Shown here piece by piece: positions 1 through 57,235 of a DNA stretch of 57,235 bases. Source of the stretch: Flavobacteriales bacterium. Lineage in GTDB: Bacteria > Bacteroidota > Bacteroidia > Flavobacteriales_F > PHOS-HE28. Below the pieces are notes generated by a model. It ran no database searches. It had not been told where the DNA came from and saw nothing but the letters and a program-made list of their open reading frames with translations. The position numbers were made by a program, and so were the translations under genes. Numbering within the stretch: the first letter of the stretch is position 1; every line of letters starts with the position of its first letter. The stretch is from NCBI GenBank assembly GCA_018057455.1, contig JAGPDT010000004.1, positions 1 to 57,235 on the forward strand, read 5' to 3'.

Positions 1-363
1 CACCCACCTTTTGCCCGGCGGCATCGTAGGCGGTCACCGTCCAGTCATCCGGACCAGGGAAGTGTACGGCCCACTGCCCTTCAGCCGGCAGGGGGTTTAC
101 CACCAGGTTGCGCGCTGGTGCGGTAGGCGAAGAGGTGCCCAACGTATTTTGGTACTGTAGGTCAAAAGAGGCGATGAAGCCGTCGTGCGGTTGTTGGGCG
201 GGTTCCGGGCTGGTGGCCGGGGAGCAGGACTTGTGGCCCGATCTATAGCTATGCTCCGACTTACGCATCATCCGCCGGGCAAGGTAATGCGGCAAGTGCA
301 CAAGTACCCACGGGTTGGTGACCTGCGGTGCGCCCAGACCAGGTCCGACCGGTGCCGGTGCCA
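1..363 (-). CDS. Partial secreted protein, T9SS-type C-terminal end (runs off the left edge)
   Basis: The minus strand is open from an ATG near 363 to the window edge. The last 65 or so residues (below about position 195) closely resemble the C-terminal regions of the two secreted proteins at 39234-43405: DGFIASFDLQYQ matches EAFIASFASNYH, and DWTVTAYDAAGQKVG matches QWTLAAYDATGRQIA. This is the linker plus the start of a T9SS sorting domain, which anchors or releases cargo at the cell surface. The first 50 or so codons do not look like the rest of such a protein and contain no signal peptide, so this is probably a 3' fragment of a longer beta-propeller-type gene, cut by a rearrangement. The true start is uncertain. 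It lies about 30 bp downstream of lipB on the same strand. Confidence 0.45.
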
Positions 364-392
364 TGACCGCTAAGATCCTGCTGCCCGCCGGT

Positions 393-1130
<738 letters not shown>

Positions 1131-1134
1131 CCCG

Positions 1135-1142
1135 CAAAGGTG
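1135..1142 (-). promoter_or_regulatory. -7 box of lipB, leaderless configuration
   Basis: On the minus strand CACCTTTG (one mismatch to the Bacteroidota TAnnTTTG element) is followed by four bases (CGGG) and the GTG start. This spacing would place the transcription start at or next to the start codon. Confidence 0.45.
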
Positions 1143-1355
1143 GTGGCAAGAGAGGGCACCGACCAAGGGGGCAGATGAAGGGGCGCGAATGTCACAGGGT
1201 GTAACCCCGCACCGGACGGAACCCCGCAGTGAGCCGTCGGCCCGAGCACGACAGGGCCGACGAATCCTGTGAATTCCTCGACGAATGCAACCGTGGTCTG
1301 CGTGCTGGCGTAAACCGGCCCCGATCCACCCAGCCGAACGCTTTCACACACAGTT

Positions 1356-4300
1356 ATGAAACAGCTACTTGCCGCATTGTTGTTGCTGCTTGCGCACTTG
1401 GGCCTGCTGGCCCAGACCGGAACCGAGTTCTGGATGGCGCCGCCGGACGTGACCCTGTTGCACAACAATCCGGGTGATCAGCCCATCTATTTCAACGTGA
1501 CGGCGCGGAGCACGGCGGCCACGGTCACCATTGCGCAGCCCGCGAATGCGGGCTTCAATGGCGGCACGCCCATCGTGATCAACGTGGCGGCGAACAGCTC
1601 GGTGCGCTACAACCTCACCGCACTGAAGGCCCAGTTGGAGACGCGCCCCACCAACACCGTATGCAACACCGGCCTGTACGTAACGGCCACGGCGGACGTG
1701 ACCTGCTACTACGAGTGCAGCAACACCAACAACGCGGACATCCTGGCGCTGAAGGGCGCCAACGGCCTGGGCACCGAATTCTACATCCCCCTGCACAAGC
1801 ACTCCCCTTTCTACAACCACGATTTCGGCAACAACGCCAACAAGGCCTTCGCCAGCTTCGACATCGTGGCCACGGAGAACAACACCACGGTATTGATCAA
1901 CTCGCCCGTGGCCGTGGACGGGCACCCCGCGCTCACCCCGTTCGTGGTGACGCTGAACCGGGGCCAGACCTACTCCTGCGCCAACACCAGCTACCCCAGC
2001 TACACCGATCCCACCACGCACCCCTCGGGTGCGGCCGTGCTTTCGGACAAGCCCATCGCCATCAGCATCAAGGACGACTCCAACCACAACCCCGGCGGCG
2101 GCTGCTACGACCTGATGATGGACCAGATCGTGCCGGTGGAGATCCTGGGCACGGACTACATCGCCGTGAAAGGCGCACTCTACAACAACGGCGACGAATC
2201 CACCTTCCTGATGGCGGTGGAGAACAACACCAAGGTGTACATCGACGGCAACGCCACGCCGGTGGCCACGCTCTTCGCCGGGCAGTACTACCGGCATGAC
2301 ATGGACTACCTCAGTTCGTCCACGGACAATGCCACCCACATGCACACCTCCAAACCCGTGTACGCCATCCACGTCACGGGCTTCGGCTGTGAAATGGGCA
2401 TGGCCATCCTGCCCCCGCTGAACTGCGCGGGCAGCCAGCAGGTGGGCTTCACGCGGTCCACCAACGAAGGCTTCCGCCTGAACCTGCTGGTGCGCAGCGG
2501 TTCGGAGGACGACTTCACCGTAACCGGCCCCGGCACGGCCGTGATACTGGCCAGCTCCTTCAAGGTGGTGCCCGGCACGGGCGGCGAATGGATGGCCGCG
2601 CAGATCGCCTACAACACCACGCAGATTCCGGTGAACTCGGGGATCGTGGTGAGCAACTCCACGGACGTGTTTTCCCTCGGGGTGATCAATGGCGGCGGCG
2701 GTTCCGGCTGCCGCTACGGCTTTTTCTCGGAGTACTCCGGCAAGATCAACATCGATGCCGGTGTGGACCAGGACCTCTGCGCCGATGAGACCGCCACCCT
2801 CGCCGGGTCGGTGTCCGGTGGCAGCACCACCGGTATTTGGACCACCAGCGGCAGCGGGGTGTTCCAGCCCAACGCCACCGCCCTCAACGCCACCTACGAG
2901 CCCAGCATCGGCGACATCGCCCTGGGCAGCGTGACCCTCACCCTTACCAGCACGGGCCAGTGCACGCCCAAACAGGACGACCTGGTGCTCTTCTTCCAGC
3001 CCAAGCCCGTGCCCAACGCCGGCGCGGACCAGTCCGTGTGCACCAACAACCCGGTGGTGGCCCTCAGTGGCAGCATCCTCAACGCCGTGGGCGGCGTGTG
3101 GACCAGCGGCGGCAGCGGCAGTTTCTCGCCCTCCAATGCCAACCTCAATGCCAACTACACCCCCAGTGCCGGCGACCTCACGGCCGGCTCGGTATGGATC
3201 TACCTCACCACCACGGGCAATGGCTACTGCCAGGCCGTGAAGGACAGTATGCTCGTGACCTTCACCCCGGCTATCACCGTGAACGCCGGCAACGACAAGG
3301 TGCTCTGCTCCAACAATGCGGCCGCGGCCCTCGGCGGCAGTTTCACCGTGGCCACCGGCGCCGTGTGGAGCGGCGGCGCGGGCACCTTCGACCCCAGCAC
3401 CACCAATGTGAACGCCACCTACACGCCCACGGCAGGCGAGATCGCCAGCGGCTCGCTGATCCTCACCCTCACCAGCACCGGCAATGGCAACTGCCTGGCG
3501 GTGAACGACCAGGTGCAACTGAGCTTCACGCCTTCGCCTTCGGCCAACGCCGGAAGCAACAGTTCGGTCTGCGCCAACAACGCCAACATTGCCCTCAATG
3601 GCAGCGTGACCGTGGCCACCGGCGGCACTTGGAGCGGCGGCACCGGCTCCTTCAGCCCGGACAACAACACCCTCAACGCCACCTACACGCCCACGGCCGC
3701 GGAGATCGCCAACGGCTCGGTGACCTTGGTCCTTACCACCACCGGCAACGGCACTTGCCTCCCCGCCACCAGTAGCCGCACCATCAGCTTTACCCCGGCA
3801 CCGGTGGTGAACGCCGGTGTTGACGGCACCGTGTGCGCCAACAACGCCGCCATCACCCTGGCGGGCAACGTGACCGGCGCCACCGGCGGAAGCTGGAGCG
3901 GCGGTACCGGCACCTACGGCCCCAACAACAACGTGCTCAACGCCACCTACACGCCCAGCGCCGCCGAGCTCACCGCCGGCACGGTGACCCTCACGCTCAC
4001 CAGCACCGGCAACGGCACCTGCAATCCGGTGGCCGACCAGGTGACCTTCAGCATCACACCGGCGCCCACGGCCAATGCAGGCTCGGACCAAACGCTTTGC
4101 GCCAACAACGCCGTGGCTGCACTGAACGGCAGCTTCACCGTGGCCACCGGCGCGGTGTGGAGCGGCGGCGCGGGCAGCTTCGACCCCAGCACCACCAACA
4201 TGGTGGCCACCTACACGCCCACTGCGGCCGAGATCGCCGGGGGGTCCGTAACGCTCACCCTCACCACCACGGGCAACGGCGGCTGCAATGCCGTTGCCGA

Positions 4301-7300
4301 CCCGATCAACCTGGCCTTTACGGCAGCACCTTCGGTGAACGCCGGGGCCAACAGCTCGGCCTGCGCCAACAACGCCACCATTGCCCTGAACGGCAGCGTG
4401 GCCGGTGCCACGGGCGGCGTGTGGAGCGGTGGCCTGGGCTCCTTCAACCCCAACAACACCACCCTCAACGCCAGCTACACGCCCACGGCGGCCGAGATCG
4501 CGGCGGGCACCCTCACGCTCACCCTCACCAGCACCGGTAACGGCAACTGCGTGCAGGTGCAGGACGGCCGCACCATCACCTTCACCCCGGCGCCCATCGT
4601 GAACGCCGGCCCCAGTGCATCGGTGTGTGCCAACGCCCCGGCCATGTCGCTCAACGGCACCGTGACCGGTGCCACCGGCGGCATCTGGAGCGGCGGCGCG
4701 GGCACGTACAGCCCCAACAACACCACGCTCAATGCGGTGTACACGCCCACCGCCGCTGAACGCACTGCAGGCACCGTGACCCTCACGCTCACCAGCGCCG
4801 GCAACGGCACCTGCAACGCCGAGAGCGACCAGGTGACCTGGACCATCACCCCCGCACCCACGGTGAACGCCGGCATGGACCGCACGGTATGCGGCAATAA
4901 CGCGGCCGTCACCCTCAACGGCAGCTTCACCGTGGCCACCGGCGGCGTGTGGAGCGGCGGTGCGGGTAGCTTCGACCCCAGCACCACCAACATGAACGCC
5001 ACCTACACGCCCACCGCGGCGGAGGTGGCCACCGGCTTCGTAACGCTCACCCTCACCTCCAGCGGCAATGGCCTGTGCACGGCCGTGACCGACCAGGTGC
5101 AGATCACCTTCACCCCGGCGCCCACGGCCAACGCGGGTGCCGATGCAACGGTTTGCGCCAACAACGCGGCCATCGTCCTGAACGGCGGCGTGACCCTGGC
5201 CACCGGCGGCATCTGGAGCGGCGGAGCGGGCACCTACAACCCCGGCAACACCACCCTCAACGCCACCTACACCCCCACGGCGGCCGAGATCGCCTCCGGC
5301 ACCCTCACCCTTACCCTCACCACCACCGGCAACGGCACCTGCAACAGTGCCAGCGACAGCCGCGTGATCACCTTCTCGCCCGCACCCGTCGTGAACGCCG
5401 GCCTGAACGGCTCGGTGTGCGCCAACAACGCGGCCATCACCTTGAACGGCAGCGTGAGCGGCGCCACCGGCGGCACCTGGAGCGGCGGCACGGGCACCTA
5501 CAATCCCAACGCCAATACCCTCAATGCCGTGTACACCCCCAGCGCCGCTGAACGTACCGCAGGCACCGTGACCCTCACCCTCACCAGCACCGGCAACGGC
5601 CTGTGCAACGCCGTGAGCGACCCAGTGACCTTCGCGATCACCCCTGCGCCCACCGTGAATGCCGGTGCGGACCAGAGCCTGTGCTCCAACAATCCCGCGG
5701 CCATCCTGGCCGGCAGCTACACCGTGGCCACCGGTGCCACTTGGAGCGGCGGCAACGGCACTTACAGCCCCAGCGCCAACAACGTGAACGCCACCTACAC
5801 GCCCACGGTAACCGAGATCGCCAATGGTTCGGTGACATTGACCTTGACCACCACCGGCAACATCACCTGCAATGCCGTATCGGACAACGTGGTGCTGACC
5901 TTCACCCCTTCGCCCACGGCCAACGCCGGTGCGGATGTGACGCGCTGCGCGAACAACGCCAACGTGGTGCTTGGCGGTAGCGTGACAGTGGCCACCGGCG
6001 GCGTGTGGAGCGGCGGTGCGGGCTCCTACAACCCCAACAACGCCACGCTCAATGCCACCTACACACCCACCCCTGCGGAGATCTCCGCGGGCATCGTAAC
6101 CCTCACGCTCACCACCACCGGCAACAACAACTGCAACGCCGTTGCGGACACCAAGGTGATCAACTTCACCCCGGCGCCCACGGTGAACGCGGGCGCCAAC
6201 GGCAGCGTGTGCGCCAACAATGCGGCCATCAACTTGAACGGCAGCGTGACCATCGCCACCGGCGCCACCTGGAGCGGCGGCACGGGCACCTACAGCCCCA
6301 ACGCCAACGCGCTCAACGCCGTGTACACGCCCAGCGCCGCTGAACGCACCGCAGGCACCGTGACCCTCACGCTCACCAGCACCGGCAACGGCCTGTGCAC
6401 CGCGGTAACGGACCAAGTGACCTACGCCATCACGCCTGCACCCACGGTGAATGCGGGTGCCAACCAAAGCCTTTGCGGCAACAACGCCGTGGCCACCCTC
6501 TCCGGCAGCTACACCGTGGCCACCGGCGCCACCTGGAGCGGCGGTGCGGGCACCTTCAGCCCCAGCCCCAACAACGTGAACGCCACCTACACGCCCACGG
6601 CCACCGAGATCGCCAACGGATCGGTGACCCTCACCCTCACCACCACGGGCAACAACAACTGCACGGCGGTGAGCGACAACATGGTGATCGCCTTCACGCC
6701 GGCCCCCACGGCCAACGCCGGTGCTGATGCAACCCGCTGCGCGAACAACGCCAGCGTGGCGCTCGGCGGCAGCGTGACCCTCGCCACCGGCGGCACGTGG
6801 AGCGGCGGCGCGGGAACCTTCGCTCCGAACAACACCACCCTCAACGCCACCTACACGCCCACCGCGGCGGAGATCGCGGCGGGTACCCTTACACTTACCC
6901 TCACCACCACCGGCAACGGCGGTTGCAACCCCGCCACCGACACCAAGGTGATCAACTTCACCCCGGCACCCACCGTGAACGCCGGCGTCAACGGCAGCGT
7001 GTGCGCCAACAATGCCACCATCACGTTGGCCGGCACGGTAACGGGATCCACCGGCGCCACCTGGAGCGGTGGCACCGGCACGTACAACCCCAATGCCAAC
7101 ACGCTCAATGCCGTGTACACCCCCAGTGCCGCTGAGCGCACCGCAGGCACGGTGACCCTCACCCTCACCAGCACCGGCAACGGCCTTTGCACCGCCGTGG
7201 CGGACCAAGTGACCTATACCATCACCCCTGCGCCCACGGTGAACGCGGGCACGGACCAAACGCTTTGCGCCAACAGCCCCGTGGCCACCTTGAACGGCAG

Positions 7301-10300
7301 CTACACCGTGGCCACCGGCGCCACCTGGAGCGGCGGCAACGGCACCTTCAACCCCAGCGCCAACTACGTGGGCGCCACCTACACGCCCACGGCCGCTGAA
7401 ATTTCCAACGGGCTGGTGACCCTGACCCTCACCACCACCGGCAACAACAACTGCACGGCGGTGGCCGATGTGATGGAACTGCACTTCACCCCGGCACCGG
7501 TGGTGAATGCCGGTACCGATGCCACCGTCTGCGCCAACAACGCCACAGTAAGCTTGAACGGCAACGTGGCCGTGGCCACGGGCGGCGTGTGGAGCGGCGG
7601 CGCGGGGTCCTTCACCCCCAACAACACCACCCTCAACGCCAGTTACACGCCCACCCCGGCGGAGCTCGCGGGCGGCACGTTGACGCTGACCTTGACCAGC
7701 ACGGGCAACGGCAACTGCGCCGTGGTGAGCGACAGCAAACTGGTCACCTTCACCCCGGCACCGATCGTGAACGCCGGAACCGACGGCAGCGTATGCGCCA
7801 ACAATGCGGCCATCACCTTGGCCGGTAACGTCACGGGTGCCACCGGCGGCATCTGGAGCGGCGGTGCAGGCAGCTTCAGCCCCAACAATACCACGCTCAA
7901 CGCGGTGTACACACCCACCGCGGCCGAACGCACCGCAGGCACCGTGACCCTCACGCTCACCAGCGCGGGCAACGGCCTGTGCAACGCCGTAAGCGACCAG
8001 GTGTCCTTTGTGATCACCCCGGCGCCGACGGTGAACGCCGGTGCGGACCAAAGCCTCTGCGCCAACAATTCCACGGCCAACCTCTCCGGTGGATTCACCG
8101 TGGCCACCGGTGTGGTGTGGAGCGGCGGTGCAGGCACCTTCAGCCCCAGCGCCAACAACCTCAACGCCTCCTACACGCCCACGGCCACCGAGATCGCCAA
8201 CGGCTCGGTAACGCTCACCCTCACCACCACCGGCAACAACAACTGCACGGCGGTGAGCGACAACATCACGCTCTCCTTCACCCCCGCGCCCACGGCCAAT
8301 GCAGGCACCGATGCCAGCGTATGCGTGAACAACGCCAACGTGGCCCTGAACGGTGGCGTGACCGTGGCCACCGGCGGAATTTGGAGCGGCGGCCTGGGAT
8401 CCTTCACCCCGAACAACACCACCCTCAACGCCACCTACACGCCCACCCCGGCGGAACTGGCTGCAGGCACTTTGACGCTCACCCTCACCACCACCGGCAA
8501 CGGCAACTGCGGCCAGGTGGCGGACAGCAAGCTGATCACCTTCACCCCGGCACCCACCGTGGATGCCGGACTGAACGGCACCGTGTGTGCGAACAACGCG
8601 GCCATCCCCTTGGCCGGAGCGGTGAACGGCGCCTCCGGCGGCATCTGGAGCGGCGGCACCGGCTCCTACAGCCCGAATGCCAATACGCTCAACGCCACCT
8701 ACACGCCCAGCGCTGCTGAACGCACTGCGGGCAGCGTGACCCTTACGCTCACCACCGTGGGCAACGGCAACTGCTCTGCGGTGAGCGACCAAGTGACCTT
8801 CAGCATCACCCCTGCGCCTACGGCCAACGCCGGTGCGGACCGCGTGCTCTGCGCCAACAACCCCGTGACCACCCTGGCCGGTGCCTTCACCGTGGCCACC
8901 GGCGGCGTGTGGAGCGGCGGCAACGGCAGCTTCGACCCCAGCACCACCAACATGAGCGCGATCTACACGCCCACAGCGGCTGAAATCGCCAACGGCACCT
9001 TGACGCTCATCCTCACCACCACCGGCAACGGACTCTGCAATGCCGTGGCCGACCAAGTGCTGCTCACCTTCACCGATGCACCCACGGCCAACGCCGGTGC
9101 TGATGTGACCGTGTGCGCCAACAACGGCGCGGTGGCCCTGGGCGGCAGCGTGGTGACCGCCACGGGCGGAACCTGGAGCGGTGGATCGGGCACCTTCACC
9201 CCCAACGCCAACACGCTCAACGCCACCTATTCGCCCAGCGCGGCCGACATCGCCGCAGGCCAGGTGACCCTGACGCTGACCACCACCGGCAACGGCGACT
9301 GCACCCCGGCCGTGGACAGCAAGACCATCTTCTACACCCCGGCACCCATCGTGAACGCCGGTGTTGATGGCACGGTGTGCGCCAATGCGGCCGCCATCGC
9401 CCTCAGCGGCACCGTGACAGGCGCCACCGGCGGCGTGTGGAGCGGCGGCAGCGGCAGTTTCAGTCCGAACAGCATCACCCTGAACGCCACCTACACGCCC
9501 ACCGCAGCGGAGATCACGGCAGGCACAGTGACGCTCACCCTCACCAGCGCCGGCAATGGCCTGTGCAACCCGGTGACGGACCAGGTGACGTACACCATCA
9601 CGCCTTCACCCACCGTGAATGCCGGTGTGGACCAGACCTTGTGCGGCAACAACGGCACCGCCACCCTGAATGCGGCCCTCACCGTGGCCACCGGCGTACA
9701 GTGGAGCGGCGGCACCGGCCTCTACAGCCCGGGCAGCACCGCGCAGAACATCACCTACTCGCCCTCGCCGATCGAAGTGGCCAACGGCTCCGTGACCCTT
9801 ATCGCCACCACCACCGGCAATGGCAACTGCGCCGCCGTGGCGGACCAAGTGCAGATCACCTACACCGTGGCACCCACGGCCAATGCAGGTCCTGACCAGA
9901 GCGTGAGCGAGAACAACCCGGCGACCACTTTGGCCGGAACCTATTCCATCGCCACCGGCATCAGCTGGAGCGGTGGTGCCGGCACTTACACGCCGAACAA
10001 CACCACGGCCAACGCGGTGTACATGCCCACGGCCTCGGAGATCGCGGCCGGCAGCGTAACCCTCACTTTGACCACCACGGGCAACGGCTCCTGCGCGGCC
10101 GCCAGCGACCAGATGACCATCACCTTCAGCGATGCGCCCACGGCCAACGCCGGACCTGACCAAACGATCTGCGCCAACAACGCCAGCGTGGTGCTCAGCG
10201 GCAGCGTCACCATCGCCTCCGGCGGCATCTGGAGCGGCGGCAACGGCAGCTACAACCCCAACAACGTTTCGCTCAACACCACCTACATCCCCTCCGCCGC

Positions 10301-13300
10301 CGAGATCGCCGCGGGCAGCGTCACCCTCACGCTCACCACCGTGGGCAACGGCAACAGCAATCCGGTGACGGATCAGATCGTGATCACCATCACGCCTGCC
10401 CCCATGGTGAATGCGGGCGCCAACCTCACCAGCTGTGCCAACCAACCCACGGCCCAGCTGGCCGGTGTGGTGAACAACGCCACCGGCGGTGTGTGGAGCG
10501 GCGGATCGGGCACCTTCAACCCCGGCAACACCAACCTCAACGCCACCTACACGCCCACCTTGGGTGAAGTGGCCGCAGGCACCGTAACGCTCACCTTGAC
10601 CAGCACCGGCAACGGCACCTGCAACGCGGTGGCCGACCAAGTGGCCATCGCCATCGCCCCGGCCCCCGTGGTGAATGCCGGCGTCGATCAAACCGTGTGT
10701 TCCAACAACGCCAGCGTGCAACTGGCCGCATCCGTGGCCAATGCCACCGGCGGCATCTGGAGCGGCGGCACCGGCGGCTTCTCGCCGAGCATCAACGCGC
10801 TCAACGCCGTCTATACCCCCAGTGCGACCGAACTGGCCAACGGCTCGGTGACCCTCACGCTCACCAGCACCGGCAACGGCAGCTGCCTGGCCGTGAGCGA
10901 TGCCCTGACGATCTTCTTCTCGCAAAGCCCCACGGTGAATGCGGGCGCGGACCGCACGGTGTGCGCCAACGACCCCACGGTGGTGCTCAACGGCGCGATG
11001 ACCATTGCCGGTGGCGCCGCATGGAGCGGCGGCGGCGGAAGCTTCACGCCGAATGCGAACTCCTTGAACGCCACCTACCACCCCAGCGCGGCTGAAGTGG
11101 CCTTGGGCACGGCGACCTTGACGTTGACCACCACGCAGAACGGCCTGTGCAATGCGGTGAGCGACCAGATGGCCATCACCATCATCGCCTCGCCTGTGGC
11201 GGATGCGGGAACTGACCTGTTCGTCTGCTCCAACAACGCACAAGTGCAATTGGGCGGTGCCGTGAACGGCGCCGGTGGCGGCCAGTGGAGCGGCGGTGCG
11301 GGCACTTACAGCCCATCGATCGCTTCCTTGAACGCCATCTACACGCCCACTGCGGCGGAGGTGGCGGCAGGCACCTTGACCTTGACCTTGACCACCATCG
11401 GCAACGGCAACTGCGTGCCGGTGAGCGACCAGGTGCTGATCACCTTCACCGCTTCGCCCACGGCGAATGCCGGCAACGATGGCGTGTACTGCGCCAACAA
11501 TGCAGCGATCCAGCTCAACGGCAGCGTGACCATTGCCAACGGCGGCACCTGGAGCGGCGGCGGCGGAACCTTCACGCCGGATGCCAACGCCCTCAATGCG
11601 GTGTACGTGCCATCCTTAGGTGAGATCGCCGCTGGCAGCGCCACACTCACGCTCACCACCACGGGCAACAACGGTTGCACCCCGGTGAGCGACAACGTGA
11701 GCTTCACCTTCACTCCGGCGCCCACGGCCAACGCCGGTGCCGACGCGAGCATCTGCGCCAACAACGCCACCTTCCAACTGAACGGCAGCGTGACCGTGGC
11801 CACCGGCGGATTGTGGAGCGGCGGTGCAGGCAGCTTCAGCCCCAACAGCGGCGTGCTGAATGCCGTGTACACGCCCACGGCGGCGGAGATCGCCGCAGGC
11901 AGCGTGACCCTCACGCTCACCACCGTGGGCAACGGCCAGTGCAGCCCGGTAAGCGACCAACTGGTGCTCACCATTACACCTGCTCCCGTGGTGGATGCCG
12001 GTCTGCCTGTGCAGTCCTGCGCCAACAACCCCGCCGTGCAACTGTCCGGTTCCGTGCAGAACGCCGCAGGCGGGATGTGGACCGGTGCGGGCAGCTTCAG
12101 CAACGCCACCAGCCTGAGCCCCATCTACACGCCTTCCGCTGCGGAAGTGCTGGCGGGCACCGCCACGGTAACGCTGACCAGCACCGGCAATGGCCTCTGC
12201 AACGCGGTGAGCGATCAGGTGACCATCACCATCACCGCCGCACCGGTGGTTGATGCGGGCACGGCACAAACGCTCTGCGCCAACAACGTGGCGGCCCAGC
12301 TCGCCGGCGCGGTGACCAACGCCACCGGCGGTGCGTGGAGCGGCGGTGCAGGCAGCTTCAGCCCCAACGCCAATACCTTGAACGCCGTGTACACCGCCAG
12401 CGCCGCCGAAGTGGCCGCGGGCAGTGCGTGGCTCTACCTCACCAGCACCGGCAACGGCGGCTGCCTCTCCTCGCGGGATTCCGTCCTGCTGAGCTTCAGC
12501 CCGGCACCCGCGGTGAACGCGGGCCTGGATGCCCATGTGTGCGCCAACAACGCAGCCGTGAACTTGAACGGCAGCGTGACCGTGGCCACCGGCGGCAACT
12601 GGAGCGGCGGAGCGGGCAGCTTCTCGCCCAACGCCCAAGCCCTCAATGGCATCTACACGCCCACCGCACTTGAACTGGCGGCAGGCCAGATCAACCTGGT
12701 GCTCACCAGCACCGGAAACGGAAATTGCATCGCAGTAAAGGACAGCTTGGTGATCATCGTGGACCCCGTGCCCGTGGTGAACGCCGGTCCGGACCAAAGC
12801 ATCTGCGCCAACAACCCCAACTTCCAGCTGAACGGCTTCGTGGGCAACGCCCCGGGCGGACAGTGGACCGGCGGTGCGGGCAACTACTTCCCCAGCAACA
12901 CCTCCTTGGCCGTGCAATACACGCCCACCGCGGCCGAGATCGCAGCAGGCTCGCTGACCTTCACCCTCACTTCCACGGGCACCATGTACTGCGCAGCGGT
13001 CACGGACCAAGTGACCATTGTCTTCACGGATTCCCCCGTGGTGAACGCGGGTGCTGACCTGATGATCTGCGCCAACAATGCGGCGGTGCAGCTCACCGGC
13101 AACGTGGACAACGCCAGTGGCGGCACTTGGAGCGGTGGCAGCGGCGCCTTCAGCCCCAATGCCAACGTGCTCAGCCCGGTGTACACGCCCACGGCCTCCG
13201 AGATCGCCTCGGGCGGCATGAACCTCATCCTCACCAGCACCGGCAACGGCAACTGCATCGCCGTGCGCGACACGGTGCATGTCACCTTCACCCCGGCACC

Positions 13301-16300
13301 CACGGTGAATGCCGGAAGCGACCTGAGCATGTGCTACAACAACCCGGTGGTGTCGCTGAACGGCGCGAGCACCGTGGCCGGCGGCGTGCAGTGGAGCGGC
13401 GGCTTGGGCACTTACGCGCCCAACGCACAGAACGCCACCGCGCAGTACACATTGACGCCCTTCGAACTGCAGACCGGCGCGGTGACCCTCACGCTCACCA
13501 CCACCGGCAACGGCAACTGTTTGGCCGTGGCCGACCAGATGACCATCACCGTAACGCCTTCACCGGTGGTGAATGCCGGTGCGGACCTGATCACCTGCTC
13601 CAACGACCTCGATGTGCCCATGGCGGGCACCGTGCAGGGCGGCGCAACCACCGGCGTGTGGAGCACCTCGGGCACGGGCAGCTTCTTCCCCAGCGCCACC
13701 GACCTGAATGCCACCTACATGGCCAGCGCGCTGGATTCACTGAACGGTACTGTGGATCTCACCCTCACGGCCACCAGCTTCGGCCTATGCAACGTGGTGA
13801 GCGACCTGATGACGCTGACCATCCTGCCCAACGCCACGGCCAACGCAGGCCCTGACCAGAGCACCTGCGCCAGCAACGCCACCGTGCAACTCACGGGCAC
13901 CATCATCGGCAACGCCACCCAAGGCCAGTGGACCACCACCGGCGCGGGCAGCTTCGTGCCGAACGCCAACGATGCCAACGCGGTGTACCAAGTGGCGGCA
14001 TCCGATGCGGCGCTGGGCAACCTCACCTTCACCTGGAGCGTGAACAGCTGCGACAACGCCATGGACCAGATGAACCTGGCCATCGTGCCGGTGTCCGCTG
14101 CGAATGCGGGTGCTGACCAAGTGGTCTGCTTCGGCAGCCTCAACGTGGTGATCAACGGCAACATCAGCGGCGCCTCCAGCACGGGTGTGTGGAGCACCTT
14201 GGGCACCGGCAGCTTCGCGAATGCGGCCGATGCATTGTCCAACATCTACCAGGCCAGCGCCCAGGATTCCTTGGCACAAGGCGTGGACCTGGTGCTCACG
14301 GCCACGAACACCGGCGCGTGCAGTGCCGATGCGGACACCGTGCACATCGCGATCCAGCCCGCCGGTACCGTGAACGCCGGCCAGGACCTGAGCTTCTGCG
14401 CCAACAACGCCACCGTGCAATTGATGGGCACCTTGAGCGGCGATGCCACCCAAGTGCAGTGGACCACCTCCGGCACGGGCAGCTTCTACCCGAGCAACAC
14501 CGTGCTCACGCCCACCTATGTGCCCAGCGCCATCGATACGGCCATCGGTACGCTGACGCTGACCTTGAACGCGGTGAACACCTGCAACAACGCCAGCGAC
14601 GCCATGAGCTTGACGCTGACCCCGGCACCGTACGTGAACGCAGGCCTAGACCAGACCTTCTGTGACCAGGTGAGCGTGTTCGGCATCAACGGCTCGATCA
14701 GCGGGGTGACCAGCGTGGGCCAGTGGACCACCACCGGCACGGGCACCATCGCCAACGCCGGTTCAGTGAACACCACCTACACCGCCAGTGCCGCCGACGT
14801 GGCCGCCGGGCAGATCACCTTCACCCTCAGCTCGCTGAACAACGGCAACTGCAACGCGGTGGGCGACAACATGACGATCTACCTCACCGACGGCATCATC
14901 GTGAGCGCCGGACCGGACCAGAGCGTGTGCGTGGCCAGTGACCATGCCAACCTGCAGGGCACCATACAGAACGGCTCGCCCTCGGGCACCTGGACCACCA
15001 CCGGCACGGGTACCTTCCAGCCCAATGCCGACGTGCTGAACGCCCAGTATTACTTCTCCCCGGCCGACGTGGCCAACGGTGCGGTGGTACTCACCTTCAC
15101 GGCAACGAACACCGGTACCTGCCCCAGTGGCAGCGACCAGATGACGTTGACCTTCGGCAACGCCAGCTATGCGTATGCCGGTGAGGACCAAGCGCTCTGC
15201 GCCAATGCGCCGATAGCCCAGCTCGGCGGTAACTACAGTGGCGGGGCTTCCGGCATCACCTGGACCACCAGCGGCTCCGGCAGCTTCAGCAACAACACCA
15301 ACCCCGCTGCCACCTATACACTGAGCGCGGCGGACATCGCGGCGGGCACCGTGCAGCTCACCATGACCACCATCACCAATGGCAGCTGCGTGGCCGCCAG
15401 CGACGGTGTGACCCTCACGGTGAATGCCATACCGGCGATCACCGCGGGCAGTGACGTGATCGCCTGCACCTCGGCACCGGTGCAGCTGGCCGCCAACGCA
15501 GCCAACGCCACCGGCGGTACGTGGACCACCAGCGGTTCCGGCACCTTCTTCGATGCCAACGCCCTGGCCACCCTGTACTACCCCAGTGCAGCGGACAGCA
15601 TCGCAGGCACGGTGACCCTCACGGTGACCAGCACCGGCATGGCCCCATGCAGCGCGGTGGCCGATGCGCTGACCATCACCTTCGGCGGCGGCCTCAGTGC
15701 ACAAGCCGGGCAGGATGTGACCACGTGCAGTACCAGCCCCAACGTGGCCCTGGCGGGCACCGTGGCAGGCACCACCACCGGCCTATGGTCCAGCAGCGGC
15801 ACGGGCTCCTTCAGCCCCAGCGCCACGGACCTCAATGCCACCTACATCCCCGGTGCGGCGGACTTCGTGATTGGCAACATCAACCTGGTGCTCAGCACCA
15901 CCAACAACGCGGGCTGCCCGGCCGGCCGCGATACCCTGGTGGTAAGCTACCATGTGCCGCCCACGGTGAACGCCGGTGCCGACCAGCTGATCTGCAACGG
16001 CATTGAGCCCATCCAGCTCGGGGCCATCGCCCAGAACGACAGCGCCGTGCATTGGATCACCGCCGGCACGGGCGTCTTCAGCCCCGATGCCAACACGGCC
16101 AATGCCACCTACCTGCCCTCGGCCCAGGACAGCATCAACGGCGGCGTGTACCTGATCCTCACCGCCTACGGCACGGGCACCTGCGCCAATGCCTCGGATT
16201 CACTCTTCATCGGCGTGGGGCCCACCCGCATCGCCCTTGCAGGCAGCGATTTGGACATCTGCGCCGATGGCGGTCCCATACCCTTGGCCGGCGCCATCAC

Positions 16301-17522
16301 CGGCGTGAGCGGCGGCACGTGGACCACCAACGGCACGGGCAGCTTCCTGCCGGATGCCACGGCCCTCAACGCCACCTACGTGCCCAGCGCACCCGACCTG
16401 GTGTTCCAGCAACTGAGCTTCGTGCTCACCACCACCGGCAACATGGGCTGCCCTGCGCACAGCGATACCACCTTGGTGAACTTGCACCAGCCTTCCATGG
16501 TGGATGCCGGCCAGGACATCTCCACCTGCGATGCCAGCGCCGACGTGCAGCTGGCGGGCGTGGCCAACGGTGGCACGGGCGTGCAGTGGTCCACCTTGGG
16601 CAGCGGCACCTTCGTGCCCAACAGCACCACGGCCACCGCCGTGTACCAGCCCAGTGCCGCGGACAGCGCCATGCATTACGTGGACTTGGTGCTCACCACC
16701 ACCGGCGAGCTGTACTGTGCAGCACCCGATGACACCGTGCGCATCTCCTTCGTGAACCCGCTGAGCGCGGCCTTCACCATGGGGGCAGCCTGCGCCGGCC
16801 TGCCCACGGCCTTCACCGATGCCAGCACCACCACCGGATCACCCATCGTAGGCCGTACCTGGACCCTGGGGAACGGCACCACCGCCACCGGCCAGCAAGC
16901 CAGCGCCACCTATGGCACGGCGGGCCCGTACACGGTAACGCTCACGGTGTTCGCGCAGAACGGATGCAGCGCCTCCACCAGCCAGACCGTGGAGATCATG
17001 GACTCGCCCACGGCCGGCTTCAGCATCAGCGGCGATGCCTTCACCGGGGAGCCGATGATCATCACCGACAACGCCATCGGCGCCACCACCTGGCAGTACG
17101 ACTTCGGCGACGGCACCGGCTCGCTGATGCAACAGCCCAACCACGTGTATACCGGGCCGGGCCAGTACATCATCGTACAAACGGTGCGCAATGCCGCCGG
17201 CTGCTCCGCCCAGGACTCCATCCTGGTCTCCATCAAGGAGAACAAGATCGTGGCGCCCAAACTGCCCGATGCCTTCAGCCCCAACGGCGACGGCGTGAAC
17301 GACGCCTTCTTCGTCCGCGGCGGACCCTTTGAGACCATCCACCTGCGCATCTACAATGGATGGGGTGAAATGATCTTCGAGACCACCGACCCCACCTTCG
17401 GCTGGGACGGCACCTACAACGGCAAGCCGGAGATCAACGGGGTGTATGTGTACTCCGTGGTGGCCACCTCGGTGGACGGCCAGGAACACGACCGTTCGGG
17501 CAAAGTGACCTTGATCCGCTAA
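1356..17522 (+). CDS. Giant T9SS surface protein: IgGFc-binding-like N-domain, 53 tandem repeats, PKD, type B sorting domain
   Basis: A 5,388-residue secreted protein. Order: signal peptide (MKQLLAALLLLLAHLGLLAQ, about 1-20); an N-terminal region of about 445 residues beginning TGTEFWMAPPDV, which resembles the IgGFc-binding N-terminal domain; 53 Ig-like repeats of about 88 residues (466-5133), each with a NAGxDxxxCANN opening, a WSGGxGxF/Y centre and a TLTLTTTGNGxC strand; two PKD-like domains (about 5135-5290, with YDFGDGTG); and a gliding-motility-type (type B) sorting domain from about 5300 (LPDAFSPNGDGVNDAFF to the end). Nearly every repeat has two cysteines, so disulfides are likely. 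It probably acts as an adhesin or surface filament exported by the type IX system. The PorP/SprF gene starts 16 bp downstream, a common pairing for type B cargo. The 189-bp upstream gap shows no clear -7 box. The domain order is read directly; the adhesin role is inference. Confidence 0.93.
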   Translation: MKQLLAALLLLLAHLGLLAQTGTEFWMAPPDVTLLHNNPGDQPIYFNVTARSTAATVTIAQPANAGFNGGTPIVINVAANSSVRYNLTALKAQLETRPTNTVCNTGLYVTATADVTCYYECSNTNNADILALKGANGLGTEFYIPLHKHSPFYNHDFGNNANKAFASFDIVATENNTTVLINSPVAVDGHPALTPFVVTLNRGQTYSCANTSYPSYTDPTTHPSGAAVLSDKPIAISIKDDSNHNPGGGCYDLMMDQIVPVEILGTDYIAVKGALYNNGDESTFLMAVENNTKVYIDGNATPVATLFAGQYYRHDMDYLSSSTDNATHMHTSKPVYAIHVTGFGCEMGMAILPPLNCAGSQQVGFTRSTNEGFRLNLLVRSGSEDDFTVTGPGTAVILASSFKVVPGTGGEWMAAQIAYNTTQIPVNSGIVVSNSTDVFSLGVINGGGGSGCRYGFFSEYSGKINIDAGVDQDLCADETATLAGSVSGGSTTGIWTTSGSGVFQPNATALNATYEPSIGDIALGSVTLTLTSTGQCTPKQDDLVLFFQPKPVPNAGADQSVCTNNPVVALSGSILNAVGGVWTSGGSGSFSPSNANLNANYTPSAGDLTAGSVWIYLTTTGNGYCQAVKDSMLVTFTPAITVNAGNDKVLCSNNAAAALGGSFTVATGAVWSGGAGTFDPSTTNVNATYTPTAGEIASGSLILTLTSTGNGNCLAVNDQVQLSFTPSPSANAGSNSSVCANNANIALNGSVTVATGGTWSGGTGSFSPDNNTLNATYTPTAAEIANGSVTLVLTTTGNGTCLPATSSRTISFTPAPVVNAGVDGTVCANNAAITLAGNVTGATGGSWSGGTGTYGPNNNVLNATYTPSAAELTAGTVTLTLTSTGNGTCNPVADQVTFSITPAPTANAGSDQTLCANNAVAALNGSFTVATGAVWSGGAGSFDPSTTNMVATYTPTAAEIAGGSVTLTLTTTGNGGCNAVADPINLAFTAAPSVNAGANSSACANNATIALNGSVAGATGGVWSGGLGSFNPNNTTLNASYTPTAAEIAAGTLTLTLTSTGNGNCVQVQDGRTITFTPAPIVNAGPSASVCANAPAMSLNGTVTGATGGIWSGGAGTYSPNNTTLNAVYTPTAAERTAGTVTLTLTSAGNGTCNAESDQVTWTITPAPTVNAGMDRTVCGNNAAVTLNGSFTVATGGVWSGGAGSFDPSTTNMNATYTPTAAEVATGFVTLTLTSSGNGLCTAVTDQVQITFTPAPTANAGADATVCANNAAIVLNGGVTLATGGIWSGGAGTYNPGNTTLNATYTPTAAEIASGTLTLTLTTTGNGTCNSASDSRVITFSPAPVVNAGLNGSVCANNAAITLNGSVSGATGGTWSGGTGTYNPNANTLNAVYTPSAAERTAGTVTLTLTSTGNGLCNAVSDPVTFAITPAPTVNAGADQSLCSNNPAAILAGSYTVATGATWSGGNGTYSPSANNVNATYTPTVTEIANGSVTLTLTTTGNITCNAVSDNVVLTFTPSPTANAGADVTRCANNANVVLGGSVTVATGGVWSGGAGSYNPNNATLNATYTPTPAEISAGIVTLTLTTTGNNNCNAVADTKVINFTPAPTVNAGANGSVCANNAAINLNGSVTIATGATWSGGTGTYSPNANALNAVYTPSAAERTAGTVTLTLTSTGNGLCTAVTDQVTYAITPAPTVNAGANQSLCGNNAVATLSGSYTVATGATWSGGAGTFSPSPNNVNATYTPTATEIANGSVTLTLTTTGNNNCTAVSDNMVIAFTPAPTANAGADATRCANNASVALGGSVTLATGGTWSGGAGTFAPNNTTLNATYTPTAAEIAAGTLTLTLTTTGNGGCNPATDTKVINFTPAPTVNAGVNGSVCANNATITLAGTVTGSTGATWSGGTGTYNPNANTLNAVYTPSAAERTAGTVTLTLTSTGNGLCTAVADQVTYTITPAPTVNAGTDQTLCANSPVATLNGSYTVATGATWSGGNGTFNPSANYVGATYTPTAAEISNGLVTLTLTTTGNNNCTAVADVMELHFTPAPVVNAGTDATVCANNATVSLNGNVAVATGGVWSGGAGSFTPNNTTLNASYTPTPAELAGGTLTLTLTSTGNGNCAVVSDSKLVTFTPAPIVNAGTDGSVCANNAAITLAGNVTGATGGIWSGGAGSFSPNNTTLNAVYTPTAAERTAGTVTLTLTSAGNGLCNAVSDQVSFVITPAPTVNAGADQSLCANNSTANLSGGFTVATGVVWSGGAGTFSPSANNLNASYTPTATEIANGSVTLTLTTTGNNNCTAVSDNITLSFTPAPTANAGTDASVCVNNANVALNGGVTVATGGIWSGGLGSFTPNNTTLNATYTPTPAELAAGTLTLTLTTTGNGNCGQVADSKLITFTPAPTVDAGLNGTVCANNAAIPLAGAVNGASGGIWSGGTGSYSPNANTLNATYTPSAAERTAGSVTLTLTTVGNGNCSAVSDQVTFSITPAPTANAGADRVLCANNPVTTLAGAFTVATGGVWSGGNGSFDPSTTNMSAIYTPTAAEIANGTLTLILTTTGNGLCNAVADQVLLTFTDAPTANAGADVTVCANNGAVALGGSVVTATGGTWSGGSGTFTPNANTLNATYSPSAADIAAGQVTLTLTTTGNGDCTPAVDSKTIFYTPAPIVNAGVDGTVCANAAAIALSGTVTGATGGVWSGGSGSFSPNSITLNATYTPTAAEITAGTVTLTLTSAGNGLCNPVTDQVTYTITPSPTVNAGVDQTLCGNNGTATLNAALTVATGVQWSGGTGLYSPGSTAQNITYSPSPIEVANGSVTLIATTTGNGNCAAVADQVQITYTVAPTANAGPDQSVSENNPATTLAGTYSIATGISWSGGAGTYTPNNTTANAVYMPTASEIAAGSVTLTLTTTGNGSCAAASDQMTITFSDAPTANAGPDQTICANNASVVLSGSVTIASGGIWSGGNGSYNPNNVSLNTTYIPSAAEIAAGSVTLTLTTVGNGNSNPVTDQIVITITPAPMVNAGANLTSCANQPTAQLAGVVNNATGGVWSGGSGTFNPGNTNLNATYTPTLGEVAAGTVTLTLTSTGNGTCNAVADQVAIAIAPAPVVNAGVDQTVCSNNASVQLAASVANATGGIWSGGTGGFSPSINALNAVYTPSATELANGSVTLTLTSTGNGSCLAVSDALTIFFSQSPTVNAGADRTVCANDPTVVLNGAMTIAGGAAWSGGGGSFTPNANSLNATYHPSAAEVALGTATLTLTTTQNGLCNAVSDQMAITIIASPVADAGTDLFVCSNNAQVQLGGAVNGAGGGQWSGGAGTYSPSIASLNAIYTPTAAEVAAGTLTLTLTTIGNGNCVPVSDQVLITFTASPTANAGNDGVYCANNAAIQLNGSVTIANGGTWSGGGGTFTPDANALNAVYVPSLGEIAAGSATLTLTTTGNNGCTPVSDNVSFTFTPAPTANAGADASICANNATFQLNGSVTVATGGLWSGGAGSFSPNSGVLNAVYTPTAAEIAAGSVTLTLTTVGNGQCSPVSDQLVLTITPAPVVDAGLPVQSCANNPAVQLSGSVQNAAGGMWTGAGSFSNATSLSPIYTPSAAEVLAGTATVTLTSTGNGLCNAVSDQVTITITAAPVVDAGTAQTLCANNVAAQLAGAVTNATGGAWSGGAGSFSPNANTLNAVYTASAAEVAAGSAWLYLTSTGNGGCLSSRDSVLLSFSPAPAVNAGLDAHVCANNAAVNLNGSVTVATGGNWSGGAGSFSPNAQALNGIYTPTALELAAGQINLVLTSTGNGNCIAVKDSLVIIVDPVPVVNAGPDQSICANNPNFQLNGFVGNAPGGQWTGGAGNYFPSNTSLAVQYTPTAAEIAAGSLTFTLTSTGTMYCAAVTDQVTIVFTDSPVVNAGADLMICANNAAVQLTGNVDNASGGTWSGGSGAFSPNANVLSPVYTPTASEIASGGMNLILTSTGNGNCIAVRDTVHVTFTPAPTVNAGSDLSMCYNNPVVSLNGASTVAGGVQWSGGLGTYAPNAQNATAQYTLTPFELQTGAVTLTLTTTGNGNCLAVADQMTITVTPSPVVNAGADLITCSNDLDVPMAGTVQGGATTGVWSTSGTGSFFPSATDLNATYMASALDSLNGTVDLTLTATSFGLCNVVSDLMTLTILPNATANAGPDQSTCASNATVQLTGTIIGNATQGQWTTTGAGSFVPNANDANAVYQVAASDAALGNLTFTWSVNSCDNAMDQMNLAIVPVSAANAGADQVVCFGSLNVVINGNISGASSTGVWSTLGTGSFANAADALSNIYQASAQDSLAQGVDLVLTATNTGACSADADTVHIAIQPAGTVNAGQDLSFCANNATVQLMGTLSGDATQVQWTTSGTGSFYPSNTVLTPTYVPSAIDTAIGTLTLTLNAVNTCNNASDAMSLTLTPAPYVNAGLDQTFCDQVSVFGINGSISGVTSVGQWTTTGTGTIANAGSVNTTYTASAADVAAGQITFTLSSLNNGNCNAVGDNMTIYLTDGIIVSAGPDQSVCVASDHANLQGTIQNGSPSGTWTTTGTGTFQPNADVLNAQYYFSPADVANGAVVLTFTATNTGTCPSGSDQMTLTFGNASYAYAGEDQALCANAPIAQLGGNYSGGASGITWTTSGSGSFSNNTNPAATYTLSAADIAAGTVQLTMTTITNGSCVAASDGVTLTVNAIPAITAGSDVIACTSAPVQLAANAANATGGTWTTSGSGTFFDANALATLYYPSAADSIAGTVTLTVTSTGMAPCSAVADALTITFGGGLSAQAGQDVTTCSTSPNVALAGTVAGTTTGLWSSSGTGSFSPSATDLNATYIPGAADFVIGNINLVLSTTNNAGCPAGRDTLVVSYHVPPTVNAGADQLICNGIEPIQLGAIAQNDSAVHWITAGTGVFSPDANTANATYLPSAQDSINGGVYLILTAYGTGTCANASDSLFIGVGPTRIALAGSDLDICADGGPIPLAGAITGVSGGTWTTNGTGSFLPDATALNATYVPSAPDLVFQQLSFVLTTTGNMGCPAHSDTTLVNLHQPSMVDAGQDISTCDASADVQLAGVANGGTGVQWSTLGSGTFVPNSTTATAVYQPSAADSAMHYVDLVLTTTGELYCAAPDDTVRISFVNPLSAAFTMGAACAGLPTAFTDASTTTGSPIVGRTWTLGNGTTATGQQASATYGTAGPYTVTLTVFAQNGCSASTSQTVEIMDSPTAGFSISGDAFTGEPMIITDNAIGATTWQYDFGDGTGSLMQQPNHVYTGPGQYIIVQTVRNAAGCSAQDSILVSIKENKIVAPKLPDAFSPNGDGVNDAFFVRGGPFETIHLRIYNGWGEMIFETTDPTFGWDGTYNGKPEINGVYVYSVVATSVDGQEHDRSGKVTLIR
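2754..16754 (+). repeat. Tandem array of 53 coding repeats, unit about 264 bp
   Basis: Units begin at the codons for N/D-A-G. Starts at 3282, 3546, 3810 and so on to 11994 are spaced exactly 264 bp, giving 33 consecutive indel-free units (numbers 3-35). Unit 1 is 261 bp, unit 2 is 267 bp and unit 36 is 258 bp; units 37-41 are again 264 bp. Units 42-53 vary in length and use a longer WSTSGTGSF-type centre. Confidence 0.95.
3282..9881 (+). repeat. Higher-order repeat, three units (792 bp), about 8.3 cycles
   Basis: Units 3-27 fall into three alternating classes. Class A (3, 6, 9 ... 27) has DQxLCxNN with F/Y/L-TVATG. Class B (4, 7 ... 25) has a V-type first strand and AEI/AEL-AxGTLTLTLTTTGN. 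Class C (5, 8 ... 26) has NGSVCANN or DGTVCANN, and six of its eight members carry AAERTAG. The strict order A-B-C implies amplification of a 792-bp block. Confidence 0.85.
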
Positions 17523-17538
17523 AAGAGAACAGAACACC

Positions 17539-18522
17539 ATGAAAACGACAACGAACCTTCTGTTGGCGGCCGCCCTTTTCGGATCCGGGGCCGCCTGCGC
17601 ACAGGACGCGCAGCTCTCCCAGTACGAGGCCGCCGCCGTCATGCTCAACCCCGCGCTCACCGGCATGTTCGAGAACAGCGACTTCCGCGTAAGCACCAAC
17701 TTGCGCAGCCAATGGAGCAGCTTGGGCAGCAACTTCCTCACCACCGCCTTCGCCGTGGACATGTCCATGGACCGGCAGTACGGCTTCGGGGCCTACCTGA
17801 GCAACTACAACATGGCCGGCACCATGAACAACTTCCAGGCCGGCATCAGCGGCGCTTACAACGTCTCCTCCAGCAAGGACTATTCGCTCTCCGCCGGTGT
17901 GAACCTGGGCCTGATCTACAAAAAGGTGAACGACGATGAACTGGTCTGGGACGCCCAGTACGACCGCGACCACTTCAACACCGACCTGCCCACCGGCGAG
18001 CTCTTCCAGAAGATGGGCCGCATGCTGCCCGACCTGGGCGCCGGCGTGGCCTACCGCTCCACCGACCGCAACAAGATGTTCAACCCTTTCGGCAACTTCG
18101 CTCTGTTCCACGTCACCACCCCGGACGAGTCCATCTTCCGCACCGAGAAGAGCGACCTGCCCATCCGTTGGTCGGCGAATGCCGGCACGCGCATCACCGT
18201 GAGCGAAGGCGTGGACATCATTCCCCAAGGCCTCTACATGCGGCAAGGTGAGGACCAGCAGGTACAAGCCGGTGTGATGGGCCAAGTGGCCCTGATGAAC
18301 GGGGTGTACGGCGTGGTGGGCGGTGCCTCCTACCGGTTGGACGATGCACTGATCGCCCAGGTGGGCATCAAGCACGGCAACAACTACTACCGCTTCAGCT
18401 ACGATGTGAACGTTTCACCCCTGCGCAGCTACACCCGCAACAACGGCGCATTCGAGTTCTCCATCGTGTACCTGGGCACCGTGTCCGGCAGGGCGCGGAG
18501 GATGACCAGCAGCGCGTTCTGA
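17539..18522 (+). CDS. PorP/SprF family type IX secretion membrane protein
   Basis: A 327-residue outer-membrane beta-barrel of the PorP/SprF family, which helps secrete or anchor T9SS cargo, often the product of the gene next to it. A signal peptide (MKTTTNLLLAAALFGSGAACAQ) is followed by the family start DAQLSQYEAAAVMLNPALTGMF, then alternating barrel strands such as YGFGAYLSNYNMAGTMNNF and YRFSYDVNVSPLRSYTRNNGAFEFSI. The length is typical. It begins 16 bp after the giant surface protein gene on the same strand, so the two are probably cotranscribed, and it is probably the dedicated outer-membrane partner of that protein. The C-terminal tail after the last strand (RARRMTSSAF) is short and basic. 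Confidence 0.92.
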   Translation: MKTTTNLLLAAALFGSGAACAQDAQLSQYEAAAVMLNPALTGMFENSDFRVSTNLRSQWSSLGSNFLTTAFAVDMSMDRQYGFGAYLSNYNMAGTMNNFQAGISGAYNVSSSKDYSLSAGVNLGLIYKKVNDDELVWDAQYDRDHFNTDLPTGELFQKMGRMLPDLGAGVAYRSTDRNKMFNPFGNFALFHVTTPDESIFRTEKSDLPIRWSANAGTRITVSEGVDIIPQGLYMRQGEDQQVQAGVMGQVALMNGVYGVVGGASYRLDDALIAQVGIKHGNNYYRFSYDVNVSPLRSYTRNNGAFEFSIVYLGTVSGRARRMTSSAF

Positions 18523-18566
18523 GTGCATGGAGCGGTGATCCCGGTCCGGGGTTTTGCCCGGAGGTG

Positions 18567-18590
18567 CGCGCCCGGCTCCTGCCGGGCGCG
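18567..18590. terminator. Strong hairpin, candidate bidirectional terminator
   Basis: CGCGCCCGGC and GCCGGGCGCG form a perfect 10-bp stem around a TCCT loop, 45 bp after the PorP/SprF stop codon. No T-run follows, so terminator function is only inferred from position. Confidence 0.4.
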
Positions 18591-18689
18591 TTGCATGCCC
18601 GGGCTTTCACCCATCGCTTCCATCCCCCATACCGGCGTTCGGCTGTTTGCCGAGTGCCTCCTCCCGCGCGACCTCCGGCCGCCGCGCGG

Positions 18690-18857
18690 ATGGCCAAGGC
18701 CACCGGGGTCGCCCTCGATGCCCTGGGCGGACTTTCAGCGGCCGCCACCGATCCCGAACGGGGCCGCCTGCTCGCCCAGCTCGCCGAACGGCCCGAACCC
18801 GTCCGCGCCGCCGCAAGGCCCATGTTGGCCGGCTTGCTCAGGCTTAACGGGAAGTGA
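18690..18857 (+). CDS. Possible small protein, 55 residues, doubtful
   Basis: An ATG-initiated frame encoding a 55-residue Ala/Leu/Arg-rich peptide (MAKATGVALDALGGL at the start, MLAGLLRLNGK at the end). Its predicted helices look protein-like, but the region is GC-rich, where chance frames are common. No promoter or recognisable domain is seen. It may be a remnant of a decayed gene. Confidence 0.2.
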   Translation: MAKATGVALDALGGLSAAATDPERGRLLAQLAERPEPVRAAARPMLAGLLRLNGK

Positions 18858-18966
18858 GGCGGGCCCGCCCATCTTAGGCGGGCGGAACGCCCGGACAACC
18901 CAACGCACCCGCCAAGAAGGCGAGCGCGTGCCCGCGTTGTGGGACACGCGGGCGAGGGCGGGGGCA

Positions 18967-20145
18967 TTAACGGACCTGCCCAAGGATGCCGCGGGCCGCC
19001 CACCGCCCCATGGCAAAGCATCCCTGCAGCAGGAACCCGCCGGTGGGCGCGTCCCAGTCCACCATCTCGCCGATGGTGAACAGGTGTGGATGGTGCCTCA
19101 GAGAGAAGTCCGCGTTCAAGGCGGGCACCGGGATGCCGCCCACGGTGCTGATGGCCTCGCCGAGCGGGCGCAACCCACGTACGGGCAGGTGCAGGTCCTT
19201 GACCCGCTGCGCGAAATGCGCCGGTGATGCGAACACCTCCTTCGGCGTAAAGGCCTTCACCAGTGCGAGCTGCGCGCGGTTCAGGCCAATGGCTTCGCCA
19301 TAGTGCTTGGCCGCCTTCTGGCCGATGCGCTCAACAAGCCGGTCCACGGCGCTGTCCGGTTTCAGGTCGAGCCGCAGAACCGTTGCACCTTCCCGTAGCG
19401 CGGGCACCACGGGATAGACCGCATTGCCCTCCAGTCCGTGCCCGGTAATGGTGGCCTCGCCCCAGGCGCTGCGATCACCGGCGGCGAGGCGTACGTTCTT
19501 CAACGGTTTGCCCTCATGCGCCCCGATGAACGCCCGGGGCCATGGGATCTCCACGCCGCAGTTGGAGGAGCGGAAGGGCAACACCTCCATGCCGATGGCG
19601 CGGAACAGCGGTGGCCAGATCCCGGTGGAGCCGGTGACGGGCCATGAGGCGCCGCCCAGTGCAAAGAGCACACGGTCCGCCTCCAGGGTGAACGGGCCTT
19701 GGTGGCTCTCCATGCGCACGCGGCCTTGGGCGTCGAAGCCGGTGAAGGCATGTTCGGCATGGATGTGGACACCTTGTTGCAGCAGGCCTTGACGGATGCT
19801 TTCCAGCACATCGATCGGCTTGATGCCTTTCACCGGAAATACGCGCCCGCTGGTGCCTATGAATGTTCCAATGCCCCGTGTGGCGAGCCATCGGCGCAGG
19901 TCCGTGGGGCCGAAGGCGCGCAGGGCGGCATCCAGGAAACCGGCGGGTGCGTAGTGCCGCAGCAGCTCATCACCCTGGGCCGAGTTGGTGAGGTTGAAGC
20001 CGCCTTGGCCCGCCACCAGCAACTTGCGGCCGATGTGCTTGCCGTGCTCGTACAAGTGCACCTGCGCATGGGGCGCCAAGGTGTCGGCCGCCATCAGGCC
20101 GGCGGGACCGCTGCCAATGATGGCGATGCGCAGGGGAGGAGCCAT
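18967..20145 (-). CDS. HI0933-like FAD flavoprotein (PP_4765-type)
   Basis: A 392-residue flavin-dependent oxidoreductase of the HI0933/BaiN-like superfamily; the substrate is unknown. An N-terminal dinucleotide-binding motif (IAIIGSGPAGLMAADTL) is followed by GRKLLVAGQGGFNLTNSA, the family fingerprint after the Rossmann fold, and by a C-terminal FAD-contact segment (GEMVDWDAPTGGFLLQGCFAMG). The sequence APTGGFLLQ suggests the PP_4765-type subfamily. I took the ATG at 20145 because residues encoded before it (from 20181) precede the Rossmann strand without matching the family. The gene is divergent from the outer-membrane protein gene at 20214. Subfamily placement is from memory of motifs and not from a search. 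Confidence 0.85.
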   Translation of the reverse strand: MAPPLRIAIIGSGPAGLMAADTLAPHAQVHLYEHGKHIGRKLLVAGQGGFNLTNSAQGDELLRHYAPAGFLDAALRAFGPTDLRRWLATRGIGTFIGTSGRVFPVKGIKPIDVLESIRQGLLQQGVHIHAEHAFTGFDAQGRVRMESHQGPFTLEADRVLFALGGASWPVTGSTGIWPPLFRAIGMEVLPFRSSNCGVEIPWPRAFIGAHEGKPLKNVRLAAGDRSAWGEATITGHGLEGNAVYPVVPALREGATVLRLDLKPDSAVDRLVERIGQKAAKHYGEAIGLNRAQLALVKAFTPKEVFASPAHFAQRVKDLHLPVRGLRPLGEAISTVGGIPVPALNADFSLRHHPHLFTIGEMVDWDAPTGGFLLQGCFAMGRWAARGILGQVR

Positions 20146-20197
20146 GCTGCAAAGGAGGCGAACAATGGCCGGGCGGGACACATCCGGTGGGAAGGGC

Positions 20198-20205
20198 CAT
20201 TTTTG
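20198..20205 (+). promoter_or_regulatory. -7 box before the DUF481-like gene
   Basis: CATTTTTG has one mismatch to TAnnTTTG and lies eight bases before the ATG at 20214, supporting that start over an in-frame one at 20187. Confidence 0.4.
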
Positions 20206-20213
20206 CGCCCCCG

Positions 20214-20972
20214 ATGCAGGCCCGCCCGTTCCGTTTTGTTGTTTGTTTGCCGCTGCTGGCCGTTGCGCCGGGGCTCCACGCCCAAGTGGTGAACATCGAG
20301 GGCCGCCGCTTCCTGAACGACACGGTGCCCTGGCAGGGCACCGTGAATTTCCGCTTCAACGTGGCGGAGAACGGCCAGCGGTCGCTGAGCGTGGGCCTCA
20401 ACGGCGCCGTGCAGTTCATCGATCAGCGCGACCGCTACTTCTTGGTCAACGACCTTGCCTTCAGCCAGGTGGAGGCCAACGAATTCCTCAATACCGGCTT
20501 CCAGCACCTGCGGTACAACTACCGGGCGGATTCGCTGTGGACGGGCGAAGCCTTTGTGCAGGCCCAGTACAACAAACCCCTCCGGTTGGACCTGCGGTTG
20601 ATGGTGGGGGCCGGGCCGAGGCTGACGGTAGTGGACGCCGAGAAATGGCGCGTGAACCTGGGCACCGCCCTGATGCTGGAGAACGAATACATCACCGCCG
20701 GGCCGCGCTTGTTGGAAGGCCGCAACAGCAGTTACGTGGCCGCCACGCTCCGGTTCAGCGCGCTGGCCAGCCTCACTTCCGTGGTGTATTACCAGCCGAA
20801 GATCTTCGATGCCAGCGATCACCGCATCGCCTTCGAGGGCGGCCTGGTGATCAATGTGACCAAGCGGATGACCCTGGAGGGGCGCTTGAACCTGCTGAAG
20901 GACAGCGCCCCGCCTGAAGGCGTGAACGAATTGACCTACAGCTGGAACAACCTGTTCGGCTACCGGTTCTGA
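20214..20972 (+). CDS. DUF481-like outer-membrane protein
   Basis: A 252-residue exported protein. The signal peptide (MQARPFRFVVCLPLLAVAPG, cleavage after LHA) is followed by VVNIEGRRFLNDTVPWQGTVNFRFNV, the opening typical of DUF481 proteins in Bacteroidota. The rest is alternating amphipathic strands, and it ends in an aromatic residue (LFGYRF), as outer-membrane barrels do. I chose the ATG at 20214 over 20187 because it gives a clean signal peptide and sits eight bases behind a -7 box. The function is unknown. It stands alone between a divergent flavoprotein gene and the convergent acyl-CoA dehydrogenase gene. Confidence 0.8.
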   Translation: MQARPFRFVVCLPLLAVAPGLHAQVVNIEGRRFLNDTVPWQGTVNFRFNVAENGQRSLSVGLNGAVQFIDQRDRYFLVNDLAFSQVEANEFLNTGFQHLRYNYRADSLWTGEAFVQAQYNKPLRLDLRLMVGAGPRLTVVDAEKWRVNLGTALMLENEYITAGPRLLEGRNSSYVAATLRFSALASLTSVVYYQPKIFDASDHRIAFEGGLVINVTKRMTLEGRLNLLKDSAPPEGVNELTYSWNNLFGYRF

Positions 20973-21089
20973 TTTCCTTTCCACAAAATTCCTGTCGAGC
21001 CTTGAAGCGCGCAGGCATCTGCCCGTTCAGGGCCGACAGCCAACGGCCATCCACCCGCGGACAACCGGCAACCAACAATTAAACCCGGC

Positions 21090-22304
21090 TCACTTGAATG
21101 CAGCAATCCCCGTCACGTCGTGGCCGGTGATCAACAGGTGGATGTCGTGGGTTCCTTCGTAGGTCACCACGCTCTCCAGGTTCATCATGTGGCGCATGAT
21201 GGGGAATTCGTTGGTGATGCCCATGCCGCCGAGCATCTGGCGGGCCTCACGGGCCGTGGTGAGCGCCAAGTGCACGTTGTTGCGCTTGGCCATGCTGATC
21301 TGCGCGGTGGTGGCGCGGCCTTCATTGCGCAGCACGCCCAGCCGCCAGGTGAGCAACTGGGCCTTGGTGATCTCGGTGATCATCTCGGCGAGCTTCTTCT
21401 GCATCAGCTGGAAGCTGGCGATGGGCTTGCCGAACTGGATGCGCTCCTTGCTGTAGCGCAGCGCGGTGTCGTAGCACTCCATGGCCACGCCCAGGGTGCC
21501 CCAGGCAATGCCGTAGCGGGCGCTGTCCAAGCAGCCCATGGGGGCGCCCAGGCCGGATTTGTTGGGCAGCAGGTTGGCCTTGGGCACCTTCACATTGTCG
21601 AACACCAGTTCGCCGGTGGGGCTGGCGCGCAGGCTCAGCTTGCCGTGGGTGGTGGGCGTGGTGAAGCCTTCCATGCCGCGCTCCACGATCAGGCCGTGGA
21701 TGCGGCCTTCGGTGTTCTCGGCCTTGGCCCACACCACGGCCAGGTCGGCAAAGGGCGCGTTGCTGATCCACATCTTGGCGCCGTTCAGCAGGTAGTGGTC
21801 GCCCTTGTCCTGGAAGGTGGTGACCATGCCGCCGGGGTTGCTGCCGAAGTCGGGCTCGGTGAGGCCGAAACAGCCGATCTTCCGGCCCTGCACCATCTCG
21901 GGCAACCACTTCTTCTTCTGCTCTTCGCTGCCGTACTTGTAGATGGGGTACATGGCCAGGGAACCCTGTACGCTGCACAGGCTGCGCAGGCCGCTGTCGC
22001 AGCGCTCGATCTCCTGCATGATCAGGCCGTAGCTGATCTGGTCCAGGCCGGGCCCGCCGTATTCCGCTGGCAGGAAGGGCCCGAAGGCGCCCACCTCGGC
22101 CAGACCGGGGATGATGTCCTGGCTGAAGGAAGCGGTCTCGAAGCGCTCCTCGATGATCGGTTTGAGGTGTTTGCTCACATGCTCGCGCACGGTGCTGCGG
22201 ATCAGCTTGTGCTCCTCGGTGAGCAGCTCGTCCACCAAGTAATGGTCGTGTGCTTGGAAGAGGTCGGTGGCGGTACGCGGGGCGGCTTTGGCAGGGGTGC
22301 TCAT
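21090..22304 (-). CDS. Acyl-CoA dehydrogenase, glutaryl-CoA dehydrogenase type
   Basis: A 404-residue flavoenzyme of the acyl-CoA dehydrogenase family. The segment GLRSLCSVQGSLAMYPIY carries the arginine characteristic of glutaryl-CoA dehydrogenases; GCFGLTEPDFGSNPGGM is the flavin/substrate motif; and VVTYEGTHDIHLLITG holds the catalytic glutamate and the family ending. It would oxidise and decarboxylate glutaryl-CoA to crotonyl-CoA in lysine and tryptophan breakdown. The upstream in-frame extension (to 22862) is Gln/His-rich and antisense to the DUF4271 gene, so I took the ATG at 22304. A TAATTTCG box lies 18 bases before that start. No lysine-degradation neighbours are present. Confidence 0.88.
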   Translation of the reverse strand: MSTPAKAAPRTATDLFQAHDHYLVDELLTEEHKLIRSTVREHVSKHLKPIIEERFETASFSQDIIPGLAEVGAFGPFLPAEYGGPGLDQISYGLIMQEIERCDSGLRSLCSVQGSLAMYPIYKYGSEEQKKKWLPEMVQGRKIGCFGLTEPDFGSNPGGMVTTFQDKGDHYLLNGAKMWISNAPFADLAVVWAKAENTEGRIHGLIVERGMEGFTTPTTHGKLSLRASPTGELVFDNVKVPKANLLPNKSGLGAPMGCLDSARYGIAWGTLGVAMECYDTALRYSKERIQFGKPIASFQLMQKKLAEMITEITKAQLLTWRLGVLRNEGRATTAQISMAKRNNVHLALTTAREARQMLGGMGITNEFPIMRHMMNLESVVTYEGTHDIHLLITGHDVTGIAAFK

Positions 22305-22358
22305 GGGGTGCGTTGAGGCCGCGAAATTAGGCAACCCCCGCCCAGGGAGCGCCGCATG

Positions 22359-22366
22359 TATTTTCG
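22359..22366 (+). promoter_or_regulatory. -7 box before the DUF4271 gene
   Basis: TATTTTCG (TAnnTTTG with one mismatch) is seven bases before the ATG at 22374. It overlaps an alternative upstream ATG at 22356, which argues against that start. Confidence 0.4.
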
Positions 22367-22373
22367 CCCTCCG

Positions 22374-23057
22374 ATGGACGAACTGCGGGCAACGGACGGA
22401 TTGGCCCCGGATTGGCTGGCGGCCATCTTGCTGCTGGCCGTGGGCGTGTTGGCGTGGGTGAACATGGTCTCGCCCCGGCAATGGGTGGTGCTGGCCCGTT
22501 CCTTCGGCGCCCTGCGGCTGGGGCGCCACCGCCTGCGCGAGGAATTGGACATGCGCGACCGCACGCTCACCGGGCTGGCCCTGATGTCCACCTTGGTGGT
22601 GGCCTTGTTCGTGCATCAGGTATTGCTCTACCACGGCAGGGTGGGTGCCGGGCCGCAGGACTACTTGCTCACCCTGCTGGTGGTGGCCGGCGCGCTCCTG
22701 GCGCAGCTGGCGGTGCTGCAGGCCGTACGCTGGTTGCCCGAACAGGACGGCGGACTGAAGGAATACCTCTACACCACCATTGTTTTCCAGGTGGTATTGG
22801 GCTTGCTGCTGCTGCCCGTGGCCACGTTGATGGCCTTCCCCGCACAGGTCATTTGGCGGCAACCGGTCTGGATCACGGGCATGGCCGTGCTGGCGTCCAT
22901 GGTGTTGTTCCGCTGGGTGCGCGCCGTGGCCGTGGGGGTGGGCAGCGGGGCACCGTTGAGATACATTTTGCTCTACCTTTGCGCCCTCGAAATTCTACCG
23001 GCCGCACTTGTGCTGGAACAGTTGCGGGATTTCGTTCCTCCAGTGCATCACCCCTAA
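22374..23057 (+). CDS. DUF4271 integral membrane protein
   Basis: A 227-residue inner-membrane protein with roughly six hydrophobic helices (for example WLAAILLLAVGVLAWVNMV, TGLALMSTLVVALFVHQVLLY, LLTLLVVAGALLAQLAVLQ, FQVVLGLLLLPVATLMAF). Placement in the DUF4271 family rests on this topology, the late PLRYILLYLCALEILPAALV segment, and the conserved position directly before hemD in Bacteroidota. The function is unknown. The gap to hemD is 12 bp, so cotranscription is likely; an additional -7-like TACCTTTG inside its 3' end (about 22975) could give hemD its own promoter. Confidence 0.82.
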   Translation: MDELRATDGLAPDWLAAILLLAVGVLAWVNMVSPRQWVVLARSFGALRLGRHRLREELDMRDRTLTGLALMSTLVVALFVHQVLLYHGRVGAGPQDYLLTLLVVAGALLAQLAVLQAVRWLPEQDGGLKEYLYTTIVFQVVLGLLLLPVATLMAFPAQVIWRQPVWITGMAVLASMVLFRWVRAVAVGVGSGAPLRYILLYLCALEILPAALVLEQLRDFVPPVHHP

Positions 23058-23069
23058 GCCTCGCGGAAC

Positions 23070-23924
23070 TTGAAGATCAAGAACATACTCGTCACCCAAG
23101 CGGCGCCGACGGACGAAAAGTCCCCGTATTTCAGCTTGGCCAGGAAGTTCAATGTGAAGATCGACTTCCGGCCTTTCATCAAGGTGGAAGGCGTACCGGG
23201 ACAGGAATTCCGGCAGGAGCGCATCGGCATATTGGACCACTCGGCCATCGTGCTCACCAGCCGCAACGCCGTGGACCACTTCTTCCGCATGTGCAAGGAG
23301 CTGCGCCTCACCGTGCCCGAAGGCATGAAGTACTTCTGCGTGAGCGAAAGCGTGGCCTACTACGTGCAGAAGTACATCGTGTACCGCAAGCGCAAGGTGT
23401 TCATCGGCAAGAACACCTTCCAGGACCTCATGGACGTGATTAAAAAGCACAAGGACGAGAAGTTCCTGGTGCCCTGCTCGGACATCCAGAAGCAGGAGAT
23501 CCCGGTGCTGCTGGACAAGGCCGGGGTGAACTACACCAACGCCGTGTTCTACCGCACGGTGGCCAGCGACCTCAGCGACCTGCGCGACATCAAGTACGAC
23601 ATGCTGGTGTTCTTCAGCCCGGGCGGCATTGAGAGCCTGCGCAAGAATTTCCCCGACTATGTGCAGAACGATACCGCCTTGGCCGCCTTCGGGCCCACCA
23701 CCGCCAAGGCCGTGCGTGATGCGGGCTTCCGGCTGGACATCGAGGCGCCGCTGCCCGAGGCCCCCTCAATGACGGGCGCCATCGAGCTCTACCTGAAGAC
23801 CGCCGACAAGGCCAAGCCCAAAACCGCACCCGCCGCCACAGCCGTGGACGGGGTGAAGGCCGGTGCCAAGGTGCCGGCTGGCAAGCCGGTGAAGAAGCCG
23901 GCGGCGAAGCCTGCCAAAAAGTGA
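23070..23924 (+). CDS. hemD: Uroporphyrinogen-III synthase, with a Lys/Pro/Ala-rich tail
   Basis: Cyclises hydroxymethylbilane to uroporphyrinogen III in haem and sirohaem biosynthesis. The 284-residue protein shows the two-lobed HemD pattern: ILVTQAAPTDEKSPYF at the start, AIVLTSRNAVDHFF closing the first half, then VLFIGKNTF, VFFSPGGIESLRKNF and LAAFGPTTAKAVRDAGF in the second. The start is TTG at 23070, 12 bp after the DUF4271 stop, giving MKIKNILVTQ. Residues after about 248 form a low-complexity tail rich in Lys, Pro and Ala (PVKKPAAKPAKK at the end), which is outside the catalytic fold and unusual for the enzyme. Confidence 0.88.
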   Translation: MKIKNILVTQAAPTDEKSPYFSLARKFNVKIDFRPFIKVEGVPGQEFRQERIGILDHSAIVLTSRNAVDHFFRMCKELRLTVPEGMKYFCVSESVAYYVQKYIVYRKRKVFIGKNTFQDLMDVIKKHKDEKFLVPCSDIQKQEIPVLLDKAGVNYTNAVFYRTVASDLSDLRDIKYDMLVFFSPGGIESLRKNFPDYVQNDTALAAFGPTTAKAVRDAGFRLDIEAPLPEAPSMTGAIELYLKTADKAKPKTAPAATAVDGVKAGAKVPAGKPVKKPAAKPAKK

Positions 23925-23966
23925 ACGCCGGGGCCACCGGAACGGCCCCACAGCGGCCATCCCACC

Positions 23967-24359
23967 ATGCGCCCCACCTTCCGCAAGCACGAGCGCCTCT
24001 GCGGACCCGACCGGATCAAGCAGGTGGCCACCACCGGCAAGTCCTTGCGGGCGCACCCCTACCGCCTGGTGGGCCTGTTGATGCCCTTGGATACCCCGGC
24101 CCCGGCCCAAGTGGCCTTCGCTGTGCCCAAGCGCAACGTGCGCTCGGCCGTGCAGCGCAACCGGATCCGCCGCCACATGCGCGAGGCCTACCGCCTGAAC
24201 AAGCCCCGCTGGTACGGCCCCTTGGAGGCCGCCCGGCTGCAATGTGCCTGGCTGCTCATCTTCCAAGGGCAGGCACCCCTGCCCTGGGAAACCTCCTCCC
24301 GGATACTGATCGACCTCTTCGACCGTTGGACCCAACAGCATGTCGGCATTGATCGGTAA
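23967..24359 (+). CDS. rnpA: Ribonuclease P protein component
   Basis: The protein subunit of RNase P, which trims the 5' ends of pre-tRNAs. The 130-residue basic protein begins [19 protein letters not shown] and has the RNR signature [21 protein letters not shown], preceded by QVAFAVPKR as in other Bacteroidota RnpA proteins. It overlaps yidD by 20 bp, and this pairing is widely conserved. It follows hemD by 42 bp. The RNA subunit gene is not in the window. Confidence 0.93.
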
Positions 24360-24561
24360 GCTGTTCATCCTGCTCATCCGCATGTACCAAGGCATGGTCT
24401 CCCCGTTGCTCCCCGGCTCCTGCCGCTACGCGCCCACCTGTTCCGAGTACGGCATCCAGGCCTTGCGCAAACACGGCCCCTGGCGCGGAGGGCTGCTTAC
24501 CCTGAAGCGCTTTCTATCTTGCCATCCTTGGGGCGGCCATGGCCCTGACCCCGTTCCCTGA
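24340..24561 (+). CDS. yidD: Membrane protein insertion efficiency factor YidD
   Basis: A 73-residue protein with the YidD fold: a short hydrophobic/amphipathic N-terminus ([19 protein letters not shown]), then [22 protein letters not shown] and [17 protein letters not shown], including the three conserved cysteines and the HPW motif. It helps YidC-dependent membrane protein insertion at the inner membrane face. It overlaps rnpA by 20 bp, so translation is probably coupled. No yidC follows here; the next gene is an S41 protease. Confidence 0.93.
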
Positions 24562-24576
24562 ACCGATCCCCAGCAC

Positions 24577-26247
24577 ATGAAGCATCCTTTTGGATCCTGG
24601 AAGACCACGGCCGCAGGCCTGGCCCTCATTACCGGTGGCGCCTTCACCCTCGCCGCGGGCGACAACTACTTCGAGGTGGGCAAGAACCTGGAGATCTTCA
24701 ACGAACTCTACAAGAACATCAACATCTACTACGTGGATGAGGTGAACCCCGGGGAGCTCATCGGCACCGGCATCGACGCCATGCTGGAAAGCCTGGACCC
24801 CTACACCCAGTACATCCCCGAGAGCGACCTGGAGAGCTACCGTTTCATGACCACCGGGCAGTACGGCGGCATCGGGGCCATGATCCGCAAGAAGGGCGAC
24901 GGCATGATGGTGAGCGAACCCTATGAGGAATACCCCGCCATGAAGAGCGGCATCCGCGCCGGTGACCGCATCCTGGAAGTGGACGGCCGCAGCACCAAGG
25001 ACATGGACACCGACGAGGTGAGCAAGCTGCTCAAAGGCCAGGCCGGCACCCAGGTGAAGGTGCGGATCAGCCGCAACGACCAGCCCGCGGTGGACCACCT
25101 GCTCACGCGTGAGGAGATCAAGATCCCCGACGTGCCCTACAAGGCCCTGCTCGATACCGTGGGCGGCGTGGGCTACATCAAGCTCAACAGCTTCACCCAG
25201 ACCGCCGGCCTGGAGGTGCGCAACGCCGTCAAGGAACTCAAGGATCAGGGCGCGCGGAAAATGGTGCTGGACCTGCGCGGCAACGGCGGCGGCCTGCTGC
25301 GCGAGGCCATCAACATCGTCAACATCTGGGTGCCCAAGGGCAACACCGTGGTGGAGACCCGCGGCAAGATCGACGAATGGGACAAGACCTACAAAACCCT
25401 GAGCGAGCCCATGGACATGGAGATGCCCCTGGTGGTGCTGGTGGACACCGGCTCGGCCAGTGCCAGCGAGATCGTGGCCGGCGCGCTGCAGGACCTCGAT
25501 CGCGCCGTGGTGGTGGGCCAACGCACGTTCGGGAAGGGTCTGGTGCAACAAACCCGCGACCTCTTCTACAACAGCAAGCTCAAAGTGACCGTGGCCAAGT
25601 ACTACATCCCCAGCGGCCGCTGCATCCAGAAAGTGGATTACGCCCACCACGACAGCACCGGTTCCGCCGTCATCAAGGCCGATTCCACCATCAAGGCCTT
25701 CAAGACCGCCAACGGGCGCACCGTGTATGACGGGCGCGGCATCGCCCCGGACGTGGGCGTGGCACTCCCCGATCTGCCCAAAGTGGTGATCGGGCTCTAC
25801 GGCGACGACATCTTCTTCGACTTCGCCAACGAGTTCCAGTGGAGCCGGCCGTCCATCGCGCCGGCGGGCTCCTTCACCATCACCGACGACATCTTCCAGC
25901 AGTTCCTCCGGTTCGTGGAGGCCCGCAAGTTCACCTACACCACCTCCAGCCTGGACGACCTGGACAAGCTGGTGGCCGATGCCAGGAAGGAACGCTACTA
26001 CGACCAGGCCAAAGGCGCCATTGAGGCCCTGCGCACGGAACTCAACCCCGACCAGTCCGAGGTGCTCAACCGGTTCCGGCCGGAGATCGAGGAAGTGCTC
26101 AAGAGCGAGATCGTGGGCCGCTATTATTTCCAGACCGGCCGGGCCAAGGCCATGCTGGGCACCGATCCGGTCGTGCTGGAGGCCGTGCGCGTGTTGAACG
26201 GCCCGGCCTACAAGGAAGTGCTGGCGGGAACAGGAAAGACCAACTGA
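24577..26247 (+). CDS. S41 family C-terminal processing peptidase
   Basis: A 556-residue periplasmic protease. N-terminal signal or anchor (TTAAGLALITGGAFTLAAG), then the Bacteroidota S41 start NLEIFNELYKNINIYYVDEV, a PDZ domain (about 85-170, GGIGAMIRKKGDGMMV and GIRAGDRILEVDGRS), and the protease core with VLDLRGNGGGLL, VLVDTGSASASEIVAGAL (Ser nucleophile about 295) and GQRTFGKGLVQQ (Lys 320), the Ser-Lys pair. A C-terminal helical region of about 160 residues follows. It probably degrades or trims periplasmic proteins. It starts 15 bp after yidD, so it may share that transcript, and it is followed 31 bp later by an O-antigen ligase gene. Confidence 0.93.
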   Translation: MKHPFGSWKTTAAGLALITGGAFTLAAGDNYFEVGKNLEIFNELYKNINIYYVDEVNPGELIGTGIDAMLESLDPYTQYIPESDLESYRFMTTGQYGGIGAMIRKKGDGMMVSEPYEEYPAMKSGIRAGDRILEVDGRSTKDMDTDEVSKLLKGQAGTQVKVRISRNDQPAVDHLLTREEIKIPDVPYKALLDTVGGVGYIKLNSFTQTAGLEVRNAVKELKDQGARKMVLDLRGNGGGLLREAINIVNIWVPKGNTVVETRGKIDEWDKTYKTLSEPMDMEMPLVVLVDTGSASASEIVAGALQDLDRAVVVGQRTFGKGLVQQTRDLFYNSKLKVTVAKYYIPSGRCIQKVDYAHHDSTGSAVIKADSTIKAFKTANGRTVYDGRGIAPDVGVALPDLPKVVIGLYGDDIFFDFANEFQWSRPSIAPAGSFTITDDIFQQFLRFVEARKFTYTTSSLDDLDKLVADARKERYYDQAKGAIEALRTELNPDQSEVLNRFRPEIEEVLKSEIVGRYYFQTGRAKAMLGTDPVVLEAVRVLNGPAYKEVLAGTGKTN

Positions 26248-26278
26248 CCGTGGCGGGCATCGCCGCCACCTGCCCGGC

Positions 26279-27868
26279 ATGATGCGCGGCAACGTCCACC
26301 GCAAGGTCCACCTCGGTGCCCTGGGCTTGGCCCTGGTTGCGCTGCCGTGGTCGGAATCGCTCCTGAGCATCAGCCAACTGCTCCTCGTGGCCAACTGGTT
26401 CTGGGAGGGCGCCTCGGAGCGTGACCTGGGTGGCCGGTTCCGGCGGGCATTCACCACCAGGGAAAGCGCCGTCTTCCTCTCTTTTTTCGGGCTGCATGTG
26501 CTGGGCTTGGCCTGGACGTCCGACCTCCAATGGGGCCTGGACCTCTGCCGCATCCTGTTGCCGGTGCTGGTGTTCGGCCTGGTGCTCTCCTCGGCGCCCC
26601 GCCTATCGGCCGCGCAGCTGAAGCACCTGCTGCTGTGGGGGGCGTGGAGCGCCACCGCCAGCACTTTGGCCTGCCTGGTGCTGCGCCATGATGTGCTGGC
26701 CCAGGGCCAATACCGTGAGCTCTCCCCCTTCATCAGCCACATCCGTCTGGGGCTCATGCTCTGCTTCAGCATGGCGGTGTTCATCCACTACTGGCCCGGT
26801 CGCTGGTGGCACAGTGCCGCGCAGCTATTGGCCATGGTGCAGTGCCTCTGGTTCCTGGACCGGCTCAGCAGCCTCACCGCCGTGCCCGTGCTTTCTGCGT
26901 TGGCGCTGTTTGCGCTGTGGCGCATGCTGCGCAGGAAGCACGCCGGTTGGCGTGTTGCGGCCGTGGGCTTGTTCCTGGCCGGGGTCCTTGGCGGCATGGG
27001 CTTCCTGCTTTCCGTTTGGCTCGGCCACGACCATGGCGATCCCGCCCGGTTGCAGGCACTGGGCCGGGCAAGTGCCGGGGGCGAGGTGTATTACCACGAC
27101 CTGCGGAACCCCCAGCTGGAGAACGGCCACTACGTGTGGATCAACGTGGCGGACAAGGAGCTCAAGCGCACGTGGGAGCGGCGGAGCACCCTGTCGTTCG
27201 ATGGAAAGGATGAACGCGGGCAGCCCCTGCGCTCCACCTTGATCCGCTACCTGGCCAGCATGGACCTGCGGAAGGACTCCACCGGCGTGCAGCGCTTGAA
27301 GCCCGAGGACATCCGGCGCATCGAACAAGGGGTCACCAGCGTGGTCGATGGCCGACAGGGCTCGTTGCGCGCGCGCTTGGGGCAGGTGCTGTACGAATTC
27401 GACATCTGGCGCACCACCGGCGACCCCAACGGCCACTCGGTGACCATGCGCCTGGAGTTCGCCAAGGCAGGGCGCGCCATCGCAGGTGATCACTGGCTCA
27501 CCGGCGTGGGCACGGGTGACACGCAACAGGCCTTTGACGCGGCGTACGTGGAATTGGGCAGCCGCCTGGCGCCGCAATGGCGGTTGCGCGCGCACAATGA
27601 ATACCTCACGCTGCTGATCACCTTCGGGGTGTTCGGCCTGGCCTGGAGCCTGTTCAGTTGGTGGTGGCCGGCCTGGCGCAACAACGCCTTCGCCCAACCC
27701 CTGTTCACGGCCTGGGCCATCATCTTCCTGCTGTCATGCCTCAACGAGGACACGATCGAGACCCAAATGGGCGCCACCTTCTTCGCGTTGTACTACGCGC
27801 TGTTCGTCTTTGCCGCACCGCTCAGCGGTCAATCAGCGCCGATACGCGTCCGGGTGCAATCCGCGTGA
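26279..27868 (+). CDS. O-antigen ligase family membrane protein
   Basis: A 529-residue polytopic inner-membrane protein. Hydrophobic helices cover roughly residues 10-235 (ALGLALVALPWSESLLSISQLLLVANWF, ILLPVLVFGLVLSS, VAAVGLFLAGVLGGMGFLLSV). A hydrophilic periplasmic stretch of about 165 residues follows (about 245-415). The signature HNEYLTLLITFGVFGLAWSL and further helices complete the Wzy_C/WaaL pattern. It would join or polymerise surface glycan on a lipid carrier. Two glycosyltransferases lie immediately downstream on the other strand; its last 47 bp overlap the end of the first. The specific glycan cannot be named. Confidence 0.82.
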   Translation: MMRGNVHRKVHLGALGLALVALPWSESLLSISQLLLVANWFWEGASERDLGGRFRRAFTTRESAVFLSFFGLHVLGLAWTSDLQWGLDLCRILLPVLVFGLVLSSAPRLSAAQLKHLLLWGAWSATASTLACLVLRHDVLAQGQYRELSPFISHIRLGLMLCFSMAVFIHYWPGRWWHSAAQLLAMVQCLWFLDRLSSLTAVPVLSALALFALWRMLRRKHAGWRVAAVGLFLAGVLGGMGFLLSVWLGHDHGDPARLQALGRASAGGEVYYHDLRNPQLENGHYVWINVADKELKRTWERRSTLSFDGKDERGQPLRSTLIRYLASMDLRKDSTGVQRLKPEDIRRIEQGVTSVVDGRQGSLRARLGQVLYEFDIWRTTGDPNGHSVTMRLEFAKAGRAIAGDHWLTGVGTGDTQQAFDAAYVELGSRLAPQWRLRAHNEYLTLLITFGVFGLAWSLFSWWWPAWRNNAFAQPLFTAWAIIFLLSCLNEDTIETQMGATFFALYYALFVFAAPLSGQSAPIRVRVQSA

Positions 27869-28820
27869 TGCAATTGCAGGGCTTGCCCGCGGCGCACCGG
27901 GTGCAGCCCGCATCGTGCACCAGGGCATGCGCATCCCGCCCCAGCGGTGCCCAGCGGCCCGGGTGGATGGGCTTGCGCGGGGCATAGAGTCCGATGGCGC
28001 GGATGCCGCTGGCCGCGGCAATGTGCAAGGGGCCCGTGCTCGCGGCCACCAGGGCATGGCTGCGCGCGATCAAGGCGATCAGTTGTTCCAGGGGCAGTAG
28101 GCCGCTGATGTCCTGTACATGTTCCAAGGCATCGGGCAAGGCCGGCCGGAAGGTGCGCCCTTCGGCTTCGGTGCCCGTGAACAGCACGCGATACCGCGTG
28201 GGGTCGAGCGACCGCGCCAAGGCCACGTGGTTGCCGATGCCCCATTCCACCGCGCTGCCGCGTGAGCCGGGATGCAGCAGCACGGTGCGGCGGGGATCGT
28301 TCAGCAGGTTTTGCACCCGGGCATCGGGCCGTGGGGCGTTCCAATGCGGCCAACGGCCCATGGCGTCCAACGGCGGCACGGCCTCCAGGCCCAGCGGCGC
28401 CAGCAGCTTCATGTTCAACTGGGCTTCGTGCAGGTCGCTGCGCCTGCGGCCCAAGGCCACGCGTTCGTTGCAGGTGGCCCAGTGCCACCAGCGGTGGCTG
28501 GTGCCGATGCGCCGGGGGATGCCGGCGGTTTTCGCCCAACGGGCCACGGTGCGCTGCGGGAACACGTGCACCACCGCATCCGCGTGGAGGGCACGCAGGG
28601 TTTCAACCGGCCCTTCCGGCGCCGCCAACAGGGTTTCCAGCTCCAACACGTCGTCCACCGCGCCATGGCACCGGACCACCGGTGCGGTGTACCGCTTGCA
28701 GAGGAAGACGATGCGCACGGCGGGGTACCGTTGCTTGAGCCAAGTGGCCATGGGCAGGCTCAGCACCACATCCCCGATGCTGTCCGTGCGGCTGAGGAGG
28801 ATGGTGCCCGGCGTGCTCAT
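27822..28820 (-). CDS. Glycosyltransferase family 9 (heptosyltransferase-like)
   Basis: A 332-residue GT-B glycosyltransferase of the ADP-heptose:LPS heptosyltransferase family. It opens with ILLSRTDSIGDVVLSLPMATWLK, and has VLLHPGSRGSAVEWG at the start of the C-terminal domain and SHALVAASTGPLHIAAASGIRAIGLYAP, the sugar-nucleotide binding region. The C-terminus has a cysteine cluster (CTRCAAGKPCNC) seen in some family members. It probably adds a sugar to lipopolysaccharide core in the cytoplasm. Its ATG overlaps the stop of the upstream GT2 gene by four bases (ATGA), so the two are an operon. It overlaps tail to tail with the O-antigen ligase gene. Confidence 0.88.
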   Translation of the reverse strand: MSTPGTILLSRTDSIGDVVLSLPMATWLKQRYPAVRIVFLCKRYTAPVVRCHGAVDDVLELETLLAAPEGPVETLRALHADAVVHVFPQRTVARWAKTAGIPRRIGTSHRWWHWATCNERVALGRRRSDLHEAQLNMKLLAPLGLEAVPPLDAMGRWPHWNAPRPDARVQNLLNDPRRTVLLHPGSRGSAVEWGIGNHVALARSLDPTRYRVLFTGTEAEGRTFRPALPDALEHVQDISGLLPLEQLIALIARSHALVAASTGPLHIAAASGIRAIGLYAPRKPIHPGRWAPLGRDAHALVHDAGCTRCAAGKPCNCITRIAPGRVSALIDR

Positions 28821-29569
28821 GCCTTGCGCGCCGATTCACGGGCCTTGGCGTATTTCAGAAAGGTGGCGTGCGCACTGATGCGCGCGATCACAAAGCCGTG
28901 CCAACCGTCGAGGAATCCGCACCGCAGCACGTAGTCGCCCAGGAATTTCGCCGCCGGGCTCAGCAGCACCTTCCACAGGGGTGCGGACTTCCCCCTGGCG
29001 CTGCGGTCCTTGGCCATGATGGTGGTGAAGTAGTTCACTTGCCGGAGGTGGTCGTCCACGCTGTAGTAGCTGTAGTGCAGCAAGTCCCCTTCCAGGTGTG
29101 CGGTGCGTGTGCCGGGGTCCAGCTGGAAGCGGTCGTGCGGGTTGGTGCCGCCCCAATGCCCCTTGCGGCTGTCCCACAGGCGCAGCTTGGTGTCCGGGTA
29201 CCAACCGCCGTGGCGGATCCACGTGCCACAGTAGTTGGTGAGGCGGTGCATGGTGTAGCCGTCGGCCTGCGGGTTTTGTTTCACGCGCAGGATCGCCGCG
29301 GTGAGCGCAGGGTCCAAGGCCTCGTCGGCGTCCAGTGAAAGCACCCAAGGATGCCGCGCCTGCGTGTTGGCCCAGTTCTTCTGCTCGATATGGCCCTCGA
29401 AGGCGTGCTGCACGAAACGCGCCCCGTGCTCCAAGGCAATGCCCCCGGTGCCATCGGTGCTGAAGGAATCCACCACCACGATGTCATCGGCCACCTCCTT
29501 CACCGAGGCCAGGCAGCGCCCCAGGTTGCGCTCCTCGTTGTAGGTGATGATGACCACGGACAGTTCCAC
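28817..29569 (-). CDS. Glycosyltransferase family 2 (WaaE/KdtX-like)
   Basis: A 250-residue GT-A glycosyltransferase. ELSVVIITYNEERNLGRCLASV, then ADDIVVVDSFSTDGT and PWVLSLDADEALDPAL give the nucleotide-sugar site and the DxD motif; the KLRLWDSRKGHWGG segment follows the WaaE-type pattern of LPS core enzymes. The C-terminus has a basic amphipathic stretch. The start is GTG at 29569, because the upstream in-frame extension to 29653 has no family similarity and a TAACTTCG box sits five bases before this GTG. It forms a two-gene operon with the GT9 gene and probably decorates LPS core. Confidence 0.87.
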   Translation of the reverse strand: MELSVVIITYNEERNLGRCLASVKEVADDIVVVDSFSTDGTGGIALEHGARFVQHAFEGHIEQKNWANTQARHPWVLSLDADEALDPALTAAILRVKQNPQADGYTMHRLTNYCGTWIRHGGWYPDTKLRLWDSRKGHWGGTNPHDRFQLDPGTRTAHLEGDLLHYSYYSVDDHLRQVNYFTTIMAKDRSARGKSAPLWKVLLSPAAKFLGDYVLRCGFLDGWHGFVIARISAHATFLKYAKARESARKA

Positions 29570-29574
29570 GGCGC

Positions 29575-29582
29575 CGAAGTTA
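29575..29582 (-). promoter_or_regulatory. -7 box of the glycosyltransferase operon
   Basis: The minus strand reads TAACTTCG, then five bases, then the GTG start. It has one mismatch to TAnnTTTG. Confidence 0.4.
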
Positions 29583-29609
29583 GACGGCACCGCACGTGCC
29601 CGGTGTGGG

Positions 29610-32219
29610 TCAATGCACCACCATGAAGTTGCCGCGTGCCACCAGCGTGCCATGGGCCTGCACCAGGTATTGGTACATGCCCGGGCCCAACCGGGCCGTG
29701 TTCACCGTGGCCTGGCCTTGGGCCATGGACCGTTCCAGTATGGTGCGGCCGGTCAGGTCGGTCACCGAGAGTTGGAGGTCGCCGCCCGCCGCCAGCTGAA
29801 TATGGAGCATCTCATCGGCGGGCTGCGGGTAGAGCTGCACGGCCGGTCCCCAGGGAGCCTCGTCCACGCCGGTCCAGTGGTTCACCAGGTTCACGCAGTA
29901 GTCCTCGGTTTCGCCGTAATCAAAGTTGGTGCAGCCGTTGGCGGGGTGCGAGCTGTCCTTCATCAGCACGCGCATGCGCACCGGGCCGGGCGTGGCATCG
30001 TCCGGAATGGTGATGGTGCCTTCCAGCGGCGTGGTGGTGCTGGTGAAGTCCTGGAAGAGCCGTTCGGAGGCCATGAACTGGCCGTCGTGGTTGAAGTCCA
30101 TCCAAAGGGTGAAGGACTCCTGGTAGTTGAAGAAGTCGTAGCCCGGTGCGAACTGCACGGGGTAGGTGGCACCGATGGTAAGCTCGGTGGTCTGGCCGGT
30201 GGCAGCAATGCTGGCATACCCGCCGTCGCTGATGGAGGTGCGGTTGATGGTGTTCACCTGCACCAGGGCGATCCACTCGAAGCTGGTGTCATCGCCTTGG
30301 CTGGTGCAGAATTCGCCTTCCACGCACTGGCCGCAGCCCGGTATGTGCAGCGGGGCCGGGGCGGACCACTCGGCGAGGGTGCCGCCGCAAGAGCTGCGCA
30401 TCTGTACTTCCAGGTCCGTGCAGGCGGGCAAGCCGTTGAGCGTGGTGCTGTTTCCGTTGAGGTTGTTCAATTCGGTCCAGGCGGTGGTGCCCACCTCGCG
30501 GTAGCGCAGGTCGTATTGGGTGGAGGCCAGCACCGTGGACCATTCCACCGTGGCGCTGGTGGTGTTCAAGGCCGTGGCGGTGATGGTGACCGGTGCGGTG
30601 CAGCAGCCCTCGCTGGTCCACAGGAACGTGGTGCCGAACTCGCCGGTACCCTCGCCGCAATCGGCCGCCATTTGGAATTCATGGACCTGGCAGGTGGCCA
30701 GGCCTGTGAGGGCTTGGCTGAAGGTGGTGAGCCCGGTGAGCGTGGTCCATGTGCCCGCGCCTTGGGCCCGGTAGCGCAGGGTGTAGGTGCCGGGCAGGGC
30801 GCTCCAGGTAAGGGTGGCCGAGCCGATGGCATCGCTGGTGGCAGCCAGGTTGTAAGGGGCGGGGCAGGCCTGGCAGCTGTCCAGGAGGATCTGCACGCTG
30901 TTGAAGGAGTTGATGCGCCCGCCGGTAACGGTGTTGCCGGGCAGGTTGCCCACGTGGTCCACGCCATCGAAGAGGGCTTGACGGATGCGCAGGGCGGCTT
31001 CGGTGGGATCGGTATGGGCCATGGTGGCCAAACTGGCGCAGGGCACGCTGTAAAGAAGGGCGATCACCCCGGCGGTGAGCGGGCCGGCGAAGCTGGTGCC
31101 GCTGGTCACGCTGGTGCCGCCGTTGATGTTGGTGGTGAGCACGTTCTCGCCGGGGGCGCCCACGTCCACGGTGGTGGCGCCCCAGCCGGAGAAGGTGCGC
31201 ATGTCGTTGCTGTTGGTGGCCGTAACGCTGATCATGTAGTCGCTGGGGCAGGCCGTGGGCAGGTCGCCCACCACATCCACGTCCACGTTGTTGTTGGTGG
31301 TGGAGCCGCAGTTGAGCACGCCGGCGGTGCCCAGCGTATCATACATGGCACACCACAGCGGGGCCTGGGAGGGTTGGCCGCCGTCCACGCCCCAGCTGGC
31401 GTTGGTCACCACCACGAAGGCGCCTTGGTTGCCACCGGTGCTGTTGTACAGGCGCCGCATCACCAAGGGGTAGGTGTAGGAGGCGAGCACGTTGGATTCC
31501 AACGTGTTCTGGTAGTGTACGGGCATCATCTTCACGTGCCAGTTGGCGCCCACCACCTGGTTGCCGTTGTTGCCCGCCGCGCCGATCATGCCGGCCACCT
31601 GGGTGCCATGCGAGCCGTTGTACACGGCATCGTTCTGCGTGGACGGGTTCCAGCCGCGCACGTCGTCCACGTAGCCGTTGCCGTCGTCGTCCACGCCATT
31701 GCCGGGGATCTCGCCGTGGTTGATCCACGCGTTGGCCGCCAGGTCGGGGTGGGTGAGGCTGGCTTGTTCAATGATGGCCACCACGATGGTGTCACCCGTT
31801 GCGGTGACCCCGCCGGTGGTGACGTCCCACGCCGCTTCGCTCTGTATGTTCTGGTGCCACCACTGTGAACCGAACTGCGGGTCGTCCGGCGTGTTGCGCT
31901 CGGTGATGATGTGGTTGTTCTGGGCGAGCTGCACACCGGGGTGGGCCCAGCAAGCACGCAGCATGGCAGCCTGCGGCAAGGCCGTGGCATCGAACTTGAA
32001 GAGCCATGCCCGCAGCGGTGCAGAGACTTCCTCCGCCACCCGTACGCCCGTGGCGATCCCGTCCACCTGGCCCAGGTCCGCTGCTATCTGATCGGGCGAG
32101 GCACCGGGCCGCAGCATCACCAGCACATCGCCGGCAACAATGGGGGCTTGGGCTTGAACGGTGAGGCCCACCAAGCACGTGAGGGCCGTGAGGACGGCTT
32201 TTTTCAGAGGGGATCGCAT
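29610..32219 (-). CDS. Secreted S8 (subtilisin-like) peptidase with FN3, GEVED and T9SS type A sorting domains; catalytic Asp replaced by Glu
   Basis: An 869-residue exported protein. Signal peptide (about 1-24), propeptide-like segment, S8 catalytic domain (about 115-440), two fibronectin type III-like domains (about 455-630), a GEVED-type domain (FTLWMDFNHDGQFMASERLF), and a C-terminal sorting domain (VQLYPQPADEMLHIQL to GNFMVVH). His204 lies in GSHGTQVAGM, the oxyanion Asn in TNASWG, and Ser376 in SGTSFAGPLTAG. The Asp position of the triad, normally in V-I-D-T-G, reads VVAIIEQASLTHPDL, so residue 151 is Glu (codon GAA, 31767-31769). The rest of the S8 core, such as GNGVDDDGNGYVDD, is intact. 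It may be a reduced-activity or altered protease at the cell surface. A perfect TACTTTTG box lies just upstream. Confidence 0.9.
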   Translation of the reverse strand: MRSPLKKAVLTALTCLVGLTVQAQAPIVAGDVLVMLRPGASPDQIAADLGQVDGIATGVRVAEEVSAPLRAWLFKFDATALPQAAMLRACWAHPGVQLAQNNHIITERNTPDDPQFGSQWWHQNIQSEAAWDVTTGGVTATGDTIVVAIIEQASLTHPDLAANAWINHGEIPGNGVDDDGNGYVDDVRGWNPSTQNDAVYNGSHGTQVAGMIGAAGNNGNQVVGANWHVKMMPVHYQNTLESNVLASYTYPLVMRRLYNSTGGNQGAFVVVTNASWGVDGGQPSQAPLWCAMYDTLGTAGVLNCGSTTNNNVDVDVVGDLPTACPSDYMISVTATNSNDMRTFSGWGATTVDVGAPGENVLTTNINGGTSVTSGTSFAGPLTAGVIALLYSVPCASLATMAHTDPTEAALRIRQALFDGVDHVGNLPGNTVTGGRINSFNSVQILLDSCQACPAPYNLAATSDAIGSATLTWSALPGTYTLRYRAQGAGTWTTLTGLTTFSQALTGLATCQVHEFQMAADCGEGTGEFGTTFLWTSEGCCTAPVTITATALNTTSATVEWSTVLASTQYDLRYREVGTTAWTELNNLNGNSTTLNGLPACTDLEVQMRSSCGGTLAEWSAPAPLHIPGCGQCVEGEFCTSQGDDTSFEWIALVQVNTINRTSISDGGYASIAATGQTTELTIGATYPVQFAPGYDFFNYQESFTLWMDFNHDGQFMASERLFQDFTSTTTPLEGTITIPDDATPGPVRMRVLMKDSSHPANGCTNFDYGETEDYCVNLVNHWTGVDEAPWGPAVQLYPQPADEMLHIQLAAGGDLQLSVTDLTGRTILERSMAQGQATVNTARLGPGMYQYLVQAHGTLVARGNFMVVH

Positions 32220-32223
32220 GGCT

Positions 32224-32231
32224 CAAAAGTA
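32224..32231 (-). promoter_or_regulatory. -7 box of the secreted S8 gene, leaderless
   Basis: TACTTTTG on the minus strand matches TAnnTTTG exactly and is separated from the ATG by only AGCC. The mRNA should start at or near the start codon. Confidence 0.55.
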
Positions 32232-32393
32232 GACGCTGGCCTGGCGGATCCCGTGGCCCGGTCACAGACCTGCTTGTCCGTTGGCTTGGAATGCTGAAGA
32301 TGCGGGACAGGGTTCTGTTTCCTGGCCGGACAACGCACATCGGACCAGGTACGGGCTATGGCGATGGCCGGCAACGGGCGACGGCCCGGCACC

Positions 32394-34847
32394 TCACTCC
32401 CGCACAAACACCCGCTTCACCCGGGGGCTGATGCTCGTGAGCGCCTCGTACGGAATGGTGCCGAGGTCGGCGGCATAGACTTGGACGGGATGCTCCGGGG
32501 AGAACACGATCGCGTCATCGCCCGGCGCGCAGGGAATGCCGGTGACGTCCACCATGCACATGTCCATGCACACGGCGCCTATGGTACGTGCTTCCCGGCC
32601 GTGGATCCACACGCGCCCTGCGCCTTCGCCCAGCCTGCGCGAGAGGCCGTCGGCATAGCCGATGGGCAACACCGCTATGCGCATGGCTTTTTCGGCCCGG
32701 CCCCGGCGTCCGTAGCTGATGGTAGCTCCTGCGGGGACCTCCTTCACTTGGGCGATCACCGTGCGCAGCGTTTCCACGGGGCGAAGCCGTGCGGTCTCCT
32801 GGGCATCCGCACCGATGCCATGCAGGCCGATGCCCAAGCGCACCATGCTGAAGCGGGCCTCGGGAAAGCGCGTGGCGGCGGCGGAATTGGCGATGTGCAA
32901 CAGGGGTGCGCGGGGGAGCTGGTCCGAGATCTGCGCGGCGAGCATGCGGAACAACGCGATCTGTTCCCGCGTGAAGCCATCGTGTTGCGGGTCTTCACTG
33001 GCGGCCAGGTGGGAGAAGATGGAAGCTATGCGCAAGGTTTTCGCATCGCGCAAGGCCTCCTGCAGCGCGGGCATATCGTTCGGCATAAAACCCAAGCGGT
33101 GCATGCCGGTGTCCAGCTTGAGGTGGATGGCCGGCGCATCGGGCACGTGGGCAGCAAAGTCCATGGCGGCCTTCAGTGAGCGTTGGTCGTACACCTCGGC
33201 CTCGAGCCGGTATCGGTGCAAAATTTCCATGGGCACCGGCTCGGGGTTCATCACCAGCACGGGCGTGCGGATGCCCTGCCGCCGCAAGGCGATGCCCTCA
33301 TCGGCGTAGGCCACGCCCAGCCAGGCCACCTGTTCATGGTGGAAGAAGCGCGCCAGCTCCACCGCATCGGTGCCATATCCATTGGCCTTCACCATGCCCA
33401 TCACGCGTACCTCCGGCCCGCACAGTTCGCGGTAGTGGTTGAGGTTGTGGCGCATGGCTTCCAGGTCCACCTCCATCACGGTGCCGTGGGTGCGTTCCTC
33501 CCAGCGTTCCACCACCCGTTCCAGCCCGAAGCGGCGCGCGCCTTTCACCAGGTACACGGCGCCGCCCACCGGCGGCTCGGGCAAGGCTTGCAGCAATGCT
33601 TCGGCATCGTGGTAGTAGCGCGTGGATGCGGGAAACAGTGCGGTGTGCTCCTGCATGGCGGGCCCCACGGCGATCAGGTGCTCCACCCCGGCGTCGCGCA
33701 GCAAGGCCGCGATGCGCCCGTGGCGTGCGGCAGCATCCTCACTGCTGTCCTCAATGTCCGAAAGCACCACGGCCTTGGGGCGGCCGGCGGCGGTGCGCGC
33801 CAATTGGCCCAGGGCCACGGTGAGCGAGGCGATGTCGTTGCTGTAGGCGTCGTTCAGCAGGGTGCCGTTGTTCAGCCCGGACAGTGTTTCCAGGCGCATG
33901 CTCACGGGGCGCAAGTGCCGTATGCGGCCGGCCACGGTCCGTGGGCTGCGTCCCAGGTGCAGCAGCAGTGTGGCGCAATGGAGGGCGTTCTCCACGGAAG
34001 CGGCATCGGTGAAGGGTACCAGCAACTCGAAGGCATCCTGTTGCCACCGCATCAACAGCCGTGTGGCCTCCCCGTTGGCCGTTTCCTCTTCCACGCGCAA
34101 GGCCGCTTCCGCTGTGCGCCCCCAGCTCAGCAGGTCCACGCCCTCCAACGCGGCAAGGGCGTCGTGCACCGCGCGGTGGTCCCGGCAGTACACCACGGTC
34201 TTCGCGTGGCGGAAGAGCCGGGCCTTTTCGGTGGCCTTGGCTGCATCACTGGCGAAATGGGCGCTGTGCGCGGGCCCGATGTTGGTGAAGAGGCCGATGG
34301 TGGGCGCGATGATCCCCTCCAGCGCATCCATTTCACCCGGCTCGCTGATGCCCGCCTCGAACAGGCCGAGCGTATCGCCAGGCCCGGTCTGCCACACGCT
34401 CAACGGCACGCCCACCTGGCTGTTCCAGCTGCCGGGGCTGCGCACGATGCGTTCGTCCGGCGACAGCAGTTCGTGGAGCCATTCCTTCACTACGGTCTTG
34501 CCGTTGCTGCCGGTGATGCCTACCACGGGCAGACTGAACTGCCTGCGGTGCCAGGCGGCGATCTGCTGCAGGGCGCGCAGCGTGTCCGGCACTTCCACCA
34601 GGCTGCAGTCCGCATCCGCCGGGGCGCGGCCCTCTTGCACCAGGAAGGCGCCCACACCGCGCTGGCGCAGCTCGGGCAGGTAGCGGTGCCCGTCGTGGTG
34701 TTTGCCGTGGAGGGCGATGAAGAGAGCGTCCTGCGGCGGGAAGGGCTGGCGTGAATCGATCACCAAAGGGCCCACCTTGCGGTCGGGCCCGATCAACCGG
34801 CCTCCGGTGGCCGTGGCCAGCTCACTGAGCCACCGTTCTTGGGCCAT
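32394..34847 (-). CDS. Bifunctional UDP-MurNAc-tripeptide:D-Ala-D-Ala ligase / alanine racemase
   Basis: An 817-residue fusion supplying two peptidoglycan steps. The N-terminal half is MurF: ATP-binding loop VVGITGSNGKTVVKEWL, LFEAGISEPGEM, GLFTNIGPAHSAHF and NDAYSNDIASL. The C-terminal half (from about 450, VMEVDLEAMRHNLNHYREL) is alanine racemase: PLP lysine in VMGMVKANGYGTDA, LKLDTGMHRLGF, and the second catalytic base in ISYGRRGRAEKAMRIAVLPIGYADGLSR. This fusion is characteristic of Bacteroidota. The ATG at 34847 is chosen because it shares one base with the tdk stop (TGATG) and starts MAQERWLSEL, so translation is probably coupled. Confidence 0.94.
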   Translation of the reverse strand: MAQERWLSELATATGGRLIGPDRKVGPLVIDSRQPFPPQDALFIALHGKHHDGHRYLPELRQRGVGAFLVQEGRAPADADCSLVEVPDTLRALQQIAAWHRRQFSLPVVGITGSNGKTVVKEWLHELLSPDERIVRSPGSWNSQVGVPLSVWQTGPGDTLGLFEAGISEPGEMDALEGIIAPTIGLFTNIGPAHSAHFASDAAKATEKARLFRHAKTVVYCRDHRAVHDALAALEGVDLLSWGRTAEAALRVEEETANGEATRLLMRWQQDAFELLVPFTDAASVENALHCATLLLHLGRSPRTVAGRIRHLRPVSMRLETLSGLNNGTLLNDAYSNDIASLTVALGQLARTAAGRPKAVVLSDIEDSSEDAAARHGRIAALLRDAGVEHLIAVGPAMQEHTALFPASTRYYHDAEALLQALPEPPVGGAVYLVKGARRFGLERVVERWEERTHGTVMEVDLEAMRHNLNHYRELCGPEVRVMGMVKANGYGTDAVELARFFHHEQVAWLGVAYADEGIALRRQGIRTPVLVMNPEPVPMEILHRYRLEAEVYDQRSLKAAMDFAAHVPDAPAIHLKLDTGMHRLGFMPNDMPALQEALRDAKTLRIASIFSHLAASEDPQHDGFTREQIALFRMLAAQISDQLPRAPLLHIANSAAATRFPEARFSMVRLGIGLHGIGADAQETARLRPVETLRTVIAQVKEVPAGATISYGRRGRAEKAMRIAVLPIGYADGLSRRLGEGAGRVWIHGREARTIGAVCMDMCMVDVTGIPCAPGDDAIVFSPEHPVQVYAADLGTIPYEALTSISPRVKRVFVRE

Positions 34848-35455
34848 CAGGGAAACAAGGTGTTCTTCTTGCTGCTCCTGCCGTGGACGGCTTCGTTGAA
34901 GCACGGCCGGCAGAGCGGTTCATAGCTGTCGGTCTCGCCCAGCAGGATCAGGCGGTCGCTGGCGGACGTGCGGTGGCTGTAATGCGCCAGCTCACCGCAG
35001 CGCAGGCAGATGGCGTGCACCTTGGTGACGTATTCGGCCAAGGCCAGCAGCTGCGGCATGGGTCCGAAGGGCCGCCCTTGGAAGTCCATGTCCAGCCCGG
35101 CGATGATCACGCGCACGCCGTTGTTGGCCAGCTGCTCGCACACGCGGGGCAGCGCCTCGTCGAAGAACTGGGCCTCATCGATGCCCACCACGTGCAGGTC
35201 CGCGGCCAGGGGCAGCAGGGCCGCGCTATGCTGTACGGCCGTGCTGCCGATCGCGCGCTGGTCGTGGCTCACCACGTCGCTCGCGTGGTAGCGGTTGTCC
35301 GTGCTGGGCTTGAAGATGCCCACCTGCTGCTTGGCGAACTCGGCGCGGCGCAGACGCCGGATCAGCTCCTCGGTCTTGCCCGAGAACATGCTGCCGCACA
35401 CCACTTCGATCCAGCCCCGGCGGGGGCCACGGCTACCGTTGTGTTCCAGGAACAT
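34847..35455 (-). CDS. tdk: Thymidine kinase (type II)
   Basis: Phosphorylates thymidine in the salvage pathway. The 202-residue protein has Walker A (VVCGSMFSGKTEELIRRL), the DEAQFF motif with the catalytic acid, and a zinc site of two pairs, CLRC and CRPC, flanking the nucleoside-binding lasso (YSHRTSASDRLILLGETDSYEPLC). The length fits the TK1-like family. It is the first gene of an operon with murF-alr (one-base overlap). Its 5' side faces the divergent gene at 35665. Confidence 0.95.
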   Translation of the reverse strand: MFLEHNGSRGPRRGWIEVVCGSMFSGKTEELIRRLRRAEFAKQQVGIFKPSTDNRYHASDVVSHDQRAIGSTAVQHSAALLPLAADLHVVGIDEAQFFDEALPRVCEQLANNGVRVIIAGLDMDFQGRPFGPMPQLLALAEYVTKVHAICLRCGELAHYSHRTSASDRLILLGETDSYEPLCRPCFNEAVHGRSSKKNTLFP

Positions 35456-35594
35456 GGGCTGACCGGGCTTGGAGGGGTGCCATGGCTTGTTTGCGCATCA
35501 CGCCGCGCTCGCCGCGGACCGGTGCGCATGCGGCCAGGCCGACCGGGTGGTCCGGGCCTGCTGCATGTACGTCCTTGTTCATCCGGGGTGGAAC

Positions 35595-35616
35595 AGGCCT
35601 CTGGCGCGGCCTTTTT
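35595..35616 (+). terminator. Hairpin followed by T-run in a divergent intergenic region
   Basis: AGGCC and GGCCT pair around an eight-base loop and are followed by TTTT. No plus-strand gene ends here; it could be an attenuator or chance. It lies 49 bp before the ATG at 35665. Confidence 0.2.
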
Positions 35617-35664
35617 GTGAGCGGCACGAATTTAGCGAATTTCGCAGGCACCTGACCGCACGCC

Positions 35665-36357
35665 ATGGCCCCACAAAAAGCACCTGTACGGATGAACGAG
35701 CTGATCCACTCCTTGCAGGAATCCATGGACCATTTGGAGCAGGGCAAACTGGGGTTGGAGGAATTGGAGCGCTGCGTGGCCAGCGCGCAGGCGGTGTACG
35801 AGCGGTTGGTGGTACTGCGGCACAAGGCGCGCGAAGCCGCGGTCACCGGCGGCAAGCCCCCCGGTGGGGCTGCGGCCCAGGAGACGGCACCGGTGGCGGC
35901 CGAAGCCGGTCCGGCGGCCTCCATCCGCCTGGATACCCGGCCGCCGGAGGCGCACCCGCAACAGACCTCCTTGATCGACGCCATTGCGGAAACCGAGCAG
36001 ACCGCCCCGCCCGCCCCGGAGGGCCAACCCCGCCCAACCCCTGCGCCGAAGCCCGTGGCCAAAGCCGCCCCCCCCGCCGTGGAGCGCCCCGCCACGGTGG
36101 CGGACAAATTGGAACAGGCACCCGTGGCGGACCTGCGCAAGGCCATTGCCCTCAGCCAGAAGTTCTGGTTCGTGGCCGAGCTCTTCAAGGGCGACCGCAA
36201 GCAGTACGAAGAAGCGATCGACCAGCTGAACAAGATGGAGCGCCTGGCCGAGGCCGAAGCCTATGTCCAACAGGAGGTGATCGCCAAGTTGCCCGAGCCT
36301 CCGGGCGAGGAAGTGGCCAAATCGTTCAAAGACCTTCTACAACGCCGGTTCAACTGA
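35665..36357 (+). CDS. Conserved Bacteroidota protein of unknown function
   Basis: A 230-residue cytoplasmic protein with three parts: an N-terminal helical region (about 10-60, coiled-coil-like, MNELIHSLQESMDHLEQGKL); a Pro/Ala-rich linker of about 90 residues; and a C-terminal helical domain (about 150-230) beginning VADLRKAIALSQKFWFVAELFKGDRKQYEEAIDQLN. This last segment resembles a conserved hypothetical domain that I recognise from many Flavobacteriia, without known function. The stop codon shares its A with the ATG of the following M28 peptidase, so the two are translationally coupled. It is divergent from tdk. Confidence 0.8.
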   Translation: MAPQKAPVRMNELIHSLQESMDHLEQGKLGLEELERCVASAQAVYERLVVLRHKAREAAVTGGKPPGGAAAQETAPVAAEAGPAASIRLDTRPPEAHPQQTSLIDAIAETEQTAPPAPEGQPRPTPAPKPVAKAAPPAVERPATVADKLEQAPVADLRKAIALSQKFWFVAELFKGDRKQYEEAIDQLNKMERLAEAEAYVQQEVIAKLPEPPGEEVAKSFKDLLQRRFN

Positions 36358-37619
36358 TGCGGATCCCCCTCTTTTTCGCACCTCTCTTGCTGGCCGGTGC
36401 CTTGTGGGCCCAGGATCAGCCCCCGGTGAAGGACCGTGCCCGTTCATACGTGGACACCTTGGCGGGCAGGGGTATGTACGGCCGTGGCTACGTCAACGGC
36501 GGGGACAGCCTTGCGGCGGATTGGATCGCAGGGCAATTCGATCGCATCGGCTTGGCCAAGCTCAACAAAACACGCTTCGAGCCGTTCACCTTCCCGGTGA
36601 ACACCTTTCCGGACAGCATCCGGCTTGCCGTGGACGGCAGGGTGTTGATCCCGGGTGTGGACTTCCTGGTGGACCCCGCCTCCGGCACTGCTACGGGCTC
36701 CTATGAGCTGGTACACCTTACCCTGCAAGACCTGCTCACCCCCGAACGCAAAGCCTTGACCCTGGGCGTAGTGTTGGGCCATGCCGTGGTGCTGCACTTT
36801 CCCGCTACCGGCGACCCCGATACGCTCGCTTTGTACAGGGCCTTGGAAACAGAACTTTCACGAGCGGTGCCGGTGATCCGCCAAGGTGGGGAGAAACTGA
36901 CATGGAGCGTGGCTGCCACCCAGGCCCGCAACGCCATCATCGAGGTGCGCCAAGGCCTGCTGTCCGATACCGCCGCCACGGCCGTGATCCACGTGGAGAA
37001 CCGGTTCGTCCCCAAGCACCGGGCACGCAACGTGTGGGGCGTGGCCAAGGGCCGTGGCAAGGACTGGCTGCTGGTCACCGCCCATTACGACCACCTGGGC
37101 ATGATGGGGCAGGCCCTGTTCCCGGGGGCCAACGACAATGCCAGCGGCGTGAGCATGCTGCTCACCCTCGCCGAGCGCTTCAGGAAGCACCCCACCAAGC
37201 TGAACATCCTGTTCGTGGCCTTTGCCGGGGAGGAAGCTGGCCTGCGCGGCAGTGAATGGTTCTTGGTGGACCGCCCCATGGACTTGGGCCGCATCAGGAT
37301 GGTGATCAATCTGGACCTCAATGGCACCGGCGATGACGGCATCACCGTGGTGAACGCCACCGAACAGCAGGACATCTTCAACCGGCTGGCCACCATCAAC
37401 AAGCGCACCAAGGCCCTGCCCCAAGTGAAGGCGCGGGGGCCAGCCTGCAACAGCGACCATTGCCCCTTTGCCAAGAAGGGCATACCGGCCATCTTCATCT
37501 ACACCATGGGCGGCGTAAGCCACTACCACGATGTATATGACCGCGCAGAGACCCTGCCGCTCACCAAGTTCAATGAACTGTACCGCACGCTGGTGGCATT
37601 GATCGGTGAATTGAAATGA
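36357..37619 (+). CDS. M28 family zinc metallopeptidase, secreted
   Basis: A 420-residue exported aminopeptidase-type enzyme. Signal peptide MRIPLFFAPLLLAGALWAQ, then an N-terminal domain and a zinc catalytic domain: LVTAHYDHLG (His), GANDNASGVSM (bridging Asp), FAGEEAGLRGSEWF (catalytic Glu and Glu ligand), MVINLDLNGTG (Asp) and GGVSHYHDVYD (His). All ligands of the two-zinc site are present. The likely role is release of N-terminal amino acids from peptides in the periplasm. It overlaps the upstream gene by one base and rsmI by four (ATGA), so the three form an operon. The frame is open further upstream, but the signal peptide fixes this start. Confidence 0.92.
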   Translation: MRIPLFFAPLLLAGALWAQDQPPVKDRARSYVDTLAGRGMYGRGYVNGGDSLAADWIAGQFDRIGLAKLNKTRFEPFTFPVNTFPDSIRLAVDGRVLIPGVDFLVDPASGTATGSYELVHLTLQDLLTPERKALTLGVVLGHAVVLHFPATGDPDTLALYRALETELSRAVPVIRQGGEKLTWSVAATQARNAIIEVRQGLLSDTAATAVIHVENRFVPKHRARNVWGVAKGRGKDWLLVTAHYDHLGMMGQALFPGANDNASGVSMLLTLAERFRKHPTKLNILFVAFAGEEAGLRGSEWFLVDRPMDLGRIRMVINLDLNGTGDDGITVVNATEQQDIFNRLATINKRTKALPQVKARGPACNSDHCPFAKKGIPAIFIYTMGGVSHYHDVYDRAETLPLTKFNELYRTLVALIGELK

Positions 37620-38302
37620 GCACAGCCGGACCGGGTGGCAAGCTCTTCCTCGTCCCCACGCCCATCGGTAACTTGGAGGACATCACCCTGCGGGCCGTGC
37701 GCATCCTTTCCGAAGTGGATGCCGTGGTCGCAGAAGACACCCGCACCAGCGGAAGATTGTTGCAGCACTTGGGCATCAGCAAGGCCTTCATCGCCTTCCA
37801 CATCCACAACGAACACAAGGTCACCGACCGCCTGGTGCAGCGCATGGCCTCGGGCGAGCGCTTCGCGCTGGTCACCGATGCGGGCACCCCGGCCATCAGC
37901 GATCCCGGCTTCCTGCTGGTGCGTGCTGCGGTGAAAGCCGGCATTCCCGTGGAAACGCTGCCGGGCCCCACGGCTTTTGTCCCCGCTTTGGTGAACAGCG
38001 GCCTGCCGTGCGACCGCTTCACCTTCGAGGGTTTTCTGCCCGTGAAGAAGGGACGGCGCACACGCATGGTCGAACTGGCCGCCGATTCGCGCACAATGGT
38101 CTTCTATGAAAGCCCGCACCGCATAGCGCGCACCTTGCGCGAGTTGGCCGAGGTCTTCGGGCCGCACCGGCAAGCCAGCATCTCGCGGGAACTCACCAAG
38201 CTGCACGAGGAGAACGTGCGGGGCACCTTGCAGGAACTGGCCGAACACTACGCAGCACATGAGCCCCGGGGCGAGTTCGTGCTCTGCGTGGCCGGGGCGT
38301 GA
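37616..38302 (+). CDS. rsmI: 16S rRNA (cytidine1402-2'-O)-methyltransferase
   Basis: Methylates the ribose of C1402 in the decoding centre of 16S rRNA. The 228-residue protein carries the family motifs KLFLVPTPIGNLEDITLRAV at the start, VAEDTRTSGRLLQHL, LVTDAGTPAISDPGFLLVR (SAM site) and ETLPGPTAFVPALVNSGLP, then FEGFLPVKKGRR. The length is that of the Bacteroidota members. It overlaps the M28 peptidase gene by four bases. Confidence 0.94.
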   Translation: MSTAGPGGKLFLVPTPIGNLEDITLRAVRILSEVDAVVAEDTRTSGRLLQHLGISKAFIAFHIHNEHKVTDRLVQRMASGERFALVTDAGTPAISDPGFLLVRAAVKAGIPVETLPGPTAFVPALVNSGLPCDRFTFEGFLPVKKGRRTRMVELAADSRTMVFYESPHRIARTLRELAEVFGPHRQASISRELTKLHEENVRGTLQELAEHYAAHEPRGEFVLCVAGA

Positions 38303-38382
38303 ACGGGCATTGTCCGTAAGGGCCCGTTGATAAGGTGTTGGCCCCGGGACTGCCTTCCGCGGAATCGGCCTTACCTTTCGTC

Positions 38383-38976
38383 ATGCGCGGCATCTTCCGA
38401 TTCCATTTGCTGGTCCTTGCCCTTTGTACCGTGCCCAGTGCCGCGGCGCAAGGTGTGCTGTACCGCAGCCATGAGGAATTTGTGGCGCAACGGGGAGAAG
38501 CCGTGGACCGCATGGTGGAGGTGGCTCCTGCCATGGGGCGGTTCGTGCTCTGTTACGAGCAGGCGGGTGCGCGCAGGCAAGTACCCACGCGCAAGCTGTG
38601 GGGATTCATGAACCGGGGCGTGTTCTACCGCATCGAACAGCAGGACCGCCTGCCAGTGCGCCTGATGGCCCAAGGAGCCATCTATTACTGGGAGAACGGC
38701 TTCGCGCACTTGCACATGCAGCGCGACTCCACGGCCGCTTCGGCATTCGACTACGGGCATGCCTGCTACCTGAGCAGGGACCTGGCGGGTGACATAGTTC
38801 CGGCAGCGTTCATGCCGGATGATGCCAAGTCCGCTTCGGCGCGGTTCAAGGCGGCTTGGCCCGCCTACAAGCACTTGTTGGAGCAGATCGGCGAAGGGAA
38901 CGACATGGACCAAGTGCGGAAATTGGTGGTGGAGTACGAGGTGGCGGTGGAGGAGGGAAGGGTCTCGGGGCCGTGA
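38383..38976 (+). CDS. Secreted protein of unknown function
   Basis: A 197-residue protein I do not recognise. The ATG at 38383 gives a signal peptide (MRGIFRFHLLVLALCTVPSA, then AAQ). The mature part alternates strands (YRSHEEFVAQRGEAV, RKLWGFMNRGVFYRIEQQ, AIYYWENGFAHLHM), then a helical C-terminus (FKAAWPAYKHLLEQIGEG). A TACCTTTC box lies three bases before the ATG, close to the TAnnTTTG pattern. The 80-bp gap from rsmI supports independent transcription. It originally may have preceded the oxidoreductase gene, whose 5' fragment follows at 39031. Confidence 0.7.
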   Translation: MRGIFRFHLLVLALCTVPSAAAQGVLYRSHEEFVAQRGEAVDRMVEVAPAMGRFVLCYEQAGARRQVPTRKLWGFMNRGVFYRIEQQDRLPVRLMAQGAIYYWENGFAHLHMQRDSTAASAFDYGHACYLSRDLAGDIVPAAFMPDDAKSASARFKAAWPAYKHLLEQIGEGNDMDQVRKLVVEYEVAVEEGRVSGP

Positions 38977-39022
38977 AGGCGCGATGTCAAGGACCAGCCA
39001 ACCCGGCGTTCTACCGTGTAGC

Positions 39023-39150
39023 TTACGCCCATGCAAGCCTGGCAGCTCACCGCACACGGTTCCCCGGAAAAAGTGCTCCGGCCTTGCGAACGGCCGGATC
39101 CCGCGCCCAAGCCCGGACAAGTGCTTATCCGCAGCGAAGGGTTCGGCCTG
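39023..39150 (+). repeat. Direct repeat, 128 bp, copy 1 (5' end of the oxidoreductase gene)
   Basis: Identical base for base to 44933-45060: it starts at TTACGCCC just before the ATG and ends after codon 40. The flanks differ completely on both sides. Confidence 0.95.
39031..39150 (+). pseudogene. 5' fragment of the quinone oxidoreductase gene
   Basis: Encodes the first 40 residues of the protein at 44941 (MQAWQLTAHGSPEKVLRPCE through SEGFGL) with no differences, then runs into unrelated GC-rich sequence at 39151. It retains the start codon and a TAGCTTAC box upstream, so it may still be transcribed. It marks one end of a rearranged 5.9-kb segment. Confidence 0.85.
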
Positions 39151-39224
39151 CCGTGCGGACCGGTCGGCCCGTGTGCCATGCTCGACCCGGGCAGGGTGCG
39201 GGGTACGGTGCGGGAGGGAGGGGT

Positions 39225-39387
39225 CCACGGCCTTCATGGCCGCACGACTTTACCGGCCAGCGATGCGCCGCCGGCCCCGGTGGCACGCAGCAAATAGATG
39301 CCTGGGGCTTGCGCGGCCAGGTCTATGGCCTGTCCGTTGCCCTGGGTGGCCCAGGTGGCTATTTGCCTTCCCGTGGCGTCGTATGCG
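39225..39387 (-). repeat. 163-bp repeat, copy 1 (T9SS sorting-domain 3' end)
   Basis: Identical to 40640-40802. It covers the last 50 or so codons of the upstream gene, its stop, and an ATGAAGGCCGTGG start-like sequence that overlaps that stop. Confidence 0.92.
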
Positions 39388-40652
39388 ATGAGGGTCCATA
39401 GGCCAACAAAGGGCAATTCCACCCGCCAATGGCCGGGGGGGCCAAGTGGTGTTGCCGTAAGGGAAGGGCTATGCGTCGCAGGGTGCTCGGCGATGCCCAC
39501 GGGGCTGCAATTCCCCACGGCATCCCCGCCGATCCATTGCGCCACCTGGCGGATGGGCTCACCATCAATGGCATTGAAACCACCGGCCACATACAGGGTA
39601 TCCCGCCAAACAGCCAGGCTATTGATGAGCGCGCCACCTTGAAAATCACCCGGGTAGCCACACCAACGCTGCCCATCCCATTTGGCGATGCGGTCCACTT
39701 CAACGCCACCGGCGCGGTTGAATTGGCCGGTGACCACAAGCTCACCGTGGTAGAACCCAAGGCTCAATCCCACCCCATTTTGATCGACGGGAAAATACCC
39801 TAACCCCCCGCCAAGGTCATCCCAATTATCCCCATTGAAGCGGGCCACCATGTTGCCGGGTGCCCCGGCAGCCGTGTGGAACGCACCTACCACGTAGAGG
39901 GTGTCGTTGTGTACAAGAACGTTCTTCAGGATCCCGGAATTGTTCCAGCCGGGCACATATTCCCATTGGGTACCGCTCCAGCGCATGAAGGTGGAATACC
40001 CCTGGCCCAAGGGATCGCTAAAGTCCCCCGACACGTAGGTCTTGCCCTTGTAGTCGAAGACGGTGCCCACGTAGTTGTCGCTGTCGTATTCCACTTGGTC
40101 AAAGGGGGCCCAAGGTGTGAATGTGGAACCATCGTAGGTATACACGTTGCTGGTGGCCTGGCCGCACAAGGTGCCGGGATAGCCCGTGGCATAAAGCGTA
40201 CTGTTGGGGATCCGGGGTACCAAGTGTTGCAAGCCGTTGAAGGGACCATTCACACATTCCAGCGCTTCCCAAAATTGAGTTTGCTCGTTCAGTCTGGCTA
40301 AACTGTTGTTCACTTCGCCTTCGCTGTTCAAGAACAAATTCGCCCCGCTGGAATACAGATCACCCTGAAACCGGATGAACCAATAGGTTTGGCCATGCCC
40401 TTCCACGATCCGGTGTGCCAAACTGTCCCAACGGAAACCATTCCATACGGCCTGGCCATGGGCTTCAACCGTGTCCTCCTCGTTCATGATGGCGTCGAAT
40501 GTTCCACATGCCAATAATCGATTGGCAATGGAGTCGCAGTACAATCCTTGGATTTCGTAGATACTGGTCGGCCCCTTGCCCATGGCCTTCCAGTATTGGG
40601 CGTTGGCCACCGTGCTCAATAGCACGGCGGCGCCCATGACCACGGCCTTCAT
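39234..40652 (-). CDS. T9SS type A cargo, beta-propeller-like (kelch/galactose-oxidase type)
   Basis: A 472-residue secreted protein. Signal peptide MKAVVMGAAVLLSTVANAQ, then repeated modules of the form RLNEQTQFWEAL, VYTYDGSTFTPWAP, FMRWSGTQWEYVPG, VARFNGDNWDDLGGG and IAKWDGQRWCGY, each with a following LYVVGxF or VTGQF strand; this is the blade pattern of a propeller. The C-terminus is a sorting domain (WTLIAYDATGRQIATWATQ to AGKVVRP). The last 50 or so codons are identical to those of the neighbour at 40649. Its ATG overlaps that gene's stop by four bases (ATGA), so they are an operon. The ligand is unknown. By eye it is less GC-rich than the surrounding core genes. Confidence 0.85.
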   Translation of the reverse strand: MKAVVMGAAVLLSTVANAQYWKAMGKGPTSIYEIQGLYCDSIANRLLACGTFDAIMNEEDTVEAHGQAVWNGFRWDSLAHRIVEGHGQTYWFIRFQGDLYSSGANLFLNSEGEVNNSLARLNEQTQFWEALECVNGPFNGLQHLVPRIPNSTLYATGYPGTLCGQATSNVYTYDGSTFTPWAPFDQVEYDSDNYVGTVFDYKGKTYVSGDFSDPLGQGYSTFMRWSGTQWEYVPGWNNSGILKNVLVHNDTLYVVGAFHTAAGAPGNMVARFNGDNWDDLGGGLGYFPVDQNGVGLSLGFYHGELVVTGQFNRAGGVEVDRIAKWDGQRWCGYPGDFQGGALINSLAVWRDTLYVAGGFNAIDGEPIRQVAQWIGGDAVGNCSPVGIAEHPATHSPSLTATPLGPPGHWRVELPFVGLWTLIAYDATGRQIATWATQGNGQAIDLAAQAPGIYLLRATGAGGASLAGKVVRP

Positions 40653-40802
40653 GGCCGCACGACTTTACCGGCCAGCGATGCGCCGCCGGCCCCGGTGGCA
40701 CGCAGCAAATAGATGCCTGGGGCTTGCGCGGCCAGGTCTATGGCCTGTCCGTTGCCCTGGGTGGCCCAGGTGGCTATTTGCCTTCCCGTGGCGTCGTATG
40801 CG
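40640..40802 (-). repeat. 163-bp repeat, copy 2 (T9SS sorting-domain 3' end plus next start)
   Basis: Identical to 39225-39387. Beyond 40802 the two copies still match for about ten bases with several substitutions, then diverge. Confidence 0.92.
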
Positions 40803-43405
40803 GCGAGGGTCCATTGGCCGGGGAACGGATAGCGTACACCCCATTGCGCAAAGCCTTGCAAGGGCACAACGAACAGTTCGGGTTTGGCCGCTTCCTCCGG
40901 GAGGCCCACATGATAGTTGGAGGCAAAGGAGGCAATAAAGGCCTCGCTGGTTTGGCTGGTGCTTTCCTGAAGGACCTCACCGTAGTAGTTCCATTCAAAA
41001 TCCAGGAAGTACTCGAAGGCATACCCGGGTAGAAAGCTCCATACGTTCTCCCCCCCGTAATTGCCATCCTGGAAGAAATCGAAGTCGTCGTCCGCATCAT
41101 ATTCCAGCAAGGGGAAGCCCTGCCACGGACTGGAGGCGGCGGCGCCCACGATGTAAACCGACGTGGTGGAGGCCGCAATGCCCCAGCCCCGTTCGCTCTT
41201 GGTGCCACCGAAGGCGGTGCGTACGCGCATGATGGGGGCGTGCTGCACATTGTCAATGGCCAGGATGACCGCATCGCGGGAGTTCATGTTGGCATTCAGC
41301 GGTTGGTAGTACCAGTCCGGGTTGATGTCCGCAACGATACCCGTATTGCTGCGGCTTTCCCCGATGATGTAGACCTTGGATCCATCGTGGCCCACATCCA
41401 ACAGCATGTCGTCGGCAGGCCCTCCGATCAACGTGCCGTACTGCAAGGCGAATGTCTCGGGGTTCATGGAGAAGATGAAGCCCTCGCAGCGGTTGTACCA
41501 GTCGCCACCGCTGTGTGTGGTGGTATGGTATACCCCGGGTACATTCGGGTCGGGGCAATCAACATTGGTAAGGTCCGTAGCGTGGGTGCCGCCTACCACC
41601 CAAAGGTTTTTGCCTGCCATGTCCAGCCCCATGGCAATGGTCATGGCCGTGTTGTCGTATGCGTTGTCCAACCCGCCCCACGCGGTCAGGTACTCCAATT
41701 GCAAGGTGGCCAGGTCCATGCTCCCCAAAATGGCCTCTACGCCCAAGCCGGAGGGGGCTTTATAATAACCGGTACCCCATGGCGAGGGCGTCCCGGCCAA
41801 GGGTGCACCGTTATCCAGGCCTGCGGACCCGGCCAGCCAGAGTTTTCGGGAACTGTCCCACGAAGAGGAGGTGAACTCCAGGTCATTGATCTGGTCAAAG
41901 GGGCGATGGCCGTCACGCCCGGCAAACGTGGTGCTCCAGCGGATGGTGCCGTCTGCATTGTAGAGCACAATGAACGCGCCACCGTTTGCTTTGGTAAAGG
42001 CTCCCGGCGGGGTCACCAGGGGAAATGCCGGGTAATTGGGGCGGTCAAAGTCCAACCGGCCACCTACCGCCACCTGGCCACTAACGAGGTCCACGGCCAC
42101 CGAGAGTCCGTCTGCCGCCCACGTGGTGCCGCCCGTTTGTCCACGCGTGGTGGCCCAATCGCAAACGCCGGTGCTCTTTCTGAAAGCGCCCAGCCACATC
42201 CGCCGGATACCGCCCAAATTGGCTTGGGTTGGAGCGTTGGCGTAAATGGACAAAGGAGTAGCTATTGTTGGGAAATCCGTGCAATTGGTGGAACCGGCAG
42301 TGTATACGTATTGCCTATCCGCGGCCTGCCCGGTGTACAAAGCCAGCCGCTGTGCGCTGGTGCAAGCGTCGTATGAACTGTAGGTTGTGCCATTTCCCTC
42401 GCTACCGCCGTAATAGGTGGCCCAGGAAAGCTGCTTGTTGTCCCCCCTGAACTTGAGCACGATGGCATTGTCCGCACCGGGCGGAAACTGCACCGCTGGT
42501 GGATACTGCTCCGTACCAGGGGATACGGGGAAATTATAACTCCACGAATTCCCGCACACGTAAGCGTTTCCATCAGTGTCCGTTTCCACGGCAGAGAATG
42601 TTTCGCCAAGGGTTCCGCCCATGAAGGTGCTCCATTCCAAGTTGCGCGTGTCATTCCCGTCTTGTGCCGCGGAGGCATAGCCGATCTCGATCACCAAGGT
42701 CTTGGTATTGTCGTAACTCCCCACATTGAAACCCACGATGGCGGAACTGTCCTGGTGGTTGTAGGTGGGGGTCCAACTGATGGGGAGCAAGGTGCCGTTG
42801 CCCTGCACCTGGTAGGCCACGCCTTCCCTCAATTCCATCCAATAGTCCTGCAGGAACATCATAAGCCCGCCTTGCCAATTGATGCCCAGGCTGTCCTGAC
42901 CGGAGAACTGGAGCTTCAAATGGTTCGGGTTTCCGCCCGGCCGCAACACCAAGGCCAGGCGCGGACCACCGGCCGATCCGTACACATGGAGGTCCAAGCT
43001 GTCGCGCACGTTGGAGTATGTGCCTCTGTAATAGGCCGGGACCTGTTCGGCCGTTACATCCCCCAAATAATAGTTGGCCACCCCGGCGGCGGGTACGCTC
43101 AAGGCGGGAGTAAGCTTGCGGGAATTCAAAACGGTCATGTCCACCCGGTAGGAGGTACTGGTACCTGAGCTGTCAGTCGCCACCTTGGCATAGGTCATTG
43201 ATACTTGGGTGTCTTTCCGCAGGAAGATCCCGAAGGGCGATGACTCAAAGCTGCCGATCACATCCGGCCTGGGGATATGGTCGGTGTCCTTTTCCTGCCC
43301 GTTGTTCCGCCTGATCACGCAGCTTCCTTTGTGCTCATCCCCGAATTGGTCGGGAGGCCATTGTGCGATCAAGGCCGTTGATAAGGAACTGCCCATCAGC
43401 AGCAC
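40649..43405 (-). CDS. Large SBBP-type beta-propeller T9SS type A cargo, possibly phase-variable
   Basis: A protein of 918 residues from the GTG at 43405. The N-terminal part (about 20-240) has ESSPFGIFLRKDT; then come repeats typical of SBBP propellers: LEWSTFMGGTLGETFSAVET, DGNAYVCGNSWSYNFPVSPG, LSWATYYGGSEGNG, RWSTTFAGRDGHRPFDQIND, LQYGTLIGGPADDMLLDVG. It ends with EAFIASFASNY and a T9SS type A sorting domain. From GTG the signal peptide lacks a basic n-region (MLLMGSSLSTALIAQ), but the same frame upstream encodes arginine clusters before FFAVLLMG. An ATG at 43499 would include them if the 8-bp repeat between changed length. Cotranscribed with the gene at 39234. Confidence 0.82.
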   Translation of the reverse strand: MLLMGSSLSTALIAQWPPDQFGDEHKGSCVIRRNNGQEKDTDHIPRPDVIGSFESSPFGIFLRKDTQVSMTYAKVATDSSGTSTSYRVDMTVLNSRKLTPALSVPAAGVANYYLGDVTAEQVPAYYRGTYSNVRDSLDLHVYGSAGGPRLALVLRPGGNPNHLKLQFSGQDSLGINWQGGLMMFLQDYWMELREGVAYQVQGNGTLLPISWTPTYNHQDSSAIVGFNVGSYDNTKTLVIEIGYASAAQDGNDTRNLEWSTFMGGTLGETFSAVETDTDGNAYVCGNSWSYNFPVSPGTEQYPPAVQFPPGADNAIVLKFRGDNKQLSWATYYGGSEGNGTTYSSYDACTSAQRLALYTGQAADRQYVYTAGSTNCTDFPTIATPLSIYANAPTQANLGGIRRMWLGAFRKSTGVCDWATTRGQTGGTTWAADGLSVAVDLVSGQVAVGGRLDFDRPNYPAFPLVTPPGAFTKANGGAFIVLYNADGTIRWSTTFAGRDGHRPFDQINDLEFTSSSWDSSRKLWLAGSAGLDNGAPLAGTPSPWGTGYYKAPSGLGVEAILGSMDLATLQLEYLTAWGGLDNAYDNTAMTIAMGLDMAGKNLWVVGGTHATDLTNVDCPDPNVPGVYHTTTHSGGDWYNRCEGFIFSMNPETFALQYGTLIGGPADDMLLDVGHDGSKVYIIGESRSNTGIVADINPDWYYQPLNANMNSRDAVILAIDNVQHAPIMRVRTAFGGTKSERGWGIAASTTSVYIVGAAASSPWQGFPLLEYDADDDFDFFQDGNYGGENVWSFLPGYAFEYFLDFEWNYYGEVLQESTSQTSEAFIASFASNYHVGLPEEAAKPELFVVPLQGFAQWGVRYPFPGQWTLAAYDATGRQIATWATQGNGQAIDLAAQAPGIYLLRATGAGGASLAGKVVRP

Positions 43406-43446
43406 CGCAAAGAACCTTCGCCTGAACGTTGGTCCTGTCCTGCGCC

Positions 43447-43493
43447 GTGTTGCGGTGTTGCGGTGTTGCGGTGTTGCGGTGTTGCGGTGTTGC
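43447..43493. repeat. Octanucleotide tandem repeat, 5 full copies plus 7 of 8 bases
   Basis: The plus strand repeats GTGTTGCG without mismatch over 47 bp (CGCAACAC on the minus strand). It lies between an ATG (43499) and the present in-frame start (GTG 43405) of the surface protein gene, so copy number sets which frame the ATG reads. Confidence 0.9.
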
Positions 43494-43616
43494 TTCCATT
43501 ATGAAAAGATTTTGATCGGACGAAAAGTTACGCACACAATGTAATGAGGAACCGGATGTAGGGCAAAGGGTGTTTCATGCACGGCCGGTAGCGGCTTCAC
43601 GTGTGCCATTGGGGTG

Positions 43617-44837
43617 GTTCAAAGAACCTGGTGAGAACTTGACGGTGTAGGATCTTGACATTACCGATGCTGATCGATCAATTCGCAGCATGAAGAAGCG
43701 CCCGACCCGCAGCCTGTTCGACGAGCATTTCCGCGACCAAGCCCTGGAGAAGATCAACGACGTGCTCCCCCGGCTGTCCCGCATGGTTGACTGGGAGTCC
43801 TTCCGGCCTGAACTTGAAGCACACTTCCCAGTACGGGACCCGAAGAAAGGAGGACAGCCGCCGTACGACCGGCTGATGCTCTTCAAGGCCGTGGTGCTCA
43901 TGGAGCTTTACGGATTGAGCGCCGAGGCGCTGGAATACCAGGTCAATGATCGCCGCAGCTTTCAGCGCTTCCTTGGCCTGGAGCCACAGCACCAGGTACC
44001 GGACTCCACCACCGTGCGCCTGTTCGTGGAGCAGCTCACCAAGGCCAAGGCCATGGAGGGCTTGTTCGCCTCCTACCATGCACGCTTGAGTGCGCCGCAA
44101 CTGGTGCTCAACCAAGGCAAGATCATTGATGCGAGCATGGTGCATGCGCCCATCCAGCACAACAAGCGGGAGGAACGCGAACTATTGGAGGACGGCGAAC
44201 TGCCCGATAACTGGTCAGCACGCAAGAAGGCGCAGAAGGACCTGGATGCCACCTGGGCCAAGAAGAACAGCAAGAGCTATCACGGGTACAAGAACCATGT
44301 GAAGGTGGACTCGGGCAGCAAGCTGATCGATCACTACGTGGTGACCACGGCCTCGGTCCCCGATGGGGAGATGGCCTGGGAGCGGCTTGATGAGCGCGAT
44401 CAAGGCCAGGACCTGTACGCCGACAAGGGCTATGATTGGGAGGATGTGAAGGATGGCATCGCACTGGCCAAGATGAACGACCGCACCCACAAGAAAGCTC
44501 GTCGCAACAAGCCGCTCACCGAGCAGGAAGAAGCCCATGACAAGGAACTCAGCCGGACCCGCGCCCGCGTGGAGCATGTGTTCGGCAGCATGAACAAGCA
44601 GTTGCACGGGTTGAGCGTCCGCTGCATCGGCCTGGTGCGGGCCACGTTCCGGGTAGGCCTTACCAACCTGTGCTACAACCTGCTGCGCACGCTCACCCTC
44701 TTATCCGAACGACCATCCGTGGGGAGCGTGTGACCGGACGGAGCCAAAAAGCGGGGAAAACCGCCCAAATCCCCAAGGAATGAACCCAAGCCCAATCATG
44801 CAAAATGCTCCACTTCGTCAAGCAGGGTTCTTCGGAC
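43617..44837 (+). mobile_element. IS5-family insertion sequence, ends only approximate
   Basis: One transposase gene fills the element. A weak inverted match (AAGAACC-TG near 43622-43630 and its complement CAGGGTTCTT at 44823-44832) could be the termini, giving about 1.2 kb. No target duplication was recognised. The ends need comparison with other copies. Confidence 0.4.
43690..44733 (+). CDS. IS5-family DDE transposase
   Basis: A 347-residue, apparently intact transposase. The N-terminal domain has ALEKINDVLPRLSRMVDW and the IS5 segment GQPPYDRLMLFKAVVLMELYGLS. The DDE catalytic residues are Asp147 (KIIDASMVHAPIQHNK), Asp245 (LYADKGYDW) and Glu295 (RTRARVEHVFGSMNKQ); the last matches the Y/R-x3-E-x6-K signature of the family. 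No frameshift or stop interrupts it, so it may be active. It sits between the surface protein genes and the oxidoreductase gene, inside the segment flanked by the 128-bp direct repeats. Confidence 0.93.
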   Translation: MKKRPTRSLFDEHFRDQALEKINDVLPRLSRMVDWESFRPELEAHFPVRDPKKGGQPPYDRLMLFKAVVLMELYGLSAEALEYQVNDRRSFQRFLGLEPQHQVPDSTTVRLFVEQLTKAKAMEGLFASYHARLSAPQLVLNQGKIIDASMVHAPIQHNKREERELLEDGELPDNWSARKKAQKDLDATWAKKNSKSYHGYKNHVKVDSGSKLIDHYVVTTASVPDGEMAWERLDERDQGQDLYADKGYDWEDVKDGIALAKMNDRTHKKARRNKPLTEQEEAHDKELSRTRARVEHVFGSMNKQLHGLSVRCIGLVRATFRVGLTNLCYNLLRTLTLLSERPSVGSV

Positions 44838-44932
44838 TACCCATTGGTAGGTCACCGGTAACTCGCCTGCGTTTGCAACGCGCGGGGCATCCCACCGCAC
44901 GTGCAGAACATCGGTTTCCACACATGGGTAAT

Positions 44933-45060
44933 TTACGCCCATGCAAGCCTGGCAGCTCACCGCACACGGTTCCCCGGAAAAAGTGCTCCGGCCTTGCGAA
45001 CGGCCGGATCCCGCGCCCAAGCCCGGACAAGTGCTTATCCGCAGCGAAGGGTTCGGCCTG
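44933..45060 (+). repeat. Direct repeat, 128 bp, copy 2
   Basis: Identical to 39023-39150. This copy continues into the complete oxidoreductase gene. Confidence 0.95.
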
Positions 45061-45960
45061 AACTTCGCTGATGTGTTGGCCGTGAAGGGCCTCTACCGCG
45101 ATGCGCCGCCGCCGCCGTGCGTGCTGGGCTACGAAGTGGTGGGCCGCGTGGAAAAATGCGGTGAAGGAGTTCCTGCCGAGATGATGGCCAAGCGCGTACT
45201 GGCTTTCACACGCTTTGGCGGTTATGCGCAACTCGCCTGCACAGACCACCGCGCCGTGGCGGTGATTCCAAATGATATGGACCTCGGCACCGCCCTGGCC
45301 ATGGCCACGCAGGGTGCCACTGCCTGGTACATGGCGATAATGGCGGCACCGGTGCAAAAGGGCGATCGCGTGCTGGTACACAGTGCCGCCGGAGGCGTGG
45401 GCCAATTGCTGGTGCAGATCGCGTTGCATCAGGGATGCGAAGTCTTCGCCGTGGCGCACGGGGCGGAGAAGATGGACTACTTGAAACGGCTCGGCGCACA
45501 GCACGTCATCGATCGCAAAGCCGAAGACTATGCGGCGGCGGTCAACAAGCTAATGGGCAAGGAGCGCTTGGACGCGAGCTTCAACGCGGTGGGCGGCACC
45601 ACCTTCAAGAAGGACCTGGCGTTGCTGGGCAGCGGGGGCAAGCTGGTGCTCTTTGGTGGTGCGGAGCGCGGCAAGGGCGGCGCTTTCGGCACCTTGCGTT
45701 TTGTGTGGAACATGGGGCTTGTGGTCCCCATCTTCCTCATGATGAAGAGCAAGAGCCTCATCGGGGTGAACATGCTGCGGCTCAGCGAAAGCAAGCCCCT
45801 GCTGGTGGCGGCCTGCATGCAAGGCGCGTTGGGCGCATGGAAGAAAGGCTGGCTGGATCCCAACGTCCATCCGGTATTCAGCGCCGATCAGCTCCCGCGG
45901 GCCGTGGCCCTGTTGGGTTCCGGAAATAGCATCGGCAAGGTGGCCGTGCGCTGGGATTGA
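44941..45960 (+). CDS. Zinc-independent NADPH:quinone oxidoreductase / VAT1-like MDR protein
   Basis: A 339-residue medium-chain reductase. The GroES-like N-terminus (KPGQVLIRSEGFGLNFADVLAVKGLY) has the NFADVL motif of quinone oxidoreductases and lacks the zinc cysteines. The Rossmann domain follows: VLVHSAAGGVGQLLVQIALHQGCEVFAV (AAGGVG NADPH loop), then LDASFNAVGGTTFKKDLALLGSGGKLVLFGG. The C-terminal half (SLIGVNMLRL) matches the VAT1-like branch. It probably reduces quinones or alpha,beta-unsaturated carbonyls. Its upstream region (44734-44932) belongs to the IS flank and not to the native context, which is still seen at 38977-39030, so its promoter may have been replaced; a TAATTTAC box remains. 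Confidence 0.88.
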   Translation: MQAWQLTAHGSPEKVLRPCERPDPAPKPGQVLIRSEGFGLNFADVLAVKGLYRDAPPPPCVLGYEVVGRVEKCGEGVPAEMMAKRVLAFTRFGGYAQLACTDHRAVAVIPNDMDLGTALAMATQGATAWYMAIMAAPVQKGDRVLVHSAAGGVGQLLVQIALHQGCEVFAVAHGAEKMDYLKRLGAQHVIDRKAEDYAAAVNKLMGKERLDASFNAVGGTTFKKDLALLGSGGKLVLFGGAERGKGGAFGTLRFVWNMGLVVPIFLMMKSKSLIGVNMLRLSESKPLLVAACMQGALGAWKKGWLDPNVHPVFSADQLPRAVALLGSGNSIGKVAVRWD

Positions 45961-45963
45961 CCT

Positions 45964-46146
45964 CTACTTCTTCGGGGCATTGGCCGGATCGTCCGCCGCC
46001 GGGGTGGGATCAGCGCCTGCATCCGCTTCATCCGCTTCCCGGAGCACCTCGTGCAAGGAGCCCGGTGGCAGCGTGGGGGAGAAGGGATCGGTGCTTTCGT
46101 TGCCCAGGGGGCGTGGCCGGGGTTCGGGTGTGTGCTTGTGGTCCAT
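45964..46146 (-). CDS. Possible small acidic, proline-rich protein (60 residues)
   Basis: A 60-residue frame with no family match. It is hydrophilic, Pro-, Asp- and Ala-rich (MDHKHTPEPRPRPLGNESTD at the start, ending DDPANAPKK), with a short helical segment LHEVLREADEAD. The stop is three bases from the convergent oxidoreductase stop, so the space is tightly used. The composition looks more like a disordered small protein than a chance frame, but there is no independent support. Confidence 0.4.
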   Translation of the reverse strand: MDHKHTPEPRPRPLGNESTDPFSPTLPPGSLHEVLREADEADAGADPTPAADDPANAPKK

Positions 46147-46214
46147 GTTGGTGCCGATGGGTTTCGTACAAGGTACGCAACACCGGCGGCGCCGGGGCCG
46201 TGGAGCAGGCTAGA

Positions 46215-46222
46215 TACCTTTG
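46215..46222 (+). promoter_or_regulatory. -7 box before the DAHP synthase fusion gene, leaderless
   Basis: TACCTTTG matches TAnnTTTG exactly and is six bases before the ATG at 46229, so transcription should begin at about the start codon. Confidence 0.55.
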
Positions 46223-46228
46223 CACCCC

Positions 46229-47350
46229 ATGTCCTCCCCGCTCCGTTCCGTTCCCTTTGCCCAGTGGGGACTTGGCATGGGCCGGCCGTTGCTGATCGCA
46301 GGCCCTTGCAGCGCTGAAAACCGGGAGCAGGTGCTGGCCACGGCAGAAGGCCTATCGGCGTGTGCGCCCCAGGCCAAGGTGTTCCGTGCGGGCATCTGGA
46401 AGCCGCGCACGCGCCCCGGCGGTTTCGAGGGCATTGGTACTGCGGCGCTGCCGTGGCTGGCCGAGGTGAAACAGCGCTTCGGCCTGCTGACCATGACCGA
46501 GGTGGCCACGCCCGAACACGTGGAACACGCTCTGAAGGCCGGCGTGGACATGCTGTGGATCGGTGCGCGCACCACGCCCAACCCCTTCAGTGTGCAGGCC
46601 TTGGCCGATGCACTGCGCGGCACGGACATCCCCGTGTTCGTGAAGAACCCCGTGAACCCCGACCTGCCCTTGTGGATCGGAGCCTTGGAACGGCTGCATA
46701 GCGCTGGCCTCCGGCGATTGGCTGCCATCCACCGCGGTTTCCATTGGTTCGGGCAATCGCCCTACCGAAACCATCCGATGTGGGAATTGCCCGTGCGGCT
46801 GAAGGCGGCGTTCCCTGCATTGGAACTGCTGTGCGACCCCAGCCACATCGCCGGGAACCGCGACCTGTTGCCGGGCGTGGCCCAACAGGCGCTGGACCTC
46901 AACTTCAGCGGCCTGATGGTGGAGGCGCACGTGGACCCGGACCACGCGAAAAGCGATGCCGCCCAACAGGTGAAACCCGAGGCACTGCGTGCATTGCTGA
47001 ACGGGCTCACCTTCCGATCGGCCATGGCGGAACCGGCGCTGCGCAATGAACTGCAGGAACACCGCGACCTGATCGACCGGCTGGATGAGGAGATCCTGCA
47101 GAAGCTCGCCGCCCGCATGGAGATCGCCGAGCGCATCGGTGCCTTCAAGCAGGCCCACAACATCGCCATCCTCCAGCCTGCGCGCTGGAGGCGGATCATG
47201 CAGGCCCAACAAGCCCTCGGGCAAGAACTGGCCCTGTCACCGGCCTTCGTCCAAGCCCTGATGGACGCCGTGCACGATGAGAGCATCCGCAAGCAGACCG
47301 CGGTGTGGGAGCGCGAAGGGAAGGCCGCCCGCCCACGCTCCACGGGCTAG
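46229..47350 (+). CDS. Bifunctional DAHP synthase (KDSA-like) / chorismate mutase type II
   Basis: A 373-residue fusion. The N-terminal domain (about 1-265) is a class I-beta/KDSA-like DAHP synthase: LLIAGPCSAENREQVLATA, KVFRAGIWKPRTRPGGFEGIG, LTMTEVATPEHVEHAL, DMLWIGARTTPNPFSVQ, VFVKNPVNPD, LLCDPSHIAGNRDLLPGVAQQAL and LMVEAHVDPDHAKSDAAQQV. The C-terminal domain (about 275-360, HRDLIDRLDEEILQKLAARMEIAERIGAFKQ) is an AroQ chorismate mutase helix bundle. The pair carries out the first step of the shikimate pathway and the chorismate-to-prephenate step; in related enzymes the mutase domain also mediates feedback control by prephenate. This fusion is usual in Bacteroidota. No other aromatic pathway gene is near. 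Confidence 0.93.
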   Translation: MSSPLRSVPFAQWGLGMGRPLLIAGPCSAENREQVLATAEGLSACAPQAKVFRAGIWKPRTRPGGFEGIGTAALPWLAEVKQRFGLLTMTEVATPEHVEHALKAGVDMLWIGARTTPNPFSVQALADALRGTDIPVFVKNPVNPDLPLWIGALERLHSAGLRRLAAIHRGFHWFGQSPYRNHPMWELPVRLKAAFPALELLCDPSHIAGNRDLLPGVAQQALDLNFSGLMVEAHVDPDHAKSDAAQQVKPEALRALLNGLTFRSAMAEPALRNELQEHRDLIDRLDEEILQKLAARMEIAERIGAFKQAHNIAILQPARWRRIMQAQQALGQELALSPAFVQALMDAVHDESIRKQTAVWEREGKAARPRSTG

Positions 47351-47560
47351 GCCGCGGATTGATCGCGTCAGGCCTGGAGAAATGGTCCCCGTGCCTTCCG
47401 GGCAATTGCCCCCAAGTTCCCGCCCGGCAAGGCCGCAGCAGGTCCCGGTCCCTCGATCGGCGTTGGTCCCTGACGCTTCGTTCACCGCCTTGGCGGCATG
47501 TGGCGGGTTGCAGATCACCATACCTTGCGTCGTTTTACCGCTCCCCAAACCTGCTGGTAC

Positions 47561-50365
47561 ATGGTCAAACTCTACGCCCTTGGCCTTTCGGCCCTGATCG
47601 CCGCTCGGGTCTCCGCCCAACCCCTGTTCACCAATGGCACACCGGTGCTGGCACACACCGCCAACAGCGGCGGGTGCATGGGGGTGACCGACATGGACGG
47701 CGACGGGCTGGACGACGTGGTGCAGCTCGATGACAGCAAGCACGTGCACATCCTCTACCAAGAGGCCGACGGCAGCTTCACGCACGTGGACTACGGCAGC
47801 GTCTCCTTCAGCAGCCAGTGGGGTTGGGCCATCGCCGATCTGGGCAACGACGGCCACAAGGACGTCGTAAGCGGCGGCAATGGCGACGGCACCCACTTCG
47901 TGAGCATCGCTTCGCGTGGCGTGTTCACCACCACGGCGCTGGGCGGCCCCAACATCTTCCAGCAGAACATGAGCATGGCCGATGTGGACAACGACGGCCG
48001 CGTGGACGTGTTCGCCTGCAACGACGTGGGTGCGCCCAACCTCTGGTTCACCGACGCCAACGGCGTGCCCCAGATCAACAACGGCTACATCAACTGGGCC
48101 ACCAGCCCGGCCAGTGACATGAGCGGCAACTACGGCAGCTGCTTCACCGATTTCGACAACGACGGCGACATCGACCTGCACATCGCCAAATGCCGCCAAG
48201 GCGTGAACGACCCCAACGATCCCCGCCGGTGGAACCGCCTCTTCGTCAACAACGGCAGCAACCAATACACCGACCAGGCCGCGGCCTACGGTGCGCAGGA
48301 CCAGGAACAGACCTGGGCCACCGACTTCGGCGATTACGACAATGACGGCGACCTGGACATGGTGAGCATTGAGCACAGCACCGGCACCCAGCTCTTCGAG
48401 AACGATGGCACCGGCCACTTCACCAACGCCACCACCGGCAGCGGATTGGGTGTGGCCATGTTCCCCTTGCAGTGCATGTTCCGCGACCTGGACAATGACG
48501 GATTCCTGGACGTGCTGATCGCCGGCGGCAGCGAGTTCTTCCTCAAAGGCAGCGGCGACGGCACCTTCACCGCCGTTTCGGGCCTGTTCCCCTACACCAA
48601 GCCCATGCACGGCTTCGCCTTCGGCGACCTCAACCGCGACGGCTTCGAGGACGTGTACGCCAACTACGGTTCAGGCTACGTGGATGCCAGCCAGCCCGAT
48701 CCGGACCTGTTGTGGTTGAACACCCCCAACGGCAACCACTTCTTCCGCGTGCGGCTGCAGGGCACCACCAGCAACCGCGATGCCATCGGCGCCAAGGTCA
48801 CCATCACGGGGCCATGGGGCACCCAGGTGCGTGAGGTCCGCTCCGGTGAAAGCTATGGCCTGGTGAATTCCTTCACCCTCACCTTCGGCCTGGGAGCCTA
48901 CACCGGCGTGCCCACCATGGTCGTGCGCTGGCCCAGCGGGCAGGAGGAAACCTTCACCGGCCTGCATGCCGACCAGACCATCACCGTGGTGGAGGGTTCC
49001 TGCATTTCGCCCAACGTGGCCATCAGCGGCAACCCGGCCACCGTGCTCTGCCCCGGTGGTGGGCCCATCGTGCTCACCGCTTCACCGGGCACCGGTTTCA
49101 CGTGGAGCACAGGGGGCACCGGCAACCAGTTGACCGTTACCGAGCAGGGCAATTACTTCGCCGTTACCGGCACCGGAAACTGCATCACCCAAGCCAACCT
49201 GTTCGTGTTGGACAGCCCCGATGAAACGCCCTCCATCACCGCTGATGGCCCCACCACCATTTGCCCGCAGGACCAGGTGGTGCTCACCTCCAGCCCCGCG
49301 GCCGGCTATGCGTGGAGCAATGGCAGCGACCAGCAGAGCATCAGCGTGAATGCGGCAGGGACGTACAGCGTGACCGTGCAAGGGGCTTGCGGGGAGTTCA
49401 CCTCCACGGACATCTTGGTGGACCACCTCAACGCGCCCGAAGCACCCCAAAGCGACGACGTTTCCATTCCGGCAGCGGGAACCGCGGTGCTCACGGCAGC
49501 CGGTGACAGCATCCAGTGGTTCGATGCCCCGGGGGCGGTGGTGCCGGTTGGGCAGGGCAGCCCGTGGACCACGCCATGGTTGACCGAAAACACCACCTTC
49601 TGGTGCGCCGACCTGGGCCAGAACGGGGGAGAGCCGCTGTACGGCGGAAGGACCAACAGGTCCAATGCGGGCGCGTACCAGACCAATGCTTCCTACTACC
49701 TCCACTTCAGCACCGTGGAGGAGATGATCGTCCAAAGCGTGAAGGTGTATGCCAACGGGGCCGGTTTCCGCACCATTGCGTTGGTGGAGGAGCCCGGTGG
49801 GTCCGTGGTCACGTCCGGTGTGTTCAACATCCCCAACGGCGAAAGCCGCGTGCAGTTGGACTGGACCGTTGCAGCCGACGGGGACTACGGCCTGCGGATC
49901 CTTTCGGGCGAGCCCCAGCTGTGGCGCGATGGCGAAGGAAGCAGCACATCCTACCCGTACGACCTGGGCGGCCTGGGCGCGATCACAGGCAGCAATGCGG
50001 GTTCGGGCAGCTACTATTACTTCTTCTACGATTGGGAGGTGGCCGCCCCCGCGGTCTGGTGTGCAAGTGCACGTACCCCGGTGGACGTGTCCGTGGGCCC
50101 CATGGGCGTTGCCGCGGAACAGGCGGAAAACGCCTTGCGGCTGTTCCCCAATCCCGCCACGGACCGGATCCGTCTTTCCGCCGGCTTCCCTCCGGGCCAA
50201 TGTGTAGCGGAATTCCTGGACCTGGCGGGCCGGGTGTGCCTGGAGGCGAACATCCAGGGCGCCACCACGTCCATGGTGGATGTTGCGGCCTTGGCCCCGG
50301 GTGTGTACACGGTGAAGCTCCGCGGCGGCAACGGTGTTCTCACCGCCTCCTTCGTGAAGCAGTGA
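47561..50365 (+). CDS. VCBS/FG-GAP and ASPIC/UnbV surface protein with T9SS sorting domain
   Basis: A 934-residue secreted protein. Signal peptide MVKLYALGLSALIAARVSAQ; a propeller with seven calcium-type motifs (DMDGDGLDDVV, DLGNDGHKDVV, DVDNDGRVDVF, DFDNDGDIDLH, DYDNDGDLDMV, DLDNDGFLDVL, DLNRDGFEDVY); then an ASPIC/UnbV domain (NRDAIGAKVTITGPWGTQVR to TVVEG); two Ig-like modules with TWSTGGTGNQLTV and AWSNGSDQQSISV; a jelly-roll-like region; and a type A sorting domain (LRLFPNPATDRIRLSA to LTASFVKQ). The start is the ATG at 47561, which gives a clean signal peptide. It is probably cell-surface bound. It follows the DAHP synthase gene by 210 bp and is likely transcribed alone. Confidence 0.9.
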   Translation: MVKLYALGLSALIAARVSAQPLFTNGTPVLAHTANSGGCMGVTDMDGDGLDDVVQLDDSKHVHILYQEADGSFTHVDYGSVSFSSQWGWAIADLGNDGHKDVVSGGNGDGTHFVSIASRGVFTTTALGGPNIFQQNMSMADVDNDGRVDVFACNDVGAPNLWFTDANGVPQINNGYINWATSPASDMSGNYGSCFTDFDNDGDIDLHIAKCRQGVNDPNDPRRWNRLFVNNGSNQYTDQAAAYGAQDQEQTWATDFGDYDNDGDLDMVSIEHSTGTQLFENDGTGHFTNATTGSGLGVAMFPLQCMFRDLDNDGFLDVLIAGGSEFFLKGSGDGTFTAVSGLFPYTKPMHGFAFGDLNRDGFEDVYANYGSGYVDASQPDPDLLWLNTPNGNHFFRVRLQGTTSNRDAIGAKVTITGPWGTQVREVRSGESYGLVNSFTLTFGLGAYTGVPTMVVRWPSGQEETFTGLHADQTITVVEGSCISPNVAISGNPATVLCPGGGPIVLTASPGTGFTWSTGGTGNQLTVTEQGNYFAVTGTGNCITQANLFVLDSPDETPSITADGPTTICPQDQVVLTSSPAAGYAWSNGSDQQSISVNAAGTYSVTVQGACGEFTSTDILVDHLNAPEAPQSDDVSIPAAGTAVLTAAGDSIQWFDAPGAVVPVGQGSPWTTPWLTENTTFWCADLGQNGGEPLYGGRTNRSNAGAYQTNASYYLHFSTVEEMIVQSVKVYANGAGFRTIALVEEPGGSVVTSGVFNIPNGESRVQLDWTVAADGDYGLRILSGEPQLWRDGEGSSTSYPYDLGGLGAITGSNAGSGSYYYFFYDWEVAAPAVWCASARTPVDVSVGPMGVAAEQAENALRLFPNPATDRIRLSAGFPPGQCVAEFLDLAGRVCLEANIQGATTSMVDVAALAPGVYTVKLRGGNGVLTASFVKQ

Positions 50366-50522
50366 GTCCGGCCGGCCCTTGGCAAAAGGGTCCTGGGGTT
50401 CCCGGGGCGCTCCGTTCATCCACGTGTTGGAAGGTGGGCCGGCCCGGTCCTGTTGCCGCTACCCGTAGGTGCATGCCGCAGCGCGAACTGACCATTGTCT
50501 CCTTTCGTCCTGCATCCCGTGC

Positions 50523-50530
50523 TTCCTTTG
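50523..50530 (+). promoter_or_regulatory. -7 box of the molybdenum cofactor operon
   Basis: TTCCTTTG (one mismatch to TAnnTTTG) is four bases before the ATG at 50535. The in-frame start at 50469 lies upstream of it and is rejected. Confidence 0.45.
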
Positions 50531-50534
50531 GGGC

Positions 50535-51200
50535 ATGAGCAGCAAGCCTGAACCGGGCAAGCCGCCGCTGCGGCTGGTGGTCGTGGGCGCCGGTGCCATT
50601 GGCAACGCCCTGCTGCCGCGCATCGTGCGCTGGAAATGGGACGGCATCACCCTCGTGGACGGTGACCGCGTGGAGGAAAAGAACCTGGAGCGCCAAGAAC
50701 TCTTCGCACCGGTGGACATCGGCAAGCCGAAGGTTGAAGTGGCTGCCGCCTGGCTGCGCAACGCGCCCATCGCCGTGCGGGTGTCCGCCAGGGACGAGTT
50801 CCTCGATGCCCGCAATGCAGAAGCCGTCATCGCCATGCACGACGTGGTTGCCGACTGCACGGACGACGCCCACGTGAAACGCCTGCTGGACCACACCTGC
50901 AAAGCCTATGGCGTGGCACTGGTGAGCGGATCCGTCCATGGCAAGCAAGCCCAAGTGATCATGCTTCATGCGGCAGGCGAAGGAGAGGACATCACCCGTG
51001 ATGAACTCTTCCAAGGCAAGCTGGGCATGGAACAGGACGGCTGCGACATGCGCAACGTACCGTTGGTGACCATTGAGGAGACCGCGCGCCGCATGGCCCA
51101 ATTGCTGCGTGCCCTCGTGCAGGGTGGGCCGGTACGCAACGGCCGCGTCGACCTCTTCGACGGCAAGCACTGGAGCGCCATCGATCCGCCCATTTCCTGA
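50535..51200 (+). CDS. ThiF/MoeB-like E1 adenylyltransferase, compact
   Basis: A 221-residue member of the ThiF/MoeB/HesA superfamily, which adenylates the C-terminal Gly-Gly of a sulfur carrier such as MoaD. The nucleotide loop is LVVVGAGAIGNALLPRI, followed by LVDGDRVEEKNLERQELF (Asp, Asn, Arg and Gln contacts) and HDVVADCTDDAHVKRLL. It is shorter than a typical MoeB, and I see no CxxC zinc pair and no rhodanese domain; a single Cys in QDGCDMRNVPLVT may be the active-site residue. As first gene of the operon it probably serves the MoaD encoded at 53828. It is separated from the next gene by three bases. Confidence 0.82.
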   Translation: MSSKPEPGKPPLRLVVVGAGAIGNALLPRIVRWKWDGITLVDGDRVEEKNLERQELFAPVDIGKPKVEVAAAWLRNAPIAVRVSARDEFLDARNAEAVIAMHDVVADCTDDAHVKRLLDHTCKAYGVALVSGSVHGKQAQVIMLHAAGEGEDITRDELFQGKLGMEQDGCDMRNVPLVTIEETARRMAQLLRALVQGGPVRNGRVDLFDGKHWSAIDPPIS

Positions 51201-51203
51201 ACC

Positions 51204-51932
51204 ATGGACCCGCTTCTGCTCATCCTGCTCATTGCTTGCGTGGCCTTCGCCTATGCCATGGTGGGCCACGGCGGCGCCAGCGGCTACCTCGCCCTCATGG
51301 CCCTGGCAGGCATCAGCGTGGCGGTGATGCGCCCCTCGGCGCTCGTGCTCAACCTCTTCGTCAGCGCCATTTCATTCACCCAGTACGCACGCAGCGGCCA
51401 CTTCCGTTGGCGCTCCTTTTGGCCCTTCGCGCTGCTGTCCATCCCCGCCGCGTGGCTCGGGGCGCAAGTGGTGCTCGATCCCTTGGTCTACAAGCGGATC
51501 CTGGCCGTGTGCCTGCTGTTCGCCGTGGCGCGCATGTTCGGTCTGCTGGGCAAGGGAAGTGAACGGATCCGTCCCGTGCCGTTGGTGCTTGCCGCGATCA
51601 TCGGGGCGGTGCTCGGCTTCGTTTCCGGCATGATCGGCATCGGCGGCGGCGTGCTCCTCAGCCCCGTGCTGCTGCTGTTCAACTGGGCCGATGTGAAGAC
51701 CACCGCCGCCACCTCCGCGCTCTTCATCTTCGTGAACAGTGCCGCCGGCCTGGCCGGGGCCATGGGCAACGGCGAAACGCCCGGCCCGCACATGCTCCCC
51801 TGGATCGGCGCGGCCGTCATCGGCGGCCTGCTCGGCGGATGGATCGGCGCGATCAAGTTGGACAACCTGCGCCTCAAGCAGGCCTTGGGCGTGGTGCTCC
51901 TGTTGGCCAGCGTAAAACTGATGATGGCATGA
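51204..51932 (+). CDS. TauE/SafE family sulfite/anion exporter
   Basis: A 242-residue inner-membrane protein with about eight helices and the duplicated TauE motifs: FAYAMVGHGGASGYLALMAL in the first half and VSGMIGIGGGVLLSPVLLLF in the second. Family members export or import sulfite, sulfoacetate and related anions. The 4-base overlap with moeA (ATGA) and the 3-base gap after the ThiF-like gene put it inside the molybdenum cofactor operon, suggesting a link with sulfur or sulfite handling. The substrate cannot be read from the sequence. Confidence 0.88.
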   Translation: MDPLLLILLIACVAFAYAMVGHGGASGYLALMALAGISVAVMRPSALVLNLFVSAISFTQYARSGHFRWRSFWPFALLSIPAAWLGAQVVLDPLVYKRILAVCLLFAVARMFGLLGKGSERIRPVPLVLAAIIGAVLGFVSGMIGIGGGVLLSPVLLLFNWADVKTTAATSALFIFVNSAAGLAGAMGNGETPGPHMLPWIGAAVIGGLLGGWIGAIKLDNLRLKQALGVVLLLASVKLMMA

Positions 51933-53101
51933 TCCACGTGGCCGAAGCCAAACGGCGCATGATGCAGGCCGCGAACGCGCTGCCCGCGGAGATCATCCCG
52001 TTGGCCCAAGCAGCGGGACGATTCAACCTGCACGATGTGGTGGCGCCCTTCGATCATCCGCTGTTCGATTGCAGCGCCATGGACGGCTACGCCTTTGCCT
52101 TCGCGGAGGAGGTGCACCAGTGGACGGTGGTGGCCGAAGCCGCAGCGGGTGATGCCCCTGCTCGGCCGTTGGCGAAAGGCGAATGCGTGCGCATTTTCAC
52201 CGGGGCCATGCTGCCGCCCGGGGCCGATACCGTGGTGATGCAGGAACGGGTGCTCCGCGAAGGCAACGCCGTCACGCACTCCGATGCCAAGCTCAGGCGG
52301 GGAGCCAATGTGCGCCCCAAAGGAGACCAGTTGCGCGCCGGTGAAGTGGCCCTGCCGGCGGGTTCCATGCTGAACGCCGCCGCCATCGGCCTCTTGGCTT
52401 CGGTTGGCGTGGCCCAAGTGGCCGTGGCCAAGCGGCCGCGCGTGGCCCTGTTGATCAGCGGTGATGAATTCGCCGATGGCGGCACGCCCGGACCGGGCAA
52501 GATCTTCGGCAGCAATGCCATGATGCTGGAGGCCGCGCTGGGAGAGGCTGCCATCGCCGCAAGGGCGGTGCACGTGGGCGATGACCACCAGGCGCTGGTC
52601 TCCGCGTGGAACGCGTTGCAACGCGACCACGATGTGATCATCTCCACCGGCGGCGTCTCCGTGGGCGACCACGACCTCATTCCGCCCTCCTTGGCGGCGA
52701 TCGGTGCCGACATCCGCTTCCACGGTGTGATGCAGAAGCCCGGCAAACCCATGCTGTTCGGCCTCCTGGGAGGAACGGCGGTCTTCGGCCTGCCCGGGAA
52801 TCCGCGTGCGGTGATGGTCCTGTTCCTGGAATACGTGCTGCCGTTCCTGCGTGCCAGGCAAGGATGCGCTGCACCATGGATGCGCAGCGACCTGTTGCCG
52901 ATCGCAGGCAACGTGGAAGTGAAGGGCAGCCGGGCCGAGTTCCGGGCCGCACGGGTATTCAAGGGATGCGTGCAACTGCTGGCGGACGAAGGCTCGCACA
53001 TGCTGCGCACCTTGGCCGTGGCCAATGCCATCGCCTTCCTGCCCATGGACCAACGCCAATGGCACCACGGCGATCACGTGGAAGTGCATTACTTGGACTG
53101 A
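51929..53101 (+). CDS. moeA: Molybdopterin molybdotransferase
   Basis: Inserts molybdate into adenylated molybdopterin. The 390-residue protein has the MoeA layout: N-terminal MMQAANALPAEIIPLAQAAGRFNLHDVVAPFDHPLFDCSAMDGYAF (residues near the DCSAMDGYA active-site loop), the domain II segment VRIFTGAMLPPGADTVVMQE, domain III RVALLISGDEF and IISTGGVSVGDHD, GVMQKPGKPM and VFGLPGNPRAVMVLF, and a beta-barrel domain IV. The start ATG at 51929 overlaps the TauE stop by four bases. The 153-bp gap to mobA contains a pair of short repeats. Confidence 0.92.
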   Translation: MIHVAEAKRRMMQAANALPAEIIPLAQAAGRFNLHDVVAPFDHPLFDCSAMDGYAFAFAEEVHQWTVVAEAAAGDAPARPLAKGECVRIFTGAMLPPGADTVVMQERVLREGNAVTHSDAKLRRGANVRPKGDQLRAGEVALPAGSMLNAAAIGLLASVGVAQVAVAKRPRVALLISGDEFADGGTPGPGKIFGSNAMMLEAALGEAAIAARAVHVGDDHQALVSAWNALQRDHDVIISTGGVSVGDHDLIPPSLAAIGADIRFHGVMQKPGKPMLFGLLGGTAVFGLPGNPRAVMVLFLEYVLPFLRARQGCAAPWMRSDLLPIAGNVEVKGSRAEFRAARVFKGCVQLLADEGSHMLRTLAVANAIAFLPMDQRQWHHGDHVEVHYLD

Positions 53102-53165
53102 TGGGCGGCAAACACCTACGGTCGGGTCCAAGGCCCAACGATCCCCCACCCCCACGGCGGTCCCG

Positions 53166-53186
53166 CGAAGGAGACCCTGCGGCAAC
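53166..53186 (+). repeat. 21-bp direct repeat, copy 1 (between moeA and mobA)
   Basis: Identical to 53223-53243. It includes GAAGGAGACC next to an upstream GGTC, forming a short imperfect hairpin. Confidence 0.85.
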
Positions 53187-53222
53187 GCTACCTTCAACAT
53201 CCACACGCGCGCAGCGGTCTTC

Positions 53223-53243
53223 CGAAGGAGACCCTGCGGCAAC
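53223..53243 (+). repeat. 21-bp direct repeat, copy 2
   Basis: Starts 57 bp after the start of copy 1 and ends 11 bp before the mobA ATG. It is preceded by GGTCTTC, which can pair with GGAGACC inside the repeat. Possibly a genome-wide intergenic repeat family. Confidence 0.85.
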
Positions 53244-53254
53244 CATCCATTGAC

Positions 53255-53824
53255 ATGGGAAGCAAATACGCATGGACCGGAGTGGTGCTCGCCGGCGGCA
53301 AAAGCACCCGCATGGGGCAGGACAAGGCGCTGCTGGAAGTGGACGGCAAGCCCATGCTGCTGCACGCGATCGAGCGGCTCAAGCCACAGGTGCGCGAGCT
53401 GCTCGTGGTGGGCGATCCGCGCAAGTACGGGCGCCTATGGCCCGAAGTGCTCCCGGACGAGATCCCCGGTATGGGGCCGTTGGGCGGCATCGTCACCGCC
53501 ATGGGCGTGGCCCGCTTCGACCGCTTGCTCGTGCTGGCCGTGGACGTGCCCGGCGTGAATGATCGGCTATTGGAGCGGCTCACCCGCGAAATGCCCGAAG
53601 AGGCCGACGTGTTCGTGCCCCGCCACAACGGCGAACTGGAACCGTTGGTGGCCGCCTACCACCGGCGCTGCCTGCCGGCGCTCATGGGGCGCCTGATGAA
53701 AAGCCAACTTGCCATGCACGGCGCCTTGGAGGTGGTCCGCACCGCCTGCCTGGACATCCACCCCGGCGAAGACGGCTGGCCCGAGGACCTCTTTCGCAAC
53801 CTCAACAGTCCTGCCGACCTTTGA
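53255..53824 (+). CDS. mobA: Molybdenum cofactor guanylyltransferase
   Basis: Attaches GMP to molybdenum cofactor to give the guanine dinucleotide form used by DMSO-reductase-type enzymes. The 189-residue protein has the nucleotide-binding start VVLAGGKSTRMGQDKALLEVDGKPML, ELLVVGDPRKYG, IPGMGPLGGIVTAM, and LVLAVDVPGVND, where the family metal-binding acid is the Asp of AVDVP. Length and motifs are usual. It precedes moaD by three bases. Confidence 0.92.
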   Translation: MGSKYAWTGVVLAGGKSTRMGQDKALLEVDGKPMLLHAIERLKPQVRELLVVGDPRKYGRLWPEVLPDEIPGMGPLGGIVTAMGVARFDRLLVLAVDVPGVNDRLLERLTREMPEEADVFVPRHNGELEPLVAAYHRRCLPALMGRLMKSQLAMHGALEVVRTACLDIHPGEDGWPEDLFRNLNSPADL

Positions 53825-53827
53825 GCC

Positions 53828-54052
53828 ATGCAAGTAAAGCTGTTCGGCATGATCGCCGAGAAGGCGGGAGCGGAGAGCATCGCGCTCGAAGCCGCATCGG
53901 TGAAGAAACTGAAGCGCGCTGCGGAAGAGCGCATCGAGGGCCTTGCGGCCATGAGCTACGCCATCGCCGTGGACCGGCGCATCGTCAACGGCGACGCCCC
54001 ATTGAACGGAAACGAAGAGGTGGCATTGCTGCCCCCATTTGCAGGAGGATGA
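53828..54052 (+). CDS. moaD: Molybdopterin synthase small subunit
   Basis: A 74-residue ubiquitin-like sulfur carrier. It starts MQVKLFGMIAEKAGAES and ends in the required double glycine ([10 protein letters not shown]), which is adenylated by an E1 enzyme and thiocarboxylated before sulfur transfer in molybdopterin synthase. The stop overlaps the moaE start by four bases (ATGA), consistent with a coupled heterodimer. Confidence 0.92.
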   Translation: MQVKLFGMIAEKAGAESIALEAASVKKLKRAAEERIEGLAAMSYAIAVDRRIVNGDAPLNGNEEVALLPPFAGG

Positions 54053-54516
54053 GCGAAACGAAAGCACCTAAGAAGCGGGACATCTTCATCGAAGGCCCCA
54101 TCGCCTCGGCCTTCATCGCGGAGAGCATCGCCAAACACGCCACGCGCACGGACATCGGCGGGCACGAGATCTTCCTGGGCCAGGTACGCGCGGATGCCCT
54201 GGCAACCGAAAGCGGACAACCAGCAACGGTCCACGCCATAGAATACACCGCCTATCGCGACATGGCCAACGAGCAGATGCTCCCCATCCGCGAGGAAGCC
54301 TTCGCCCGCTGGCCCATCACCTGCCTGCACGTGCATCACAGCCAGGGCACCATCAAGGCCGGCGAACTCTGCTTCTTTGTCTTCGCCTCCGCACCGCACC
54401 GCCAAGCCGCCCGCGAAGCCGTGGCCTTCGTCACCGATGAAGTGAAGAAGCGATTGCCGATCTTCGGAAAGGAGATCATCGCCAGCGGTGGCCACCAGTG
54501 GAAGCACAACACGTGA
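54049..54516 (+). CDS. moaE: Molybdopterin synthase large subunit
   Basis: A 155-residue catalytic subunit that converts precursor Z (cPMP) to molybdopterin using thiocarboxylated MoaD. Family features: [29 protein letters not shown], the histidine-rich [33 protein letters not shown], and the lysine-bearing [13 protein letters not shown]. The ATG at 54049 overlaps moaD by four bases. It is followed by an 88-bp gap filled with a 7-bp repeat before the moaC-mogA fusion. Confidence 0.92.
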
Positions 54517-54554
54517 TCGGTTCCACACTTCAACTTCCGTTTTCATTTTTCATT

Positions 54555-54603
54555 TTTCAGCTTTCAGCTTTCAGCTTTCATATTTCCACTTTCAGCTTTC
54601 GAA
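54555..54603 (+). repeat. Heptanucleotide pyrimidine-rich repeat upstream of moaC-mogA
   Basis: Seven consecutive 7-bp units: TTTCAGC three times, TTTCATA, TTTCCAC, TTTCAGC and TTTCGAA, ending one base before the ATG at 54605. The preceding bases (from 54540) are further TTTTTCAT-type sequence. Confidence 0.85.
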
Positions 54604-54604
54604 A

Positions 54605-55522
54605 ATGATCGACATCACCCACAAGCCCACCACGCTCCGCGAAGCCATCGCCGAAGCCACCGTGTCCGTGAGCAAGGCGGAGACGATAGCCGCCGTGAAG
54701 GAGCGCCGCGTGCCCAAGGGCGATGTGCTGGAAGCCGCGCGCATCGCGGGCCTCTTCGGCATCAAGCGCACCGCCGACATGATCCCCGATTGCCATCCCT
54801 TGCCGGTGGAGCACGCCGAGGTTTCCTGCGAAGTGCAGGCCATGGCCATCGTGGTCACCGTGAAGGTGCGCACCATCTACCGCACCGGCGTGGAGGTGGA
54901 AGCGATGCACGGCGCCAGCGTGGCCGCGCTCACCATCTACGACATGCTCAAGCCGATCGACAAGGGCATCACCATCGATCGCATCCGCCTGGTGCAGAAG
55001 AAGGGCGGCAAGAGCGATTGGAAGGATGCCTTCGATAAAGCGCCACGCGCCGGCGTGCTCGTGATCAGCGACAGCGTTTCAGCAGGAAAGAAAGAGGACA
55101 AGGCCGGCGCAGCGATCGCGGAACGGCTGAAGGGGATCGGTGTGGAGATCGCCGCGCAAGCCTTGGTGCCGGATGAACCGGAACAGATCGCCATGCAAGT
55201 GAACGCATGGGCCACACAGGGCATCGATCTCATCCTCACCACCGGAGGCACCGGCCTTTCACCGCGCGACCGGACCCCGGAAGCCATCGCGCCCCTCCTC
55301 GACCGCGAGGTGCCCGGCATCATGGAGGCCGCACGCAGTTATGGACAAGCGCGCGTGCCGTTGGCGATGATGAGCCGTGGCATTGCCGGCATGATCGGAC
55401 GCACGCTGGTGATCACCTTGCCGGGATCCACACGCGGAGCGCAAGAGACGATGGATGCGCTTTTCCCGTTCGTGCTGCATGTGGTGAAGGTGCAGGAGCA
55501 TGCGTACCGGCACGGGCAGTGA
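54605..55522 (+). CDS. Bifunctional MoaC-MogA/MoaB fusion (cyclic pyranopterin monophosphate synthase / molybdopterin adenylyltransferase)
   Basis: A 305-residue fusion. N-terminal MoaC (about 1-150): [61 protein letters not shown] and [14 protein letters not shown]-terminal MogA/MoaB domain (about 155-305): [40 protein letters not shown] and [15 protein letters not shown]. It forms cPMP with MoaA and adenylates molybdopterin before MoeA acts. MoaA, the radical SAM partner, is not encoded in this operon. The ATG at 54605 lies just after a 49-bp heptamer repeat. Confidence 0.92.
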
Positions 55523-55554
55523 GCCGCCAGTGGCTACTCCAGGTCAAAAGAGCA

Positions 55555-56802
55555 CTACGGCATCACCACCACGCCCGATCCAAAAGCTCCGTCCCGCGTG
55601 TGAAAACGCCAAAGCACCACCGTGCCGGAAGGAACGGGAATACGATCCCGCCCACCTGCACCGATCATGTTCGTGGCCAACCTGCGCCCCTGCACATCAA
55701 ACAGTTCCAGGTTTCCAGCACTGCCCGCGTTGACCACCACAAGCCCTTGTGCATCGCGGGTGACTGACACCAGGGGCTTGCCCATTTCCGCGATCCCCGC
55801 CGTGGTCACGTTCACTTCAAACGTGCTGGTGTCCGTGCGGCCGCAGTCATCCAGCGCCACGTAGGTCACGGGGTAAGTGCCATTGGAAACGTAGCTGTGT
55901 GTGAACGCGCCTTCATCGGAAGTGCTTCCATCACCGAGGTCCCAGAAATGCGCGGTAGCGCCGGTGGAGTTTTGTGTGAACTGCACTTGCCCGCCGCCCA
56001 GGTCCGTATGCGCAGGCAGGGCAACCGGATCGTTGATGCCGATGTTCCACGTGGTGAGGCTGTCCAGCACCACGGAGGAGGCAATCTGTTGCACCGTGGT
56101 GGCCGTAGCCGCATCCAAGGAGGAAGTATAGGTTGCGCCCACCGTGGAGCTCCGGAAGAAGGTGCTGTACAGGGTGCTGGCAACGAGATAGCTGCCCGCC
56201 ACGCTGGGGTGGCTGCCGTCCGAGCTGTACAAATTGATCGCCGGGTATTCCGCGCGCACCCGTTTCCAGGCCATGCCCGCCGGCGCGCACTCCGCGCTGT
56301 TGTCGGCGGCCATCTGCAAATAGCTCAAGCGCAGTTGCTGTTGCATGCCTTCGTACGTACATACCGGCGGCCATGAGGCACAGTTCTGGGCATCGCCGTT
56401 CTCCCGGCCCCAGGTCATGTAGAACACGGCTTCCGCGCAGGGCGAATGCGCACGGATACTGTCCACCAGGGCTTGCGCATAAGGCAGGCAATCCGTGGCC
56501 ACTTGGCCGGGCGGGAAGGAAGGCAGTTGGCTCTGTTCCTGCAACACCACGAAGTCCCAGTTGCCTTGGTCGATCAGGCTCTGCGTGGTAGCATTGGTGG
56601 TGTGTCCTTGGAAGGTCATTCCGCCGGGCGAAGAACTGGCCTCCACCAACGTATCGCCCAGGGAAAGTGCGAGTTGGCGCGTCATGTCCGGCAGGTCGTT
56701 CACGCCGGTATAGCTGTTGCCGATGAAGAGCACCCGCGTGGTTTGGGCTGCAAGCGACTGGAAAAGGCCAATGGCGAAAAGAATGGATAGAATGCGGTTC
56801 AT
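55555..56802 (-). CDS. Secreted SGNH/GDSL-type hydrolase with PKD and sorting-like C-terminal domain
   Basis: A 415-residue exported protein. Signal peptide MNRILSILFAIGLFQSLAAQ; hydrolase domain (about 22-260) with VLFIGNSYTGVNDLP (block I Ser as in GNSYT), WDFVVLQEQSQLPSFP, FYMTWGRENGD, and SSDGSHPSVAGSYLVASTLY (the Asp-x-x-His pair). Then a PKD domain (HFWDLGDGSTSDEGAFTHSYVSNGTYPVTYVA) and a C-terminal module with NLELFDVQGRRLATNMIG, which is sorting-domain-like. The substrate could be an ester or an acetylated glycan. The upstream in-frame extension to 56988 is rejected because it lacks family similarity. Convergent with the molybdenum cofactor operon. Confidence 0.82.
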   Translation of the reverse strand: MNRILSILFAIGLFQSLAAQTTRVLFIGNSYTGVNDLPDMTRQLALSLGDTLVEASSSPGGMTFQGHTTNATTQSLIDQGNWDFVVLQEQSQLPSFPPGQVATDCLPYAQALVDSIRAHSPCAEAVFYMTWGRENGDAQNCASWPPVCTYEGMQQQLRLSYLQMAADNSAECAPAGMAWKRVRAEYPAINLYSSDGSHPSVAGSYLVASTLYSTFFRSSTVGATYTSSLDAATATTVQQIASSVVLDSLTTWNIGINDPVALPAHTDLGGGQVQFTQNSTGATAHFWDLGDGSTSDEGAFTHSYVSNGTYPVTYVALDDCGRTDTSTFEVNVTTAGIAEMGKPLVSVTRDAQGLVVVNAGSAGNLELFDVQGRRLATNMIGAGGRDRIPVPSGTVVLWRFHTRDGAFGSGVVVMP

Positions 56803-56904
56803 GCAGGGGATAGTAGGGATATGGTCTAAGGCGGTTGGAGCTTGCAGAGCCATCCTGTGGATCGAAGCCACTGACGGAACTGGGTAAGGGTGCGTTGCCC
56901 GGAG

Positions 56905-57010
56905 GAAAGGGATGTGAGGGAGGTGAGGTAGGAAATGGAAGTAAACGGGTAAGGGGTGTGGCGCCTCCGTGACCTCCCTCACCTCCATAACCTCATTACT
57001 TCCTCACCTC
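56905..57010. repeat. Purine/pyrimidine-biased, 9-bp-periodic intergenic sequence
   Basis: The left half is GAGG/GTGAGG-rich (56915-56937) and the right half TGACCTCCC, TCACCTCCA, TAACCTCAT with CCTCACCTC (56970-57009); the two halves can pair imperfectly. It lies between the SGNH hydrolase gene and the gene at 57047. Confidence 0.55.
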
Positions 57011-57046
57011 TTCGCGTTCTTTGCAGCTCCAATTCAAGGGTCAGCA

Positions 57047-57235
57047 ATGGTAAACGCCAAGGAAGGCATGGTGGAGGAGTTCGTGCTCCATCGCATCGGT
57101 ACGGACGCGGAGACCAGCGTCTTCAGCGATTTCAGCGCCGTGATCAAAGGCGAGGAGGAGCAGCAGTTCCTGCGCAAGCTCTTCCTGCGGCCCTTCGCCA
57201 ACATGGCCTTCACCTCGGAGTTTGCCTCGGACGGA
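57047..57235 (+). CDS. Partial nucleoid-associated protein (37-kDa NdpA-like), 5' end
   Basis: Open from the ATG at 57047 to the window edge (63 codons). The product has VEEFVLHRIGTDAETSVFSDFSAVIKGEEEQQFLRKLFLRPFANMAF, which resembles the start of Bacteroidota nucleoid-associated proteins (HRIGN... then a short leucine-rich helix and a Y/F-FLSPF-like segment). The rest is outside the window, so the assignment is tentative. A -7-like TTCTTTGC lies about 25 bp upstream. Confidence 0.5.
   Translation, partial: MVNAKEGMVEEFVLHRIGTDAETSVFSDFSAVIKGEEEQQFLRKLFLRPFANMAFTSEFASDG

Follow-up and report, generated by a model that had tools for sequence, protein, structure and literature searches.

The window analysed here, the whole stretch of 57,235 nucleotides, carries an open reading frame (ORF) at 1356-17522 whose product is quite probably a cell-surface filament exported via the type IX secretion system (T9SS) and held by a PorP/SprF-type protein, with a distal shaft that changes its length by whole A-B-C triplets of modules. 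According to this account, the C-terminus of the filament would be held by the neighbouring PorP/SprF-like barrel, and 53 disulfide-bearing Ig/PKD-like modules would form a rod holding an IgGFc_binding-type, putatively adhesive head away from the cell. As the length of an Ig module is usually 3.5-4 nm, the rod would reach about 200 nm. The cell-proximal half is nearly fixed across the genus. The distal half would be a telescoping shaft, whose copy number has shifted between species in multiples of three modules, probably through gain or loss of complete triplets (792 bp), since same-class copies are more alike than neighbouring ones and would hence undergo homologous recombination in register.

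Domain plan and neighbouring gene

The gene and its neighbour are composed as follows.

1356-17522, forward strand: ORF of 5,388 amino acids, predicted giant secreted protein
1356-1415, forward strand: signal-peptide-like N-terminus, MKQLLAALLLLLAHLGLLAQ, read from the translation
1356-2753, forward strand: N-terminal region with IgGFc_binding domain (PF17517, residues 135-443, E 8.1e-38), used as ortholog marker
2754-16763, forward strand: 53 Ig/PKD-like modules of 86-90 residues apiece
16764-17522, forward strand: two PKD domains and a CHU_C / T9SS type B sorting domain (PF18911, PF00801, PF13585; TIGR04131)
17539-18522, forward strand: PorP/SprF-family outer-membrane protein (TIGR03519, 161.9 bits; PF11751)

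The TIGR04131 match (45.6 bits, cut-off 35) reached the last residue of the protein, and the CHU_C match (PF13585) at the C-terminus scored 57.8 bits. A PorP/SprF gene adjoins the filament gene in all ten complete orthologs, and the T9SS translocon protein SprA is present in the same genome (2555.4 bits, cut-off 200). With the sorting domain, the PorP/SprF-like gene and SprA all found, the protein is a predicted T9SS type B substrate, and the PorP/SprF-family protein is likely its anchor and secretion partner. The IgGFc_binding head was matched in 29 of 45 genus genomes at E<=0.001.

The module was without a match in NCBIfam or Pfam, and no known Ig/PKD family exceeded its curated cut-off when 30 modules were compared with Pfam; the best match was K319L-like_PKD (E 0.015; 14 bits for the first member, cut-off 27). 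Array-wide matches to RNase_PH_C and HATPase_c_2 were dismissed as chance, as they pass by summing short pieces and have no stretch of their own, and a weak match to DUF6791 was attributed to chance composition. Among 396 genomes sampled across the class, 189 carry the module. Searches of PDB sequences with the module, the head and a six-module profile returned nothing at E<=10, and the C-terminal part matched PKD domains of collagenases and an S-layer protein.

The Ig-like nature proposed for the 88-residue module in the preliminary description was borne out by structure prediction, since the AlphaFold2 model of a single module is a beta-sandwich (pLDDT 94.8) whose best solved match is a module of GhpA (9fly; Z 10.2, rmsd 2.1 over 82 residues). 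For a six-module model (pTM 0.48), structure-match ranks 1-8 were all pieces of GhpA; the comparison with 9flw gave Z 11.7, rmsd 4.2 over 466 residues and TM 0.62/0.64, and that with 9fly gave Z 13.1 yet rmsd 9.7. These models suggest GhpA-type shaft-fold modules in series, although a fold shared with GhpA shows no function.

Periodicity of the array

The following parts of the array were distinguished.

3282-11993, forward strand: 33 modules in a row, each exactly 264 bp long, by direct reading of unit starts
3282-9881, forward strand: A-B-C higher-order repeat zone (792 bp), about eight periods with the last weak, from the lag-3 peak and cross-species class residues
11994-12251, forward strand: module 36 (86 residues), which closes the 33-unit run and, by its length, is the first marker of the fixed part
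13572-16763, forward strand: 12 C-terminal modules with the conserved length ladder 90,87,90,88,89,90,89,87,89,89,89

The preliminary description had claimed 33 consecutive 264-bp units free of indels and 53 units in the whole array, and both counts were confirmed: the unit starts read from the sequence (3282, 3546 ... 11994) are exactly 264 bp apart over 33 units, all of which stay open in the frame of the ORF, and the array beginning at 2754 contains 53 modules, those outside the run being 86-90 residues long. Tandem Repeats Finder independently reported a period of 264 with 33.1 copies and 66% matches over 3203-11936. Mean identity among the 33 units was 68.6% for DNA and 61.1% for protein, and the top pairwise identity was 87.5% for both.

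The preliminary description overlooked a larger period: the array in fact repeats in blocks of three modules, A-B-C, each spanning 792 bp. Over the first 25 units, identity was 0.775 at lag 3 versus 0.680 at lag 1 and 0.682 at lag 2, with more peaks at lags 6, 9, 12 and 15, and the regularity weakens past the unit starting at about 9618. The excess of lag 3 over lag 1 is about 0.095. The proposed constraint on module length is only partly supported, because in-frame block duplication also yields a fixed length: the 88-residue spacing recurs in ten orthologs with few one-residue exceptions, but the C-terminal modules vary from 86 to 90 residues.

Array length between species

Among the 45 genus genomes, 22 had a strong head match, and the ten complete genes among these were counted; the other orthologs were cut by contig ends, G026 and G036 were left out, and two orthologs with halves on separate contigs were excluded and given no total. 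The module counts were 53, 53, 53, 53, 59, 59, 62, 62, 41 and 38, every one equal to 2 mod 3 and varying mod 2, 4, 5 and 6; 53 modules are common to four species (the window's own, G033, G032 and G002). A free unit-level alignment of the 45 ortholog pairs placed 55 gaps, which are not mutually independent, and all 55 were multiples of three. The tree of the non-array parts requires at least six count changes, or five without G004, whose array contains a run of N, and the chance that six random changes are all multiples of three is (1/3)^6, or about 0.0014. On the ortholog counts and unit alignments, gain or loss of single modules was rejected upstream of module 42. The proposed expansion or contraction by recombination is supported between species, in three-module blocks but not for single units; continuing change and length variation between strains stay predictions of the preliminary description. 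An equal copy number in all relatives proved false, as the range is 38 to 62.

Across species (13 arrays), same-class modules were 0.705 identical versus 0.591 for different classes, with the former exceeding the latter in 78 of 78 pairs. The cell-proximal end of the array is nearly fixed in length between species. The step of three does not hold throughout the protein, because the G024 tail changed by two modules, with modules like 51-52 of the window's protein duplicated in the C-terminal tail, and in other families the tail is shorter by 2 or 4 modules. Nor is the triplet general, because other arrays of the class have periods of 4 (G278b), 5 (G064, G049b) or 6 (G274, G411); lag 3 was also found in the G310 and G278a arrays, the former with an unrelated-looking length triplet of 96/94/89. 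The modules before the '90' module in other families number 11, 11, 11, 11, 11, 8 and 59, and all seven are 2 mod 3, a count that depends on the length ladder; free cross-family alignment gave 30+4 for G290 and G184, and 32, 35 and other sums for G049, G109, G137, G226 and G310.

The window's own copies look old. Compared with G033, 51 of 53 modules match position by position, and at synonymous sites neighbouring same-class blocks of the window differ about as much (0.271) as the orthologous modules of the two species do (0.288), so that the copies appear roughly as old as the split from G033. Against G032, positional matching falls to 12/25 in the triplet zone and is 26/26 in the remainder, which indicates, on sequence comparison, that turnover in this zone goes on over longer times.

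A reciprocal cysteine pair

9882-10409, forward strand: reciprocal cysteine pair, modules 28 and 29; module 28 has Ser9 and retains its second Cys, and in module 29 Cys9 is retained and the second site is Ser

Cysteines were tabulated in 42 arrays (omitting L061, with its N run, L115, L129, L135 and the short fragments L120-L122), in which 8 of 1,244 modules were unreadable and 1,236 were scored. Not one of the 1,236 had lost a single cysteine alone; losses always formed an adjacent reciprocal pair, Ser9 followed by Ser71 in the next module. This pair is kept in 10/10 complete orthologs, at module 28, 34, 37, 31, 16 or 7/13 from the 5' end, which is 1 mod 3 in all ten. An ordinary disulfide joining the cysteines left over in two adjacent modules of a straight rod was discarded, as strand order implies a gap of about one module length; since they seem too far apart, a strand swap or an interchain bond was kept as an option. 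Alternatively, the pair may have arisen when a stretch of one module length was inserted into a module lacking cysteines.

Alternative explanations of the triplet

The triplet may be a historical relic, one block having been amplified in the genus ancestor and in-register recombination having kept threes with no structural meaning. This explanation, which is the mechanism half of the filament account without selection, has slightly better than even chances. The lag-3 excess would suffice alone to steer in-register recombination, and both the two-module change tolerated in the G024 tail and the periods of 4, 5 and 6 in related arrays agree with it. However, A, B and C retain class-specific residues over 13 arrays, of which 11 of 23 lie near module junctions (expected 5.2; hypergeometric p 0.0017), within a window of 8-12 residues that was set post hoc with the residue positions already known. 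These residues hint that three different joints may be maintained by selection.

Three modules could also act as a single mechanical repeat, corresponding to a full superhelical turn or to one binding face, in which case only whole triplets would be tolerated distally. The steps of three seen throughout the ten complete orthologs, the fit of seven arrays of other families by length ladder, the junction-near class residues and the G310 triplet are consistent with this, but the low pTM of the six-module model and the two-module change in the G024 tail argue against it, and we consider it unlikely. Equally doubtful is a GhpA-like filament with two rules, in which such a mechanical repeat would allow the distal part to lengthen by whole triplets only and the reciprocal cysteine pair would be a special joint at a defined distance from the cell. 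The two remaining cysteines of that joint would be bonded to one another via a strand-exchanged or inter-module disulfide, or alternatively to a second filament.

A mobile gliding adhesin of the SprB type, dragged along a gliding track, is quite improbable. The T9SS type B tail with an adjacent PorP/SprF gene, as in sprB-sprF, and a GldJ-like gene in the genome (377.9 bits, below the cut-off of 458.2) speak for it. According to passages of PMC12635249, close SprF homologs invariably carry a C-tail Cys-X-Cys, which linkage to GldK requires; gliding was rejected because this motif is absent from the window's PorP/SprF-family protein and 9/9 orthologous neighbours.

An array expanded or collapsed by the assembler is scarcely credible, although contigs of several relatives break within it (G014, G017, G018, G019, G021, G024, G034, G038, G042), because exact repeats in the window's array reach 42 bp at most, with no 51-mer occurring twice, and the array is also carried on megabase contigs of two relatives, G002 (53 modules; single contig of 3.92 Mb) and G037 (41; 3.86 Mb).

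Significance and comparison with known systems

In an open-access literature search, with most subscription papers outside it, we found no paper on this protein, no triplet rule for a bacterial adhesin and no description of a reciprocal cysteine joint. The orthologs offer a natural length series of one bacterial surface filament, from 38 to 62 modules in triplet steps, which can test whether DNA homology or protein mechanics sets the step. The coupled cysteine swap gives a sharp, checkable prediction for the locking of giant-adhesin modules.

The closest fold of the modules is that of GhpA (grappling hook protein A of Aureispira sp. CCB-QB1; PDB 9fly, 9flw, 9flv, 9flu and others), likewise a giant Bacteroidota protein with beta-sandwich modules in series, although the window's module and six-module profiles have no sequence match to any PDB chain (E<=10). 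GhpA hooks are heptamers of a T9SS-secreted protein, as stated in part of PMC11205867. SprB/SprF of Flavobacterium johnsoniae similarly combines a giant repetitive T9SS type B substrate with an adjoining PorP/SprF gene (in passages of PMC9143113), and SprB is about 200 nm long (in a section of PMC12635249); this likeness is one of domain plan and gene neighbour, and the window's partner differs in lacking the C-tail Cys-X-Cys.

Like Periscope Proteins, the window's protein would have a rod-like repeat stalk of differing copy number between head and anchor. Those proteins are defined by near-identical repeats and population-level variation (as given in part of PMC9704523), whereas the units here are at most 87.5% identical in DNA, with no exact repeat above 42 bp, and the differences, with one genome compared per species, were observed between species only. 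Amplification of blocks of several domains together recalls domain repeats such as nebulin, in which a block of seven was seen via autocorrelation peaks (in an excerpt of PMC1553488). Unlike in those repeats, the block size here is visible directly as length steps between orthologs, within one bacterial genus and in a putative prokaryotic surface filament.

The Gene and Its Array

The preliminary description reported 33 consecutive units of exactly 264 bp at 3282-11993; these are real, and a separate tandem-repeat finding agrees. All 33 are contained in a single ORF of 5,388 residues, listed here with the other features of the window:

1356-17522, ORF whose product starts with a hydrophobic stretch resembling a signal peptide, followed by an IgGFc_binding region (PF17517; the head), the 53 modules, a pair of PKD domains and a sorting domain of T9SS type B
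9882-10409, modules 28 and 29 of this ORF, with opposite cysteine losses (Ser9, then Ser71)
17539-18522, PorP/SprF family gene, the next gene after the ORF
32394-34904, minus strand, 836-aa ORF in which Mur ligase-like and alanine racemase parts are fused
43447-43493, 5.9 perfect tandem copies of the 8-bp unit GTGTTGCG
54529-54600, about 6.6 degenerate tandem copies of the 7-bp unit TTTCAGC

The Mur ligase-like/alanine racemase fusion type is known in Bacteroidota. The contig is 86,386 bp long, of which the window covers the initial 57,235 bp, and belongs to a genome of 3.3 Mb in 130 contigs. An assembly artefact was rejected: exact repeats within the array reach at most 42 bp and no 51-mer occurs twice, which makes it resolvable by ordinary short-read k-mers. 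Complete copies of this gene, with 53 and 41 modules, lie on the one 3.92-Mb contig of relative G002 and on a 3.86-Mb contig of G037, respectively.

A minus-strand ORF of 2,563 aa (1365-9056) mirrors the array. As the longest stop-free antisense runs of the orthologs range from 418 to 3,258 codons, it appears to be a by-product of the codon bias of the 88-codon repeat.

Change in Steps of Three Modules

The 264-bp units are confirmed, but the array changes by three modules at a time. DNA identity among the first 25 units was 0.775 at lag 3 versus 0.680 and 0.682 at lags 1 and 2, with further peaks at lags 6, 9, 12 and 15. The three module classes were named A, B and C, with A assigned to module 3, which starts at 3282. 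Residues specific to a class were enriched near module junctions (11 of 23 versus 5.2 expected, p 0.0017, with the junction window chosen afterwards).

The head region was matched in 29 of 45 genus genomes at E<=0.001, with a strong match in 22, and ten genes, namely our own and nine others, were complete. These have 53 (own, G033, G032, G002), 59 (G022, G008), 62 (G040, G004), 41 (G037) or 38 (G013) modules; all ten counts are 2 mod 3, and moduli 2, 4, 5 and 6 gave no constant remainder. Unit-level alignment of the 45 pairs with free gap sizes yielded 55 gaps, which share history; each spans a multiple of three modules (27 of 3, 8 of 6, 4 of 9, 4 of 12, 5 of 15, 3 of 18, 3 of 21 and 1 of 24). 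A tree built from the head together with the last 12 modules requires no fewer than six count changes, or five when G004, whose array contains an N run, is left out; by arithmetic, the chance that six random changes are each a multiple of three is about 0.0014.

Across 13 arrays of different species, same-class identity (0.705) exceeded different-class identity (0.591) in 78 of 78 species pairs. Since same-class identity inside one genome (0.724) is barely above that between species, the triplet and its phase already existed in the genus ancestor.

What the comparisons show of the continuing expansion or contraction proposed in the preliminary description is turnover on the time scale of the genus: our array and that of G033 correspond at 51 of 53 module positions; with G032 the correspondence is 12 of 25 within the triplet zone (3282-9881) and 26 of 26 elsewhere, and with G002 it is 6 of 25 and 22 of 26, respectively. 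No sign of recent duplication in our own genome was seen in synonymous differences, which were 0.271 between neighbouring same-class blocks of the window and 0.288 between our array and G033, with saturation at about 0.39. Judged from these differences, the array is old, which together with the three-module step forms the chief correction to the earlier picture.

The C-Terminal Part and Exceptions

The C-terminal length ladder (90, 87, 90, 88, 89, 90, 89, 87, 89, 89, 89) recurs in orthologs with rare differences of one or two residues, and G008 and G004 carry one additional triplet in the proximal half. Counting against the rule, the tail of G024 (array L117) repeats two modules like our 51-52, the sole change observed within the genus that does not amount to a multiple of three.

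In other families, seven of seven arrays with the ladder have 2 mod 3 modules before the '90' module: 11 in G290, G184, G049, G109 and G137, 8 in G226 and 59 in G310. In the tail, however, these arrays show differences of 2 or 4 modules, and a gap at 30+4 is recovered by free alignment for G290 and G184 only, the other ladder families differing. The case for extending triplet steps to other families is weaker. Ladder-less arrays were left out of this count (G195, G278, G362, G045, G049b, G336, G163, G285, G274, G411, G064, G075, G317); some have periods of 3, 4, 5 or 6.

The 6,597-aa protein of G310 (L123-L124) has, in its first part, repeated triplets of module lengths of about 96, 94 and 89, discernible from lengths alone. 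A period of five (90, 88, 90, 89, 87) is likewise visible in the same-module arrays L130 (G049) and L138 (G064).

A Paired Loss of Cysteines

The 42 arrays comprise 1,244 modules, of which 1,204 carry both cysteines; the first alone is missing from 16 and the second alone from another 16, none lacks both and 8 are unreadable. The 32 exceptions form 16 adjacent pairs in 15 arrays, Cys9 missing first and the second cysteine in the next module; no single loss without a partner was found among the 1,236 readable modules of the 42 arrays. The pair occurs in all ten complete orthologs, with serine as the replacement at both sites (G013 has two pairs, six modules apart), and in the partial arrays of G018, G034, G024 and G017 and the other-family array of G310; it is absent from seven other-family genomes with the ladder. 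Counted from the 5' end it begins at module 28, 34, 37, 31, 16 or 7/13, each of them 1 mod 3. Relative to the 3' end, eight of the ten have it fixed at the 25th and 24th places before the end, while in G008 and G004 it lies three places further away. The two leftover cysteines are probably bonded, because free ones would be expected to drift away.

Comparison with Known Filaments and Adhesins

At E<=1e-10, the module was found in 189 of 396 sampled genomes and 97 of 195 genera of the class; 53 of the 54 matches in our own genome lie in this gene. The Pfam name IgGFc_binding does not show a binding target of the head.

AlphaFold2 predicted one module with pLDDT 94.8 and pTM 0.82, and six modules with pLDDT 91.5; because the six-module pTM was 0.48, relative module placement is uncertain. 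The best solved relative of one module was GhpA, the grappling hook protein of Aureispira (9fly, Z 10.2, rmsd 2.1, 82 residues), slightly ahead of a human PKD domain (Z 9.7). For six modules, ranks 1-8 were all GhpA (Z 10.6-13.1; 9flw over 466 residues, rmsd 4.2), followed by NCAM (Z 10.2, rmsd 10). As sequence searches with the module and six-module profile gave no match to solved structures at E<=10, the modelled likeness is one of shared architecture, with kinship unproven and function not implied.

The product is most likely, from its domains and neighbouring gene, a T9SS-exported, PorP-anchored filament. The SprF of gliding adhesins carries a C-tail Cys-X-Cys, the significance of which is described in passages of PMC12635249, whereas this motif is absent from the window's partner and from nine of nine orthologous neighbours; its absence there speaks for a putative static filament over a gliding adhesin.

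Follow-up and report, generated by a model that had tools for sequence, protein, structure and literature searches.

Candidate translational phase variation through non-triplet repeats in the signal-peptide code of a T9SS beta-propeller protein family of uncultured Flavobacteriales

A surface protein gene on the minus strand of the window (the whole stretch of 57,235 nucleotides that was analysed, from a Flavobacteriales bacterium) is in all likelihood subject to slippage-driven translational phase variation, judging from sequence comparison at the locus and across its family. The gene encodes a T9SS beta-propeller protein, and an octamer array separates a likely ATG start codon from the remainder of its signal-peptide code. 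The features of the locus are the following.

39234..40652, minus strand: second T9SS-type beta-propeller gene, 472 aa, with a sorting domain at 20.8 bits, below the cut-off
40649..43405, minus strand: 918-codon open reading frame (ORF) of the surface protein
40676..40816, minus strand: T9SS type A sorting domain (TIGR04183), residues 864-910, 24.7 bits (cut-off 23)
42527..42583, minus strand: SBBP beta-propeller repeat (PF06739), residues 275-293, 22.6 bits (cut-off 20.5)
42689..43189, minus strand: DUF7948 domain (PF25778), residues 73-239, E 1.1e-20
43335..43337, minus strand: TGA at which, in the present (OFF) register, the ATG frame stops after 54 codons
43361..43423, minus strand: RRRFFAVLLMGSSLSTALIAQ, signal peptide in the protein frame (basic stretch, hydrophobic core, probable cleavage end), from by-eye translation
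43403..43405, minus strand: GTG, the sole start codon of the protein frame from the upstream stop as far as the hydrophobic core
43447..43493, minus strand: tandem array (CGCAACAC)x5.9, Tandem Repeats Finder, 100% match
43497..43499, minus strand: ATG, likely the ON-register start codon, out of frame in the present assembly
43499..43501, minus strand: stop codon TAA of the protein frame, upstream of the array and overlapping the ATG
43612..44842, plus strand: IS5-family insertion sequence with imperfect 17-bp terminal repeats and a probable ATTG target duplication
43690-44733, within the preceding element: IS5-family transposase

The array has an 8-bp period and extends over 47 bp with zero mismatches, and the preliminary description, which placed five full units of such a repeat between two start codons of a surface protein gene, is borne out. 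Its account of the reading frames also holds: ATG 43499 opens a short frame ending at TGA 43337-43335, and the protein frame, closed by the TAA at 43501-43499, contains no ATG, GTG or TTG before GTG 43405, from which the 918-residue protein would begin with a 15-residue leader containing zero basic residues. The distance from ATG 43499 to GTG 43405 is 94 nt, so that one repeat unit more or two fewer, as had been proposed, restores the frame. Downstream of the array the protein frame reads RRR-TGPTF-RRR-FFAVLLMGSSLSTALIAQ and continues for about 900 more residues to 40649. Judged by eye this is a putative Sec signal peptide, which joins the ATG frame only after a change in repeat number, and the array, once in frame, would encode RNTATPQH-type repeats within its n-region.

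We propose that replication slippage in the CGCAACAC array moves the ATG towards or away from the signal peptide by 8 bp at a time. Of the three registers, one would place the ATG in frame with the basic n-region and the hydrophobic core, giving a functional Sec signal peptide and allowing export of the T9SS-sorted beta-propeller protein (ON), and in the other two translation would end early (OFF). The locus would presently be OFF, as read from one consensus assembly. Since the array sits in the part removed on export, frame-keeping changes in its length would leave the mature protein unaltered. Many family members in the genus would carry the same switch in their signal-peptide segments, built from different units, and the benefit may be a variable surface in the face of phage, predators or changing surfaces.

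The repeat is exceptional in its surroundings. Across 40 order-2 Markov shuffles of the window, no tandem array exceeded 24 bp (mean of the longest 19 bp), and in a 786-kb sample of the same genome, which excludes the stretches chosen for other family members, no other non-triplet repeat is as long as the 47-bp array, the runner-up being 26 bp; the CGCAACAC array was found once in the genome. As in SSR phase-variable loci, the tandem repeat is thus above chance expectation, has a unit indivisible by three and lies between a start codon and the functional coding part, with one of three frames ON. Among 91 control secretory-looking ORFs of the sampled genome, none has a non-triplet array in its first 120 nt; all of these controls have their ATG already in frame, so the comparison informs on the rarity of arrays rather than on registers. 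At the same thresholds the genome sample contains 111 triplet-type arrays against 30 others, the opposite of the pattern in the gene family described below.

The product resembles T9SS type A cargo (TIGR04183) in having a C-terminal sorting domain, a secretory N-terminus and a beta-propeller repeat, with the sorting domain exceeding its cut-off by a narrow margin (24.7 versus 23 bits). The AlphaFold2 model, at a mean pLDDT of 62, is weak and supports only the beta-propeller reading. Among known folds it comes closest to the beta-propeller enzyme CylK (7fh7; Foldseek E 7e-17), a match at 14-15% identity and from a weak model that does not imply enzyme function. The start of the second beta-propeller gene overlaps the end of the first (ATGA) and may therefore be translationally coupled to it, in which case the OFF register may also lower expression of this downstream gene. 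Proteins sharing that C-terminal end come after several homologues too. The C-terminal ends of the two adjoining proteins (40649-40816 and 39234-39500) closely resemble each other (77% over 86 residues), which suggests gene conversion or recent duplication. On the other side of the locus, the IS5-family element ends 112 bp upstream of ATG 43499.

Searches spanning 45 genomes of the genus (G000 being the genome of the window) recovered homologues with 41-47% identity that bear other repeats at the same position, the first of them AAGG and AAGA tetramers, a C22 tract at a contig end, the heptamers CAGAACG and AAAACGC, and a 14-mer. We surveyed 45 5' ends of the family, all from this genus of uncultured Flavobacteriales, and in 20 of them the signal-peptide segment contains a non-triplet repeat, consisting of polyC, (CT)n, AAGG, one of five heptamers, one of two octamers or a 14-mer. 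Unit lengths are accordingly 1, 2, 4, 7, 8 or 14 bp, with no multiple of three among the 20. Octamers, heptamers, tetramers and the 14-mer are found in the n-region or immediately downstream of the ATG, (CT)n tracts supply the code for a Leu-Ser hydrophobic core (G000:C10, G000:C19, G033:C1b, G030:C30b), and C9-C10 tracts occur near the signal-peptide end. The sequence ATG(CAGAACG)3 has three occurrences in the 45 genomes, every one in this gene, and the genome of the window itself holds three members combining long intact ORFs with 5' arrays (an octamer on C74, (CT)10 on C10 and (CT)21.5 on C19).

Registers were assigned partly by hand from the sequences, with signal peptides judged by eye and by simple rules; one member (G023:C3) was excluded from the frame count as its domain is internal to a longer ORF. 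Fifteen of the 18 readable array-bearing members are out of frame; a change of one or two units would bring any of them into frame, with no intervening stop, and the remaining three are in frame (G023:C5, G010:C30, G003:C16). Both ON and OFF registers therefore occur among related copies, across species and paralogues rather than at one locus in one species. OFF copies do not significantly exceed two thirds (15/18, p = 0.10). Members without a repeat are in frame in 22 of 24 cases, and both exceptions (G010:C57, G022:C5a) fall inside an array-bearing clade. Array presence is associated with being out of frame (Fisher p = 9e-7, ignoring kinship); a pair-based, kinship-corrected association test was not significant and, with four independent pairs, was underpowered. 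A value of p = 0.0116 for the lack of units divisible by three was set aside as it assumes 11 independent arrays. The contingency-locus geometry put forward in the preliminary description is kept by relatives in the genus with differing non-triplet units, most of them one or two units off frame.

Were the gene always translated from GTG 43405 or some other start, the array would be untranslated or irrelevant, and the presence of that in-frame GTG, together with in-frame GTG or TTG codons that are possible starts in three "OFF" homologues (G033:C1a, G025:C52, G000:C10), is what such constant translation would need. We regard it as very unlikely: the leader from GTG 43405 lacks the basic residues noted above, five other out-of-frame members (G002:C1a, G037:C1, G030:C30b, G011:C164, G004:C24) offer no in-frame start that the applied rule accepts as usable, and the (CT)n arrays, which themselves code for the hydrophobic core, must be translated for export to occur.

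A still less likely explanation is that arrays grew by chance in genes whose frame was permanently lost and that are now decaying as pseudogenes. The majority of array-bearing copies are indeed out of frame in the assemblies, and truncated or fused remnants (G000:C85, G042:C264) and frame-shifted segments (in G000:C108) exist, but full-length ORFs at ~45% identity are free of internal stops, every copy is just one or two units from being in frame, triplet units are absent, and the pattern is repeated in many species. Moreover, two out-of-frame (CT)n copies, G000:C19 and G030:C30b, differ by dN 0.15 and dS 0.96 (dN/dS ~0.16), and are evolving under purifying selection rather than as free pseudogenes. 

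In the family tree the array trait requires 8 changes, at least 4 of them on well-supported branches, and close relatives differ in unit, the clade of nine that includes the gene of the window having units of 8, 4, 4, 14, C and none. It seems somewhat probable that, genus-wide, the signal-peptide segment of this one surface-protein family repeatedly gains unstable repeats that replace each other, with switchability itself, and not any given repeat, being selected. Members differ in repeat unit at a constant position, which makes the family a natural setting in which to compare how contingency loci originate and are replaced.

Assemblies also bear on the stability of the arrays. Genomes G001 and G002 are 100% identical over 5.3 kb around a heptamer array, but an N-gap lies inside the array of G001, and two contigs end within arrays, at C22 (G034:C52) and (CT)18 (G030:C55). 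Such gaps and contig ends fit unstable arrays, short of proof. The metagenome-assembled genomes (MAGs) do, then, break at family arrays, as would be expected if assembly or polishing errors at low-complexity sequence had displaced arrays that are really always in frame. This is less likely again than gene decay, given that a 47-bp array fits inside ordinary short reads, that out-of-frame arrays occur in many independent assemblies including the single-contig genome G002, and that miscounting cannot explain why non-triplet arrays are present at all. The least likely of the alternatives is that the array acts by spacing, on transcription or translation efficiency, and not on reading frame. A separate class of (CT)n arrays outside long ORFs, ~300 bp upstream of other secretory genes, indicates that spacing effects may exist in the genus, but the family arrays come after the ATG and within the signal-peptide code, and their units are never multiples of three, which is expected for frame switching and not for spacing.

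Translational switching by frame, the reading we prefer, has its closest known parallel in the opa genes of Neisseria, in which (CTCTT)n repeats lie within the leader-peptide code (PMC3960869). In both systems a non-triplet repeat in the signal-peptide code would alter the frame by slippage, and several paralogues occur per genome; the parallel extends to the (CT)n members, with their Leu-Ser core. The systems differ in that a T9SS beta-propeller protein from another phylum takes the place of the Opa outer-membrane protein, that the unit varies between members at a constant position, and that switching is here deduced from sequence. The matches to DUF7948, SBBP and the T9SS sorting domain in Pfam and NCBIfam set the protein apart from Opa, and it is not filed as such. 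Other SSR contingency loci include those of Neisseria repeat surveys with PhasomeIt (PMC5953494) and badE of Bartonella (PMC11466379), which are likewise surface-protein genes with repeat length setting ON or OFF. Those loci belong to host-associated bacteria and their variation was seen in strains or passages, whereas the present organisms are uncultured and apparently free-living, with variation deduced from assemblies. In the open-access literature we found no paper on repeat-based phase variation of T9SS cargo, or linking phase variation with repeats in this group. The family PHOS-HE28, to which the genus probably belongs, has been described from wastewater and activated sludge (PMC7214798), and wastewater is probably the habitat of this genus.

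If the proposed switch is real, a genus-wide switchable T9SS family in apparently free-living Flavobacteriales would point to selection unrelated to host immunity, for instance by phages, by predators or through surface attachment. The best-known examples of repeat-based on/off switching come from host-associated bacteria. A practical consequence would be that automatic annotation of such MAGs will misplace start codons or label these genes broken.

Three irregular family copies were noted. On G000:C85 (L224:1760-1788) a remnant consists of an ATG, (CT)14, a signal peptide, ~45 residues and a stop, and is followed by a propeller-like secretory gene. In G042:C264 (L064:1791-1823) the C-terminal third of the protein is fused straight onto an ATG with AAGGx8, through either recombination or an assembly chimaera. 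A paralogue in the genome of the window (G000:C108:7642-9945) matches the family across two reading frames, with a pair of shifts that compensate each other.

Arrays of the second (CT)n class, with 10-36 units, occur in about 11 genomes (L214-L223, L227, L228, L166-L169), mostly preceding a conserved stretch of ~120 nt, ACAATGACRCGGCCTGCAAAGGCC...AAGCCCCCGGTGCT..AACACCAGGGGCC..., with no Rfam family match at these sites. Where checked, these arrays stand ~300 bp ahead of secretory genes that begin ..AQNLVPNxSFEE, and one site has 17 units in G001 and 14 in G002, with flanks 97.4% identical. The remaining homopolymer and heptamer arrays in the sampled genome of the window are mostly intergenic or away from gene starts. 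The exception is a C9 tract (L091:1495-1503, on G000:C104), which lies in a segment resembling a signal peptide in another secretory gene and is not in frame with that gene's ATG; the gene is cut off by the contig end. Within the window, TTTCAGC/TTTTCAT heptamer repeats at 54540-54600 lie directly upstream of an ORF starting at ATG 54605, and their unit reappears at L090:9834.
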